Below are positions 1 to 40,026 of a stretch of DNA of 40,026 nucleotides, piece after piece. The stretch covers positions 1-40,026 of the forward strand of contig JAPWUD010000014.1 in assembly GCA_028275705.1 (NCBI GenBank). Reading direction: 5' to 3'. The translations under genes and the position numbers were made by a program. The stretch comes from Desulfurococcaceae archaeon (GTDB lineage Archaea; Thermoproteota; Thermoprotei_A; Sulfolobales; Desulfurococcaceae). Position 1 is the first letter of the stretch; each line of letters starts with the position of its first letter. Below the pieces are notes generated by a model. The model was not told the DNA's origin, ran no database searches, and saw only the letters and a list, made by a program, of their open reading frames with translations.

Positions 1-136
1 TTAATAAATATTTAGCTTTTTCACGGAGTACATTATCGCTTATTTCCTCTAGTACGCTATAATATGAACTCTCCAGTATAGTGTCCTGGAATTGATCTGG
101 AACTAAGTGTAAGTCACTTGTATGAATGAGTAGCAA
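1..136 (-). CDS. Metallophosphoesterase (Mre11/SbcD-like), N-terminal fragment cut by the window edge
   Basis: An open frame enters from a TTG at 134-136 and runs off the left edge, giving 45 codons. It begins MLLIHTSDLHLVPDQF and ends in KYLL, with the next codon starting in A. The HTSDLHL signature, with Asp8 and His10 as expected metal ligands, is the first motif of calcineurin-like phosphoesterases such as Mre11/SbcD nucleases. The ending KYLL would continue into the usual (I/V)AGD second motif just outside the window. The region after motif 1 does not look like classical Mre11, so another archaeal phosphoesterase is equally possible. An in-frame stop lies 21 nt upstream of the TTG, and no ATG or GTG occurs between them. 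No strong ribosome site is visible. A T-rich TATA-like element lies upstream at about 184-193. Confidence 0.6.
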   Translation of the reverse strand, partial: MLLIHTSDLHLVPDQFQDTILESSYYSVLEEISDNVLREKAKYLL

Positions 137-183
137 GCAAATACACCATTAAAACAATACTAAACCCACCTAATTAAATAGGA

Positions 184-193
184 GGGTTTAAAA
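184..193 (-). promoter_or_regulatory. TATA-like element for the left-edge phosphoesterase gene
   Basis: On the minus strand this reads TTTTAAACCC. A transcript starting about 26 nt downstream would begin near 160-165 and leave a short leader before the TTG at 136. A second weaker A/T box lies at 171-180. The assignment rests on sequence and spacing only. Confidence 0.35.
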
Positions 194-225
194 GTGAATT
201 AAGCTTGAAAACGAGAAACGAATGG

Positions 226-231
226 AAAAAA
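226..231 (-). terminator. T-run after the MscS-like gene
   Basis: The minus strand has six consecutive T about 22 nt after the stop codon of the MscS-like gene. T-runs like this commonly end archaeal transcripts. No hairpin precedes it. Confidence 0.3.
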
Positions 232-252
232 GGATAATAACTATATTAAAAA

Positions 253-879
253 CTACTCCTTTGACCTCTCCCTAATAACTATCTTCGCACCAACGATCAT
301 CCCGCTTGGAATCAACACCTCTACACCATCCTTCCTAGTAACCTGCGTAAACATCGTTGATATATCCTTCACTCTAACCTCGCTCTCACCTGCAATATCA
401 ACTAAGTCACCGATCTTGAATGGCCTAGCCAGTAATAGGAACATCCCTGCAACAGCTTGCCCAAGTACTTGCTGTGTGGCAAAGCCAACGACTAATCCTA
501 TGAAGCCACCTAGTGCAACACCCGCTGCTCCGCCAGATACTCCACCAGCAATTCCTGCTAGTAGTGCTCCTAGTCCAAGTATTCTTATCAAGCTACGGAC
601 TGCTGCAGCACCGGATACTCCATACCTTGGCCTTAGCAGTGCGTAGAACATTGCTGCCACAGCGTTTACAATTAGCCAGCCGAGAACTAGTAGTACTATT
701 ATGTATACGTATACCGCGTAGTCCCGTAGTACAAGTACTCCCCCCAGTTTCGTCACTTCGTATAGCATTGAAAGGCCCTGTGTGAAGAACCACTGTAATA
801 CCCCCATTACTACTGATAGCAATACTGCATACACTATTACCATGCCGAGTGCTTTACCAACGCTATCCGTGGTGCTCAT
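253..879 (-). CDS. Small-conductance mechanosensitive channel-like protein (MscS family, short form)
   Basis: A 208-residue membrane protein. Hydrophobic segments lie at about 12-30, 53-81 and 96-117, followed by a Gly/Ala-rich pore helix at 119-150 (GGFIGLVVGFATQQVLGQAV). The following segment, residues 152-202, has the MscS beta-domain pattern: ARPFKIGDLVDI, then IST, then VLIPSG. MscS channels release solutes through the cytoplasmic membrane during osmotic downshift. The protein stops directly after the beta domain and lacks the usual C-terminal alpha/beta vestibule domain, so it is shorter than E. coli MscS. The start is an ATG preceded by GGTGAG about 7 nt upstream, and a TATA-like CTATAAAA lies near 920-930. 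It is monocistronic by spacing. Family assignment is firm; gating behaviour is inferred. Confidence 0.85.
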   Translation of the reverse strand: MSTTDSVGKALGMVIVYAVLLSVVMGVLQWFFTQGLSMLYEVTKLGGVLVLRDYAVYVYIIVLLVLGWLIVNAVAAMFYALLRPRYGVSGAAAVRSLIRILGLGALLAGIAGGVSGGAAGVALGGFIGLVVGFATQQVLGQAVAGMFLLLARPFKIGDLVDIAGESEVRVKDISTMFTQVTRKDGVEVLIPSGMIVGAKIVIRERSKE

Positions 880-991
880 TGTGTACTCACCAATGTGATC
901 CTTAGGTAATAGTATTTTTAAATTTTATAGTCTCTAAAACAATGCAATTCTGAGAGTAGAGAATAGACCTATAACTCTCAATTTGCTAACT

Positions 992-1669
992 CTACTTTTT
1001 CTCTATTTTTCTACGCTTAGGGTTTCTTCGAGATGGTGCGTGAGTGAATCTTCTAGATAATACTATGTAGGCACCTAACCCAGCTACAATCATTAAAATA
1101 GATGCAACCCCTATAATTAACGTGTCTTGAGATCCCTTGTTTATGCATGTAGGGCGTGGAACTGGGTATATTATATACTTATTGATGAATGCAGAGTGTT
1201 CTGTAAGGCTTAGTGGAAGTTCGTATTTCTTCACGTTCCCGAAGTATATTGGGATAGATGATGACGGCTCTGAGCACGCTAGTGTAGTCCAAAAGCTTCT
1301 ATCCTCTATTTCCCCAATAACCACTGCAAGTAAGTAGTTTCCACTCATATTTCTCTTTATTACAAGTGTTGTGGGAACACCTATTTCATACTCTGATAAA
1401 CCAGCTTTACCAATAAGCTCGTTGCGGAAGAAGTCTAATGCTACCCTATAGCAGTCAGCATTCGTATTAATTGGACAAAAGTAGTAGTTATTGCAAAACT
1501 CCGCCTGGAAAAAATCCTTTAGTGCACTACAGTGAGGACACGTTGTCTCACCAATTTCATAAAATTCCACATTCGATAAGCAATCGCTACATCTCAAGAT
1601 CAAAGAGTTAAATGCTAATACAGTAGTGGTTATCAAAAATAATACTGCTAATAGACCAAGTATTCGCAT
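992..1669 (-). CDS. Membrane-anchored thioredoxin-fold protein with CPHC active site
   Basis: 225 residues. Residues 1-20 form a signal peptide or membrane anchor. A CPHC motif at 44-47 sits after a beta strand (FYEIG), and GVPTTLVI at 97-104 supplies the cis-proline segment of a thioredoxin fold. A single C-terminal transmembrane helix at about 183-204 is followed by a strongly basic tail (ten Arg or Lys in the last 20 residues), which by the positive-inside rule places the redox domain outside the cell. Extra cysteines at 27, 30, 59, 65, 73, 132 and 175 suggest structural disulfides. It probably acts as a thiol-disulfide oxidoreductase in protein disulfide formation or repair. It lies 59 nt downstream of the MATE gene, with GGGTG about 10 nt before the ATG. 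The exact substrate is unknown. Confidence 0.7.
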   Translation of the reverse strand: MRILGLLAVLFLITTTVLAFNSLILRCSDCLSNVEFYEIGETTCPHCSALKDFFQAEFCNNYYFCPINTNADCYRVALDFFRNELIGKAGLSEYEIGVPTTLVIKRNMSGNYLLAVVIGEIEDRSFWTTLACSEPSSSIPIYFGNVKKYELPLSLTEHSAFINKYIIYPVPRPTCINKGSQDTLIIGVASILMIVAGLGAYIVLSRRFTHAPSRRNPKRRKIEKK

Positions 1670-1728
1670 TGAGTCAGCACCCTACTCTCGAGGAGAAATA
1701 CTACATGGAGAGCCTATTATACCTTTAA

Positions 1729-3060
1729 TCAATATAGAACTTTACGTGCAACCCTATAAAACAGCGAGACATAAATGGTTAGAAGAAGCAACCCCCTTGT
1801 ATATACATCTAAAAACATGGCAAGCCATGGTCCGTGGGGGCCCATGCTACTAACTAGTAATATTGACAATGAAACTCTAACCGCCACGAGAGACGCTGTA
1901 TTGACGATCATTGGTATTTTTGTGTTTCCAGCTCCTCTGAGAGCCCCGCTGGTTATCATTGCGAATCCTAGTCCAAACTCGCTGAGACCAGCGTACATTA
2001 AGTATATTGAAGCAAGGGATCTCACGGTCTCACTAGGTGCGAATGGGGCAACAATGTAGTAGCCTGTGAGTGCTACTACTACACCTATTAACCCAATCAA
2101 CATAGACCCCGTTGCTATTACCACCCAACCCGTTTTCTTTGCTTCATCTAATAATCCAGCACCTATTTTCTTACCAACAAGTGTTGAAGCAGTCATTGAG
2201 AATGCAAATCCAGGCATGTAAATTAAGCTCTCTATTCTCAACCCTATATTGTGCGCAGCCATGACGGTGTCCCCAAGCCTTGCAATAACCCCTGCATATA
2301 TGTTGTTCCCAATGGAGAAGACAAGCCTCTCAGCTAGAGCTGGGAGTCCTAGCTCAATTGCTTGTTTTAAGTAGTTGTTTTTGAAGTTGATGATGGGTGT
2401 TAAACCTAGTTTACTTAGGAAGAACAATTGTAGTGGTATTGAGGAAGCATTCGATACAACTGTAGCTATTGCAGCACCTGAAACCTCCATTCTTGGTAGT
2501 CCAAGGTAACCATAGATTAAGAGTGGATCTAATATAGCGTTGAGTATTAATCCAAATCCATTAGAGTACATTGAGTACGTGGTTGAACCAGAACCAATGA
2601 TCACGGAGTCTAAAAACATAGATAATAAGAGTATTGGGAACCCTCCAACCCTTATAACCAAGTACTCGACTGCATAGGAGTATGTCTTCCCAGTAGTAGC
2701 CGACTGTATAGAGATCAGTATTGGAGTCATCCACGCAAATAATGTAGAGTAAGCAATTGATGCGACTAAGCCATACGCTAAAACCTCACCTGTCGACCTC
2801 CTCGCTAAATCCCTCCTACCAGAACCCAAACTCTGCGATGTAAACACTATAGCTGGGATAGTAAATAGTGATGCCATTGTCTGAATCAACATAAATAAGT
2901 ACATTGATATGCCAACCGCTGCAACAGCTTCTTCTCCAAGTCTACTGACAAAATATGTGTCAGTGAGGGAGTACAGACTAGATACTAGCTCAACTACAAC
3001 GAGTGGTAGACTAGTCTTAATCATGCCTTTAATTTCACTATTTAATCTTAGAAACCCCAT
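1729..3060 (-). CDS. MATE-family multidrug/toxin efflux protein
   Basis: 443 residues, almost entirely hydrophobic with about 12 predicted membrane helices, matching the usual MATE length (440-480). The N-terminal sequence SLPLVVVELVSSLYSLTDTY followed by FVSRLGEEAVAAVGIS is the family signature, and a second half-repeat begins near LPALAERLVFSIG. MATE proteins export cationic drugs or metabolites in exchange for Na+ or H+. The ATG at 3060 lies about 26 nt after a TATA box at 3079-3088, which suggests a leaderless transcript and supports this start. The gene diverges from the slipin gene. The substrate cannot be told from sequence. Confidence 0.88.
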   Translation of the reverse strand: MGFLRLNSEIKGMIKTSLPLVVVELVSSLYSLTDTYFVSRLGEEAVAAVGISMYLFMLIQTMASLFTIPAIVFTSQSLGSGRRDLARRSTGEVLAYGLVASIAYSTLFAWMTPILISIQSATTGKTYSYAVEYLVIRVGGFPILLLSMFLDSVIIGSGSTTYSMYSNGFGLILNAILDPLLIYGYLGLPRMEVSGAAIATVVSNASSIPLQLFFLSKLGLTPIINFKNNYLKQAIELGLPALAERLVFSIGNNIYAGVIARLGDTVMAAHNIGLRIESLIYMPGFAFSMTASTLVGKKIGAGLLDEAKKTGWVVIATGSMLIGLIGVVVALTGYYIVAPFAPSETVRSLASIYLMYAGLSEFGLGFAMITSGALRGAGNTKIPMIVNTASLVAVRVSLSILLVSSMGPHGPWLAMFLDVYTRGLLLLTIYVSLFYRVARKVLY

Positions 3061-3078
3061 AGTCTATGCACTATTGGA

Positions 3079-3088
3079 ATTAAATAAA
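3079..3088 (-). promoter_or_regulatory. TATA box for the MATE gene (leaderless start)
   Basis: The minus strand reads TTATTTAAT. Its centre is about 25 nt from the ATG at 3058-3060, the spacing expected if transcription begins at or next to the start codon. Confidence 0.45.
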
Positions 3089-3203
3089 TGCCTGAGGAAA
3101 TAAACTTGATGAGTCTAATATGATCCGGGCTTTAATATATTTCTGTGTTTTAAACAACCTAAATAGCATTGTACTCTGCAACGGTAATTATTAATAGAGA
3201 TGC

Positions 3204-3212
3204 AAATATATA
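3204..3212 (+). promoter_or_regulatory. TATA box for the slipin-nfeD operon
   Basis: AAATATATA lies about 26 nt before 3234-3236. That predicts a transcript with almost no leader before the GTG start at 3240, which agrees with the lack of any ribosome site there. Confidence 0.45.
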
Positions 3213-3239
3213 TTACTCTACAATCTTCATGGTTTATGG

Positions 3240-4040
3240 GTGTGGAATTTGGATTTGTGGATGTGGATTTTAATAGCTGTAGTATTAATTATTGCACTGC
3301 CAATACTAGCGTCTGCCATAAAGATCGTTAAGGAGTATGAGCGAGTAGTAGTATTTAGACTTGGCAGGTTGAGGGGTGCTATAGGCCCTGGATTAGTCCT
3401 CATAATCCCCTTTGTAGACTCTGTTCAGAAAGTTGATTTAAGAGTTGTCAGTGTAGATGTACCAAAACAAGAGATCCTTACAAGAGATAATGTGAGTGTA
3501 ACTGTGGATGCTGTTGTATACTACAGGGTTATAGACGCGGTGGCAGCCGTTACAAGAGTTGCAAACTACCATTATGCAGTAAGTCTACTCTCACAGACAA
3601 CACTGAGAGATGTACTTGGGCAATCAGACCTAGACGATCTACTACAGAGAAGAGATGAGTTAAACAAGAGGTTGTCGAGTATACTAGATGAAATGACTCT
3701 CGCGTGGGGGATTAAAATAGCGGCTGTAACCATTAAAGCAGTAGAGCTACCTGAAGAAATGAGGAGAGCCATGGCTAAACAAGCTGAAGCTGAGAGGTGG
3801 AGGAGAGCGAGGATTATTGAGGCTGAGGGAGAGAAACAAGCCTCACAGATTATAGCTGAAGCTGCTAGGATATACGAGGAGCACCCAGTAGCCTTGAGGC
3901 TCAGAGAACTACAGACATTTATAGAGATAGCTAGAGAGAAAGCCCTTGTAGTAGTAACAGAGGCTGGTGGAAAATACATTGGAGAGATCGCGGCAATCCA
4001 TAAAGCAATGAAAGAGCAGGAGTCTAGAACACAGGCTTAG
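3240..4040 (+). CDS. Slipin / stomatin-like SPFH (band 7) protein
   Basis: 266 residues. One N-terminal membrane helix (about 7-26) is followed by an SPFH domain starting IVKEYERVVVFRLGRLRGAI, with the typical DLRVVSVDVPKQEILTRDNV segment. A charged, helix-forming region at about 180-225 (AEAERWRRARIIEAEGEKQA) follows, as in stomatins. Slipins form oligomeric membrane scaffolds and are substrates of the NfeD-type protease encoded next door. The gene starts at GTG 3240, or less likely at ATG 3255, and has no clear ribosome site. It is followed after 9 nt by nfeD, the conserved stomatin operon arrangement known from Pyrococcus PH1511/PH1510. Length and domain order are normal. Confidence 0.9.
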   Translation: MWNLDLWMWILIAVVLIIALPILASAIKIVKEYERVVVFRLGRLRGAIGPGLVLIIPFVDSVQKVDLRVVSVDVPKQEILTRDNVSVTVDAVVYYRVIDAVAAVTRVANYHYAVSLLSQTTLRDVLGQSDLDDLLQRRDELNKRLSSILDEMTLAWGIKIAAVTIKAVELPEEMRRAMAKQAEAERWRRARIIEAEGEKQASQIIAEAARIYEEHPVALRLRELQTFIEIAREKALVVVTEAGGKYIGEIAAIHKAMKEQESRTQA

Positions 4041-4049
4041 AGTGGTATA

Positions 4050-5399
4050 ATGAAGCTAAGCTTTATGGGATTATTATTTTTCACACTTATAATACTCATC
4101 GTAGTCCCTACATACTCAACTATACTTTATCCTAGTACAAGTCAAAGAGTTGTAGTTGATAGAGGAGTACTCGTAGAGGTTGCCCCTCCATGGGATACCA
4201 TAGACTCTGGTGTTGCAGAGTGTGTTGTAGATGCTGTGAAGTATGCTGAGTCCTCGAATGCAGTGTTAATAATGAGAGTCGACTCTTATGGCGGCTACTT
4301 AGACTCAGCCTTCTCTATTGGCGACTCACTATACTACTCAAAGACCCCTACCGTAGCGTTTGTAGAGAATAAAGCCCTCAGCGCTGGAACACTCATAATA
4401 CTACCCGCTGATATCATTGGATTGAAGAGAGGTAGTATCATTGGAGCTATGAAACCAGTCATTGTAAACCCAGTTACTGGTGAAATACAGTTTGTAAATG
4501 AATCAAAAATACTAGAGCCTGTTATCGGCAAAGCCAAAGTGTATGGTGAGAGAAGGGGTAGAAACACGAGTCTCATAGAGGATTTTGTTATCCAGGCGAA
4601 AGTCGTGAATTCTAGTGAGGCGGTGAAGAATAAGGTAGCCGACTACGAGGTTTTAAGTCTAGATGAATTAATAGGGTTAATTAATGGAGTTCAAATAGAG
4701 AAAAATGGGGTTTTATACGAGTTGAGTATTAAGAGTATTGAGCCATACTCGTGCAGCATTAGATCTAGGTTTCTATCATTACTCTCAAACTCCTACTTAG
4801 CAAACATACTCCTCAGCATTGGTGTTTTAGCCGCTATATTCTCACTGGTATCTGGAAAACTCGTTGTTCTACCACTAGCAATAGCCTTTGTACTACTCGG
4901 CTTAATGAGCTCAGGTCTTAATCCAAACATGGTTTCCCTATTCTTCATTCTAATGGGGGCATTACTACTAGCCTTAGAGTTATTCGTAATACCTGGCTTT
5001 GGAATAGTTGGAATATCCGGAATTATACTCCTACTACTAGGATTCGCACTAATACCCATGTACATACCCACAGGTGTATCGCCGACAGGAGAGTATATTA
5101 ACGCTATCCGTGCATTTATACTAGGAACAGCGCTAACACTAGGCTCTTTTTTCGGAGTAGTATTATTCAAGGTGGTGCAAGTGAGGAGGAAAAAGCCTGT
5201 TTCATACACACCTGAAGGTAAGAGAGGAGTTGCAGTAGATGAGATCAAGCCTGGTAGTATTGGATTCGTGAAAATAGAGGGTGAGTACTGGAGGGCAACA
5301 TCTAGTAAATTGATTAATCCCGGGGATGAAGTAGTAGTTGTGAAAATGAGGGATGACGGTATCCTAGTGGTTGAGAAAAAAGAGTCTACGGGTACATAA
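4050..5399 (+). CDS. NfeD-family membrane-bound serine protease (stomatin operon partner)
   Basis: 449 residues in the standard long NfeD order: signal or anchor helix (7-26); ClpP-like serine protease domain (35-230); four to five membrane helices (about 252-375); and a C-terminal OB-fold domain (388-445) with the GVAVDEIKPGSIGFVKIEGE pattern. The nucleophile should be Ser111 in ALSAGT, and the DSYGGYLDSA segment matches the oxyanion region. The catalytic Lys is probably Lys153, Lys161 or Lys163, judged by distance. The family cleaves the hydrophobic C-terminus of slipin. The gene lies 9 nt after the slipin gene, with weak ribosome site GTGGT. Its 3' end overlaps the convergent speE by 14 nt. 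Confidence 0.88.
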   Translation: MKLSFMGLLFFTLIILIVVPTYSTILYPSTSQRVVVDRGVLVEVAPPWDTIDSGVAECVVDAVKYAESSNAVLIMRVDSYGGYLDSAFSIGDSLYYSKTPTVAFVENKALSAGTLIILPADIIGLKRGSIIGAMKPVIVNPVTGEIQFVNESKILEPVIGKAKVYGERRGRNTSLIEDFVIQAKVVNSSEAVKNKVADYEVLSLDELIGLINGVQIEKNGVLYELSIKSIEPYSCSIRSRFLSLLSNSYLANILLSIGVLAAIFSLVSGKLVVLPLAIAFVLLGLMSSGLNPNMVSLFFILMGALLLALELFVIPGFGIVGISGIILLLLGFALIPMYIPTGVSPTGEYINAIRAFILGTALTLGSFFGVVLFKVVQVRRKKPVSYTPEGKRGVAVDEIKPGSIGFVKIEGEYWRATSSKLINPGDEVVVVKMRDDGILVVEKKESTGT

Positions 5400-6231
5400 C
5401 ACCAATCTTTAACAACCCATCTAAAACCCTTCCATTAATAAACCTTGTTGAAACACCACGCTTTCTCAACACCTCATCCATTGACTCAACAACTTCTTTA
5501 AGCGTGTATGAATCCGACGCCACTATAAAGTTTACATTTAACCCAAAGCATGGAATCCAGTACCAATACTCCGAGACATATCTAAAGTTTGCCCTCACAC
5601 TACCCAATACATAATTATACTCTGCAGGGTAGAAGTAGCTACTACCAGCCTGTGTAGCGACCACTCCTCCTTCTCTAAGAATTCTCTTTACTTCACTAAA
5701 TGCCTGAGCGCTGTAGAGGTGTTTGGCAATCTCCCCAGCGTATGGGTCTGTTAAATCCATTATTACAACATCGAAGCTTCTATCTCGAGATTTCTTAATA
5801 TACTCCATTCCATCCATTATCACTACTCTTACACGGGGGTCGTTGAATGAACCCTTATTAATGGGCTCAAGGTATTTCCTCGAGAACTCCACGACGACGG
5901 GGTCTATGTCCACGAGAACAACCTCTTTCACACTATTGTGTTTTAGTACCTCCCTAAGTGCTACTCCATCCCCGCCGCCAATGATCAATACTTTCTCCGG
6001 GTTTGGATGCATCGTCATGGCTGGGTGGACTAGTAGCTCGTGGTAGAAGTACTCGTCTTTCTCAGACAACTGAATGTAGTTGTCTATTAGCAAGGATCTA
6101 CCGAAACCCTCGATTTCAGCAAATACTAGCTCCTGGTATGGAGACTTCTCCGTTGCAAAGACCTTTCTCACTTTAAATAATAACTTCAATGATCTCCCAG
6201 CAGGCTCAACTATTATTAAACCCTCCTCCAA
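5386..6231 (-). CDS. speE: Spermidine synthase-type polyamine aminopropyltransferase
   Basis: 281 residues, normal family length. It transfers an aminopropyl group from decarboxylated S-adenosylmethionine to a polyamine; hyperthermophile enzymes often accept agmatine or make long polyamines. Visible motifs are YQEL (32-35), the YFYHE segment (61-65), the nucleotide-binding VLIIGGGDG (81-89), VDID (107-110) and the catalytic MDLTDP (158-163). The start is TTG at 6229-6231. It is supported by GGGAGGGG, formed by the last codons of deoC, about 6 nt upstream. deoC ends only 3 nt before, so the two are co-transcribed. The 3' end overlaps nfeD tail to tail. Exact substrate is not determinable. Confidence 0.92.
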   Translation of the reverse strand: MEEGLIIVEPAGRSLKLLFKVRKVFATEKSPYQELVFAEIEGFGRSLLIDNYIQLSEKDEYFYHELLVHPAMTMHPNPEKVLIIGGGDGVALREVLKHNSVKEVVLVDIDPVVVEFSRKYLEPINKGSFNDPRVRVVIMDGMEYIKKSRDRSFDVVIMDLTDPYAGEIAKHLYSAQAFSEVKRILREGGVVATQAGSSYFYPAEYNYVLGSVRANFRYVSEYWYWIPCFGLNVNFIVASDSYTLKEVVESMDEVLRKRGVSTRFINGRVLDGLLKIGVMYP

Positions 6232-6234
6232 GAC

Positions 6235-6951
6235 TCAGCCCCTCCCATGTAGTAGTTTAATGTAATCCTCCACGATCTTATCTCCACTACTAGATCCTAT
6301 TCTATCAGCACCTACAGCTATCAATGCTAGTGCGTCGAGAGCCCTCCTAATACCACCAGCAGCTTTAACTCTAACTCTACCTCCACTCGCATTCTTCAAT
6401 AAGTAAACATCGTGGACAGTCGCCACACCTCCAAGGAAACCAGTACACGTCTTAACAAAGTCCGCTCCCCCCTCAATCACGAGCTCTGTAGCTTTAACCT
6501 TCTCCTCATCTGATAGTAGCCCAGTCTCAATGATTACTTTAACTACTTTAACACCATGATTTCTAGCGGCATCAACAACAGCCCTTATATCTCTCAATAC
6601 ATACCCGTAGTCGCCTGACTTGAATGCATTAATATTCATAACCATATCTACTTCGCTAACCCCTAGTTCACCTGCTTCTATAGCTTCACTGACTTTGCTC
6701 CGTGTAGATGTGTTCCCCAGTGGGAAGCCTATGACGACCCCTATCTCAATTGTTTTTCCAGCTATTTCACGTGTTTTCTCAACTAGTGATAGTGGTATCA
6801 TTAGTAGTTTGAATCCATACTTTTTAGTATCGTCAATGTACTTCTCCAGCACTCTATAGCTTGCTTCAGGCTTGAGCAATGTATGGTCGATCAACGAAGC
6901 TAGCTCACTAGGCTTATACTTCAAGTCTAATACGTTATTCAAATCAATCAC
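6235..6951 (-). CDS. deoC: Deoxyribose-phosphate aldolase
   Basis: Up to 238 residues. DeoC cleaves 2-deoxyribose 5-phosphate to glyceraldehyde 3-phosphate and acetaldehyde in deoxynucleoside breakdown. Motifs are LIDHTLLKPEA (20-30), Asp102 in SEVDMVMN, Schiff-base Lys167 in DFVKTCTGF and Lys196 in RVKAAGGIR, which is the complete catalytic set of class I DERA. The open frame begins at GTG 6951, but GAGGTGA sits best for the TTG at 6940-6942 (spacing about 5), so the real start may be four codons later. An A/T-rich promoter-like stretch lies near 6980-6992. It is co-transcribed with speE, although the pairing has no obvious metabolic link. Confidence 0.93.
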   Translation of the reverse strand: MIDLNNVLDLKYKPSELASLIDHTLLKPEASYRVLEKYIDDTKKYGFKLLMIPLSLVEKTREIAGKTIEIGVVIGFPLGNTSTRSKVSEAIEAGELGVSEVDMVMNINAFKSGDYGYVLRDIRAVVDAARNHGVKVVKVIIETGLLSDEEKVKATELVIEGGADFVKTCTGFLGGVATVHDVYLLKNASGGRVRVKAAGGIRRALDALALIAVGADRIGSSSGDKIVEDYIKLLHGRG

Positions 6952-7187
6952 CTCGTTAAGACATATCTATAGGTCTACAGTATAATATTTTAGCATAGTA
7001 CAGCGTATTGGATTCAATATTATGAAACTTCTCGCTATATTTTGCATTGATATATAACTACGGAGTTAGCACATCTCTACATTATTCAGAAATAGACATT
7101 AAAAATTTAACATGTATTAGATAGGAAGCTTTATTCTAAGCTAAGTATGAAAAAGTATATGATTGAGATACATAATTATGGAGCTTA

Positions 7188-7625
7188 CTAGTGCACTCCT
7201 TTCTGTATTTTCTCAGCATAAGCCTCTGGTGTCAATAAGGATTCGTATTCTCTTGGATCTACTGGCTCTATTTTTATGATCCAGCCTTTACCATATGGGT
7301 CTTTATTGAGTAGCTCGGGGCTTGCCTCGAGATCTTTATTGACTTCCACTACTTTACCTGATAGTGGCGCGTAGTATGGTGAAGTTGCTTTAACGGAGTC
7401 TATCATCCCCACTTCCTCACCTTTCTTGAGTACTCTACCAATTTGAGGTAGCTCAACGGCAACTATGTCTTTTAATTCTTTCTGGGCATAGTCTGTTATA
7501 CCTACTATGACTACTCCTCCCTCTAGCTTAGCCCACTCATCTGTCTGCGTATACCTCCGGTCAGTTTTAACTATGTACTCTTTTCCCTTCACCTTTACAA
7601 GTACATCACTCAACCTGACCACCAC
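7188..7625 (-). CDS. gcvH: Glycine cleavage system H protein (lipoyl carrier)
   Basis: 145 residues. The H protein carries the aminomethyl group on a lipoyl lysine between the P, T and L proteins. The lipoyl Lys is Lys79 in MIDSVKATSPYYAPLSG, followed by the usual GKVVEVN and a PYGKGWIIKIEP segment near 108-119. The open frame begins with tandem GTG codons at 7623-7625 and 7620-7622. The gene lies 34 nt downstream of glyA on the same strand. Downstream (6952-7187) is 236 nt of A/T-rich sequence holding only the deoC promoter. Lipoylation enzymes are not encoded in this window. Confidence 0.95.
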   Translation of the reverse strand: MVVRLSDVLVKVKGKEYIVKTDRRYTQTDEWAKLEGGVVIVGITDYAQKELKDIVAVELPQIGRVLKKGEEVGMIDSVKATSPYYAPLSGKVVEVNKDLEASPELLNKDPYGKGWIIKIEPVDPREYESLLTPEAYAEKIQKGVH

Positions 7626-7659
7626 TTAATCCTAGATTTATCTATATATAAAAAATACT

Positions 7660-9000
7660 TTACATCTCAGCGTGAAGCATTATCTTTAGTAATCTCACTT
7701 CATCTTCACGTGTAATCTTGAAGCCATAGTGTATCTCCAAGAACTCTTTTCTAAACTCAACCACCTTGCTCCTTACTTCTCCAGGGTCTTTTTTATCAAT
7801 CAACACCATTCTCATGAACCTCGCTATCTCCTTCATTTCACTCTCCTTCATACCCCACCTCGTTAACTCCTGTGTTCCCAGCCTCAGACCACTAGGATCT
7901 TTGACATCCTCCGGTCGATCATAAGGCAGCATGTTTTTATTAACAATGATGTTCGCCTGCTCCAGGAGTACAGCGCACTTAGTACCTCTACCAAGCTTAG
8001 CAACATCTAGTGCAACTTGGTGGCTTGATGTATAGCCAAGGTGTTCTAGTGCAACTTTAAACCCCTCACTTGCAAGTGCTTCTGCAAGTGCTTTTGCATT
8101 CCTCACAATTTGCTGAGCATAGTCTCTACCCCAGATCTTCATTTCAACAGCTGTTACTCCAGTAGCTGCGAGTCTATGTAGGTGGTGGTTTGAAACAAAC
8201 ATTGGGAATACTATCTTACCAATCTCTTTATAATCCTCTTCAAGCCTTGTAGCTATTAATCCACCCTGAGGACCGGGGAATGTCTTGTGTGTGGAGGATG
8301 TTATAATGTCTGCCCCTAGTTTCAATGGGTTATCCCAGACTTTCCCTATAACTAATCCAAGTACGTGTGCTACGTCGTGAATTACTTTTGCTCCAACGGT
8401 ATGTGCTGCCTCCGCCAACTCCTTTGTTGGATGTGGGAATAGGTAGAGTGATCCACCGAGAGTAACTATCTTGGGCTTAACCTCCTCAATCATTTTAACG
8501 GCTTTATCGATATCAATGTTCCAATTCTCCAAGTCCACGGGAAGCTCTATTTGCTCAATACCGAGAGCTCCAAGAGTGCCAAATCTAGTGTGGCTAACGT
8601 GTGCACCGGCCTGAACAGGCGCCACTAGTGCTTTATCACCTGGCTTTGTGTAGGCTCTGAATACAGATCCATTAGCTGTAGTACCGCTAATTGGCCTAAC
8701 ATCCACGTACTCTGTCTCCAGGAGTTCACCCATTAACTTCTGTACTTTAACCTCGAGTGGGTCTACATATATTAATCCCTGGTAGAACCTCTTATAGGGC
8801 TTCCCCTCTGCATACCTATGCATTGCATCGTTGAGGTATAGTAGCATTGCTAAGGGGGACATCACATTCTCACTTGGAATCATATTGAGGCAATGCCTCT
8901 TCCTCCAAACCGTGTGGTTTACAGTTAATTCATATACTTCCTTCAAGTCTGGATAGAGCTGTAATAGTGCATCTAAACCCGGGGATTCACCATACTCCAA
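7660..9000 (-). CDS. glyA: Serine hydroxymethyltransferase (archaeal type)
   Basis: 446 residues. A PLP enzyme that interconverts serine and glycine with a one-carbon pterin carrier. The PLP lysine is Lys239 in [13 protein letters not shown], and HDVAHVLG (208-215) holds the ring-stacking and Asp residues. IPSENVMSP (41-49) and the YRFY-like RFYQG segment (71-75) are typical. The TTG start at 8998-9000 is preceded by GGGTGGTG at 9005-9012. A TATA-like ATTATATAGG at 9031-9040 suggests its own promoter just after gcvT. Placed between gcvT and gcvH, it can use the methylene carrier made by glycine cleavage. Confidence 0.95.
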
Positions 9001-9030
9001 TAGACACCACCCATATTAAACTATAGAGCC

Positions 9031-9040
9031 CCTATATAAT
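9031..9040 (-). promoter_or_regulatory. TATA-like element before glyA
   Basis: The minus strand reads ATTATATAGG directly after the gcvT stop codon. The predicted transcript start near 9010 lies at the GGGTGGTG ribosome site, so glyA-gcvH may be expressed independently of gcvT. Confidence 0.4.
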
Positions 9041-10165
9041 TTATTTCTCAATAAATGGGAAATCAACTATTTTAGCTGAAAGCCTCCTCCCATGCACATC
9101 AACTAAAACCTCTTCTCCGAGCACAGCATACCTTGTATCTATGTAAGCCATGGCAATACCCCTATTCAAGACAGGGGAGTAGCATCCACTAGTAACCCAG
9201 CCGACATCAATATCCTCAACGAATACCCTACTCCCAGTCCTTGGGAACAGCCTCCCAGCTTCTTTACCCATTTTTAAACCAACTCTAACCCACCTCAACC
9301 CCTCTCTCCTACAAGCCCTCAAAGCCTCCTCGCCAACAAACCCCTTCTTACTCCACGTAATTGCACCCATTCCGTATCTCAACGCTAGTGCACACGGGAA
9401 TTTTGAGGGGTCTTCACCATACTCATGGTCTCCCAGGACAAACCCCATTTCAATCCTCAATGTATCCCTAGCTATTAAGCCAGCTGGCTTAACCCCCCTA
9501 GCAATGAATAAATCAATAAGCCTCCTTAGCTCACCGTGTTCACCCCATATCTCAAATCCATCCTCACCCGTCCAACCACTCCTACTCACAAGGAAGACCT
9601 TGACCCCGGCTACTTCCTCGTTTAACCTAAACTCAAGCGGCTTAAGGTCTCCAGCCCACTTCGCGCCAAGCGACTCCATTACTTCAACGGCTCTAGGACC
9701 CTGCAGTGCAAGCATTGAGTACTTGTGTGTTAAGTCCTCAACTTCTACTTTGTAGTTTCTAGATGAAATAACACTCCTAATGTAACTAATCATTTTCTCG
9801 CGTACAAGCGCGTTTGGAACTAATAGCCACTCTTCATCACTAACCTTATATAGCATTTCGTCATCCTTAACCCTAGCCCATTCATTTAAAGCCAGTGTTG
9901 GCCCACTCATAAATCCAGGTTTAACTTTTGACATGTCTTTTGTGTAAATATACTGTGCTAGAGTGACTACGTCTGGGCCCTTCAACAATACCCTACCCAT
10001 GTGCGATACATCAAATAAGCCAACACTCGTCCTCACAGCCATGTGTTCATCAATAGAACCCGTAAACCTCATTGGAACCTCCCAATCCCCGAAAAACCCC
10101 GGCTCTGCTCCGAGTTTCTCAACGTAATACTCGAATAGAGGTATTTTGGGCACATGTATCACCAT
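9041..10165 (-). CDS. gcvT: Glycine cleavage system T protein (aminomethyltransferase)
   Basis: 374 residues from ATG 10165. The T protein releases ammonia and passes the methylene group to the pterin carrier. Typical motifs are FGDWEVPMRFTGSIDEH, VGLFDVSHMG, LALQGPRA, RSGWTGEDGFEIW and ARDTLRIEMGF. The open frame extends to an ATG at 10189. ATG 10165 is preferred because AGTGA lies 4-5 nt upstream, the TATA at 10188-10195 is about 26 nt away, and homologues begin near this point. It leads the minus-strand gcvT-glyA-gcvH group and diverges from gcvPA. Confidence 0.95.
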   Translation of the reverse strand: MVIHVPKIPLFEYYVEKLGAEPGFFGDWEVPMRFTGSIDEHMAVRTSVGLFDVSHMGRVLLKGPDVVTLAQYIYTKDMSKVKPGFMSGPTLALNEWARVKDDEMLYKVSDEEWLLVPNALVREKMISYIRSVISSRNYKVEVEDLTHKYSMLALQGPRAVEVMESLGAKWAGDLKPLEFRLNEEVAGVKVFLVSRSGWTGEDGFEIWGEHGELRRLIDLFIARGVKPAGLIARDTLRIEMGFVLGDHEYGEDPSKFPCALALRYGMGAITWSKKGFVGEEALRACRREGLRWVRVGLKMGKEAGRLFPRTGSRVFVEDIDVGWVTSGCYSPVLNRGIAMAYIDTRYAVLGEEVLVDVHGRRLSAKIVDFPFIEK

Positions 10166-10187
10166 GTCACTTGATATGGCAAGATAC

Positions 10188-10195
10188 ATTTATAA
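10188..10195. promoter_or_regulatory. Bidirectional TATA box between gcvT and gcvPA
   Basis: ATTTATAA reads as TTATAAAT on the minus strand, so one A/T box can serve both directions. On the minus strand its centre is about 26 nt from the gcvT ATG at 10165 (leaderless). On the plus strand it predicts a transcript start near 10217, just before the GGGTG site at 10222-10226. A second plus-strand box, CATATAAG, lies at 10207-10214 but is close to the start codon. Confidence 0.5.
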
Positions 10196-10232
10196 CTTCA
10201 ATCCTCCATATAAGCGTAAACGGGTGTCTTGC

Positions 10233-11636
10233 TTGGAGAATCACCCATGGATTCCATCTCTTACAAGAGATCAAGTGGAGAAAATCCTGAGAGTTATAGG
10301 TGTTGGAGACGTTAGCGAGTTGTTCAACGATATTCCAGCTTCAATAAAACTAACTAGAGAGCAATGGGATAAACTGGAGATTGGCTTCGGTAAGCCGATC
10401 TCAGAGATCGAGGCGAAGAAAATACTGCACGGTAAGTTATCCAAGAACACTACTTTAAAAACACCTCCATTCATGGGGGGAGGATTTTACCCCCACTACG
10501 TTCCACCACTAGTTAAGTACATTATTTCACGTGGAGAGTTCTTAACAGCATACACTCCCTACCAAGCAGAGATCTCTCAGGGCTTAATGCAGGCCATATT
10601 CGAGTATCAAAGCCTCATGGCTGAGCTACTTGAGATGGATGTTGTAAATGCATCAATGTATGACTGGGGTTCTGCAGCCGCGGAGGCTGTATTAATGTCC
10701 CTACGTGTAAATAAGGGGAGGACGAAGGTTATCCTACCAGCCAATATGAATCCATATCATAGGAAGGTCGTTGAGTCGTATACATGGCCGCATGGAGTGA
10801 AAATAGTAAATGCACCATTCAATAGAGAAACAGGTGGAGTTGATGTTGAGGAGTTAAAGAAGCTTGTTGATGAGGAAACAGCTGGAGTCTACCTCCAATA
10901 CCCCAATTTCTTCGGGGTGGTTGAAGCAGATGCAAAAGCTATTGGAGAAGTAGCCCATGAAAAAGGCGCATTGTTTATTACAGGAGTATACCCAATAGCA
11001 TTAGGCTTATTGAAATCACCTGGAGAGCTAGGCGCTGACATAGCTGTTGGAGAGGGGCAACCACTTGGATTGGGGTTGAATTATGGAGGACCATACCTCG
11101 GGATCTTCGCTACTAGGTTCGACATGAACCTCGTTAGGCAAATGCCTGGGAGGATTATTGGACTGGCTGAATCACACCGTGGAGAGAGGGGTTTTGCAAT
11201 GATACTGCAAACTAGAGAGCAGCACATTAGGAGGGAGAAGGCTACTAGTAATATATGTACAAACGAGGCGTTAATGGCTATCGCAGCTGCAGTCTACTTA
11301 TCAATGCTTGGTAAAAACGGCTTAGTGAAACTAGCGGAGATCAACTACTACCGTGCTCACTATGCATGGGCTAAAATGAGGCAAGCTGGTTTAACAGTCG
11401 ATTTATTCAAGTGGGATTTCTTCAATGAATTCCCTGTTTCATTCAATAAGCAAGGCGTAAAGTATAGTTTTATCCATGAGAAGCTACTCGAGAGGGGGAT
11501 TCATGGTGGACTATACATTGGCGACCAGTACCCAGAGCTTGGTGAAACTGCGTTATTTGCATTCACTGAAATGCACTTTAAGGAGGATATAGACCTACTC
11601 GTAGAATCTCTCACCGAGATCACTCGTAGGGGGTGA
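10233..11636 (+). CDS. gcvPA: Glycine dehydrogenase (decarboxylating) subunit 1
   Basis: 467 residues from TTG 10233. With GcvPB it forms the two-subunit P protein, which decarboxylates glycine and loads the aminomethyl group onto lipoyl-GcvH. This subunit lacks the PLP lysine, as in the family. Typical segments are HPWIPSLTRDQ at the N-terminus, FMGGGFYPHYVPP, EFLTAYTPYQAEISQGLMQA and TREQHIRREKATSNICTNEAL. An upstream ATG at 10146 would overlap gcvT and add 29 atypical residues. TTG 10233 is chosen because GGGTG ends 6 nt upstream and the protein then begins LENHPWIP, as homologues do. gcvPB follows after 6 nt. Confidence 0.94.
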   Translation: MENHPWIPSLTRDQVEKILRVIGVGDVSELFNDIPASIKLTREQWDKLEIGFGKPISEIEAKKILHGKLSKNTTLKTPPFMGGGFYPHYVPPLVKYIISRGEFLTAYTPYQAEISQGLMQAIFEYQSLMAELLEMDVVNASMYDWGSAAAEAVLMSLRVNKGRTKVILPANMNPYHRKVVESYTWPHGVKIVNAPFNRETGGVDVEELKKLVDEETAGVYLQYPNFFGVVEADAKAIGEVAHEKGALFITGVYPIALGLLKSPGELGADIAVGEGQPLGLGLNYGGPYLGIFATRFDMNLVRQMPGRIIGLAESHRGERGFAMILQTREQHIRREKATSNICTNEALMAIAAAVYLSMLGKNGLVKLAEINYYRAHYAWAKMRQAGLTVDLFKWDFFNEFPVSFNKQGVKYSFIHEKLLERGIHGGLYIGDQYPELGETALFAFTEMHFKEDIDLLVESLTEITRRG

Positions 11637-11642
11637 TGGAGT

Positions 11643-13208
11643 ATGCGCACATATAGGCAGGCAAATTGGAGTGAACCATTAATATTTGAGCTCGGATCTC
11701 CAGGTAGATTGGGGATCACTCTACCAGAATTAGAAGACGAGGTCAAGAAAGTCGTTGGAGGAGTGAAAATACCCGAGTCCATTAAGAGGAGTAAACCACT
11801 TAGTTTACCAGAGTTGAGTGAAGTAGAGGTTACACGTCACTTCACTAATTTAACTCAAATGGCTTATGGAGTAGACAATGGCCCCGTACCACTTGGATCC
11901 TGCACAATGAAGTTTAACCCGAGGATAGCTTGGGATCTATCCTTCAACAGTGGCGTTGACCAACTACACCCACTACAAGATGAGAGAACAGTCCAGGGAT
12001 TACTCGAGGTAATGTATGAACTACAGAAATGGCTTGCCAACATTGTAGGCATGGATGCCTGTACACTTCACCCAGCAGCTGGCGCACACGGTGAGTTAAC
12101 AGGTGTGCTTGTTATTAGGAAGTACCATGAGTTGAAGGGTCAATTAGATAAGAAAAAGGAGATTGTAATACCTGATAGTGCACATGGGACTAACCCAGCT
12201 AGTGCCGCTATGGCTGGGTTTAAAGTTATAGAGGTCCCATCTGGTAGTGATGGAAACGTTGACTTCGAGGCTTTGAAATCAGTTGTTGGAGAATCCACTG
12301 CTGGATTAATGATTACTAATCCCAATACTCTTGGATTATTCGAGGAGAGGATACTAGAGATCGCTGATCTACTCCACAAGTACGATGCACTACTATACTA
12401 CGATGGTGCAAACCTAAATGGGATAATGGGCTATGCGAGACCTGGAGATATGGGCTTCGACATAGCACACATAAATATACATAAAACCTTTAGCTCACCG
12501 CATGGTGGGGGAGGTCCTGGCTCTGGACCTATATGTGTTAAAAACAGGCTTGTAGATAGGGAGAAGGGGATTTATCTAAGTGACTTATTGCCAGGCTATA
12601 TTGTAGTGTATGATGAAGAGAAGGGGATTTATAGACTTAAGGGTCCCGGATCACACAGTATTGGTTTATTGAAATCCTTCTTTGCCAACACTATTCCACT
12701 ACTATGGGCCTACGTATACATAGCAATAATGGGTCCACAGGGATTGAGGAAAGTCACTGAGCACTGTGTCTTGATCACTAATTACTTCGCTAAGTTAATG
12801 AATGGTGTTAGAGGATACGATATACCATACGGTAAGGGTAGGTTTAGAAAACACGAAGTCGTATTAAGCGCTAAGCCCATGGCCGACGAAGTTGGTGTTA
12901 CAGCCGAGGATGTTGCTAAGGGATTGCTGGATGCTGGATTCTATGCCCCAACAATATACTTCCCACTAATAGTGAAGGAAGCCCTCATGACAGAGTTCAC
13001 GGAGACTGAAACACCTGAGAACATTGAGAGATACGTGGAGAGGTTGAAGGAAATTAGTAAGATAGCATATGAAAACCCCTCAAAGCCAAAAGAGTGGCCA
13101 CTAAACACGAGCGTTGGGAGATTGGATATTGTTAAAGCAAACCACCCCAAGTATGTTGCACCAACGTGGAGAGTCTATGTGAAGAGATTGAAGGGAGAAT
13201 TGAAGTGA
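11643..13208 (+). CDS. gcvPB: Glycine dehydrogenase (decarboxylating) subunit 2, PLP-binding
   Basis: 521 residues. The PLP lysine is Lys281 in INIHKTFSSPHGGGGPGSGP. PLGSCTMKFNP (83-93), HPAAGAHGE (143-151) and the DSAHGTNPASA segment (178-188) are diagnostic. It catalyses glycine decarboxylation together with GcvPA. The ATG at 11643 follows a strong GGGGGTGATGGAG ribosome site formed over the gcvPA stop. The end overlaps the lpd start (GTGA), so the three plus-strand genes are one operon. Confidence 0.96.
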   Translation: MRTYRQANWSEPLIFELGSPGRLGITLPELEDEVKKVVGGVKIPESIKRSKPLSLPELSEVEVTRHFTNLTQMAYGVDNGPVPLGSCTMKFNPRIAWDLSFNSGVDQLHPLQDERTVQGLLEVMYELQKWLANIVGMDACTLHPAAGAHGELTGVLVIRKYHELKGQLDKKKEIVIPDSAHGTNPASAAMAGFKVIEVPSGSDGNVDFEALKSVVGESTAGLMITNPNTLGLFEERILEIADLLHKYDALLYYDGANLNGIMGYARPGDMGFDIAHINIHKTFSSPHGGGGPGSGPICVKNRLVDREKGIYLSDLLPGYIVVYDEEKGIYRLKGPGSHSIGLLKSFFANTIPLLWAYVYIAIMGPQGLRKVTEHCVLITNYFAKLMNGVRGYDIPYGKGRFRKHEVVLSAKPMADEVGVTAEDVAKGLLDAGFYAPTIYFPLIVKEALMTEFTETETPENIERYVERLKEISKIAYENPSKPKEWPLNTSVGRLDIVKANHPKYVAPTWRVYVKRLKGELK

Positions 13209-14575
13209 AGTATGATGTTGCAATAATTGGATCGGGCGTTGGAGGCTACCCAGCAGGATCATACCTAGCCGGTAAGGGGTTGAAAGTAGCTGTTATAGAG
13301 AAGCACTTAATTGGCGGGGAGTGCACTAACTACGGCTGCGTACCAAGTAAAGCACTCTACCAATTCGCAGAGGCGGTTAAAACAATTGAGAAAATAAATG
13401 GAGTAGCGGAGTATAAGTGGAGTGAACTCATAGAATGGGCTAAAGGAGTGGTCAAGGAATCCCGTGAGGGGATTAGTTATCTACTGGAATCCAAGGGGGT
13501 TGACCTATATAATGGAGTAGCATTAATTGAATCCAATAAAAGAGTTAAAATTAAGAACTCAGCGGAGCTTAAAGAGATCGAAGCAGACAAATTAATAGTA
13601 GCTACTGGAACAGACCCTGGGGATATACCAGTCGCTAGGTTTGATGGGTCGGGGATTATTAGTAATAGAGAGGCATTATACCTAGACGATAAGCCGGAGA
13701 GTATGTTAATAATTGGTGGGGGAGTAGTTGGAGTTGAATTAGCCAACGTATTCAGCGCTTTCAAAGTCGATGTAACTATAGTTGAGCTACTAGACCACAT
13801 ACTCCCATTCACAGATAGAGACATAGCACTCGCTGTGAAAACACACTTATCTCAGAGAGGTGTGAGGATCATTGAGAAGACAACTGTGGGTAGATTGGAG
13901 AAAGCTAGTGGTAAGTACCATGCGGAGTTATCTAATGGCGAGAAACTCGAGGTAGACAAGGTTTTAGTCGCTGTTGGGAGAAAGCCTAATACAAGAGGTA
14001 TTGGATTAGAAAACCTGGGTGTGGAGCTAGACTCCAAGGGGTTTATAAAGGTAAGCGAGAGAATGGAGACAAGCACTCAAGGGGTATTTGCAACGGGAGA
14101 TGTTGTTGGAGGCCCCCTACTAGCACATAAAGCCATATTGGAGAGCATTATAGCTGGTAGAGTTATCAGTGGAGAGGAGGCTCCTAGATTAGACTATAAA
14201 CTAGTGCCTATCACAATATTCACGGGTCTTGAAGTAGCCTCAGTAGGCTACACGGAGAAGGAGCTGCAATCTATGGGTTTAAAGTATGTGAAGTACAGGA
14301 TCCCACTATACTACTTATCCTCTGTGAAAATCAAAGGCGGTAAAAATGCATTTGCGAAGATAATACTAGATGAGAGGGGTGGAAGAGTACTGGGTATACA
14401 TATTGTTGCACCAAATGCATCAGAAGTCGTATCAGCATACATACCACTCTACATCGGTAAAATGAACTTAAAAGACGCTGCCCAAGTACCATACCCTCAT
14501 TTAACAGTATCGGAGTCTCTAAGAGACTTCGCCGAATACATACTTGGCGAGCCAGTACATCTCCTCAAGAAATAA
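13205..14575 (+). CDS. lpd: Dihydrolipoamide dehydrogenase (glycine cleavage L protein)
   Basis: 456 residues from GTG 13205. It reoxidises the dihydrolipoyl group of GcvH with NAD+. The FAD site is VAIIGSGVGG near the N-terminus. The redox disulfide lies in GGECTNYGCVPSK (Cys40 and Cys45). A second Rossmann motif is IIGGGVVGVELA, ATGDVVGGP is the FAD-binding ATGD, and YPHLTVSESLRDFAE carries the C-terminal His-Glu pair. The frame extends upstream to 13166 inside gcvPB. GTG 13205 is chosen because it overlaps the gcvPB stop as GTGA, and GGGAG lies about 10 nt upstream. No 2-oxoacid dehydrogenase genes are nearby, so glycine cleavage is its likely role. Confidence 0.93.
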   Translation: MKYDVAIIGSGVGGYPAGSYLAGKGLKVAVIEKHLIGGECTNYGCVPSKALYQFAEAVKTIEKINGVAEYKWSELIEWAKGVVKESREGISYLLESKGVDLYNGVALIESNKRVKIKNSAELKEIEADKLIVATGTDPGDIPVARFDGSGIISNREALYLDDKPESMLIIGGGVVGVELANVFSAFKVDVTIVELLDHILPFTDRDIALAVKTHLSQRGVRIIEKTTVGRLEKASGKYHAELSNGEKLEVDKVLVAVGRKPNTRGIGLENLGVELDSKGFIKVSERMETSTQGVFATGDVVGGPLLAHKAILESIIAGRVISGEEAPRLDYKLVPITIFTGLEVASVGYTEKELQSMGLKYVKYRIPLYYLSSVKIKGGKNAFAKIILDERGGRVLGIHIVAPNASEVVSAYIPLYIGKMNLKDAAQVPYPHLTVSESLRDFAEYILGEPVHLLKK

Positions 14576-14911
14576 TTTTCTCTAGACTATTTTATTTTTT
14601 ACTATGTTTTTAGTGCGTGATGATCATTAGATATATGATAAGCAATGACGCTATATTTCTATTGTTACAAGTGAGACCTACAAATCACTCTTCTAAAACC
14701 AAGGGTAATATAAAGGTATCGAAGCCCACGGGTTCTTGAGATATAACTAATAAGCCTATGAACTTCTACTCCTCAACGAGATGGACATACCCCTAGACAA
14801 CAGGGGCAGTTATTATGGGCGTTAATATTTTCGATATGTAAGTTCATTTACCTGCATTCTCAGCTTTAAGACCCCGTATATTCTATTGTTTTAAGAGTAG
14901 GTGTTAATGCA
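14576..14911. other. Non-coding interval between lpd and the orphan gene
   Basis: 336 nt without a convincing gene. It holds the T-rich lpd terminator and a short perfect inverted repeat (CCCCT at 14790-14794 pairing with AGGGG at 14802-14806, 7-nt loop). The right end carries the AGGTG ribosome site of the next gene. One 39-codon frame (14620-14739) has no ribosome site and no recognisable similarity. No tRNA or box C/D pattern was found. Confidence 0.5.
14590..14611 (+). terminator. T-rich terminator after lpd
   Basis: Two T-rich runs (14590-14600 and 14606-14611) begin 15 nt after the lpd stop codon, as is common for archaeal transcript ends. No stable hairpin precedes them. Confidence 0.4.
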
Positions 14912-15565
14912 TTGAGTTTTATAGGATTTAGTGAATCGCTAGAATCGAAGTATTGTGGAAAGAGTGGACTGTGTTTCTGGGTTGAATATGCTGCTGTAAA
15001 CCCAGTTGGTGAAGGAGCGGTTTACTTCTTTGACTGTACGCTATATAAGTATGCTAGAGGAGACTATACTGGTAGACCAGATGCGAGGATTTTACTTTCA
15101 TTCCGCAGCCCGGTATCAATTAATAGCCTTTACTATTCTCCGCAGGGTGTTTACCCAAGGCTAAAAGCAACTTCAAAATGCGATAAGAGCGATGTCGAGG
15201 AGTGTATTGCAAGTGTATTAAACGCTATTGATGTAGAGGTTGAGAAGGCGAGGGAGTACTATGAGAAATCCCCGAAGACACCACGCTGGTTGAGGTTCCT
15301 GCTGCCTGTTAGGGATGCACGTAGTGAAGCTAGGGGTGTATATTATGGCTTTTTAACTAGGAAGAGGCTCTTACTGGAGATTACTAGCCTTATGGGTTAT
15401 AGAGGGGGTTATTTAGAGGCTTTAGTTAAGCCCTCCAATATACTACTTAGCTATAACACCAAGAAGAGAGAAATATACGCTTTGATCGGGGATAATCCAG
15501 TAAAGCTTGAAGCGCATAGAAAAATACTTGACTTCAATCAGTTAACATTGGATATTGAAAAGTAG
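14912..15565 (+). CDS. Orphan protein of unknown function
   Basis: 217 residues; I do not recognise the family. The protein is soluble, with no signal peptide or membrane segment. It has five cysteines at 15, 21, 42, 90 and 98. The first pair forms a CX5C in KYCGKSGLC and the last a CX7C. The central region around 99-125 is helical and charged, and KTPRWLRFLLP (121-131) is basic and aromatic. The TTG start is supported by AGGTG 8-9 nt upstream. The gene is followed after 45 nt by the HtrA-type protease gene, which has its own TATA box, so co-transcription is uncertain. Codon use resembles its neighbours. Confidence 0.7.
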   Translation: MSFIGFSESLESKYCGKSGLCFWVEYAAVNPVGEGAVYFFDCTLYKYARGDYTGRPDARILLSFRSPVSINSLYYSPQGVYPRLKATSKCDKSDVEECIASVLNAIDVEVEKAREYYEKSPKTPRWLRFLLPVRDARSEARGVYYGFLTRKRLLLEITSLMGYRGGYLEALVKPSNILLSYNTKKREIYALIGDNPVKLEAHRKILDFNQLTLDIEK

Positions 15566-15580
15566 TTATTAATAAAACTT

Positions 15581-15589
15581 AATTTATTA
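15581..15589 (+). promoter_or_regulatory. TATA box before the HtrA-type protease gene
   Basis: AATTTATTA is centred about 26 nt before the ATG at 15611, consistent with a leaderless transcript. CTTAAAC at 15590-15596 is an alternative box that would favour the second ATG at 15632. Confidence 0.4.
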
Positions 15590-15610
15590 CTTAAACATTA
15601 TTATAATAGA

Positions 15611-16558
15611 ATGAGATGTTGGTTGGAAACAATGGATTTGAGAGATCTAAGTAGGGAAATAGCTTCGATTGTAAAGAAAGTTAAGCAAAGCGTTGTTACA
15701 ATATCCACTGTTATACCACACCCCATGAGCTTCCTGGGGTATGAGCCGGTTAAAGGATATGGATCTGGATTTATAATTGCACCAGGATACGTAGTGACCA
15801 ATGCACACGTGGTGTCAGGTGCTTCCAGAGTATACGTTATATTTAGTGATGGCTATGCAAGTGAAGCCATTATAGTAGCCATAGATCCACATAGAGACTT
15901 AGCATTACTACAAACAAGTGAACACGGTGAGCCAATAAAACTAGGGGATTCCGATAGACTAGAAGTTGGCGAAATAGTATTGGCTATTGGTTCTCCTCTA
16001 GGCCTACTAGAAAACTCCGTAACCATGGGTGTTGTAAGCGCTGTTGGTAGGTCGATCTCTAGTAGAGACATACTACTAGAAGACTTAATACAGACGGATG
16101 CAGCAATAAACCCAGGTAATAGCGGAGGGCCTTTAATAAACCTCATGGGTGAAGCAGTTGGTGTCGCAACAGCAATTATACCGTTCGCACAGGGCATAGG
16201 CTTCGCAATACCGATCAACACTGTGAAGAGATTTATTGAGATGATTAAGAAGTATGGAAAACCACTGAGAGCCTGGATCGGGGTTTACGTAATGCCATTG
16301 AACCCAACATTCTCCGCTCTATATAAAATCCCCGTTCAAGAGGGCTTATTAGTCGTGAGGGTCATACCTGGGTCTCCAGCAGAGAGAAGCGGTTTGCTAG
16401 AGGGAGATATTATTCTAGCAGTTGACGGTAAACTAGTTAAGAAAATCGGGGACTTGAGGAAGGCAATAGAGGAGGGCATTGACAGAGGCTACGTAGAACT
16501 CGAAGTAATGCGTGGATCAGATGTATTTAGAGTGAGGACAAGGATACTTGTAGAATAA
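15611..16558 (+). CDS. HtrA/DegP-like serine protease with one PDZ domain
   Basis: 315 residues. A trypsin-like domain carries the full catalytic triad: His66 in VTNAHVV, Asp96 in HRDLALL and Ser171 in NPGNSGGPL. One PDZ domain follows (about 222-313, VIPGSPAERSGLLEGDIILA). HtrA proteases degrade or refold damaged proteins. No signal peptide or membrane helix is visible, so it is probably cytoplasmic, unlike most bacterial DegP. The ATG at 15611 fits a leaderless transcript; the second ATG at 15632 (residue 8) is possible. Downstream is a convergent A/T-rich spacer. Confidence 0.92.
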   Translation: MRCWLETMDLRDLSREIASIVKKVKQSVVTISTVIPHPMSFLGYEPVKGYGSGFIIAPGYVVTNAHVVSGASRVYVIFSDGYASEAIIVAIDPHRDLALLQTSEHGEPIKLGDSDRLEVGEIVLAIGSPLGLLENSVTMGVVSAVGRSISSRDILLEDLIQTDAAINPGNSGGPLINLMGEAVGVATAIIPFAQGIGFAIPINTVKRFIEMIKKYGKPLRAWIGVYVMPLNPTFSALYKIPVQEGLLVVRVIPGSPAERSGLLEGDIILAVDGKLVKKIGDLRKAIEEGIDRGYVELEVMRGSDVFRVRTRILVE

Positions 16559-16862
16559 CTTATTTGCCTGTATTAAAAGGTATTTTTGTATTTAACATTA
16601 ATAGCTCCTACAGGGCTTTAATTACTTTGTGAATAACCGTATATACCTCTAAATGCTTGGTTGTGAATGCTGTATTTATCACTCATTATCGTGTTTAATT
16701 AAACATTGACTCGTACAATATTTTTGTAAAATCCTTCTCGATACTGATTTTAATGATTTTAGAGGTGAATTATCATGTGGGTGTAATTATTCTATTTTGA
16801 TTATTCATTTCCTCAACGGCTTCCATACACTATTTACTGATCGTGTCTTATTGAATTACTAT
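16559..16862. other. Non-coding A/T-rich spacer between convergent genes
   Basis: 304 nt between two convergent genes. It contains several short T-runs on both strands that could end both transcripts. I see no gene, repeat or RNA structure in it. Confidence 0.5.
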
Positions 16863-17759
16863 TCATGGCTTAGTTATTAATGTAAGTATTGGGAAAACCA
16901 CGAGGATGAAGAATAATGTGAGTGTTGCCAGTATTAAGGCAGCTGTCTGAGAGTCCCACTTGTATTTCTCAGCGATAACAATATTCATAACTGCCGGTGG
17001 AGTCATTGATACCACTACAAGCTCATACTTATCCAGTTTGCTAAAGCCCAGTGGAGAGGCGAAAATGTACGCTAAGATTGGTGCAATTATAAATCTATAG
17101 AGCCCTGTTGTTAACAATTCTCTTTTTAAACGTGTAATACCCCCCAGTCTCGTTGGTATTCTTAGACCCATCGTATAGGTTGCAGTGTAACTTAGCAGTG
17201 GGCTACTCCAAGCTAGCAACTGGTTAATAGACCCAGCCGACTCTCCGAGCACGTAGTGTCCAAGGCAACCAGTTAGAAAGCCTATGAACGCTGTGGATGT
17301 CAATAAACTCCTCAACGCACTTAATGCATCTCTCCCGATTACTTCTGGTATTAAAATATTTAAAACCACTGTAACAACTCCGAATACAGCTGCAATATTT
17401 ACTCTACCAAGTAATGCATATACTACTGGAAACCCGAGGAAAACACTGTTTGGAAAAACCGATAGAAATATTATTGATGGATCTGCGGATTTGTAAGTCT
17501 TACTTATTGATACATAAGCTAAAGTAGTGAAAACCAAAAAGTAAGCTAATACATATGCGTCGAAAACCCATACACCACGATTTAAAAACACCGTGAAGAA
17601 ACTCAATGGAACTAAAACATAGTACACTAGTCTAACAAACACCACCACTAATTTCTCGAAGATAGTAAATTTCTTCAATAAAACCTCTAGAAACACCCTA
17701 GTGGCGTAGCCAGCAACCATAATTAGTAGAAATACGTAGACCTCATGCAAGACAATCAC
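16863..17759 (-). CDS. AEC-family (auxin efflux carrier-like) permease
   Basis: 298 residues, very hydrophobic, with about 8-10 membrane helices. The segment FPNSVFLGFPVVYALLG (about residues 102-118) matches the conserved N-x-GF-G-P signature of AEC transporters. The C-terminal half has a second asparagine-containing helix break, SMTPPAVMNIVIAEKY. In prokaryotes the family moves malate, malonate or other organic anions, which would suit the dicarboxylate genes further right, but the substrate is unknown. The frame begins at GTG 17759. GGTGA would better fit the TTG at 17748-17750. A small gap separates it from the broken nucleotidyltransferase gene upstream. Confidence 0.8.
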   Translation of the reverse strand: MIVLHEVYVFLLIMVAGYATRVFLEVLLKKFTIFEKLVVVFVRLVYYVLVPLSFFTVFLNRGVWVFDAYVLAYFLVFTTLAYVSISKTYKSADPSIIFLSVFPNSVFLGFPVVYALLGRVNIAAVFGVVTVVLNILIPEVIGRDALSALRSLLTSTAFIGFLTGCLGHYVLGESAGSINQLLAWSSPLLSYTATYTMGLRIPTRLGGITRLKRELLTTGLYRFIIAPILAYIFASPLGFSKLDKYELVVVSMTPPAVMNIVIAEKYKWDSQTAALILATLTLFFILVVFPILTLITKP

Positions 17760-17779
17760 CTATGGAATCCAATAGAGGT

Positions 17780-18144
17780 TTAATCTCCAATACCCTTCTC
17801 ACTTACTCTAATCATTCTTTTACACCTCTTCCTATATCTCCCAATAGACGTTGAATCCGCAATGTGTACTTGCACTGGTGCATCCCATGGTAGCCCATAT
17901 ACCATAATAGCCCTCTCCAATATCTCAACTAATATGTTCTTTTTCTCACTATTAATAAGCATTCTCCCCGGTATAGTGATCAATACACCTATATCACTAA
18001 ATATAGTCACTCTATTCTCAGCAACCCTCCAATAACATAGACTTCGGAATTAGGAAGTAGATCCCTTGTAGCCATGTATACTTTAACAGCGTACTCTCTC
18101 CAGCGCTTGAAGTGCTCAAAGTGGTGTTTAACCCAACTTGACAA
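17780..18144 (-). pseudogene. Broken MNT nucleotidyltransferase (antitoxin of a HEPN/MNT pair), frameshifted
   Basis: Two frames together spell one minimal nucleotidyltransferase. Frame 1 starts at TTG 18142-18144, with GGAGGAGGT 8 nt upstream inside the HEPN gene. It encodes an HFEHFKRWREYAVKVYMATR-like helix and VYVIGG, then hits TGA at 18007-18009. The second frame continues VAENRVTIFSDIGVLI and ends LPWDAPVQVHIAD with a basic tail. Adding one G to the GGAGGG run at 18025-18030 joins them exactly. The family motif is GS, nine residues, then SDxD. Here the second Asp is Gly (SDIG), so a catalytic metal ligand is also lost. I call it a pseudogene; a sequencing error could explain the frameshift but less easily the Asp-to-Gly change. 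Confidence 0.8.
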
Positions 18145-18496
18145 TTCTATATACCTCCTCCAGGAGCTCTGTTAATTGACTAGCTACGTTAACTACTTCC
18201 TTAGAGTCTTCCACACTAAACTCTACATCACCATAACGACTCAGAGTGTACGCACCTACTTCTTCCTGAAACTCCTTCACCCTTAGTTCTTTAATGAGTA
18301 TAGAGATTACTTCCTTTATTCTATGCCCTCTTGGATAATCTCCAAGAAGCTCGTAGTATACTGCTTTAGCATATAATTGCATGGCTTATTCTGCTGTGAA
18401 AGTCATTATATCGGGGTCTTCTACTCTCCTCGCCACTTCAAGAAAAGCTCTTACTCTATGCTTTAATTTATTAACGTAGTTTCCATTCAATTTCAT
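18128..18496 (-). pseudogene. Broken HEPN-domain gene (toxin of a HEPN/MNT pair), nonsense mutation
   Basis: A single frame of 122 codons starting at ATG 18494-18496 is interrupted at codon 37 by TAA (18386-18388). Before it reads DPDIMTFTAE and after it AMQLYAKAVYYELLGDYPRGHRI. The classical HEPN core is AEQAxQLxxKA, so the stop very probably replaces a CAA glutamine codon. The remainder ends in a helical segment at LTELLEEVYRIVKLG. The R-G-H stretch at PRGHRI is where HEPN nucleases carry their R...H motif. The 3' end overlaps the MNT gene by 17 nt, the standard arrangement. A fragment could in principle restart at the Met two codons after the stop, but it would lack the first helix. Confidence 0.8.
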
Positions 18497-18588
18497 CTTC
18501 CCACTACTTATTAGCGTACTTGTGTTGAAATAATAGATGCTGGTACTTCAGCGATGAACACCTGTTAATCGTTTCAAGTGTTTTTAAG

Positions 18589-18595
18589 TATAAAA
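18589..18595 (+). promoter_or_regulatory. TATA box for the M42 peptidase gene
   Basis: TATAAAA predicts a transcript start near 18618, just before the GGTGG ribosome site at 18622-18626. This supports the TTG start at 18632 and excludes the longer frame beginning at 18578. Confidence 0.55.
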
Positions 18596-18631
18596 TCGCT
18601 CCCATTTTTATTAATTCCCACGGTGGTTTAT

Positions 18632-19732
18632 TTGGCTTGGAGAAGTGAGATTCTTGATTGGTTGAAGAAACTCACTGTGATACCTGGTCCTAGTGGGAGA
18701 GAGGAGGGTGTTAGAGAAGTTGTTGCCAGCCTTATTGAGCCATTTGTTGATAAACTATGGATTGACACGTGGGGTAATCTTGTTGGATTGAAGAAGGGTT
18801 CTAGTGGGGAGGGGAAATTAATGATTGCTGCACACATAGATGAAATAGGTTTATTTGTATCACACATTGAAGATGATGGATTCTTAAGGGTTGTCCCTAT
18901 TGGGGGTATACCTGAGAGGACGCTACTGTATCAACGAGTTGTATTGAGGACTAGGGATGGTAGGCTGGTTAGAGGTGTTATTGGCTTAAAGCCACCACAT
19001 ATTGCTAAACCCGAGGAGCTCCAGAAGATACCTGAGATGAGGGAGTTGTTTGTTGATATTGGGGCTTCTAGTAGAGAGGAGGTTGAGAAAGCTGGTGTTA
19101 GAGTGGGGGACGTGTTGGTTTTCGATAGAGATGTGGCTGAGTTAATGAATAATAGAGTCGCGGGTAAGGCTTTTGATGATAGAGTCGGTGTTGTGTCATT
19201 AATTAAAGCGGCTCAACTACTCGAGGAGCCGAAGGTAGATACGTATTTTGTTGCAACGGTGCAAGAGGAGGTTGGCTTGAAGGGTGCTCGAACATCTGCA
19301 TTCGCTATATCCCCTGATGCAGCAGTAGCCATCGATGTTACAATAGCAAGCGATATACCGGGTGTTGCAAAGGCAGAGTGGTTTACTAGACTAGGTAAGG
19401 GCCCGGCTATAAAGATAGTTGATGGTAGGAGCGCCTCCGGCTTAATAGCTCATCCAAGGATTGTAGAATTCCTTATATCCATCGCGGAGAAGTACAAAGT
19501 ACCATATCAACTAGAGGTTGCTGCGGGAGGGACTACAGATGCTAGCATTATTGCACTGAACAAAGAGGGTGTTCCAGCCGGGACTATATCTATACCATCC
19601 CGCTACATACACAGCCCTGTTGAGGTTGTTGACTTAAACGACGTATACAATACAGCCCTACTCGCAAAGTACTTTGCAGAGGAGGCGACACCAGAGTGGC
19701 TTAGAGAGATTAAGGGCCGTGTGTTAAAGTAG
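18632..19732 (+). CDS. M42-family metallo-aminopeptidase
   Basis: 366 residues from TTG 18632. M42 enzymes form large tetrahedral dodecamers that trim peptides left by the proteasome. The two-metal site is complete: His68 in AAHIDEIG, Asp182 in AFDDRVG, the catalytic Glu212 with Glu213 in QEEVGLKGA, Asp235 in AIDV, and His327 in YIHSPVEV. The longer frame from 18578 would add 18 hydrophobic residues that look like a signal peptide. However, the TATA box at 18589 lies inside that extension, and GGTGG sits 5 nt before TTG 18632. The gene converges on the DUF488 gene with 1 nt between stops. Peptide specificity is unknown. Confidence 0.92.
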   Translation: MAWRSEILDWLKKLTVIPGPSGREEGVREVVASLIEPFVDKLWIDTWGNLVGLKKGSSGEGKLMIAAHIDEIGLFVSHIEDDGFLRVVPIGGIPERTLLYQRVVLRTRDGRLVRGVIGLKPPHIAKPEELQKIPEMRELFVDIGASSREEVEKAGVRVGDVLVFDRDVAELMNNRVAGKAFDDRVGVVSLIKAAQLLEEPKVDTYFVATVQEEVGLKGARTSAFAISPDAAVAIDVTIASDIPGVAKAEWFTRLGKGPAIKIVDGRSASGLIAHPRIVEFLISIAEKYKVPYQLEVAAGGTTDASIIALNKEGVPAGTISIPSRYIHSPVEVVDLNDVYNTALLAKYFAEEATPEWLREIKGRVLK

Positions 19733-19733
19733 A

Positions 19734-20264
19734 CTAAGTGTAATCTAACTCACTATTTCTCACTACAGCACACTTACTCAACTCATGCTCAACCAATCTA
19801 TCAGGGTCTATGACGTGGAGTACATGGAAGCCCCTAGCGACAAGGTAGTCAGATAATATCTTCCTATGGCACATCCATGGCAATCTCTCACTACACATTA
19901 ATATTATAGTCCTACTACTCGCTAACTCCACGAGCTTATTGAGCACAGGCTTTAAGTCACTTCGCTTCGTTATATAAGTGGCATATGCTCTAAAACCACG
20001 TGATTCAAAGCAATTTGCTATCCCGTAATCATCTACATCAACACCGAATTTTCTATATCCACCCAACTCAGGGATCCAGGTGTAATCTATCCCCACTTCT
20101 CCCAGCACTCTCGCGAGATTGGAACCCGAGTACTCTGGGAGAGACCTCGACTTGTTCCACCTACGAATATCCACCAATACCTCTACATTAAGCCTCCTCA
20201 ATACAGCGATAAAATCCCCTAAATTCCAGCCACCATAGCCAATAGAGTAAACCACTCTCCCCAT
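19734..20264 (-). CDS. DUF488-family protein
   Basis: 176 residues. The family signatures are present: IGYGGW near the N-terminus, LVDIRRWNKSRSLPEYS (30-46) and CSERLPWMCHR (124-134), whose CSE...CHR cysteines are invariant. The biochemical role of DUF488 proteins is not established; the cysteines suggest metal binding or nucleic-acid chemistry. The ATG start follows GGGAG about 10 nt upstream. It diverges from the clostripain-family gene across 68 nt that hold a TATA-like CTTATAATC at about 20292-20300 usable in both directions. Confidence 0.85.
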   Translation of the reverse strand: MGRVVYSIGYGGWNLGDFIAVLRRLNVEVLVDIRRWNKSRSLPEYSGSNLARVLGEVGIDYTWIPELGGYRKFGVDVDDYGIANCFESRGFRAYATYITKRSDLKPVLNKLVELASSRTIILMCSERLPWMCHRKILSDYLVARGFHVLHVIDPDRLVEHELSKCAVVRNSELDYT

Positions 20265-20291
20265 TTAAAGCACTCCCTGTTCCTGAATCAC

Positions 20292-20300
20292 GATTATAAG
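20292..20300. promoter_or_regulatory. TATA-like box between the DUF488 and C11 peptidase genes
   Basis: GATTATAAG on the plus strand reads CTTATAATC on the minus strand. It lies about 26-28 nt before plausible transcript starts in both directions (near 20320 and 20270). Based only on sequence and spacing. Confidence 0.35.
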
Positions 20301-20332
20301 TAACATTAGTATAACTGTAAAAGGGTGACATA

Positions 20333-21532
20333 ATGACTCACAAGTTGCTAAATACCGTAGTGGCCATCTCACTGATAGTAGCGTCTATGGGGATACTTAG
20401 TCAAATCACCATAGTTGCTAGTGGTGATGCAAGTAGCTATGCGAAAGACTGGACTTTCATGGTGTACATAGTTGGAGACAACAACTTAGATCCATACGTT
20501 AACAGCGACCTATACGAGATGATGAGCGTTGGCTCAACCAGTAGAGTCAATATCATTGCACTAGTGGACTTGTACAGAGTTAATGGATCAGTAATGTACT
20601 ACATTGGTAGAAATGAATTGACACCAATATGGGGTAATTGGATTAATGAGTATGAATTAAATATGGGTGACCCATCAACTCTCACTTGGTTTATAAGAGA
20701 AGCTGCGTCTAAATACCCAGCTAGACACTATGCCCTCGTAATATGGGATCACGGGGATTCATGGGTTGGAGTTGGCTGGGATGATACAAACAGCGACTAC
20801 TTAACTATGGAGGAGTTGAAGACCGCTATACAAAATGGTGGAGTCTTTATAGACATAGTAGGATTCGACGCGTGTTTAATGGCTAGTATCGAGGTGGCAT
20901 ACACACTTAGTTTAACTAATAATGCTGGTATCATAGTGGCATCTGAAGAAATGATACCTGGATATGGCTGGCCCTACAGGGAAATACTTAGTAAACTCGT
21001 GGAAAACCCCAGTATGACACCCGAGGAGTTTGCAGGGGTTATAGTAAATGAATATGTCGCCTCATATTGGCATGGCTCACAAGGGACACAAACATATGTC
21101 ACTATGAGCGCTGTGGATGCTAGGAAGCTACCAATACTAGTATCCTACATGGCCTCTCTAACAAACAAGCTACTGAGCAATATAGAGACTTATAGTCAAT
21201 ACGTGAGAGCAGCTGCTGAAGCCGCTGAGAGATTTTGGTTTGGCATTATGTATCAGGGACCATACATTGACTTAAGAGACTTCCTCGAAAACCTACTTAA
21301 GTTAAGGAGAGAGCTCGATCCATACATATATCCAATACTCAGCGAGTGGAGTAATATCATTATATCCTACAACTCAACGCGGGGCCTACACTACGTTGGA
21401 GCATATGGTTTAACCATATACTTCCCGAGAAACAAGGAGTTATTCTATAATCTCGAGTACTACTACAATAGTGTTCCAGAATTTGCTTCTGAGACAAACT
21501 GGTATAAACTCCTAGAATACACTCTTAGTTAG
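20333..21532 (+). CDS. Secreted clostripain-family (C11) cysteine protease
   Basis: 399 residues with an N-terminal signal peptide (about 1-31, cleaved near VASGDAS). The catalytic dyad is visible: His140 in VIWDHGDSW and Cys181 in GFDACLMAS, each after a hydrophobic strand as in caspase-like folds. The mature N-terminus starts DWTFMVYIVGDNNLD, typical of C11 peptidases. It is probably exported to digest external proteins. The ATG is supported by GGGTGA 5 nt upstream. A weak T5 run at 21547-21551 may end the transcript. A transglutaminase-like gene follows after 256 nt. Cleavage preference, usually after basic residues in this family, is not proven here. Confidence 0.87.
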   Translation: MTHKLLNTVVAISLIVASMGILSQITIVASGDASSYAKDWTFMVYIVGDNNLDPYVNSDLYEMMSVGSTSRVNIIALVDLYRVNGSVMYYIGRNELTPIWGNWINEYELNMGDPSTLTWFIREAASKYPARHYALVIWDHGDSWVGVGWDDTNSDYLTMEELKTAIQNGGVFIDIVGFDACLMASIEVAYTLSLTNNAGIIVASEEMIPGYGWPYREILSKLVENPSMTPEEFAGVIVNEYVASYWHGSQGTQTYVTMSAVDARKLPILVSYMASLTNKLLSNIETYSQYVRAAAEAAERFWFGIMYQGPYIDLRDFLENLLKLRRELDPYIYPILSEWSNIIISYNSTRGLHYVGAYGLTIYFPRNKELFYNLEYYYNSVPEFASETNWYKLLEYTLS

Positions 21533-21575
21533 GAATATCTTCCATCTTTTTATCTCCCTAGGGATTCATAATACA

Positions 21576-21601
21576 CTATCCTCAATAATATTCAAGGATA
21601 G
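21576..21601. repeat. Short perfect inverted repeat
   Basis: CTATCCT at 21576-21582 pairs perfectly with AGGATAG at 21595-21601 across a 12-nt A/T-rich loop. It lies in the 256-nt spacer after the C11 peptidase gene. It could be part of a terminator or a protein-binding site; no T-run follows it, and chance is possible. Confidence 0.3.
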
Positions 21602-21788
21602 GTATTGAAATCTCTGTGTACGCGTGGACTTGAAACTGCTTTAAGCTATGTATTGGGATCTTTTGAATCAATTATGTACTCAGCCTCTAAGTTCTCACAT
21701 GGATTAATATGCTCGTGTTATTGCATTCATTACTGCTCCATACGTTGCTTTAACCTCTACATTATTAACTAGTATTGCATACTCAAAC

Positions 21789-22805
21789 TTGGTGTTTGCC
21801 TTGAAAGAGGTTAAGATGTTTGCCGTAATTACTGTATTTTCATTAATATTGTTAGGAATGATCCTCGCACTATATAAATTCTACTCGGAAAGAGAATACT
21901 ATGCGAATTATGCACATAGATTAGAGAGCGAGTTAAATTCATTAATGCTAGTTTATGAGAATAAGTCACGTGAACTAGATGAAGTCGAAATTAAGCTCAG
22001 CGATTTAAAGGCTAATTATACCTTACTCGAGGAAAAATACTCTAAGCTGGAAAAAGACTTCTCGAGTGTTGCACATGAGCTTAATAGAGTTAGAGATGTA
22101 GCCAAGAGCTTGAACTCTACGCTCTATAATATTACATCGACAATGCTTAGTTATGTATCCATACCGCAGGCTTTACCAAGGGTTTTAAATATTGATGAAG
22201 TACTAGCTACAGGTTACTATGTTGTAGCAGCTGCTGTTACACCATCAGATCCATGGTTATCCTATTGGCATTTATATGCATGGGTATCTAGTAGTATTAG
22301 GTATGCTAGAGACCCCTTGATACCCATACCATACTGTGAGTACGTTAATGAGTCTTGTGTTTTAAAATACCTCTTCATCGAGAACTATGTGCAGTCTCCA
22401 TCGCAGACACTCGAATACTGGCAGGGTGACTGCGAGGACACCGCTATATTGCTGTATGCGATGATCAAGTATTACCAATTATTCATTAATGGAACAGAGT
22501 ATCTCACATGGCTTGCACTAATAGAATTCAATGACAATGAATCCCACGTCGCAGTATTTATACCAGCTAAGGGTGGACTAGTCGCAATACTAGACCCAAC
22601 AGGCCACTACATGACAACCGATGAAATGGGCCGCTTAGTACCCCAACCGGCTAGAGTAGAGCTTGAAAAATACGCGAGTAGGTGGAGTATTCACGGTGGG
22701 GTAAAAAACATTGATTTAATTAGAGCAGATGTTATTGGAAAAGAGTATTATTTAAGCGCGGAGGGATCTATTGAAAAAATAGCTGAGTATATTGAGTCTT
22801 TTTAG
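21789..22805 (+). CDS. Membrane-anchored coiled-coil protein with transglutaminase-like domain
   Basis: 338 residues. One N-terminal membrane helix (about 11-29) is followed by a long heptad-rich region at about 38-115 (charged, Leu at regular spacing), then a transglutaminase-like domain (about 135-290). The triad is visible: Cys215 in QGDCEDTAILLYAM, His253 in NESHVAVFI and Asp269 in AILDPTGH. It probably faces outward, acting as a protease or amide-modifying enzyme held off the membrane by the coiled coil. The frame begins at TTG 21789, but GGTG at 21791-21794 better fits TTG 21801 (spacing 6). It converges on tldE with a 10-nt gap. Confidence 0.72.
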   Translation: MVFALKEVKMFAVITVFSLILLGMILALYKFYSEREYYANYAHRLESELNSLMLVYENKSRELDEVEIKLSDLKANYTLLEEKYSKLEKDFSSVAHELNRVRDVAKSLNSTLYNITSTMLSYVSIPQALPRVLNIDEVLATGYYVVAAAVTPSDPWLSYWHLYAWVSSSIRYARDPLIPIPYCEYVNESCVLKYLFIENYVQSPSQTLEYWQGDCEDTAILLYAMIKYYQLFINGTEYLTWLALIEFNDNESHVAVFIPAKGGLVAILDPTGHYMTTDEMGRLVPQPARVELEKYASRWSIHGGVKNIDLIRADVIGKEYYLSAEGSIEKIAEYIESF

Positions 22806-22815
22806 TAAATGACAT

Positions 22816-24171
22816 CTACTTACCAGCTACTTTCACACTACTAATTAGAATAGATGGTGTCGAGGCGTTCCCATTAACTACTGAGTCTCCTCCAACGCTA
22901 ACTAAATTCCTCGATAGCCAATCATATATACTACCGCCAATAACTACACCCTTCACAGGCTTTACAACAACACCATTCTCAACTAGTAACCCATGAGTAA
23001 CAGTTGCCTTCACACTACCCGTGAACGGATCGCTCATCCAGTATCCTATAATGTCGTATACTACAATACCCTTCTTTAAATCCCTTGTAAACTCCTCAAG
23101 ATTACCACTACCAGGCTCCAACTCTAAATTAGTGAAACCTGGCTGAGGCTGCGCTGCTGGGTGTGTTCTAATACCATTCCCCGTCGAATCAGTATTCATT
23201 CTCTTAGCTGTATAGTGACTGTGCAGTATTGTTTTGAAAACCCCTTTATCAACCACTCTCTTATTGCTCGTTGCAACTCCCTCATCATCAAATCCCCTTG
23301 TTCCAACACCACCTCTCAACTCTGGATTATCCCTTATTGACACCTTGTCGCTGAAGACTACTTCTCCTAGTTTGCTTCTCAATGGGCTTCTATTCTCAAG
23401 TATATTTAACCCAGAGAAAGCTGGGGCTAGGCTGAATTGTAGTATTAAACCAGTTTGAGTGGGCTCAAATACTACTTCGTATTCTCCCGACTCGATTGGC
23501 TTTGAGTTGAAGAATAGTAATGCCCTCTCACCTGACTCCAATGCCTTTCTCTCTAGTTCACCCTGATCTAGGATGCCTTTATTATATACTAGTCCATAGT
23601 CTGACTGAGAACCATTCTTTAAGATGTTTAGAGTGAGCCATATCGTGACAATACTCTTCTTCATTGATCTACATACTCCATGCGTATTTGAAATAGTCAC
23701 TTCGAGATCACTGGCCATTAATAAGCCCTCAGCGACAAAGGCTTTCTCCACACCTCTCCTTAATCCCGGCTCCTTAAGCCTCTCCATAGTTGCCTTTAGT
23801 AATTCAACGTATTCCTCTTCCGTCATTTTACCTATTCTCGGGTCATAAGCCTCTACTTTTAGAGGAGCTTTCGCGTCTGATGCGAAGCCCGACCAGTATG
23901 GGTCTTCTGGTGATGACTTAACAACGGGGATTAATGAGTCTAGGGCTTCATCAGGGTTTCTAGGTAGGTTGTTTAGTCTTATAGCCCCTACTCTCTTGCC
24001 GATAGAGCCCCTTAATCCAATATCGTGGTCTACACTGCTAGAAGCCTCTATTATCTTATCATTTGCCACAGTGAAGACCCTTATATTAGTCTTAACTACG
24101 TAGACTTCTAGCTCGCTGAGTCCCCTCTCAGTAGACCTAGCGATTATTCTTTCAATAACATCATCCACCAC
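22816..24171 (-). CDS. tldE: TldE/PmbA-family protein, partner of TldD
   Basis: 451 residues from GTG 24171. TldE pairs with the metalloprotease TldD and itself lacks the HExxxH motif, as here. Typical segments are FSLAPAFSG, GTRGFDDEGVATSNKRVVDKG and the PQPGFTNLELEPGSG stretch. The frame extends upstream to 24309 inside tldD. GTG 24171 is chosen because it begins 1 nt after the tldD stop, and GGAGGTGGT, formed by the last tldD codons, sits 7-8 nt upstream. Bacterial TldD/E degrades unfolded peptides and processes peptide natural products. No such substrate gene was recognised nearby, so general peptide turnover is likely. Confidence 0.88.
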   Translation of the reverse strand: MVDDVIERIIARSTERGLSELEVYVVKTNIRVFTVANDKIIEASSSVDHDIGLRGSIGKRVGAIRLNNLPRNPDEALDSLIPVVKSSPEDPYWSGFASDAKAPLKVEAYDPRIGKMTEEEYVELLKATMERLKEPGLRRGVEKAFVAEGLLMASDLEVTISNTHGVCRSMKKSIVTIWLTLNILKNGSQSDYGLVYNKGILDQGELERKALESGERALLFFNSKPIESGEYEVVFEPTQTGLILQFSLAPAFSGLNILENRSPLRSKLGEVVFSDKVSIRDNPELRGGVGTRGFDDEGVATSNKRVVDKGVFKTILHSHYTAKRMNTDSTGNGIRTHPAAQPQPGFTNLELEPGSGNLEEFTRDLKKGIVVYDIIGYWMSDPFTGSVKATVTHGLLVENGVVVKPVKGVVIGGSIYDWLSRNLVSVGGDSVVNGNASTPSILISSVKVAGK

Positions 24172-24172
24172 T

Positions 24173-25645
24173 TCAACCACCTCCAATTGTGAATCCTCGA
24201 ACGCGTACGTGTGGTCCTCCATCACCAACTCTAACCATTTGATTAGACTTTCCACAACCACCGAACACACTGGTTCTAACCAATAGGTCTTTTCCAACAG
24301 CATCCACATTTCTCAAAGTGTCGAGTATTAAGCCAGACAACATAACGCCTTTAACCAGCGTCTTGGGCTCACCATTCTCTATAATGTAGCTAGGTCCACT
24401 TGTAAATGTAAATGCGCCAGTTAATGGATTTACTTCGCCACCTAGTGCTCCACGCCCCTTTATATACAGTCCATTCTTCATATCCCTAATCATCTCATCT
24501 GGACTCCAGTCCCTAGGCTCCATATATGTATTAGTCTGCCTAACGAGTATTGGATGCCTATAGCTCATTACTCTAGCATTCCCCGTTGGCTCTTGACCTA
24601 GAGCCCTAGCTGTAGACAAGCTGTGTAGGTAACCCTGTAATACTCCATTCTTAACAGTGTAGACCTTCCTCTTTGGTGTACCCTCGTCGTCGAATGGTAC
24701 GTATGCTCCACCCTCCACTAGTCCATCATCTACTATTGAAACATACTCACTAGCAACTCTCTCTCCAACTCTACCACCTAGTACACTTCCACCAGCGAGG
24801 ACTATGTCTCCCTCACTCGCGTGTCCAAATGCCTCGTGTAGCATTAATCCAACCATGTCGTTGTCTAGTACAATATCGTATCTACCCGGCTTAACACGCC
24901 TAGCTCTAGCTGTTTCAACAACTAGTTTACCTCTATCCCTAATCCAATCATCCCAGTTAATCGACTTAATGAACTCCCAGCCGGCGACAGCAGATTCAGC
25001 GTCTCCAAAAGACTCATATACACCCTCAACGTGTGCTATTAATCTAGCTCCAGCACCAATCATTTTCCTAGAGACCTCTACATAGTCCCCCCTACTAGAA
25101 ATGTATAGTCTATAGTCGTCTTCATAGCCAAACCTAATAGTGCTGCTTGAAACCCCCTGTAACTCTCTCACAGCACTATACATAGTCTTCAATAACTCAA
25201 CTTTCTCAGATATATCGATCAACCCAGGGTCCACTTGGAAACTAGAAGAAGCCCTTGACTTAACAACTGGTCTCTCATACAGAGCTAATTTAAATGTCTC
25301 CCCCGAGATCGCCCGGGCAATCTTCAATGCTCTCTCAGTAGCATCCCTAATAGATTCTCTATCAAGACTATTCGTCGAAGAGTAGCCCATCGAGCCCCCC
25401 ACAAGCACTCTCACTCCAATCCCCTGGTGTTTATTCAAAGTCAGCTCTCTCACTACACCATTATCAAGTACTACTAGTTCACTATGGTATACCTGTATCC
25501 TCGCGTCTATGAAGTCTAATCCAAGTTGATCCCTTAGCTTTAGTACTAAATCCGGATCTATGTGTGTCAATTTACTCAACCAATTAGTAATCACTATCGT
25601 CAACAAATTTATCTTTGAATCGAGATCAATTGGCAATTCACGCAT
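24173..25645 (-). CDS. tldD: TldD-family zinc metalloprotease
   Basis: 490 residues. The zinc motif HExxxH is at 270-275 in MLHEAFGHASEGD, and Cys464 in VFGGCGKSNQMV is a likely third ligand. GGEVNPLTGAFTFTSG near the C-terminus is also typical. It forms a heterodimer with TldE that cleaves unfolded peptides. The ATG at 25645 is the first in-frame start with an upstream A/T-rich stretch and no ribosome site, so a leaderless transcript is possible. tldE follows after 1 nt. The DASS transporter gene ends 60 nt upstream. Confidence 0.9.
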   Translation of the reverse strand: MRELPIDLDSKINLLTIVITNWLSKLTHIDPDLVLKLRDQLGLDFIDARIQVYHSELVVLDNGVVRELTLNKHQGIGVRVLVGGSMGYSSTNSLDRESIRDATERALKIARAISGETFKLALYERPVVKSRASSSFQVDPGLIDISEKVELLKTMYSAVRELQGVSSSTIRFGYEDDYRLYISSRGDYVEVSRKMIGAGARLIAHVEGVYESFGDAESAVAGWEFIKSINWDDWIRDRGKLVVETARARRVKPGRYDIVLDNDMVGLMLHEAFGHASEGDIVLAGGSVLGGRVGERVASEYVSIVDDGLVEGGAYVPFDDEGTPKRKVYTVKNGVLQGYLHSLSTARALGQEPTGNARVMSYRHPILVRQTNTYMEPRDWSPDEMIRDMKNGLYIKGRGALGGEVNPLTGAFTFTSGPSYIIENGEPKTLVKGVMLSGLILDTLRNVDAVGKDLLVRTSVFGGCGKSNQMVRVGDGGPHVRVRGFTIGGG

Positions 25646-25705
25646 TAAAATTAAGCAAAGTAGTGTTTAGTTAGGGTATAATAGTGTCCACTTTGTCTCC
25701 ACAAC

Positions 25706-27124
25706 TCATATTCCAAGTATTATTGGTATTATAAAGTACGAGAACAATGTAGCAATAAATACCGAGATAACCATCAATACCACTCCCGCCTTAGCCATTT
25801 CATAGTTTTTAAAGAATCCATAAGAATATGCAATAGCGTTTGGAGGCGTATTCGCTGGTAGAATAAAAGCGAATGTAGAGGCAATACCCGCTGCAACCCC
25901 TCCTATGATCGGGTTTAACCCCACTCCTCGAGCTATAGCTATCCCTAGGGGGACAGCGAGAGATGCTGTAGCGGTTATACTGCAGAACGCGACGACTAAG
26001 AGACTGGAGATCAGGGATATCGCGAAGACTATTGCTATGGGGCTATAGCCGGATAGAGAGTGCATTGCAATTGATGAAAGGAACTCCACAAGGCCAGATT
26101 CACGGAAGCCAGCACCTAGTGCTAGGCCTCCTGCAATCAGGAATAATACTCCCCAATCAACACCCTTACTTACATCATCCCATGTCACTGTACCCACTAC
26201 TGGGAGTATGTGTATCGTTATTACTACCAGTGAGGCAATATACGTCCAGTCCTTCAAAAGTTGTGAGGCGATGGGGTCAATGATCCAGAGTAGTGCAGAA
26301 ACTAGAAACAGTAATAGAGCTTGTAGTCTCCTACCCGTTAACAAGCCAATCTTTCTCGCCTCTAATTCAATTGTTAATCTACCACCCTTCACTACCTCTA
26401 CCTCGGGCTTATACATTGCTATTAGAATAAACCAAGCAATAATTGTTAAAATCAATGCAATTGGAATACCCCAGAGCATCCAAGTAGTGAACCCTATAAC
26501 AACCCCTGTAGACTTCTCAATATTACTTATTGTTATGGGGTTTGGTGGAGTACCAACTGGTGTACCAAGACCACCTATAGTTGCTGCATATGCTATACCA
26601 ATCATCATCGCCTTACCGAGATTCCGGGCTGCCCTTTCTTCGCCAAATAAACCCAACATACCTACACCTATTGGAGCCATTATAGCTGCTGCAGCTGTAT
26701 TTGGAATCCACATTGATAGCGTGGAGGTTGCCAGCATCATTCCTAGAACCACCCTCTCAGCTTTCTCACCCATGAAGCCGAGGAACTTTACACCAATGTA
26801 TCTATCAACGCCATGTCTCGACAGAGAAAGTGCTAGAACTTCACCTGCAAGCATTAACGCAATGACTTTATCAGCAAAGTAGCTATATGCTTTGTCGAAT
26901 GGGAGTATGCCCTCGACAACTAGTAGGAGTATAATTAATACACTCGTTAGTGGAATGGGTATTAACTCTGTAGACCAATAGAAAACTGCTAGAAAAGCGA
27001 TCCATAGGACTCTCCATGCACGGGGATTCAAATTAAGTGGAGGAGGTATTAGCATCGTAAATAATACTATTCCAAAGACAATGGCGATTACAGACACTTT
27101 CTTCAAACCATTGACTCCCTCCAA
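25706..27124 (-). CDS. DASS-family dicarboxylate (divalent anion) transporter
   Basis: 472 residues, about 11-12 membrane helices. The paired family signatures are present: MWIPNTAAAAIMAPIG in the first half (SNT-like clamp), ITATASLAVPLGIAIA, and PANTPPNAIAYSYG near the C-terminus, plus GGLGTPVGTPPNPITI. DASS proteins move succinate, malate, fumarate or sulfate, often with Na+ or by exchange. Lying directly downstream of the fumarate reductase genes, it probably imports C4-dicarboxylates or exchanges them for succinate. The frame begins at TTG 27124; TTG 27106 behind GGAGGG is an alternative. The 148-nt upstream gap holds a TATA-like CTTTTATTTCC, so it may be separately transcribed. Confidence 0.88.
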   Translation of the reverse strand: MEGVNGLKKVSVIAIVFGIVLFTMLIPPPLNLNPRAWRVLWIAFLAVFYWSTELIPIPLTSVLIILLLVVEGILPFDKAYSYFADKVIALMLAGEVLALSLSRHGVDRYIGVKFLGFMGEKAERVVLGMMLATSTLSMWIPNTAAAAIMAPIGVGMLGLFGEERAARNLGKAMMIGIAYAATIGGLGTPVGTPPNPITISNIEKSTGVVIGFTTWMLWGIPIALILTIIAWFILIAMYKPEVEVVKGGRLTIELEARKIGLLTGRRLQALLLFLVSALLWIIDPIASQLLKDWTYIASLVVITIHILPVVGTVTWDDVSKGVDWGVLFLIAGGLALGAGFRESGLVEFLSSIAMHSLSGYSPIAIVFAISLISSLLVVAFCSITATASLAVPLGIAIARGVGLNPIIGGVAAGIASTFAFILPANTPPNAIAYSYGFFKNYEMAKAGVVLMVISVFIATLFSYFIIPIILGI

Positions 27125-27272
27125 TTCCGATCAACACCCATATTGCCTTCAGGAAATAAAAGAGATGGGTTTTAGATTATATGCTTTGATTAATCAATTA
27201 GATTACTGCATGAACTCACTACAATCTCACTGTATGTATCTATGAGGCAAAACTATGGAAAATATACTCTCT

Positions 27273-28928
27273 CTATAACTCTATAATTCTCTTTAAAACA
27301 GCCTCTCCTCTATAATCGGGTAGCAATATTGGGGCTTTCCTCTTCTCAGGGACTCCTATAGATTTTAAGTCAGCTATAAATGACTCAAGGTGCTTCAGAG
27401 ATATTTCTATGACTGTTGTTTCACGAGTTAACTTAGCTGCTTCAATACCGGCTCTACGGCCAAATACAAATATATCTGCTGTTGAGTTACCTACAAGTCT
27501 ATTCCTACCGTGAATTCCACCAGTTACTTCTCCAGCTGCTAGTAATCCCGGTATTGCCTCTCCACTCGGCCTCAGGACATGGGTCCACTCATCTATTAAT
27601 ACACCACCATTTTGATAGTGTAGTGTTGGATACGTTAGTATTGGCTCTTGTGTTATATCTATTCCATGCCTCATGAACATCCTGTAGAGGGCCGGTATCT
27701 CCCTCTTTATTGTTCCAGGCCCCTTCAACACCTCTATTAAGGGTGTATCAAGCCAAACACCACAAGTTCCAGTAGGAGTCAATACACCCCTCCCCTCAAC
27801 GCACTCTCTTATAATGGCAGACGCCACAACATCTCTTGGCTCTAGCTCATATATAAACCTCTCACCCTTCACGTTTAGCAATTGACCACCAATACTTCTC
27901 GTTTTCTCAGGGATTAATTCACCGAGTATTGCCTCAGGCCATGCAACCCCTGTAGGGTGATACTGCAGGGTATCTAAGTCAACGAGCCCAGCTCCGACTC
28001 TATATGCTAATACTAGTCCATCACCAGTAGCACCGTAGTGGTTTGTAGTTGGGAAGCCGGCTATGTGTAGTCTACCCAATCCCCCAGTTGCTAAAACCAC
28101 TACTTTACTCCTCGCGATCTTGTACTCCTTCGTGTCTAGATTATACAGGATAGCTCCACTAACACCCCCTGTACTAGGATTAGTCAGCAACTCCACAGCA
28201 GGATGGAACTCGAGAATTTGTACACCGAGAGACCTAACCTCGTCTTTTAAAACCCTCATAACCTCTAGCCCTGTATAGTCTCCGCTACAGTGTAGCCTTG
28301 CTCTTGTAGCACCACCACCAGGTAGCCTCTCTAAATCATCCCCTACTCTACTCCACCTCACACCTAGATCCTCAAGCCACCTAATAATGAATGGTGCCTC
28401 CTCAGCCAGCACTTTCACGAGCTTTGGATTATTAGTGAAGTGCGCTCCAGCAATAGTGTCCAGGAAGTGTATTATTGGATTATCATCGGGGCCTGTAGCA
28501 GCCTGTGTACCGCTCTGGTACTTTATCGTATTACTATCTCCAAGTCTCAGTTTTGTAGCAATAATTATTCTCGACGGATCCAAACCACTCCTCACAGCCC
28601 ACCATGCTGCAGCAAGCCCTGCTCCACCAGATCCTATAATGAGGACGTCGGCGTCGTAGTCTACATTGGTTAAGTCAACGTCTCCGGGCTTTACAATAGG
28701 CCATGATTCGAGTATGTCTGCTATAACACTATAGACAACTAGTCCTTTACTAACGCCAATTCTAAGCGGCCTCTTTAACTCAGGCTTGTAGTCCGGGTGC
28801 CATGCCTTGACGAGGTTCTCCCTCTCCTCAAGCGTCAACCTCCTGGGAGCCGGGGCCTTTAATCTATCCCTACGTGTATCCTCAACGACCTGTATTAACT
28901 TCCTAACCTCTGGTGGATAGCCACTCAT
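27273..28928 (-). CDS. tfrA: Fumarate reductase flavoprotein subunit (TfrA/SdhA-like)
   Basis: 551 residues. The FAD site is DVLIIGSGGAGLAAA at 94-108. Active-site motifs are QYHPTG (322-327), the proton-shuttle Arg365 region EPRDVVAS, HYQNGG (437-442) and GEVTGGIHGRNRLVGNS (466-482). It interconverts fumarate and succinate. Two features are unusual. About 90 residues precede the FAD fold (with HPDYKPEL at 44-51). In addition, the SHT segment that binds FAD covalently in SdhA/FrdA is SNT (132-134) here, so FAD should be non-covalent, as known for thiol:fumarate reductase TfrA. ATG follows GAGGTG at 6 nt, 3 nt after tfrB. Succinate oxidation is the alternative direction. Confidence 0.87.
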   Translation of the reverse strand: MSGYPPEVRKLIQVVEDTRRDRLKAPAPRRLTLEERENLVKAWHPDYKPELKRPLRIGVSKGLVVYSVIADILESWPIVKPGDVDLTNVDYDADVLIIGSGGAGLAAAWWAVRSGLDPSRIIIATKLRLGDSNTIKYQSGTQAATGPDDNPIIHFLDTIAGAHFTNNPKLVKVLAEEAPFIIRWLEDLGVRWSRVGDDLERLPGGGATRARLHCSGDYTGLEVMRVLKDEVRSLGVQILEFHPAVELLTNPSTGGVSGAILYNLDTKEYKIARSKVVVLATGGLGRLHIAGFPTTNHYGATGDGLVLAYRVGAGLVDLDTLQYHPTGVAWPEAILGELIPEKTRSIGGQLLNVKGERFIYELEPRDVVASAIIRECVEGRGVLTPTGTCGVWLDTPLIEVLKGPGTIKREIPALYRMFMRHGIDITQEPILTYPTLHYQNGGVLIDEWTHVLRPSGEAIPGLLAAGEVTGGIHGRNRLVGNSTADIFVFGRRAGIEAAKLTRETTVIEISLKHLESFIADLKSIGVPEKRKAPILLPDYRGEAVLKRIIEL

Positions 28929-28931
28929 ATA

Positions 28932-29645
28932 CTACACCTCTAAATCCCCTGGTAATCGACCAGTTTTTAAGTACTCATCATAGATCTTCCTCAACGAGCC
29001 AGGATCCATTGACAACAATTTTGCAAATGCATTGTTAAATCTACCGCTCTCTATTTCCTTCACCCGCTGCTCCACACTCCTAGATCTAGGCATATAATAC
29101 ACACCTACAATTCTACCAACGAGTCTAAATACAGCTGGATGCCTAATCTCCGCTGGACACCTGAGACTACATAGTCCGCATGCAATGCAGTCAAATGTCA
29201 ACTCAGCTGCTTTCCTCAAATCCCCCCGTAGAATAGCTTGGATAGCATCCATTGGACTGAGGCCTTGAGGGCATGCCTTTGAGCAGGCATTACAGCTGAC
29301 ACACCTAGAGATCTCTGGGTATAGTTTTAACACATAGCCTGCATCGGGCTTCAACTCCTCCCTGCGTGGAACATACTCAACTAGTGGTACATATGGTATT
29401 AGACTAATATACATTCCATCCTCAACTGGTGTTTGACAGGCTAACCCTACTCTAATCTTGTAGTCGCCTGGTAGCCTGTAAACTACTGGACATGCACCGC
29501 AGAAGCCGCCTCTACAGCCAGAGCCCCTTGTGAATCTAAATCCAGCGTATTCAAGGGCTTTCATTATTGTTAATCCATGTGGGACGCTGTATGCTTCTCC
29601 ATTGAAGAAGATAGTTATGTATCTACGTAGAGGCGCTTGACTCAT
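28932..29645 (-). CDS. tfrB: Fumarate reductase iron-sulfur subunit (TfrB/SdhB-like)
   Basis: 237 residues. An N-terminal plant-type [2Fe-2S] domain has Cys44, 49, 52 and 70. A ferredoxin-like domain with two [4Fe-4S] sites follows, Cys115/118/121/125 and Cys153/156/159/163. It passes electrons to the flavoprotein. Two complete [4Fe-4S] motifs resemble TfrB rather than SdhB, which has [3Fe-4S] and [4Fe-4S]. TfrB of methanogens carries a C-terminal HdrB-like CCG region; here that region is missing and an HdrB gene lies just upstream. No membrane anchor gene is present. ATG is used with GGGG 7 nt upstream, and a TATA-like TTTTTAAAT at 29688-29696 suggests an internal promoter. Confidence 0.85.
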   Translation of the reverse strand: MSQAPLRRYITIFFNGEAYSVPHGLTIMKALEYAGFRFTRGSGCRGGFCGACPVVYRLPGDYKIRVGLACQTPVEDGMYISLIPYVPLVEYVPRREELKPDAGYVLKLYPEISRCVSCNACSKACPQGLSPMDAIQAILRGDLRKAAELTFDCIACGLCSLRCPAEIRHPAVFRLVGRIVGVYYMPRSRSVEQRVKEIESGRFNNAFAKLLSMDPGSLRKIYDEYLKTGRLPGDLEV

Positions 29646-29687
29646 GAATAACCCCTATTAAATCTAATTAACCGCTCGAATATAAGC

Positions 29688-29696
29688 ATTTAAAAA
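29688..29696 (-). promoter_or_regulatory. Possible internal promoter before tfrB
   Basis: TTTTTAAAT on the minus strand lies 43-51 nt before the tfrB ATG, in the longest gap (61 nt) inside the array. The predicted start near 29666 gives a leader of about 20 nt. Confidence 0.35.
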
Positions 29697-29706
29697 CAAC
29701 ACTTGA

Positions 29707-30519
29707 TCACCCTTGTAAAGCCCGGAGTGGTAGCTCTAACACTCCAAGCGCGTGTGCAATGAGCTCAGATAAGTGCATAGCCCTGAGATCAGTGTACTTC
29801 CTAAGGTTTGAGAGACAAAGTGGACAAGGTGTTACAACAATACTTGCTCCTGAATCCACAATTGCTCGAGCTATTTTACCCGTGTTCCTAGCAACTATAC
29901 TGGGCTCCAATATTGAGTGGAATGAACCACAGCAATAGGACTTCAATGGATAATCCACAGGCTCTGCACCAAGCTCCCTCAGAATACTCTCCACTAAGAC
30001 TGGCTTATCTGGATTATCCAAGGCAACTGCTCTCGGTCTTAAAAGCATGCACCCATAATACACTGCTACTTTGAGGCCGCTCAACCTCCTCCTCGCGAGT
30101 TTAGATAGATCAGATCTACTCTCATATAGAACCTCCACGAAGTGCGCTACTCTCAGTCCACCCCTATAAGGTTCAACCTCGTCTTTGAGGTATTCTACAA
30201 CTCTCCTGTAGATATCTGGCTTCGTTGAGTATAGTTTCTCCGCTTGCTTTAGCGTATTGTAGCAGAATGGACAGAGTGTCACAATGGTATCGCCCTCCGT
30301 CTCCCTCTTTTGTTGAATGGCCTTGGATAGAGTTCTAATTGATGAAACATACTTAACGTGGTCTAAACTCGTTGAACCTGGATATCCACCACAGCAATAC
30401 CAATCCCTCAACTCCACTACTCTATAGCCAAGTGCTTCTAAGACAGCTATTCCAGCTCTCTCGGCCTCTGGGTAGTCTCTCTTCAAGCTACAGCCCGGGT
30501 AGTATAGGAGTGTCTTCAT
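29707..30519 (-). CDS. hdrB: HdrB-like CCG-domain iron-sulfur protein
   Basis: 270 residues with two complete CCG domains. Domain 1 has Cys10, Cys42-Cys43 and Cys83/Cys86; domain 2 has Cys157, Cys196-Cys197 and Cys232/Cys235. In HdrB each such set binds a non-cubane [4Fe-4S] cluster that reduces a disulfide; related domains occur in TfrB and archaeal SdhE. It is soluble. Next to tfrB it may act as the missing C-terminal part of TfrB, linking HdrC to fumarate reductase, rather than as a heterodisulfide reductase. ATG follows GGGGTGA at 6 nt, 6 nt after hdrC. Confidence 0.87.
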   Translation of the reverse strand: MKTLLYYPGCSLKRDYPEAERAGIAVLEALGYRVVELRDWYCCGGYPGSTSLDHVKYVSSIRTLSKAIQQKRETEGDTIVTLCPFCYNTLKQAEKLYSTKPDIYRRVVEYLKDEVEPYRGGLRVAHFVEVLYESRSDLSKLARRRLSGLKVAVYYGCMLLRPRAVALDNPDKPVLVESILRELGAEPVDYPLKSYCCGSFHSILEPSIVARNTGKIARAIVDSGASIVVTPCPLCLSNLRKYTDLRAMHLSELIAHALGVLELPLRALQG

Positions 30520-30525
30520 AGTGTA

Positions 30526-30900
30526 TCACCCCGTGTTCCTCCTCGAGTATACAACGAGTTGAATAGTTGGTGTGCTCTCATCTATTGCAAGCTCACTATA
30601 CTTCTTCAATTCAACACCATTTTTGAGTGCAATCATCCTCAACGCCTCGATTACTAATCCTGGTGCAACATCCCTTGGACACTTATCAACACAAGCCATG
30701 CAACCGACGCAAATCCATATAGACTTAACACTAGCTAAGTCAATGTCGCCTCTCTGAGCCCTCCTCACTAAAGCTGCTGGGTGTACATCCATAAAGCTCG
30801 ACACTGGGCATACTGCAGTGCATAGTCCACACTGCATGCAAGCCGCTACTTCTCTCCCAATATACTCCCTAATGTACTCCCTCAACTCAAATCCAGTCAT
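30526..30900 (-). CDS. hdrC: HdrC-like bis-[4Fe-4S] protein
   Basis: 124 residues from ATG 30900. Two ferredoxin motifs, Cys21/24/27/31 in CMQCGLCTAVCP and Cys64/67/70/74 in CVGCMACVDKCP, carry electrons from HdrA to HdrB. It is soluble, short and without membrane segments, like cytoplasmic HdrC. The frame extends upstream to 30915 over the mvhA stop. ATG 30900 is chosen because GGTGGGG lies about 6 nt upstream. hdrB follows after 6 nt. Confidence 0.88.
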   Translation of the reverse strand: MTGFELREYIREYIGREVAACMQCGLCTAVCPVSSFMDVHPAALVRRAQRGDIDLASVKSIWICVGCMACVDKCPRDVAPGLVIEALRMIALKNGVELKKYSELAIDESTPTIQLVVYSRRNTG

Positions 30901-30902
30901 CT

Positions 30903-32366
30903 TCAACCCCACCACAATACCTCACCCTCTTCACTTACAACCATAAGAGTGAATGATACAGGCTGAGAGTGTCCATTAATCCTCAATACGTGTGTTGCAC
31001 AGCTATTGCATGGGTCGTAAGCCCTAATCATCGACTCCATTATGGCTATTGTCTCGCGGCTCGGCTCTCCCTTTGATCTAATCTCCTCCACTAGTCTACC
31101 CGACACCTTGGTCAAGTTTGTATTTATAGCCATGTTGTTTATCGTAGTTGGAGTTATAACTCTAGCACTCGTAGCGATCAATTCTCCATTACCCGTATAG
31201 TCGTGTATGAGAATACCGCGGGGGGCTTCCAGAACCCCTATTCCCCTCTCAACTGGAGAACCCGTAATGTTGACTAATCCACCCTCATATAACTCTGGTT
31301 TATCCATAATCTCCCTCATCATCTCTATGCAGTGGATTATCTCCACTAATCTAGCCCAGTGTGCATATAGGAGGTTAGATATTGGCTTTCCACCAGCATA
31401 CTCCACTAACTCCCCATACTCTAAGCTAGCTTTCTCACCTCTAACTCTACTAGATACATTAATCCTAGCGAGTGGGCCGACAAGGATCGTTGACTCCTCA
31501 CTAAACAACTTAAACCCAGCTTGCTTATAGTATGGTAGAGTTGCATAATTCCACGGAACTGTAGCCTCACCAATTAAATCACTATACTTTGAGTTATCCG
31601 CGATCTCTGCAACAACCCTTCCCTTAGAGTCAATGAGCCTTAAGGCCCCATCGTACAGCTCTAAATCACCACCCGATACAAGACCCAGGTTATATGCCTT
31701 TAAGTCAAATTCACCTCTCTCAGCGAGCTTCCTCAATAAACCACTGTAAACCACCCTGTCTTTGAAGAACTCATGCAACTTCATAGTCAAATCGCTTATC
31801 TCACCAAGGATCTTCTCGGCCTCGGCAATTTCATCCCTATTGAAACCCCTCGTCACACCACCTGGTACAACAAAACCCCCATGCTGAATTTTACCAACAA
31901 GCTTCTTCTCTAGAACCTTGAATAGACTACGCGTCTTTAAGGCAGCCTCGACGAGCCCTGGGTTCTTAGCGAGGAGTTTAGATATGTCTCGCTGCATCTC
32001 ACCCCATAACGTTACATCTGGTAGCCCAATAAATGCAAAGTGTAGTAGGTGGCTATCTAGTACTTGGATGTAGTTTACTAGTTTCCTCACTAGAGTAGAT
32101 CTCGGTGTCGGCCTGCGCCCGAATACCACATCAATAGCTTTACCCGATGCTAAGTGGTGGGACCAACTGCACACACCACATATAGCTGACATAATTCTTG
32201 GCAATTCCTCCATTTTCCTACCAATTGCGAGCTTCTCGAAGCCCCTGAACTCCATGATCTGGTATACTGCCCTAATGTCTCTATCGCCAGTCACTATGAC
32301 TACTCTCGCTACACCCTCGACTAGGGTTACGGGGTCTAGTACTCTATATAATCTATACTCACTCAC
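30903..32366 (-). CDS. mvhA: NiFe hydrogenase large subunit (MvhA-type, group 3)
   Basis: 487 residues. The NiFe ligands are Cys63/Cys66 in CGVCSWSH and Cys453/Cys456 in DPCNSCATH. The protein continues 28 residues past His459, a C-terminal peptide that a maturation protease should remove; no such gene is in the window. VEGVARV at 16-22 supplies the conserved Glu17. The Arg usually found two residues before the first Cys is Ala61 here. No membrane segment. The GTG start overlaps the mvhG stop (GTGA), with GGGTGGC upstream, showing tight coupling. Its place beside mvhG, mvhD and hdrA identifies it as the Mvh type rather than F420-reducing. Confidence 0.9.
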   Translation of the reverse strand: MSEYRLYRVLDPVTLVEGVARVVIVTGDRDIRAVYQIMEFRGFEKLAIGRKMEELPRIMSAICGVCSWSHHLASGKAIDVVFGRRPTPRSTLVRKLVNYIQVLDSHLLHFAFIGLPDVTLWGEMQRDISKLLAKNPGLVEAALKTRSLFKVLEKKLVGKIQHGGFVVPGGVTRGFNRDEIAEAEKILGEISDLTMKLHEFFKDRVVYSGLLRKLAERGEFDLKAYNLGLVSGGDLELYDGALRLIDSKGRVVAEIADNSKYSDLIGEATVPWNYATLPYYKQAGFKLFSEESTILVGPLARINVSSRVRGEKASLEYGELVEYAGGKPISNLLYAHWARLVEIIHCIEMMREIMDKPELYEGGLVNITGSPVERGIGVLEAPRGILIHDYTGNGELIATSARVITPTTINNMAINTNLTKVSGRLVEEIRSKGEPSRETIAIMESMIRAYDPCNSCATHVLRINGHSQPVSFTLMVVSEEGEVLWWG

Positions 32367-33325
32367 TTCAAGCCACCCTTCTTCAACTCTCTGAGTTTAT
32401 AAAGCATTGACTTCCTCAGAGTATACCTATAGAATGTTCCAATGTAGTCTCTTAATTTATCAATCTCCCTAGTGAGGCCCGGCTCTAACAGCGACTTCTC
32501 CGAGTCAACGAGTAGTATTGACCCAATACTCGATATCATTGAAACCCCACTATCTCCACCCCACTCCAATGGGCCTCCGCAGCCAGTGCATGGATAGTTT
32601 GTCTTAATGCAGCTGTGGTCACATATATTCCTCGTAGCTGGACCCATACACAGTATACCCTGTTCTAGGAAGCACTTCTTGTCATCTAATTCAACCTCGT
32701 GTAGTCTGTAAATCCCCGGCATCTTGATCTTAGTGGTCTTGGGGTTTCTCGGGCACTTATTACACAGTGACTCGGGGTCTCCGAGTAGTATTGGCTTATG
32801 CTCTATTTCACCCTTCACAGCGTACTCTATTAGCTGCTCTAGGAGTTGATCAAGGACTTTACCTGATGGTGGGCAACCAGGTGCGAGAATGTCTGGTTCA
32901 ACTACATCTGTGTACGCCATGTATGGAATGAGTTGAGGTAATCCCAGTGAGTCCCCCTGTATCCAATGGTCTGACTTGCCCATGTTTACTTTGTAGACCT
33001 CAAGTGGTGATGATAATGAGTTTAATCCAGGTATTCCACCATAGACACTGCACGTCCCCAGAGCCACCTTAACTCTAGACTTACTCGACAACTTCCTCGC
33101 TAATTCATACTCCTCACTCGTTGATACTCCACCCATGTAGATTAATGCGTCGATCTCCTCTACAGCCTCGAGATCAGACAGCTTCCTGTCTATGGCGATG
33201 GGCCAGTAGACTATCTCATAGTATTTTAAAACATCGAGTAGTTTCTCCCCTACACTAGCTAATGCTACATCGCATCCTCCACATATAGCACCAGGTATTA
33301 CTGCTAGTTTAAGCACGGCTCCCAC
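32363..33325 (-). CDS. mvhG: NiFe hydrogenase small subunit (MvhG-type)
   Basis: 320 residues. The proximal cluster ligands are Cys15, Cys18 in CGGC, Cys92 in GTCSVYGG and Cys151 in PGCPP. Further cysteines at 188, 191, 218, 226, 235, 239, 246 and 249 supply two more clusters. There is no Tat signal or membrane anchor, so the enzyme is cytoplasmic. The frame starts at GTG 33325 inside mvhD. GGGTGG fits GTG 33316 better (spacing about 5), so three residues may be absent. It overlaps mvhA by 4 nt. Confidence 0.9.
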   Translation of the reverse strand: MGAVLKLAVIPGAICGGCDVALASVGEKLLDVLKYYEIVYWPIAIDRKLSDLEAVEEIDALIYMGGVSTSEEYELARKLSSKSRVKVALGTCSVYGGIPGLNSLSSPLEVYKVNMGKSDHWIQGDSLGLPQLIPYMAYTDVVEPDILAPGCPPSGKVLDQLLEQLIEYAVKGEIEHKPILLGDPESLCNKCPRNPKTTKIKMPGIYRLHEVELDDKKCFLEQGILCMGPATRNICDHSCIKTNYPCTGCGGPLEWGGDSGVSMISSIGSILLVDSEKSLLEPGLTREIDKLRDYIGTFYRYTLRKSMLYKLRELKKGGLK

Positions 33326-33722
33326 CCATTGGGCCGAGTCTCCTAACTTCCTCTACAAATTCATTAACAACCCTCACGAGTTTTGGAGCCTCTGTAGCAC
33401 TAATCCACTCTAATCTAACTCTCTCAGGCTCAACTCCTACTTCAGCAAGCATTTTCCTCAACATGTATACTCGTTTAAACGCCTTGAAGTTCCCTGATGA
33501 GTAGTGGCAGTCGTTTGGAGTGTGGCATCCACCAATTAAGACGCCGTCTGCACCATTAAGAAACGCGCTGACCACTAGCTGTGGGTCGATTCTACCAGTG
33601 CAAGGGACTATTATAGGGACTATGTTTGGATCGTATCTAAGCCTCATAACACCAGCTGTTTCAGCTGCTGAACCAGCACACCACTTACAGAAGAATGCAA
33701 TTATTCTAGGCCTCCAGGACAA
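33309..33722 (-). CDS. mvhD: MvhD-type [2Fe-2S] electron adaptor
   Basis: 137 residues. Conserved cysteines at 12 and 15 (FCKWC), 41 (VPCTGR), 66 and 72 (GGCHTPNDCHY) match MvhD, which carries electrons from the hydrogenase to HdrA. The TTG start at 33720-33722 begins 1 nt... directly next to the hdrA stop at 33723, with GGTGGG in the final hdrA codons as ribosome site. It overlaps mvhG by up to 17 nt. All four neighbours are Hdr/Mvh subunits. Confidence 0.92.
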   Translation of the reverse strand: MSWRPRIIAFFCKWCAGSAAETAGVMRLRYDPNIVPIIVPCTGRIDPQLVVSAFLNGADGVLIGGCHTPNDCHYSSGNFKAFKRVYMLRKMLAEVGVEPERVRLEWISATEAPKLVRVVNEFVEEVRRLGPMGGSRA

Positions 33723-35651
33723 TTAACCCACCTCGAGAACTGATTTAACGACTTCGAGGAGTTGATCCTCTCTATAATTCCTTAAGTGAATTGCGCCCAC
33801 AGGGCATGCAGCCTCACATGCACCACACCCCTCACAAATAGCTTCATTGACGACAGCCTTTCCCTCAACGATCTCTATTGCTCCATATGGACAAGTAGTT
33901 ACACAGATTCTACACCCATTACACTTCTCCTTATCAACCTCCGCGATAATAGGCTCCTTCTCTATGAATCCCCTGAGTAGTAGCTCCGCAGCTTTAGCTG
34001 CTGCACTAGCCGCTTGAGCAATAGTCTCTGGAATATCTTTTGGACCCTGCACAGTCCCCGCTATGAGTACTCCCGGTGTAGGGGTCTCCACTGGTCTAAG
34101 CTTTGGATGGACCTCGCTTGCAAACATGTACTGGTCTACAGGGATTTTCAGTAGCTCAGCTAATTTCCTATTTAGTGATGAAACCATACCCGGGGCCAAT
34201 ACTACGAGGTCTGCCCTTAGCGCTAATTCCCTATTATCTAGTAGATCATACCCCTCGACAACTAGGTCTCCGGTTGAGCCATCTCTATATATCCTTGAAA
34301 CCCTCCCCTTAATATACACAGCACCCTCCTCCTGCACACGTTTATAGAATTCCTCAAATCCCTTTCCACCAGTCCTCACATCTATGTAGAATACATAGGC
34401 TTCACTCCCTGGAACCCTCTCAAGGAATAGCAATGCGTGCTTAGCTGTGTACATACAGCAGATCTTCGAGCAGTATGGTAAGTGGTTTACATCGCGGGAT
34501 CCAACGCACTGTATAAATACGATTCTCCTAACCGGCTTCCCATCGCTAGGCCTCTTAATCTCCCCCTTAGTTGGGCCCTGGACGTCGAGTATTCTCTCAA
34601 ATTGAAGTGAGTCTACAACGTCTCTTATTGAGCCATAGCCATACTCTGGTATTTTCTCAGCTGGATATAGTTCATACCCAGTTGCCAATATAATGGCTCC
34701 AACCTCCTCCTCGACCACTTCTTCTCTTTGCTCTAAGTCTATTGCCTTAACTGGGCATACTCTAATGCATCTACCACACTTAGTGCAGTGGTCGAAGTCA
34801 ACTACGTAGGCTGAGGGAACAGCCTGTGCGAATGGTATATATATAGCCTTCCTCTTGCTCAAACCCCTATTGAACTCGCTAGGCACCTCCACAGGGCAAA
34901 CTCTCTCGCAGAATCCACAGAGTCTACAATCACCTATCTTTACACCACGTGGTTTAACCCTCAATTTAACCCTGAATCTCCCAACATGCCCCTCAACACC
35001 ATCTAATTCTGTTAGAGTGTAGATCTTAACGAGTGGGTGGCGTGAGACTTCAGCCATTAGTGGTGTTAGTATACACTGTGCACAGTCTAGTGTTGGAAAT
35101 GTTTCATGGAGCATAGCCATTTTACCCCCAATACTTGGAGACTTCTCAATCAATACTACTGGAATACCCATCTTGGCTAGTGAGAGTGCTGCAGTTATGC
35201 CTGCAATACCTCCTCCAATAACGAGGACTTTCTTAACTACTTCTATTCTAATAGGCTCATAGACTCTATTACCCCTCAACTTGGCTACAGCCCCGGCAAT
35301 GAGCCTCACAGCTTTCTCCGTAGCCAACGCCTTATCCAAATGGACCCAGCTATCCAGCTCCCTTATAGAAACCATTTCAAACCTATACTTGCTTAAACCA
35401 GCTGTCTCAACAATCCTCGAGAATGTATCATAGTGTAGACTAGGCGTGCATGCAGCGACAACTACACCATCTAGATTCTTCTCCCTTATCGCCCTAGCTA
35501 TCAACTCCTGCCCTGGCTGCGAGCAGAGGTATATGTACTCCTCAGCGTGTACAACACCCGGTATTTTCTTCACTTCTTCAACCACTTTCTTAACGTTCAC
35601 GACACCTGCAATGTTGACTCCACAATTACATACAAATACCCCAACACGCAA
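33723..35651 (-). CDS. hdrA: HdrA-type FAD electron-bifurcation subunit
   Basis: 642 residues, close to methanogen HdrA. Order: N-terminal domain with CNCG (8-11) and Cys43; FAD site VIGGGIAGITAA (144-155); two ferredoxin motifs (Cys242/245/248/252 and Cys289/292/295/299); a cysteine cluster at 382, 394, 398 and 399; a second FAD segment; and two C-terminal ferredoxin motifs (Cys577/580/583/587 and Cys606/609/612/616). In methanogens HdrA splits the electrons from H2 between ferredoxin and the heterodisulfide. The TTG start follows GGTG at about 9 nt. The 37-nt gap before it contains a T/A-rich stretch, so an internal promoter is possible. Confidence 0.94.
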   Translation of the reverse strand: MRVGVFVCNCGVNIAGVVNVKKVVEEVKKIPGVVHAEEYIYLCSQPGQELIARAIREKNLDGVVVAACTPSLHYDTFSRIVETAGLSKYRFEMVSIRELDSWVHLDKALATEKAVRLIAGAVAKLRGNRVYEPIRIEVVKKVLVIGGGIAGITAALSLAKMGIPVVLIEKSPSIGGKMAMLHETFPTLDCAQCILTPLMAEVSRHPLVKIYTLTELDGVEGHVGRFRVKLRVKPRGVKIGDCRLCGFCERVCPVEVPSEFNRGLSKRKAIYIPFAQAVPSAYVVDFDHCTKCGRCIRVCPVKAIDLEQREEVVEEEVGAIILATGYELYPAEKIPEYGYGSIRDVVDSLQFERILDVQGPTKGEIKRPSDGKPVRRIVFIQCVGSRDVNHLPYCSKICCMYTAKHALLFLERVPGSEAYVFYIDVRTGGKGFEEFYKRVQEEGAVYIKGRVSRIYRDGSTGDLVVEGYDLLDNRELALRADLVVLAPGMVSSLNRKLAELLKIPVDQYMFASEVHPKLRPVETPTPGVLIAGTVQGPKDIPETIAQAASAAAKAAELLLRGFIEKEPIIAEVDKEKCNGCRICVTTCPYGAIEIVEGKAVVNEAICEGCGACEAACPVGAIHLRNYREDQLLEVVKSVLEVG

Positions 35652-35688
35652 TGCCTACACCAATAACGCAAAGTGTTTTAGTTGAAAA

Positions 35689-36300
35689 CTAGGGGAGTAT
35701 AAGAGGCCTCTTCAATAACTCACTCTTCCTCCTACTACTCTCCTCTACAACCTCCTCTATTAGATTCCTCCCAGTTGAGTCAATAGCGACAACTAGGGGA
35801 CCGAAATCAACTACTTCGAGAACCCATACAGCCTCTGGTACACCAAGGTCTAGCCAGTGTACATCAATTACTCTCTTAATAGACTGCGCTGCCAATACAC
35901 CTGCTCCACCAGTGAAAGTAGTGTATACTGCACCATGCTTCACGCATGCTTCAGCAGTCTTCCTACCCATTCCACCCTTACCAATAACCATTCTAACCCC
36001 AAGCTTCTCAATGACCTCTCCCTCATATAGCTCCATTCTAGTACTAGTTGTCGGCCCCCCGGCCAGTACAATCCACTCACCATTCTTCTTCTGGACAACC
36101 GGGCCACAGTGGTATATTGCCCCTCCTCTAAGGTCGAAGGGTAGTTGTCTACCCTCTTTCAGGTATTCCATGATCCTCCTGTGTGCAGCATCTCGCGCTG
36201 TGTATATTATTCCGGTTAAGTAGACTACGTCTCCTACACGGAGCCTCCTCACATCCCCCTCGGCTAGTGGTGTTTTAAGTCTATACTCCAATAAAGCCAC
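35689..36300 (-). CDS. fumB: Fumarase class I, beta subunit
   Basis: 203 residues. The C-terminal domain of class I (iron-sulfur) fumarase, a separate subunit in archaea. Diagnostic stretches are DVVYLTGIIYTARDAAH, the AIYHCGPVV segment, GGPTTSTRME and GKGGMGRKTAEAC. With the alpha subunit it hydrates fumarate to malate. The frame starts at GTG 36300, 2 nt after fumA; GAGGTGG better fits TTG 36291 (spacing 5). Symbols for archaeal fumarase subunits vary. It precedes hdrA by 37 nt, placing malate-fumarate conversion beside the fumarate reductase system. Confidence 0.93.
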   Translation of the reverse strand: MALLEYRLKTPLAEGDVRRLRVGDVVYLTGIIYTARDAAHRRIMEYLKEGRQLPFDLRGGAIYHCGPVVQKKNGEWIVLAGGPTTSTRMELYEGEVIEKLGVRMVIGKGGMGRKTAEACVKHGAVYTTFTGGAGVLAAQSIKRVIDVHWLDLGVPEAVWVLEVVDFGPLVVAIDSTGRNLIEEVVEESSRRKSELLKRPLILP

Positions 36301-36302
36301 CT

Positions 36303-37181
36303 CTACTGTGTGATTGTATATTCACCATTGGATTTAATTGTTACAGTTGCCCTCCTAGCTGCCCAGCACTGGAACACTACTGCGACAGCGTAGGTTGCTG
36401 GGTGTCTATATGCGTAGTCTACGTGTACATCCAGAGCTGTGACTTTCCCACCCATACCCATTGTACCTACTCCAAGCTCGTTGATCATGTCTCTCAACTG
36501 CTCCTCTAAAGCCGCTATTTTCGGCTCAGGGTGCCTAGAGCCAATTTTCCTTATGACAGCACACTTCTTAGCTAAACTAACAGCTTTATCCACAGTTCCA
36601 GCTATTCCAACCCCTATGATTGTAGGTGGGCAGGGCATAGCCCCTGCCTTAACTACAGCGTCTAAGACGACTTCCTTCACACCCTCAAGCCCCTTCCCCG
36701 GCGGGATCATTGTGAATACTGCAACATACTCTGATCCACCACCCTTCGGGACAATTGTAACCTCTAAGTAGTCTCCACGAGGATCTATTTCATCCCATGT
36801 AATGACAGGAGCATACCTACCAGTATTGTCACCTGGGTTTCTACCAGTTATTGGATCCACGGTGTTAGGCCTTAGTGGAATCTCCCTCGTAGCAATCCTC
36901 GTAGCCTCTATCAAAGCCTCCTCAACAACATCTAGAGCTGGGAATTTAGCACCAGCCTTTATGTAGAATGATAATAAACCCGTATCCTGGCATATTGGGG
37001 CCTTCAGCTTCTCGGCTAAATCAAGGTTCTTGAATATTGCCTCTAACTGAGCCCTCGTAGCTGGGTTTTCCTCCACCTCAAGTGCCTTCTTTAAAGAATC
37101 CTTGACGTCTGGTGGTAGGTAGATCGACGCTACCTTTATACCCTCAACAATAGCCTTTACAATAGTCTCCTTTGATAACAA
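36303..37181 (-). CDS. fumA: Fumarase class I, alpha subunit
   Basis: 292 residues. The [4Fe-4S] cluster ligands are probably Cys64 in PICQDTG, Cys184 in AMPCPPT and Cys272 in FQCWAARRA. GGGSEYVAVFTMIPPG (147-162) is the typical glycine-rich segment. It forms the fumarase heteromer with the beta subunit. TTG start, with GGAGGGG in the end of the malic enzyme gene about 10 nt upstream. The gene lies 7 nt after the malic enzyme, so malate, pyruvate and fumarate are linked within one transcript. Oxygen sensitivity is expected. Confidence 0.93.
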   Translation of the reverse strand: MLSKETIVKAIVEGIKVASIYLPPDVKDSLKKALEVEENPATRAQLEAIFKNLDLAEKLKAPICQDTGLLSFYIKAGAKFPALDVVEEALIEATRIATREIPLRPNTVDPITGRNPGDNTGRYAPVITWDEIDPRGDYLEVTIVPKGGGSEYVAVFTMIPPGKGLEGVKEVVLDAVVKAGAMPCPPTIIGVGIAGTVDKAVSLAKKCAVIRKIGSRHPEPKIAALEEQLRDMINELGVGTMGMGGKVTALDVHVDYAYRHPATYAVAVVFQCWAARRATVTIKSNGEYTITQ

Positions 37182-37188
37182 GACTCAA

Positions 37189-38523
37189 CTACCCCTCCGG
37201 CATTGGGGGTATTAAACCAGCATCCATTAATGCCTTCATCTGCTTTCTGGGTCTCTCAATCAACTCCCTTACCTCAGCCTCTAACTCACTCCTAGACAAC
37301 TTCCTCCTAGCATAGCCAAGCTCCATAGCCTTCTCAGCAACAGCCATGGCCTCTCTCACATATAGCTCTGCCTCCTCCATTGTGCCAATAATTCTATCCT
37401 CGTGTATACCAGTCTCCTCAGTGTACTTTGCAATAGCCTCCGCTGCAGCGTAGAACATTTCATCAGTCATTTTCCTAGCTCTAACCGTTAAAACACCCCT
37501 GAATACTGCTGGGAAACCAAGGCTATTGTTGATCTGGTTGGGAAAGTCCCCTCTACCCGTTGCAACTATCCGGGCTCCAGCCTCTTTAGCCTCCCAAGGC
37601 CAGATCTCTGGTATTGGATTAGCCTCCGCGAAGACTATTGGGTCTTTATTCATTTCTGCAACCCACTCCTTCTTGATCACCCCGGGACCCGGCCTTGAAG
37701 CAGCTATAACTACGTCTGCACCTCTAAGAGCCTCTCTAATCCCTCCTTTAACAAGCTCTGGATTTGTCTCAACCGCGATTCTATACTTCCATGGATTAGT
37801 CTTCTTCAACTCCTCAATATCCTCCCTCTCTCTGTGTAGAATACCCTTAGTGTCGACAACAAGCATGTTCTCGGGTCTAGCGCCAAACACCTTTAAGTAT
37901 CTATAAGTGCAGACATTTGCTGCGCCGGCTCCAACAAGTGTGATCCTAGTGTGCTGTATTTTCCTACCAGTTAGCTTGAGAGCGTTCAGTAACGCTCCAA
38001 TAGTTACAAGAGCTGTACCCTGCTGGTCATCGTGCCAAACCGGTATTTCTAGTATCTCCTGTAGCTTCTCCAGTATATAGAAGCACTTAGGAGACTCTAT
38101 ATCCTCGAGGTTTATAGCTCCAAAACCAGCCTCCATGGCCTTCACAATATATATGAATTTATCTGGATCAGTCTCCTTCAACACTATTGGAACAGCGTCT
38201 ACGCCACCGAGGAACTTAAATAGCAATGCTTTACCCTCCATAACTGGTAATCCAGCAGCTGCACCAATATTGCCTAGCCCCAGAACCCTTGTCCCATCAC
38301 TAACAACGGCCGCAGAGTTCCACCTCCACGTATAGTCGAATGATAAGTCTTCACCTCCAGCCTTAATCCTTCTACAAGGCTCAGCGACTCCAGGAGTATA
38401 CCATATGTTGAAGTCATCTAGTCTTGTAACTGGACACCTAGGTGCAATCTCTATTTTACCCTGGTAGAATCTATGGAGTTTTTCAGCTAGGGCAAACCAG
38501 TCTTTTTTAACCTGACTACTCAT
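37189..38523 (-). CDS. Malic enzyme (NAD(P)-dependent malate dehydrogenase, decarboxylating)
   Basis: 444 residues from ATG 38523. It converts malate to pyruvate plus CO2, or the reverse. Catalytic Tyr42 lies in WYTPGVA and Lys98 in EGKALLFK. Metal ligands are Glu140 and Asp141 in NLEDIE and Asp165 or Asp166 in WHDDQQGT. The dinucleotide site is LVGAGAAN (from about 196). The frame extends to GTG 38532, but GGGTG lies 6 nt before ATG 38523. A TATA box at 38559-38566 places the transcript start near 38536. It is the first gene of the large dicarboxylate-hydrogenase array. Coenzyme choice cannot be told. Confidence 0.94.
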   Translation of the reverse strand: MSSQVKKDWFALAEKLHRFYQGKIEIAPRCPVTRLDDFNIWYTPGVAEPCRRIKAGGEDLSFDYTWRWNSAAVVSDGTRVLGLGNIGAAAGLPVMEGKALLFKFLGGVDAVPIVLKETDPDKFIYIVKAMEAGFGAINLEDIESPKCFYILEKLQEILEIPVWHDDQQGTALVTIGALLNALKLTGRKIQHTRITLVGAGAANVCTYRYLKVFGARPENMLVVDTKGILHREREDIEELKKTNPWKYRIAVETNPELVKGGIREALRGADVVIAASRPGPGVIKKEWVAEMNKDPIVFAEANPIPEIWPWEAKEAGARIVATGRGDFPNQINNSLGFPAVFRGVLTVRARKMTDEMFYAAAEAIAKYTEETGIHEDRIIGTMEEAELYVREAMAVAEKAMELGYARRKLSRSELEAEVRELIERPRKQMKALMDAGLIPPMPEG

Positions 38524-38558
38524 AGAATACACCCATTGCTATATTTAGAGAGGAGTTG

Positions 38559-38566
38559 TATATATA
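38559..38566 (-). promoter_or_regulatory. TATA box of the malic enzyme-fumarase-hdr/mvh-fumarate reductase array
   Basis: The minus strand reads TATATATA. A start about 26 nt downstream, near 38536, gives a leader of about 13 nt carrying the GGGTG ribosome site before ATG 38523. Confidence 0.55.
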
Positions 38567-38667
38567 GCTTTACTCTATATAGATATATGTAGACGTATAT
38601 TTAAGTAAGATAAAGCATGGACGTGCACATTATAGACAAAAACTGCATCAATGAATCCACGCATTAA

Positions 38668-40026
38668 CTACTTCATAGTTTTTCTCAAAGCGTATATAGT
38701 GAATAACGTGGCTAAGTTCACTATTAAACCCCATATCATTCCAGGTATTCCCAGCGGCTCCATCTTTAAAGCATATAGTGCAATAACAGCTAATTCACCC
38801 ACGACTAGTCCAGGTATCACCTCGTATTTACTCAGACTCCTCCAATATATACCCATAATCAACGCTGGGAATAACTGTAGTACTCCACTAGCACTTACCA
38901 AGTACAAGTCTACTAGTAGTGCAGGGGAGGTATAGGCTAGTATAGTTGATACAATGCCCAGTACTAACACGAGGACTCTAGTTGAGAAAACTAATTCTCG
39001 ATCACCTAGCTCACTCTTAATTAGTGGTGATAGAATGTTCCTAGCAGTGGTGCTCGCTTGATCTAGGAGTATAGCTGCCGCAGTTGATAGAGAGGCAGCT
39101 GCACCTCCAGCAGCCACTAAGCCTAGTGCTACTTGCCCATATGCGAGATTCACTACTTCTATAAACGCATAGTCTGCATCCTTAAGCTTCAAGCCTAGTG
39201 CTAGGGCTGCTAAGCCTACATGGGTAATCCACACTGTTCCAAGTATAATGTACCATGATAGTAGAGCCATACCCCTCCTCAAAACCCTGACATCTCTCGC
39301 AGTGTACAGTAGTTGAACCCTAGTAGACCAAACCCAGAAGTTTAGAGATGTCCCTACAACAGTCCCTATAAACCATGGTATCGGCTTTAAGCCGAGGGTT
39401 AAGTGTTTTGGCGATGTAGATGCAACAGCACTATATAGTCCCGGAAGCCCCCCAAAGTACTTCAATATAACTGCGAGGCTCCCGCCAAGCATTGTTACAA
39501 GCATCAATGCACCGAAGAATACGTTTGTTATCGAGACAGAGATCATTCCACCCAGGAACACGTATAGTACTACGAGTATGAAGGCAACTGCCGCTAGGTG
39601 TATACTGGGTATTGCACCCTGTGATGATGCATCTAGTAGTATTGAGACGCTTTTAATCTGCATTTGAACATATGGTATGTTGAAAACAACGGAGATCAAG
39701 GCAGCTAGCAACATTAAAACCCTACTCTGATACCTCCAGTTGATGAAGTCTGAGAATGTTAGTAGGTTGTTCCTCTTCGCCACGCTCCAAATATATGGTG
39801 CAACAACATAGCCGATCATGTATCCAAGTAGGGAGGTAGCCCACATGAATATAGCTACTGCACCGAATTTATAAGAGTAGCCTGCACCACCTAGGAATGT
39901 ATATCCACTATATATCGCTGCAGCAGTGTTTAGGAAGTAGACTATTGTACCAAGTGCTCTACCTGCGACAATGTATGTATCTGCACGCATAGCTCTAAAT
40001 TTTAACTTAGCGGCTAGGAATCCAAT
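38668..40026 (-). CDS. Sodium:solute symporter (SSS family), N-terminus cut by the window edge
   Basis: At least 452 codons are open; the frame continues through the right edge with 12 in-frame codons before the first visible ATG at 39990. Those codons read IGFLAAKLKFRA and then MRADTYIVAGRALGT, which is the normal interior start of the family (end of TM1 and loop). A Na+-site helix pattern appears in ASLSTAAAILLDQASTTARNILSP. About 12 membrane helices remain. SSS carriers import sugars, amino acids or organic acids with Na+. It lies 145 nt upstream of the malic enzyme gene, with that gene's promoter between. The substrate is unknown. Confidence 0.85.
   Translation of the reverse strand: MGFLAAKLKFRAMRADTYIVAGRALGTIVYFLNTAAAIYSGYTFLGGAGYSYKFGAVAIFMWATSLLGYMIGYVVAPYIWSVAKRNNLLTFSDFINWRYQSRVLMLLAALISVVFNIPYVQMQIKSVSILLDASSQGAIPSIHLAAVAFILVVLYVFLGGMISVSITNVFFGALMLVTMLGGSLAVILKYFGGLPGLYSAVASTSPKHLTLGLKPIPWFIGTVVGTSLNFWVWSTRVQLLYTARDVRVLRRGMALLSWYIILGTVWITHVGLAALALGLKLKDADYAFIEVVNLAYGQVALGLVAAGGAAASLSTAAAILLDQASTTARNILSPLIKSELGDRELVFSTRVLVLVLGIVSTILAYTSPALLVDLYLVSASGVLQLFPALIMGIYWRSLSKYEVIPGLVVGELAVIALYALKMEPLGIPGMIWGLIVNLATLFTIYALRKTMK

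Follow-up and report, generated by a model that had tools for sequence, protein, structure and literature searches.

A gene annotated as HdrB is routinely assumed to encode a disulfide reductase, even in organisms without CoM or CoB, and this leaves a disulfide unexplained. Such a gene lies among Hdr and fumarate reductase genes in the window analysed here, a stretch of 40,026 nucleotides from a heat-loving archaeon of the family Desulfurococcaceae, and the question it raises is which of the two modules it serves. The original prediction was that HdrB may be a part of the fumarate reductase no less than of Hdr. This was supported by a clade found only with Tfr, by co-occurrence with TfrB and by its being the only CCG protein of the genome.

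Gene content and order of the cluster

The cluster joins [NiFe] hydrogenase, Hdr and fumarate reductase genes, all on the minus strand (Table 1). Pfam matches and invariant cysteines confirmed the predicted parts, a TfrB of 237 residues with motifs for one [2Fe-2S] and two [4Fe-4S] clusters and, upstream of it, a protein of 270 residues with two full CCG domains. The order FumA-FumB-HdrA-MvhD-MvhG-MvhA-HdrC-HdrB-TfrB-TfrA was found again in seven of the eight relatives compared (L062–L068), with MalE at either end of the cluster; the eighth (L069) has the portion from HdrA to TfrB, after which the contig ends. Because the gene order recurs in seven of eight relatives, the arrangement is not a chance one. 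HdrA is 62–81 % identical to that of the relatives, and the DASS gene lies outside their conserved cluster. At 7188–14575 of the window, about 15 kb from the cluster, are genes presumed to form a glycine cleavage set, one of them GcvH-like; these do not accompany the Hdr-Tfr cluster in relatives.

Table 1. Genes of the cluster and its flanks, from the upstream to the downstream end (positions in the window)
Gene and product	Position	Strand	Basis and remarks
MalE, presumably malic enzyme-like	37189..38532	-	ORF; at one cluster end in L062–L068
FumA, presumably fumarase alpha-type subunit	36303..37181	-	ORF; neighbour kept in 7/8 relatives
FumB, presumably fumarase beta-type subunit	35689..36300	-	ORF; neighbour kept in 7/8 relatives
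HdrA, subunit with FAD and [4Fe-4S], proposed site of bifurcation	33723..35651	-	NCBIfam HdrA2, 793.6 bits, positions 1–642 of 777
MvhD/FlpD, [2Fe-2S] protein linking the hydrogenase to HdrA	33309..33722	-	FlpD PF02662, E 2.8e-47; five Cys
MvhG, hydrogenase small subunit	32363..33325	-	Oxidored_q6; VhuG, E 7.7e-39
MvhA, [NiFe]-hydrogenase large subunit	30903..32366	-	VhuA, E 1.9e-56; motifs ICGVC and DPCNSC intact
HdrC, short form, two [4Fe-4S] motifs	30526..30915	-	HdrC, E 3e-20
HdrB, 270 aa, two CCG domains	29707..30519	-	CCG PF02754 matched twice, E 5.6e-25
TfrB, short form, 237 aa	28932..29645	-	Fer2_4, E 3.9e-9; Fer4_9 (4Fe-4S dicluster), E 3.6e-9
TfrA, fumarate reductase-like flavoprotein	27273..28928	-	FAD_binding_2, E 1.4e-69
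DASS, membrane protein, presumably dicarboxylate transporter-like	25706..27124	-	ORF; next downstream gene

Distribution and phylogeny of HdrB

A profile search of the host genome, which is 98.86 % complete, found HdrB as its sole CCG protein (two CCG matches). Among 37 genomes of the family searched, the nine with a TfrB of this kind each hold exactly one CCG protein, adjoining TfrB; the tenth genome with a CCG match (G013) has an unrelated CCG fragment. Across 398 genomes of the host phylum, short TfrB was present in 15 and HdrB, at a score of at least 263.8 bits, in 14, all among those 15. The fifteenth (G142) has a partial HdrB match of 156.9 bits adjoining TfrB, and the best Tfr-type HdrB score in a TfrB-less genome was 215.6 bits. 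Tfr-type HdrB was found in 32 of 33 short-TfrB genomes, mostly outside the host family, the contig of the last (G436) ending upstream of TfrB. Short-TfrB genomes without a Tfr-type HdrB in the tree were re-examined through 17 fetched stretches: four (G440, G443, G447 and G452) have one detected by HMM, G455 has a fragment at a contig end, and L124 / G442, seemingly HdrB-less, has 61 HdrB residues beside a run of N, an assembly gap. The relatives, of which 80 out of 266 were covered, are spread over Desulfurococcaceae, Culexarchaeia, Bathyarchaeota, Asgard archaea, Bipolaricaulota, Chloroflexales, Clostridia and WOR-3, and Ilyobacter polytropus DSM 2926 carries an NADH-type version of the system.

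Of 81 TfrB genes, 59 have HdrB as the immediate 5' neighbour and none has it as the immediate 3' neighbour, and TfrA directly follows TfrB on the 3' side in all 77 testable loci. The unit HdrC-HdrB-TfrB-TfrA recurs with varying input modules, namely a [NiFe] hydrogenase, an NAD-binding Flx-like protein or none recognised. At 18 of the 81 loci HdrB is not adjacent despite available upstream sequence; in L126 and L134 it sits with HdrA on another stretch. In L108, L114, L136 and L142 TfrB is separated from HdrB and has HdrA/MvhD or Flx-type genes close by, and no HdrB was found within 6 kb of the distant TfrAB-like pairs of Cupriavidus metallidurans.

In a tree of 148 CCG rows, the 72 HdrB proteins from Tfr genomes formed one exclusive clade (SH-aLRT 99), which a careful 48-row tree recovered with support of 100/99 and in 100 % of 200 bootstraps. 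This count includes L069, L196 and L200, which carried the script label HDR and were counted as Tfr rows after the tree was seen; they sit in the Tfr clade and their genomes have a short TfrB, in L069 cut by the contig end. The reference HdrBs were the best-scoring ones rather than a random sample, and the CCG halves of fused TfrBs came from the host phylum, with none from Methanobacteriota. A phylogeny had been proposed as a check on the original prediction, and firm grouping within methanogen-type HdrB (5odc, 8rvv, 9sfi, 7bkb) was not found; forcing it lowered lnL by 106 and was rejected (p-AU 2.2e-5).

The suggestion that the two genes represent a split methanogen TfrB did not survive these comparisons. 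Methanogen TfrAB, with its fused TfrB, has the same total of a flavoprotein, a protein with [2Fe-2S] and two [4Fe-4S] clusters and two CCG domains. However, in the 148-row tree the CCG halves of TfrB fusions group by themselves, far from HdrB (SH-aLRT 100), and joining HdrB with them was disfavoured at p-AU 0.026, only a moderate value with a long TfrC branch. The order is also reversed, HdrB being a separate gene 5' of TfrB while the CCG half is C-terminal in fused TfrB, and both partners fall far below the cut-offs of the NCBIfam methanogen models (TfrA 291 bits against 718 for NF004900, TfrB 32 bits against 385 for NF004898). Fission of a TfrB gene was therefore rejected as the origin on clade, gene order and scores.

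The nearest named kin of Tfr-type HdrB are SdhE-like proteins of Sulfolobaceae (class-E SQR / MfrE, NF042965), which likewise pair a CCG protein with a succinate/fumarate flavoenzyme. The two were placed as sisters, a single grouping not being rejected (p-AU 0.33), and together with four other rows they had support of 100/99 in the 48-row tree. Unlike the host HdrB, SdhE has no tie to HdrA or HdrC, no Asn238 and no aromatic residue at 200. HdrB scored 101.7 bits against NF042965, below its cut-off of 500, which was passed by no match in 200 phylum genomes, Sulfolobaceae SdhE-like rows included.

Cysteines and folds at the proposed junction of the two modules

In nine of nine family orthologues none of the ten HdrB cysteines varies, and all ten cluster cysteines are present in every Tfr-type HdrB row covering those positions; loss of cluster ligands by Tfr-type HdrB was thus rejected. 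According to PMC13083937, two of the ten CCG cysteines take part in cleaving the disulfide in the methanogen protein, and with these two among those retained, HdrB could still carry out thiol chemistry. The AlphaFold2 model (pLDDT 94.3) has an HdrB-type fold, with Foldseek TM of 0.86–0.87 to methanogen HdrB. The Tfr-type proteins share a signature: an aromatic residue directly after CCG-x (Tyr in 67/72, Phe in 5/72), where methanogen HdrB has Gly, and Asn three residues after CPLC, combined with a short HdrC. The residues after the second HdrC motif number 48–51 in 52 Tfr-linked loci versus 67–115 in 31 other Hdr loci, with no overlap between the ranges. Across genera HdrB is 35–42 % identical, compared with 57–66 % for TfrB and TfrA, and is thus the faster-evolving protein.

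The complete set of cysteines and the methanogen-like fold would suit an ordinary disulfide reductase acting on a low-molecular-weight or lipoyl-GcvH disulfide, its thiols being a diffusible carrier to the fumarate reductase or other enzymes, and so would the presence of the GcvH-like gene inside the window. Several observations argue against this: TfrB has no CCG domain with which to oxidise the thiols, the host genome has no second CCG protein and no ComA, HdrB strictly co-occurs with TfrB, an aromatic residue replaces the methanogen Gly, and the presumed glycine cleavage genes do not travel with the cluster. Although GcvH or an unknown disulfide has been proposed for the HdrB of Culexarchaeia (PMC9723716), such a role seems unlikely here; the HdrB lineage occurs only with this fumarate reductase and therefore probably connects one protein to another, in spite of a name that suggests a disulfide reductase.

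TfrB consists of a [2Fe-2S] domain at residues 9–84 and an HdrC-like dicluster domain at 99–186, and a Pfam scan found no CCG domain in it. Its cluster cysteines (C44, C49, C52, C70; C115, C118, C121, C125; C153, C156, C159, C163) are invariant in eight of eight orthologues. The AlphaFold2 model has pLDDT 89.2, falling below 50 in the [2Fe-2S] loop (41–47). Its dicluster domain folds like HdrC, the partner of HdrB in Hdr (8rwn_C, Z 11.7, rmsd 2.1, 87 aligned, VIA). Whole-chain Foldseek matches were weak (best E 7.1e-6; TM at most 0.28 among those with E<=0.001), as the relative placement of the two domains differs, and the absence of SdhB chains from the 50 matches listed says nothing against kinship.

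An HdrC-like TfrB domain might instead dock straight onto HdrA or HdrC, leaving HdrB as the end of a different branch or as a structural subunit, and the four loci with TfrB near HdrA/MvhD or Flx-type genes and away from HdrB would fit. This we hold to be improbable, since HdrB is the direct neighbour of TfrB in most loci, Tfr-type HdrB is retained in the genome even where TfrB lies elsewhere, and the apparently HdrB-less L124 proved to be an assembly gap.

TfrA has about 90 additional N-terminal residues. Its H324, R365, H437 and R477, which we take to be the fumarate reductase catalytic residues, align with solved SdhA chains and are invariant in eight of eight orthologues. The FAD-linking His of solved SdhA is Asn133 here, and Asn in all eight. 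Loss of the covalent flavin bond favours fumarate reduction, as in the biochemistry of E. coli FrdA. This substitution, together with the genes presumed to encode malic enzyme-like, fumarase-like and dicarboxylate transporter-like proteins, which fit fumarate supply, speaks against the same complex running backwards, with succinate oxidation confurcated with that of reduced ferredoxin to give H2. For Culexarchaeia the possibility has been raised that succinate is oxidised with formation of H2 above 65 °C (PMC9723716), but for this cluster the reverse direction appears improbable.

Proposed electron path and related systems

We consider it likely that MvhAGD-HdrABC-TfrAB forms one soluble assembly in which HdrB is a dedicated relay between HdrC and TfrB and fumarate is the high-potential acceptor of flavin-based bifurcation. 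The HdrA flavin would divide the electrons that H2 delivers via MvhA/G and MvhD, sending one stream to ferredoxin. The second would run through HdrC and the two CCG-bound non-cubane clusters of HdrB to TfrB, and from there through [4Fe-4S], [4Fe-4S] and [2Fe-2S] to the FAD of TfrA and fumarate. HdrB would then be common to the Hdr and Tfr modules but dedicated to TfrAB, not a reductase of free heterodisulfide, and would have the shortened HdrC and the HdrC-like TfrB domain as its two neighbours.

What was observed is the set of genes and their order, a clade restricted to Tfr genomes, joint occurrence with TfrB, the single CCG protein, single-chain folds, and conserved ligands and TfrA residues; the HdrB-TfrB contact, the direction of flow and bifurcation are inferred. 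The HdrC-like TfrB fold, the shortened HdrC, the variable input modules and the lack of ComA and McrA also favour the relay; for the use of CoM-SH and CoB-SH, the search of the host genome covered ComA (PF02679) and McrA (TIGR03256). Against it stand the 18 loci with non-adjacent HdrB, the retention of all ten cysteines, which extends to the Sulfolobaceae SdhE-like proteins, a rate of HdrB evolution not required of an interface protein, and the C. metallidurans pairs with no nearby HdrB.

Four of nine genomes (G008, G015, G021 and G029), one branch of hot-spring archaea, have lost two of the four NiFe Cys of MvhA and up to three of the five Cys of MvhD, and yet retain the HdrABC and TfrAB ligands, which also favours the relay. 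Loss of hydrogenase maturation along with MvhA was rejected, as HypD is present in all four genomes with a degenerate MvhA and in eight of nine overall, missing only in the 78 %-complete G001. Tentatively, HdrB may have become an obligate connector, making HdrABC an electron-bifurcating fumarate reductase independent of any diffusible disulfide; within the same tentative reading, the lost NiFe and MvhD ligands would mean that the Hdr-Tfr core of these four genomes uses another donor, with the dead hydrogenase as a scaffold.

Hdr-linked fumarate reductases were already proposed in print in 2019–2022, and the host cluster has their pattern, a short TfrB and TfrA with HdrA, HdrC and Tfr-type HdrB. 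As in the host, fumarate reductase genes lie among Hdr genes in the 'succinate operon' of Pseudoclostridium thermosuccinogenes (PMC7282089, citing the preprint of Koendjbiharie & van Kranenburg 2019) and in flxABCD-hdrABC-tfrAB of tubeworm symbionts and Thioflavicoccus (PMC6315080), where one complex was suggested. The relevant passages of both reports also propose ferredoxin coupling through Hdr; by their description the donor there is NADH (Flx), as against the [NiFe] hydrogenase in the archaeon, and these passages neither single out HdrB nor describe a Tfr-only HdrB clade or an HdrC-like TfrB fold. A Tfr-dedicated HdrB clade was not found in the literature searched, which took in few subscription papers and did not extend to the preprint of 2019; PMC11237513, PMC12542636 and PMC5441870 contributed nothing on the subject. 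Methanogen HdrABC-MvhAGD (5odc) shares HdrA, HdrB (fold TM 0.86), HdrC, MvhA, MvhG and MvhD with the host, which differs in the clade of its HdrB, its shorter HdrC, the lack of ComA and McrA and the attached TfrAB. According to PMC13083937, mycobacterial EtfD (Foldseek 9ojn, TM 0.66) uses its CCG clusters as an electron wire rather than for disulfide reduction, which also speaks for the relay; unlike the host HdrB, it is a membrane protein and has lost some Hdr cysteines.

The Tyr or Phe after CCG-x, the Asn after CPLC and the short HdrC provide a simple signature separating two kinds of HdrB. If the Tfr-type clade is a relay, the unknown disulfide would cease to be a puzzle in archaea and bacteria of widely scattered groups, and Hdr-based bifurcation would gain a direct acceptor of high potential in fumarate.

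The Hdr-Tfr cluster and its distribution

The genes MalE-FumA-FumB-HdrA-MvhD-MvhG-MvhA-HdrC-HdrB-TfrB-TfrA were contiguous, with a dicarboxylate transporter-like gene next after the TfrA end. The eight central proteins were assigned to families by family-profile matches, and the names MalE, Fum and dicarboxylate transporter are presumed. Intergenic gaps were 6 nt for HdrC-HdrB, 61 nt for HdrB-TfrB and 3 nt for TfrB-TfrA. The gene pair described in the original prediction was confirmed: TfrB had Fer2_4 and 4Fe-4S dicluster domains and no CCG domain, and HdrB had two CCG domains, the only ones found in a search of its own genome.

Coordinates of features in the window and in compared loci
Feature	Sequence	Position	Strand
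Hdr-Tfr cluster	window	38532 down to 27273	minus
TfrB (short form)	window	28932-29645	minus
HdrB (Tfr type)	window	29707-30519	minus
MvhA	window	30903-32366	minus
MvhD	window	33309-33722	minus
Glycine cleavage set	window	7188-14575	
CCG protein of G013, a family member lacking the Tfr cluster	L070	181-657	
TfrB-like and TfrA-like pair, Cupriavidus metallidurans megaplasmid	L287	5980-8306	

About 15 kb from this cluster lies a glycine cleavage set, whose genes we take to be GcvH, SHMT, GcvT, GcvPA, GcvPB and Lpd. It is a possible lipoyl disulfide source, but in relatives it was not linked to the Hdr-Tfr cluster.

TfrB was present in 9 of 61 relatives, at ≥56% identity in G000, G003, G005, G008, G015, G017, G021 and G029 and as a contig-end fragment in G001, and the flanking stretches of all TfrB-bearing relatives held the same cluster. 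CCG proteins occurred in 10 of 37 family genomes, namely these nine, with one each, and G013, which lacks TfrB and has a diverged fragment at 24% identity. Across the phylum, short TfrB was found in 15 of 398 genomes and HdrB of at least 263.8 bits in 14, all among those 15; the fifteenth (G142) had a partial 156.9-bit match adjoining TfrB, and the top score in a TfrB-less genome was 215.6 bits. Some HdrB was present in all of 33 further TfrB genomes and was established as Tfr type, by tree or HMM, in 32 (in two of them as a fragment where the contig ends or has a gap).

Gene order was counted for 81 TfrB genes (loci L062-L150, six duplicate loci left out). HdrB lay directly 5' of TfrB in 59 loci, 55 by ORF limits and four (L100, L118, L123, L146) with overlapping frames but abutting domains, and directly 3' in none; three loci were cut by a contig end and one by an assembly gap. 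TfrA followed TfrB in 77/77, and HdrC preceded TfrB-adjacent HdrB in 46/49.

Affiliation of HdrB

The 148 CCG rows compared came from the window, TfrB-adjoining loci, other HdrBs of the same and other genomes, Sulfolobaceae SdhE-like proteins, four methanogen HdrBs of solved structure and the CCG half of each of 24 fused TfrBs. A quick tree gave one clade of 72 rows (SH-aLRT 99) with no other rows inside: 60 adjoin TfrB, five lie further away in the same locus, four adjoin Fum or malic enzyme-like genes, and three were labelled HDR by script yet come from TfrB genomes. A careful 48-row tree recovered the Tfr clade (100/99; 100% of 200 bootstrap trees), and the next branch outward adds SdhE-like rows and four further HdrB rows (100/99). 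Constraining the Tfr type with methanogen HdrB was rejected (p-AU 2.2e-5). Constraint with fused TfrB halves was rejected more weakly (p-AU 0.026) and with SdhE not rejected (p-AU 0.33).

HMM score differences, measured on rows that trained the models, did not overlap between groups (Tfr +78 to +177, 72 rows; HDR/MHDR -221 to -69, 43 rows; SdhE -381 to -356, 9 rows). All 72 Tfr-type HdrBs have Tyr/Phe after CCG-x, where four methanogen chains have Gly, and all have Asn238, which is Gln in methanogen and SdhE rows and Asn also in 5/39 HDR rows. In the fused TfrB CCG halves (L158-L174), Ser occupies the position matching HdrB Cys83 in 17/24 rows, and a different cluster may therefore be bound by one of their CCG domains.

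Structure and the proposed electron relay

The HdrB model (pLDDT 94.3) matched methanogen HdrB (8rwn_B, TM 0.87; 5odc_B, TM 0.86) and EtfD (0.66). In the TfrB model (pLDDT 89.2, pTM 0.75), residues 9-84 matched the [2Fe-2S] domains found in complex I and in Fe-Fe hydrogenase (Z up to 9.9). Residues 99-186 were closest to HdrC (8rwn_C, Z 11.7, rmsd 2.1 with 87 residues aligned), and the ferredoxin portion of CODH alpha came level with it (Z 11.2). These matches indicate a [2Fe-2S] domain joined to an HdrC-like domain. In Hdr, HdrB pairs with HdrC, and TfrB would thus have a fold suited to meeting HdrB too. From the models we infer that the HdrC-like domain would contact HdrB, and such contact would belong to a dedicated relay from HdrC through HdrB to TfrB. 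The residues after the second HdrC cluster motif number 48-51 in 52 Tfr-linked loci versus 67-115 in 31 other Hdr loci, a shortening consistent with remodelling.

Several observations count against such a relay. All ten HdrB cluster cysteines are intact; two of them are displaced during disulfide cleavage by methanogen HdrB, according to PMC13083937. HdrB is more variable than the neighbouring proteins, and it was not adjacent to TfrB in 18 of the 81 loci. Finally, Cupriavidus metallidurans has TfrB-like (137.8 bits) and TfrA-like (528 bits) proteins with no HdrB within 6 kb on each side. These two genes lie side by side, and by sequence the pair appears to be a distant TfrAB branch in aerobic bacteria.

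Electron input, earlier work and energetics

Elsewhere, the companions of the HdrC-HdrB-TfrB-TfrA block vary: it is accompanied by [NiFe] hydrogenase, by Flx-like proteins that bind NAD (L108, L128) or by adjoining 2-oxoacid:ferredoxin oxidoreductase genes (L103). Plasmid pILYOP01 of Ilyobacter polytropus DSM 2926 (L286) carries HdrB-HdrC-HdrA-MvhD-Flx-like-TfrB-TfrA, flanked by aspartate ammonia-lyase and a TRAP transporter, and its HdrB bears the Tfr signature (CCGGY, CPLCKYN). Within the family, the MvhA [NiFe] ligands Cys66 and Cys456 were lost in 4/9 genomes (G008, G015, G021, G029), in which MvhD had also lost one to three of five cysteines; these degenerate genes, in loci L063, L064, L065 and L067, are orthologues of the window MvhA and MvhD. 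HdrB, HdrC and TfrB cysteine counts were unchanged and HypD was still present in all four. Judged from these sequences, a decaying hydrogenase appears to be retained inside a complete cluster, and one loss event is enough to account for the four genomes because their HdrBs form a single group in the tree.

In earlier papers, interspersed tfrAB, korABCD and flx-hdr genes were suggested to form one complex (Rubin-Blum 2019, PMC6315080); a 'succinate operon' of Flx-Hdr and fumarate reductase was ~4-fold up under CO2 limitation, with a 2019 preprint cited for bifurcation-linked fumarate reductase (PMC7282089); Cloacimonadota Tfr was described with Mvh and Hdr, CoM-S-S-CoB being retained as carrier (Williams 2021, PMC8542988); and SdhA, 'CdhA' and HdrA2B2C2 were found together in Culexarchaeia, the disulfide being left open (Kohtz 2022, PMC9723716). 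Fumarate reductases linked to Hdr have thus been proposed before. The published Culexarchaeia set (loci L080 and L081) resembles TfrA, TfrB, HdrA, HdrC and HdrB, and its 'CdhA' may be a misread TfrB, since the kin of the window TfrB include CdhA, among the best named NCBIfam matches (E 3e-10), and CODH alpha by fold. What is added here are the forms of HdrB and HdrC specific to Tfr, the HdrC-like character of TfrB, and the H2-linked desulfurococcal version with its decayed hydrogenase.

TfrA residues H324, R365, H437 and R477, whose role we take from SdhA/FrdA, were kept in 8/8, and Asn at the flavin-linking His position predicts non-covalent FAD. Textbook potentials are -414 mV for H2 and +33 mV for fumarate. 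That of CoM-S-S-CoB has been revised to -281 mV, according to PMC12054007. Neither ComA nor McrA was found in the organism's own genome. As an acceptor, fumarate is far better than CoM-S-S-CoB and, on the textbook potentials, suffices to drive ferredoxin reduction from H2.
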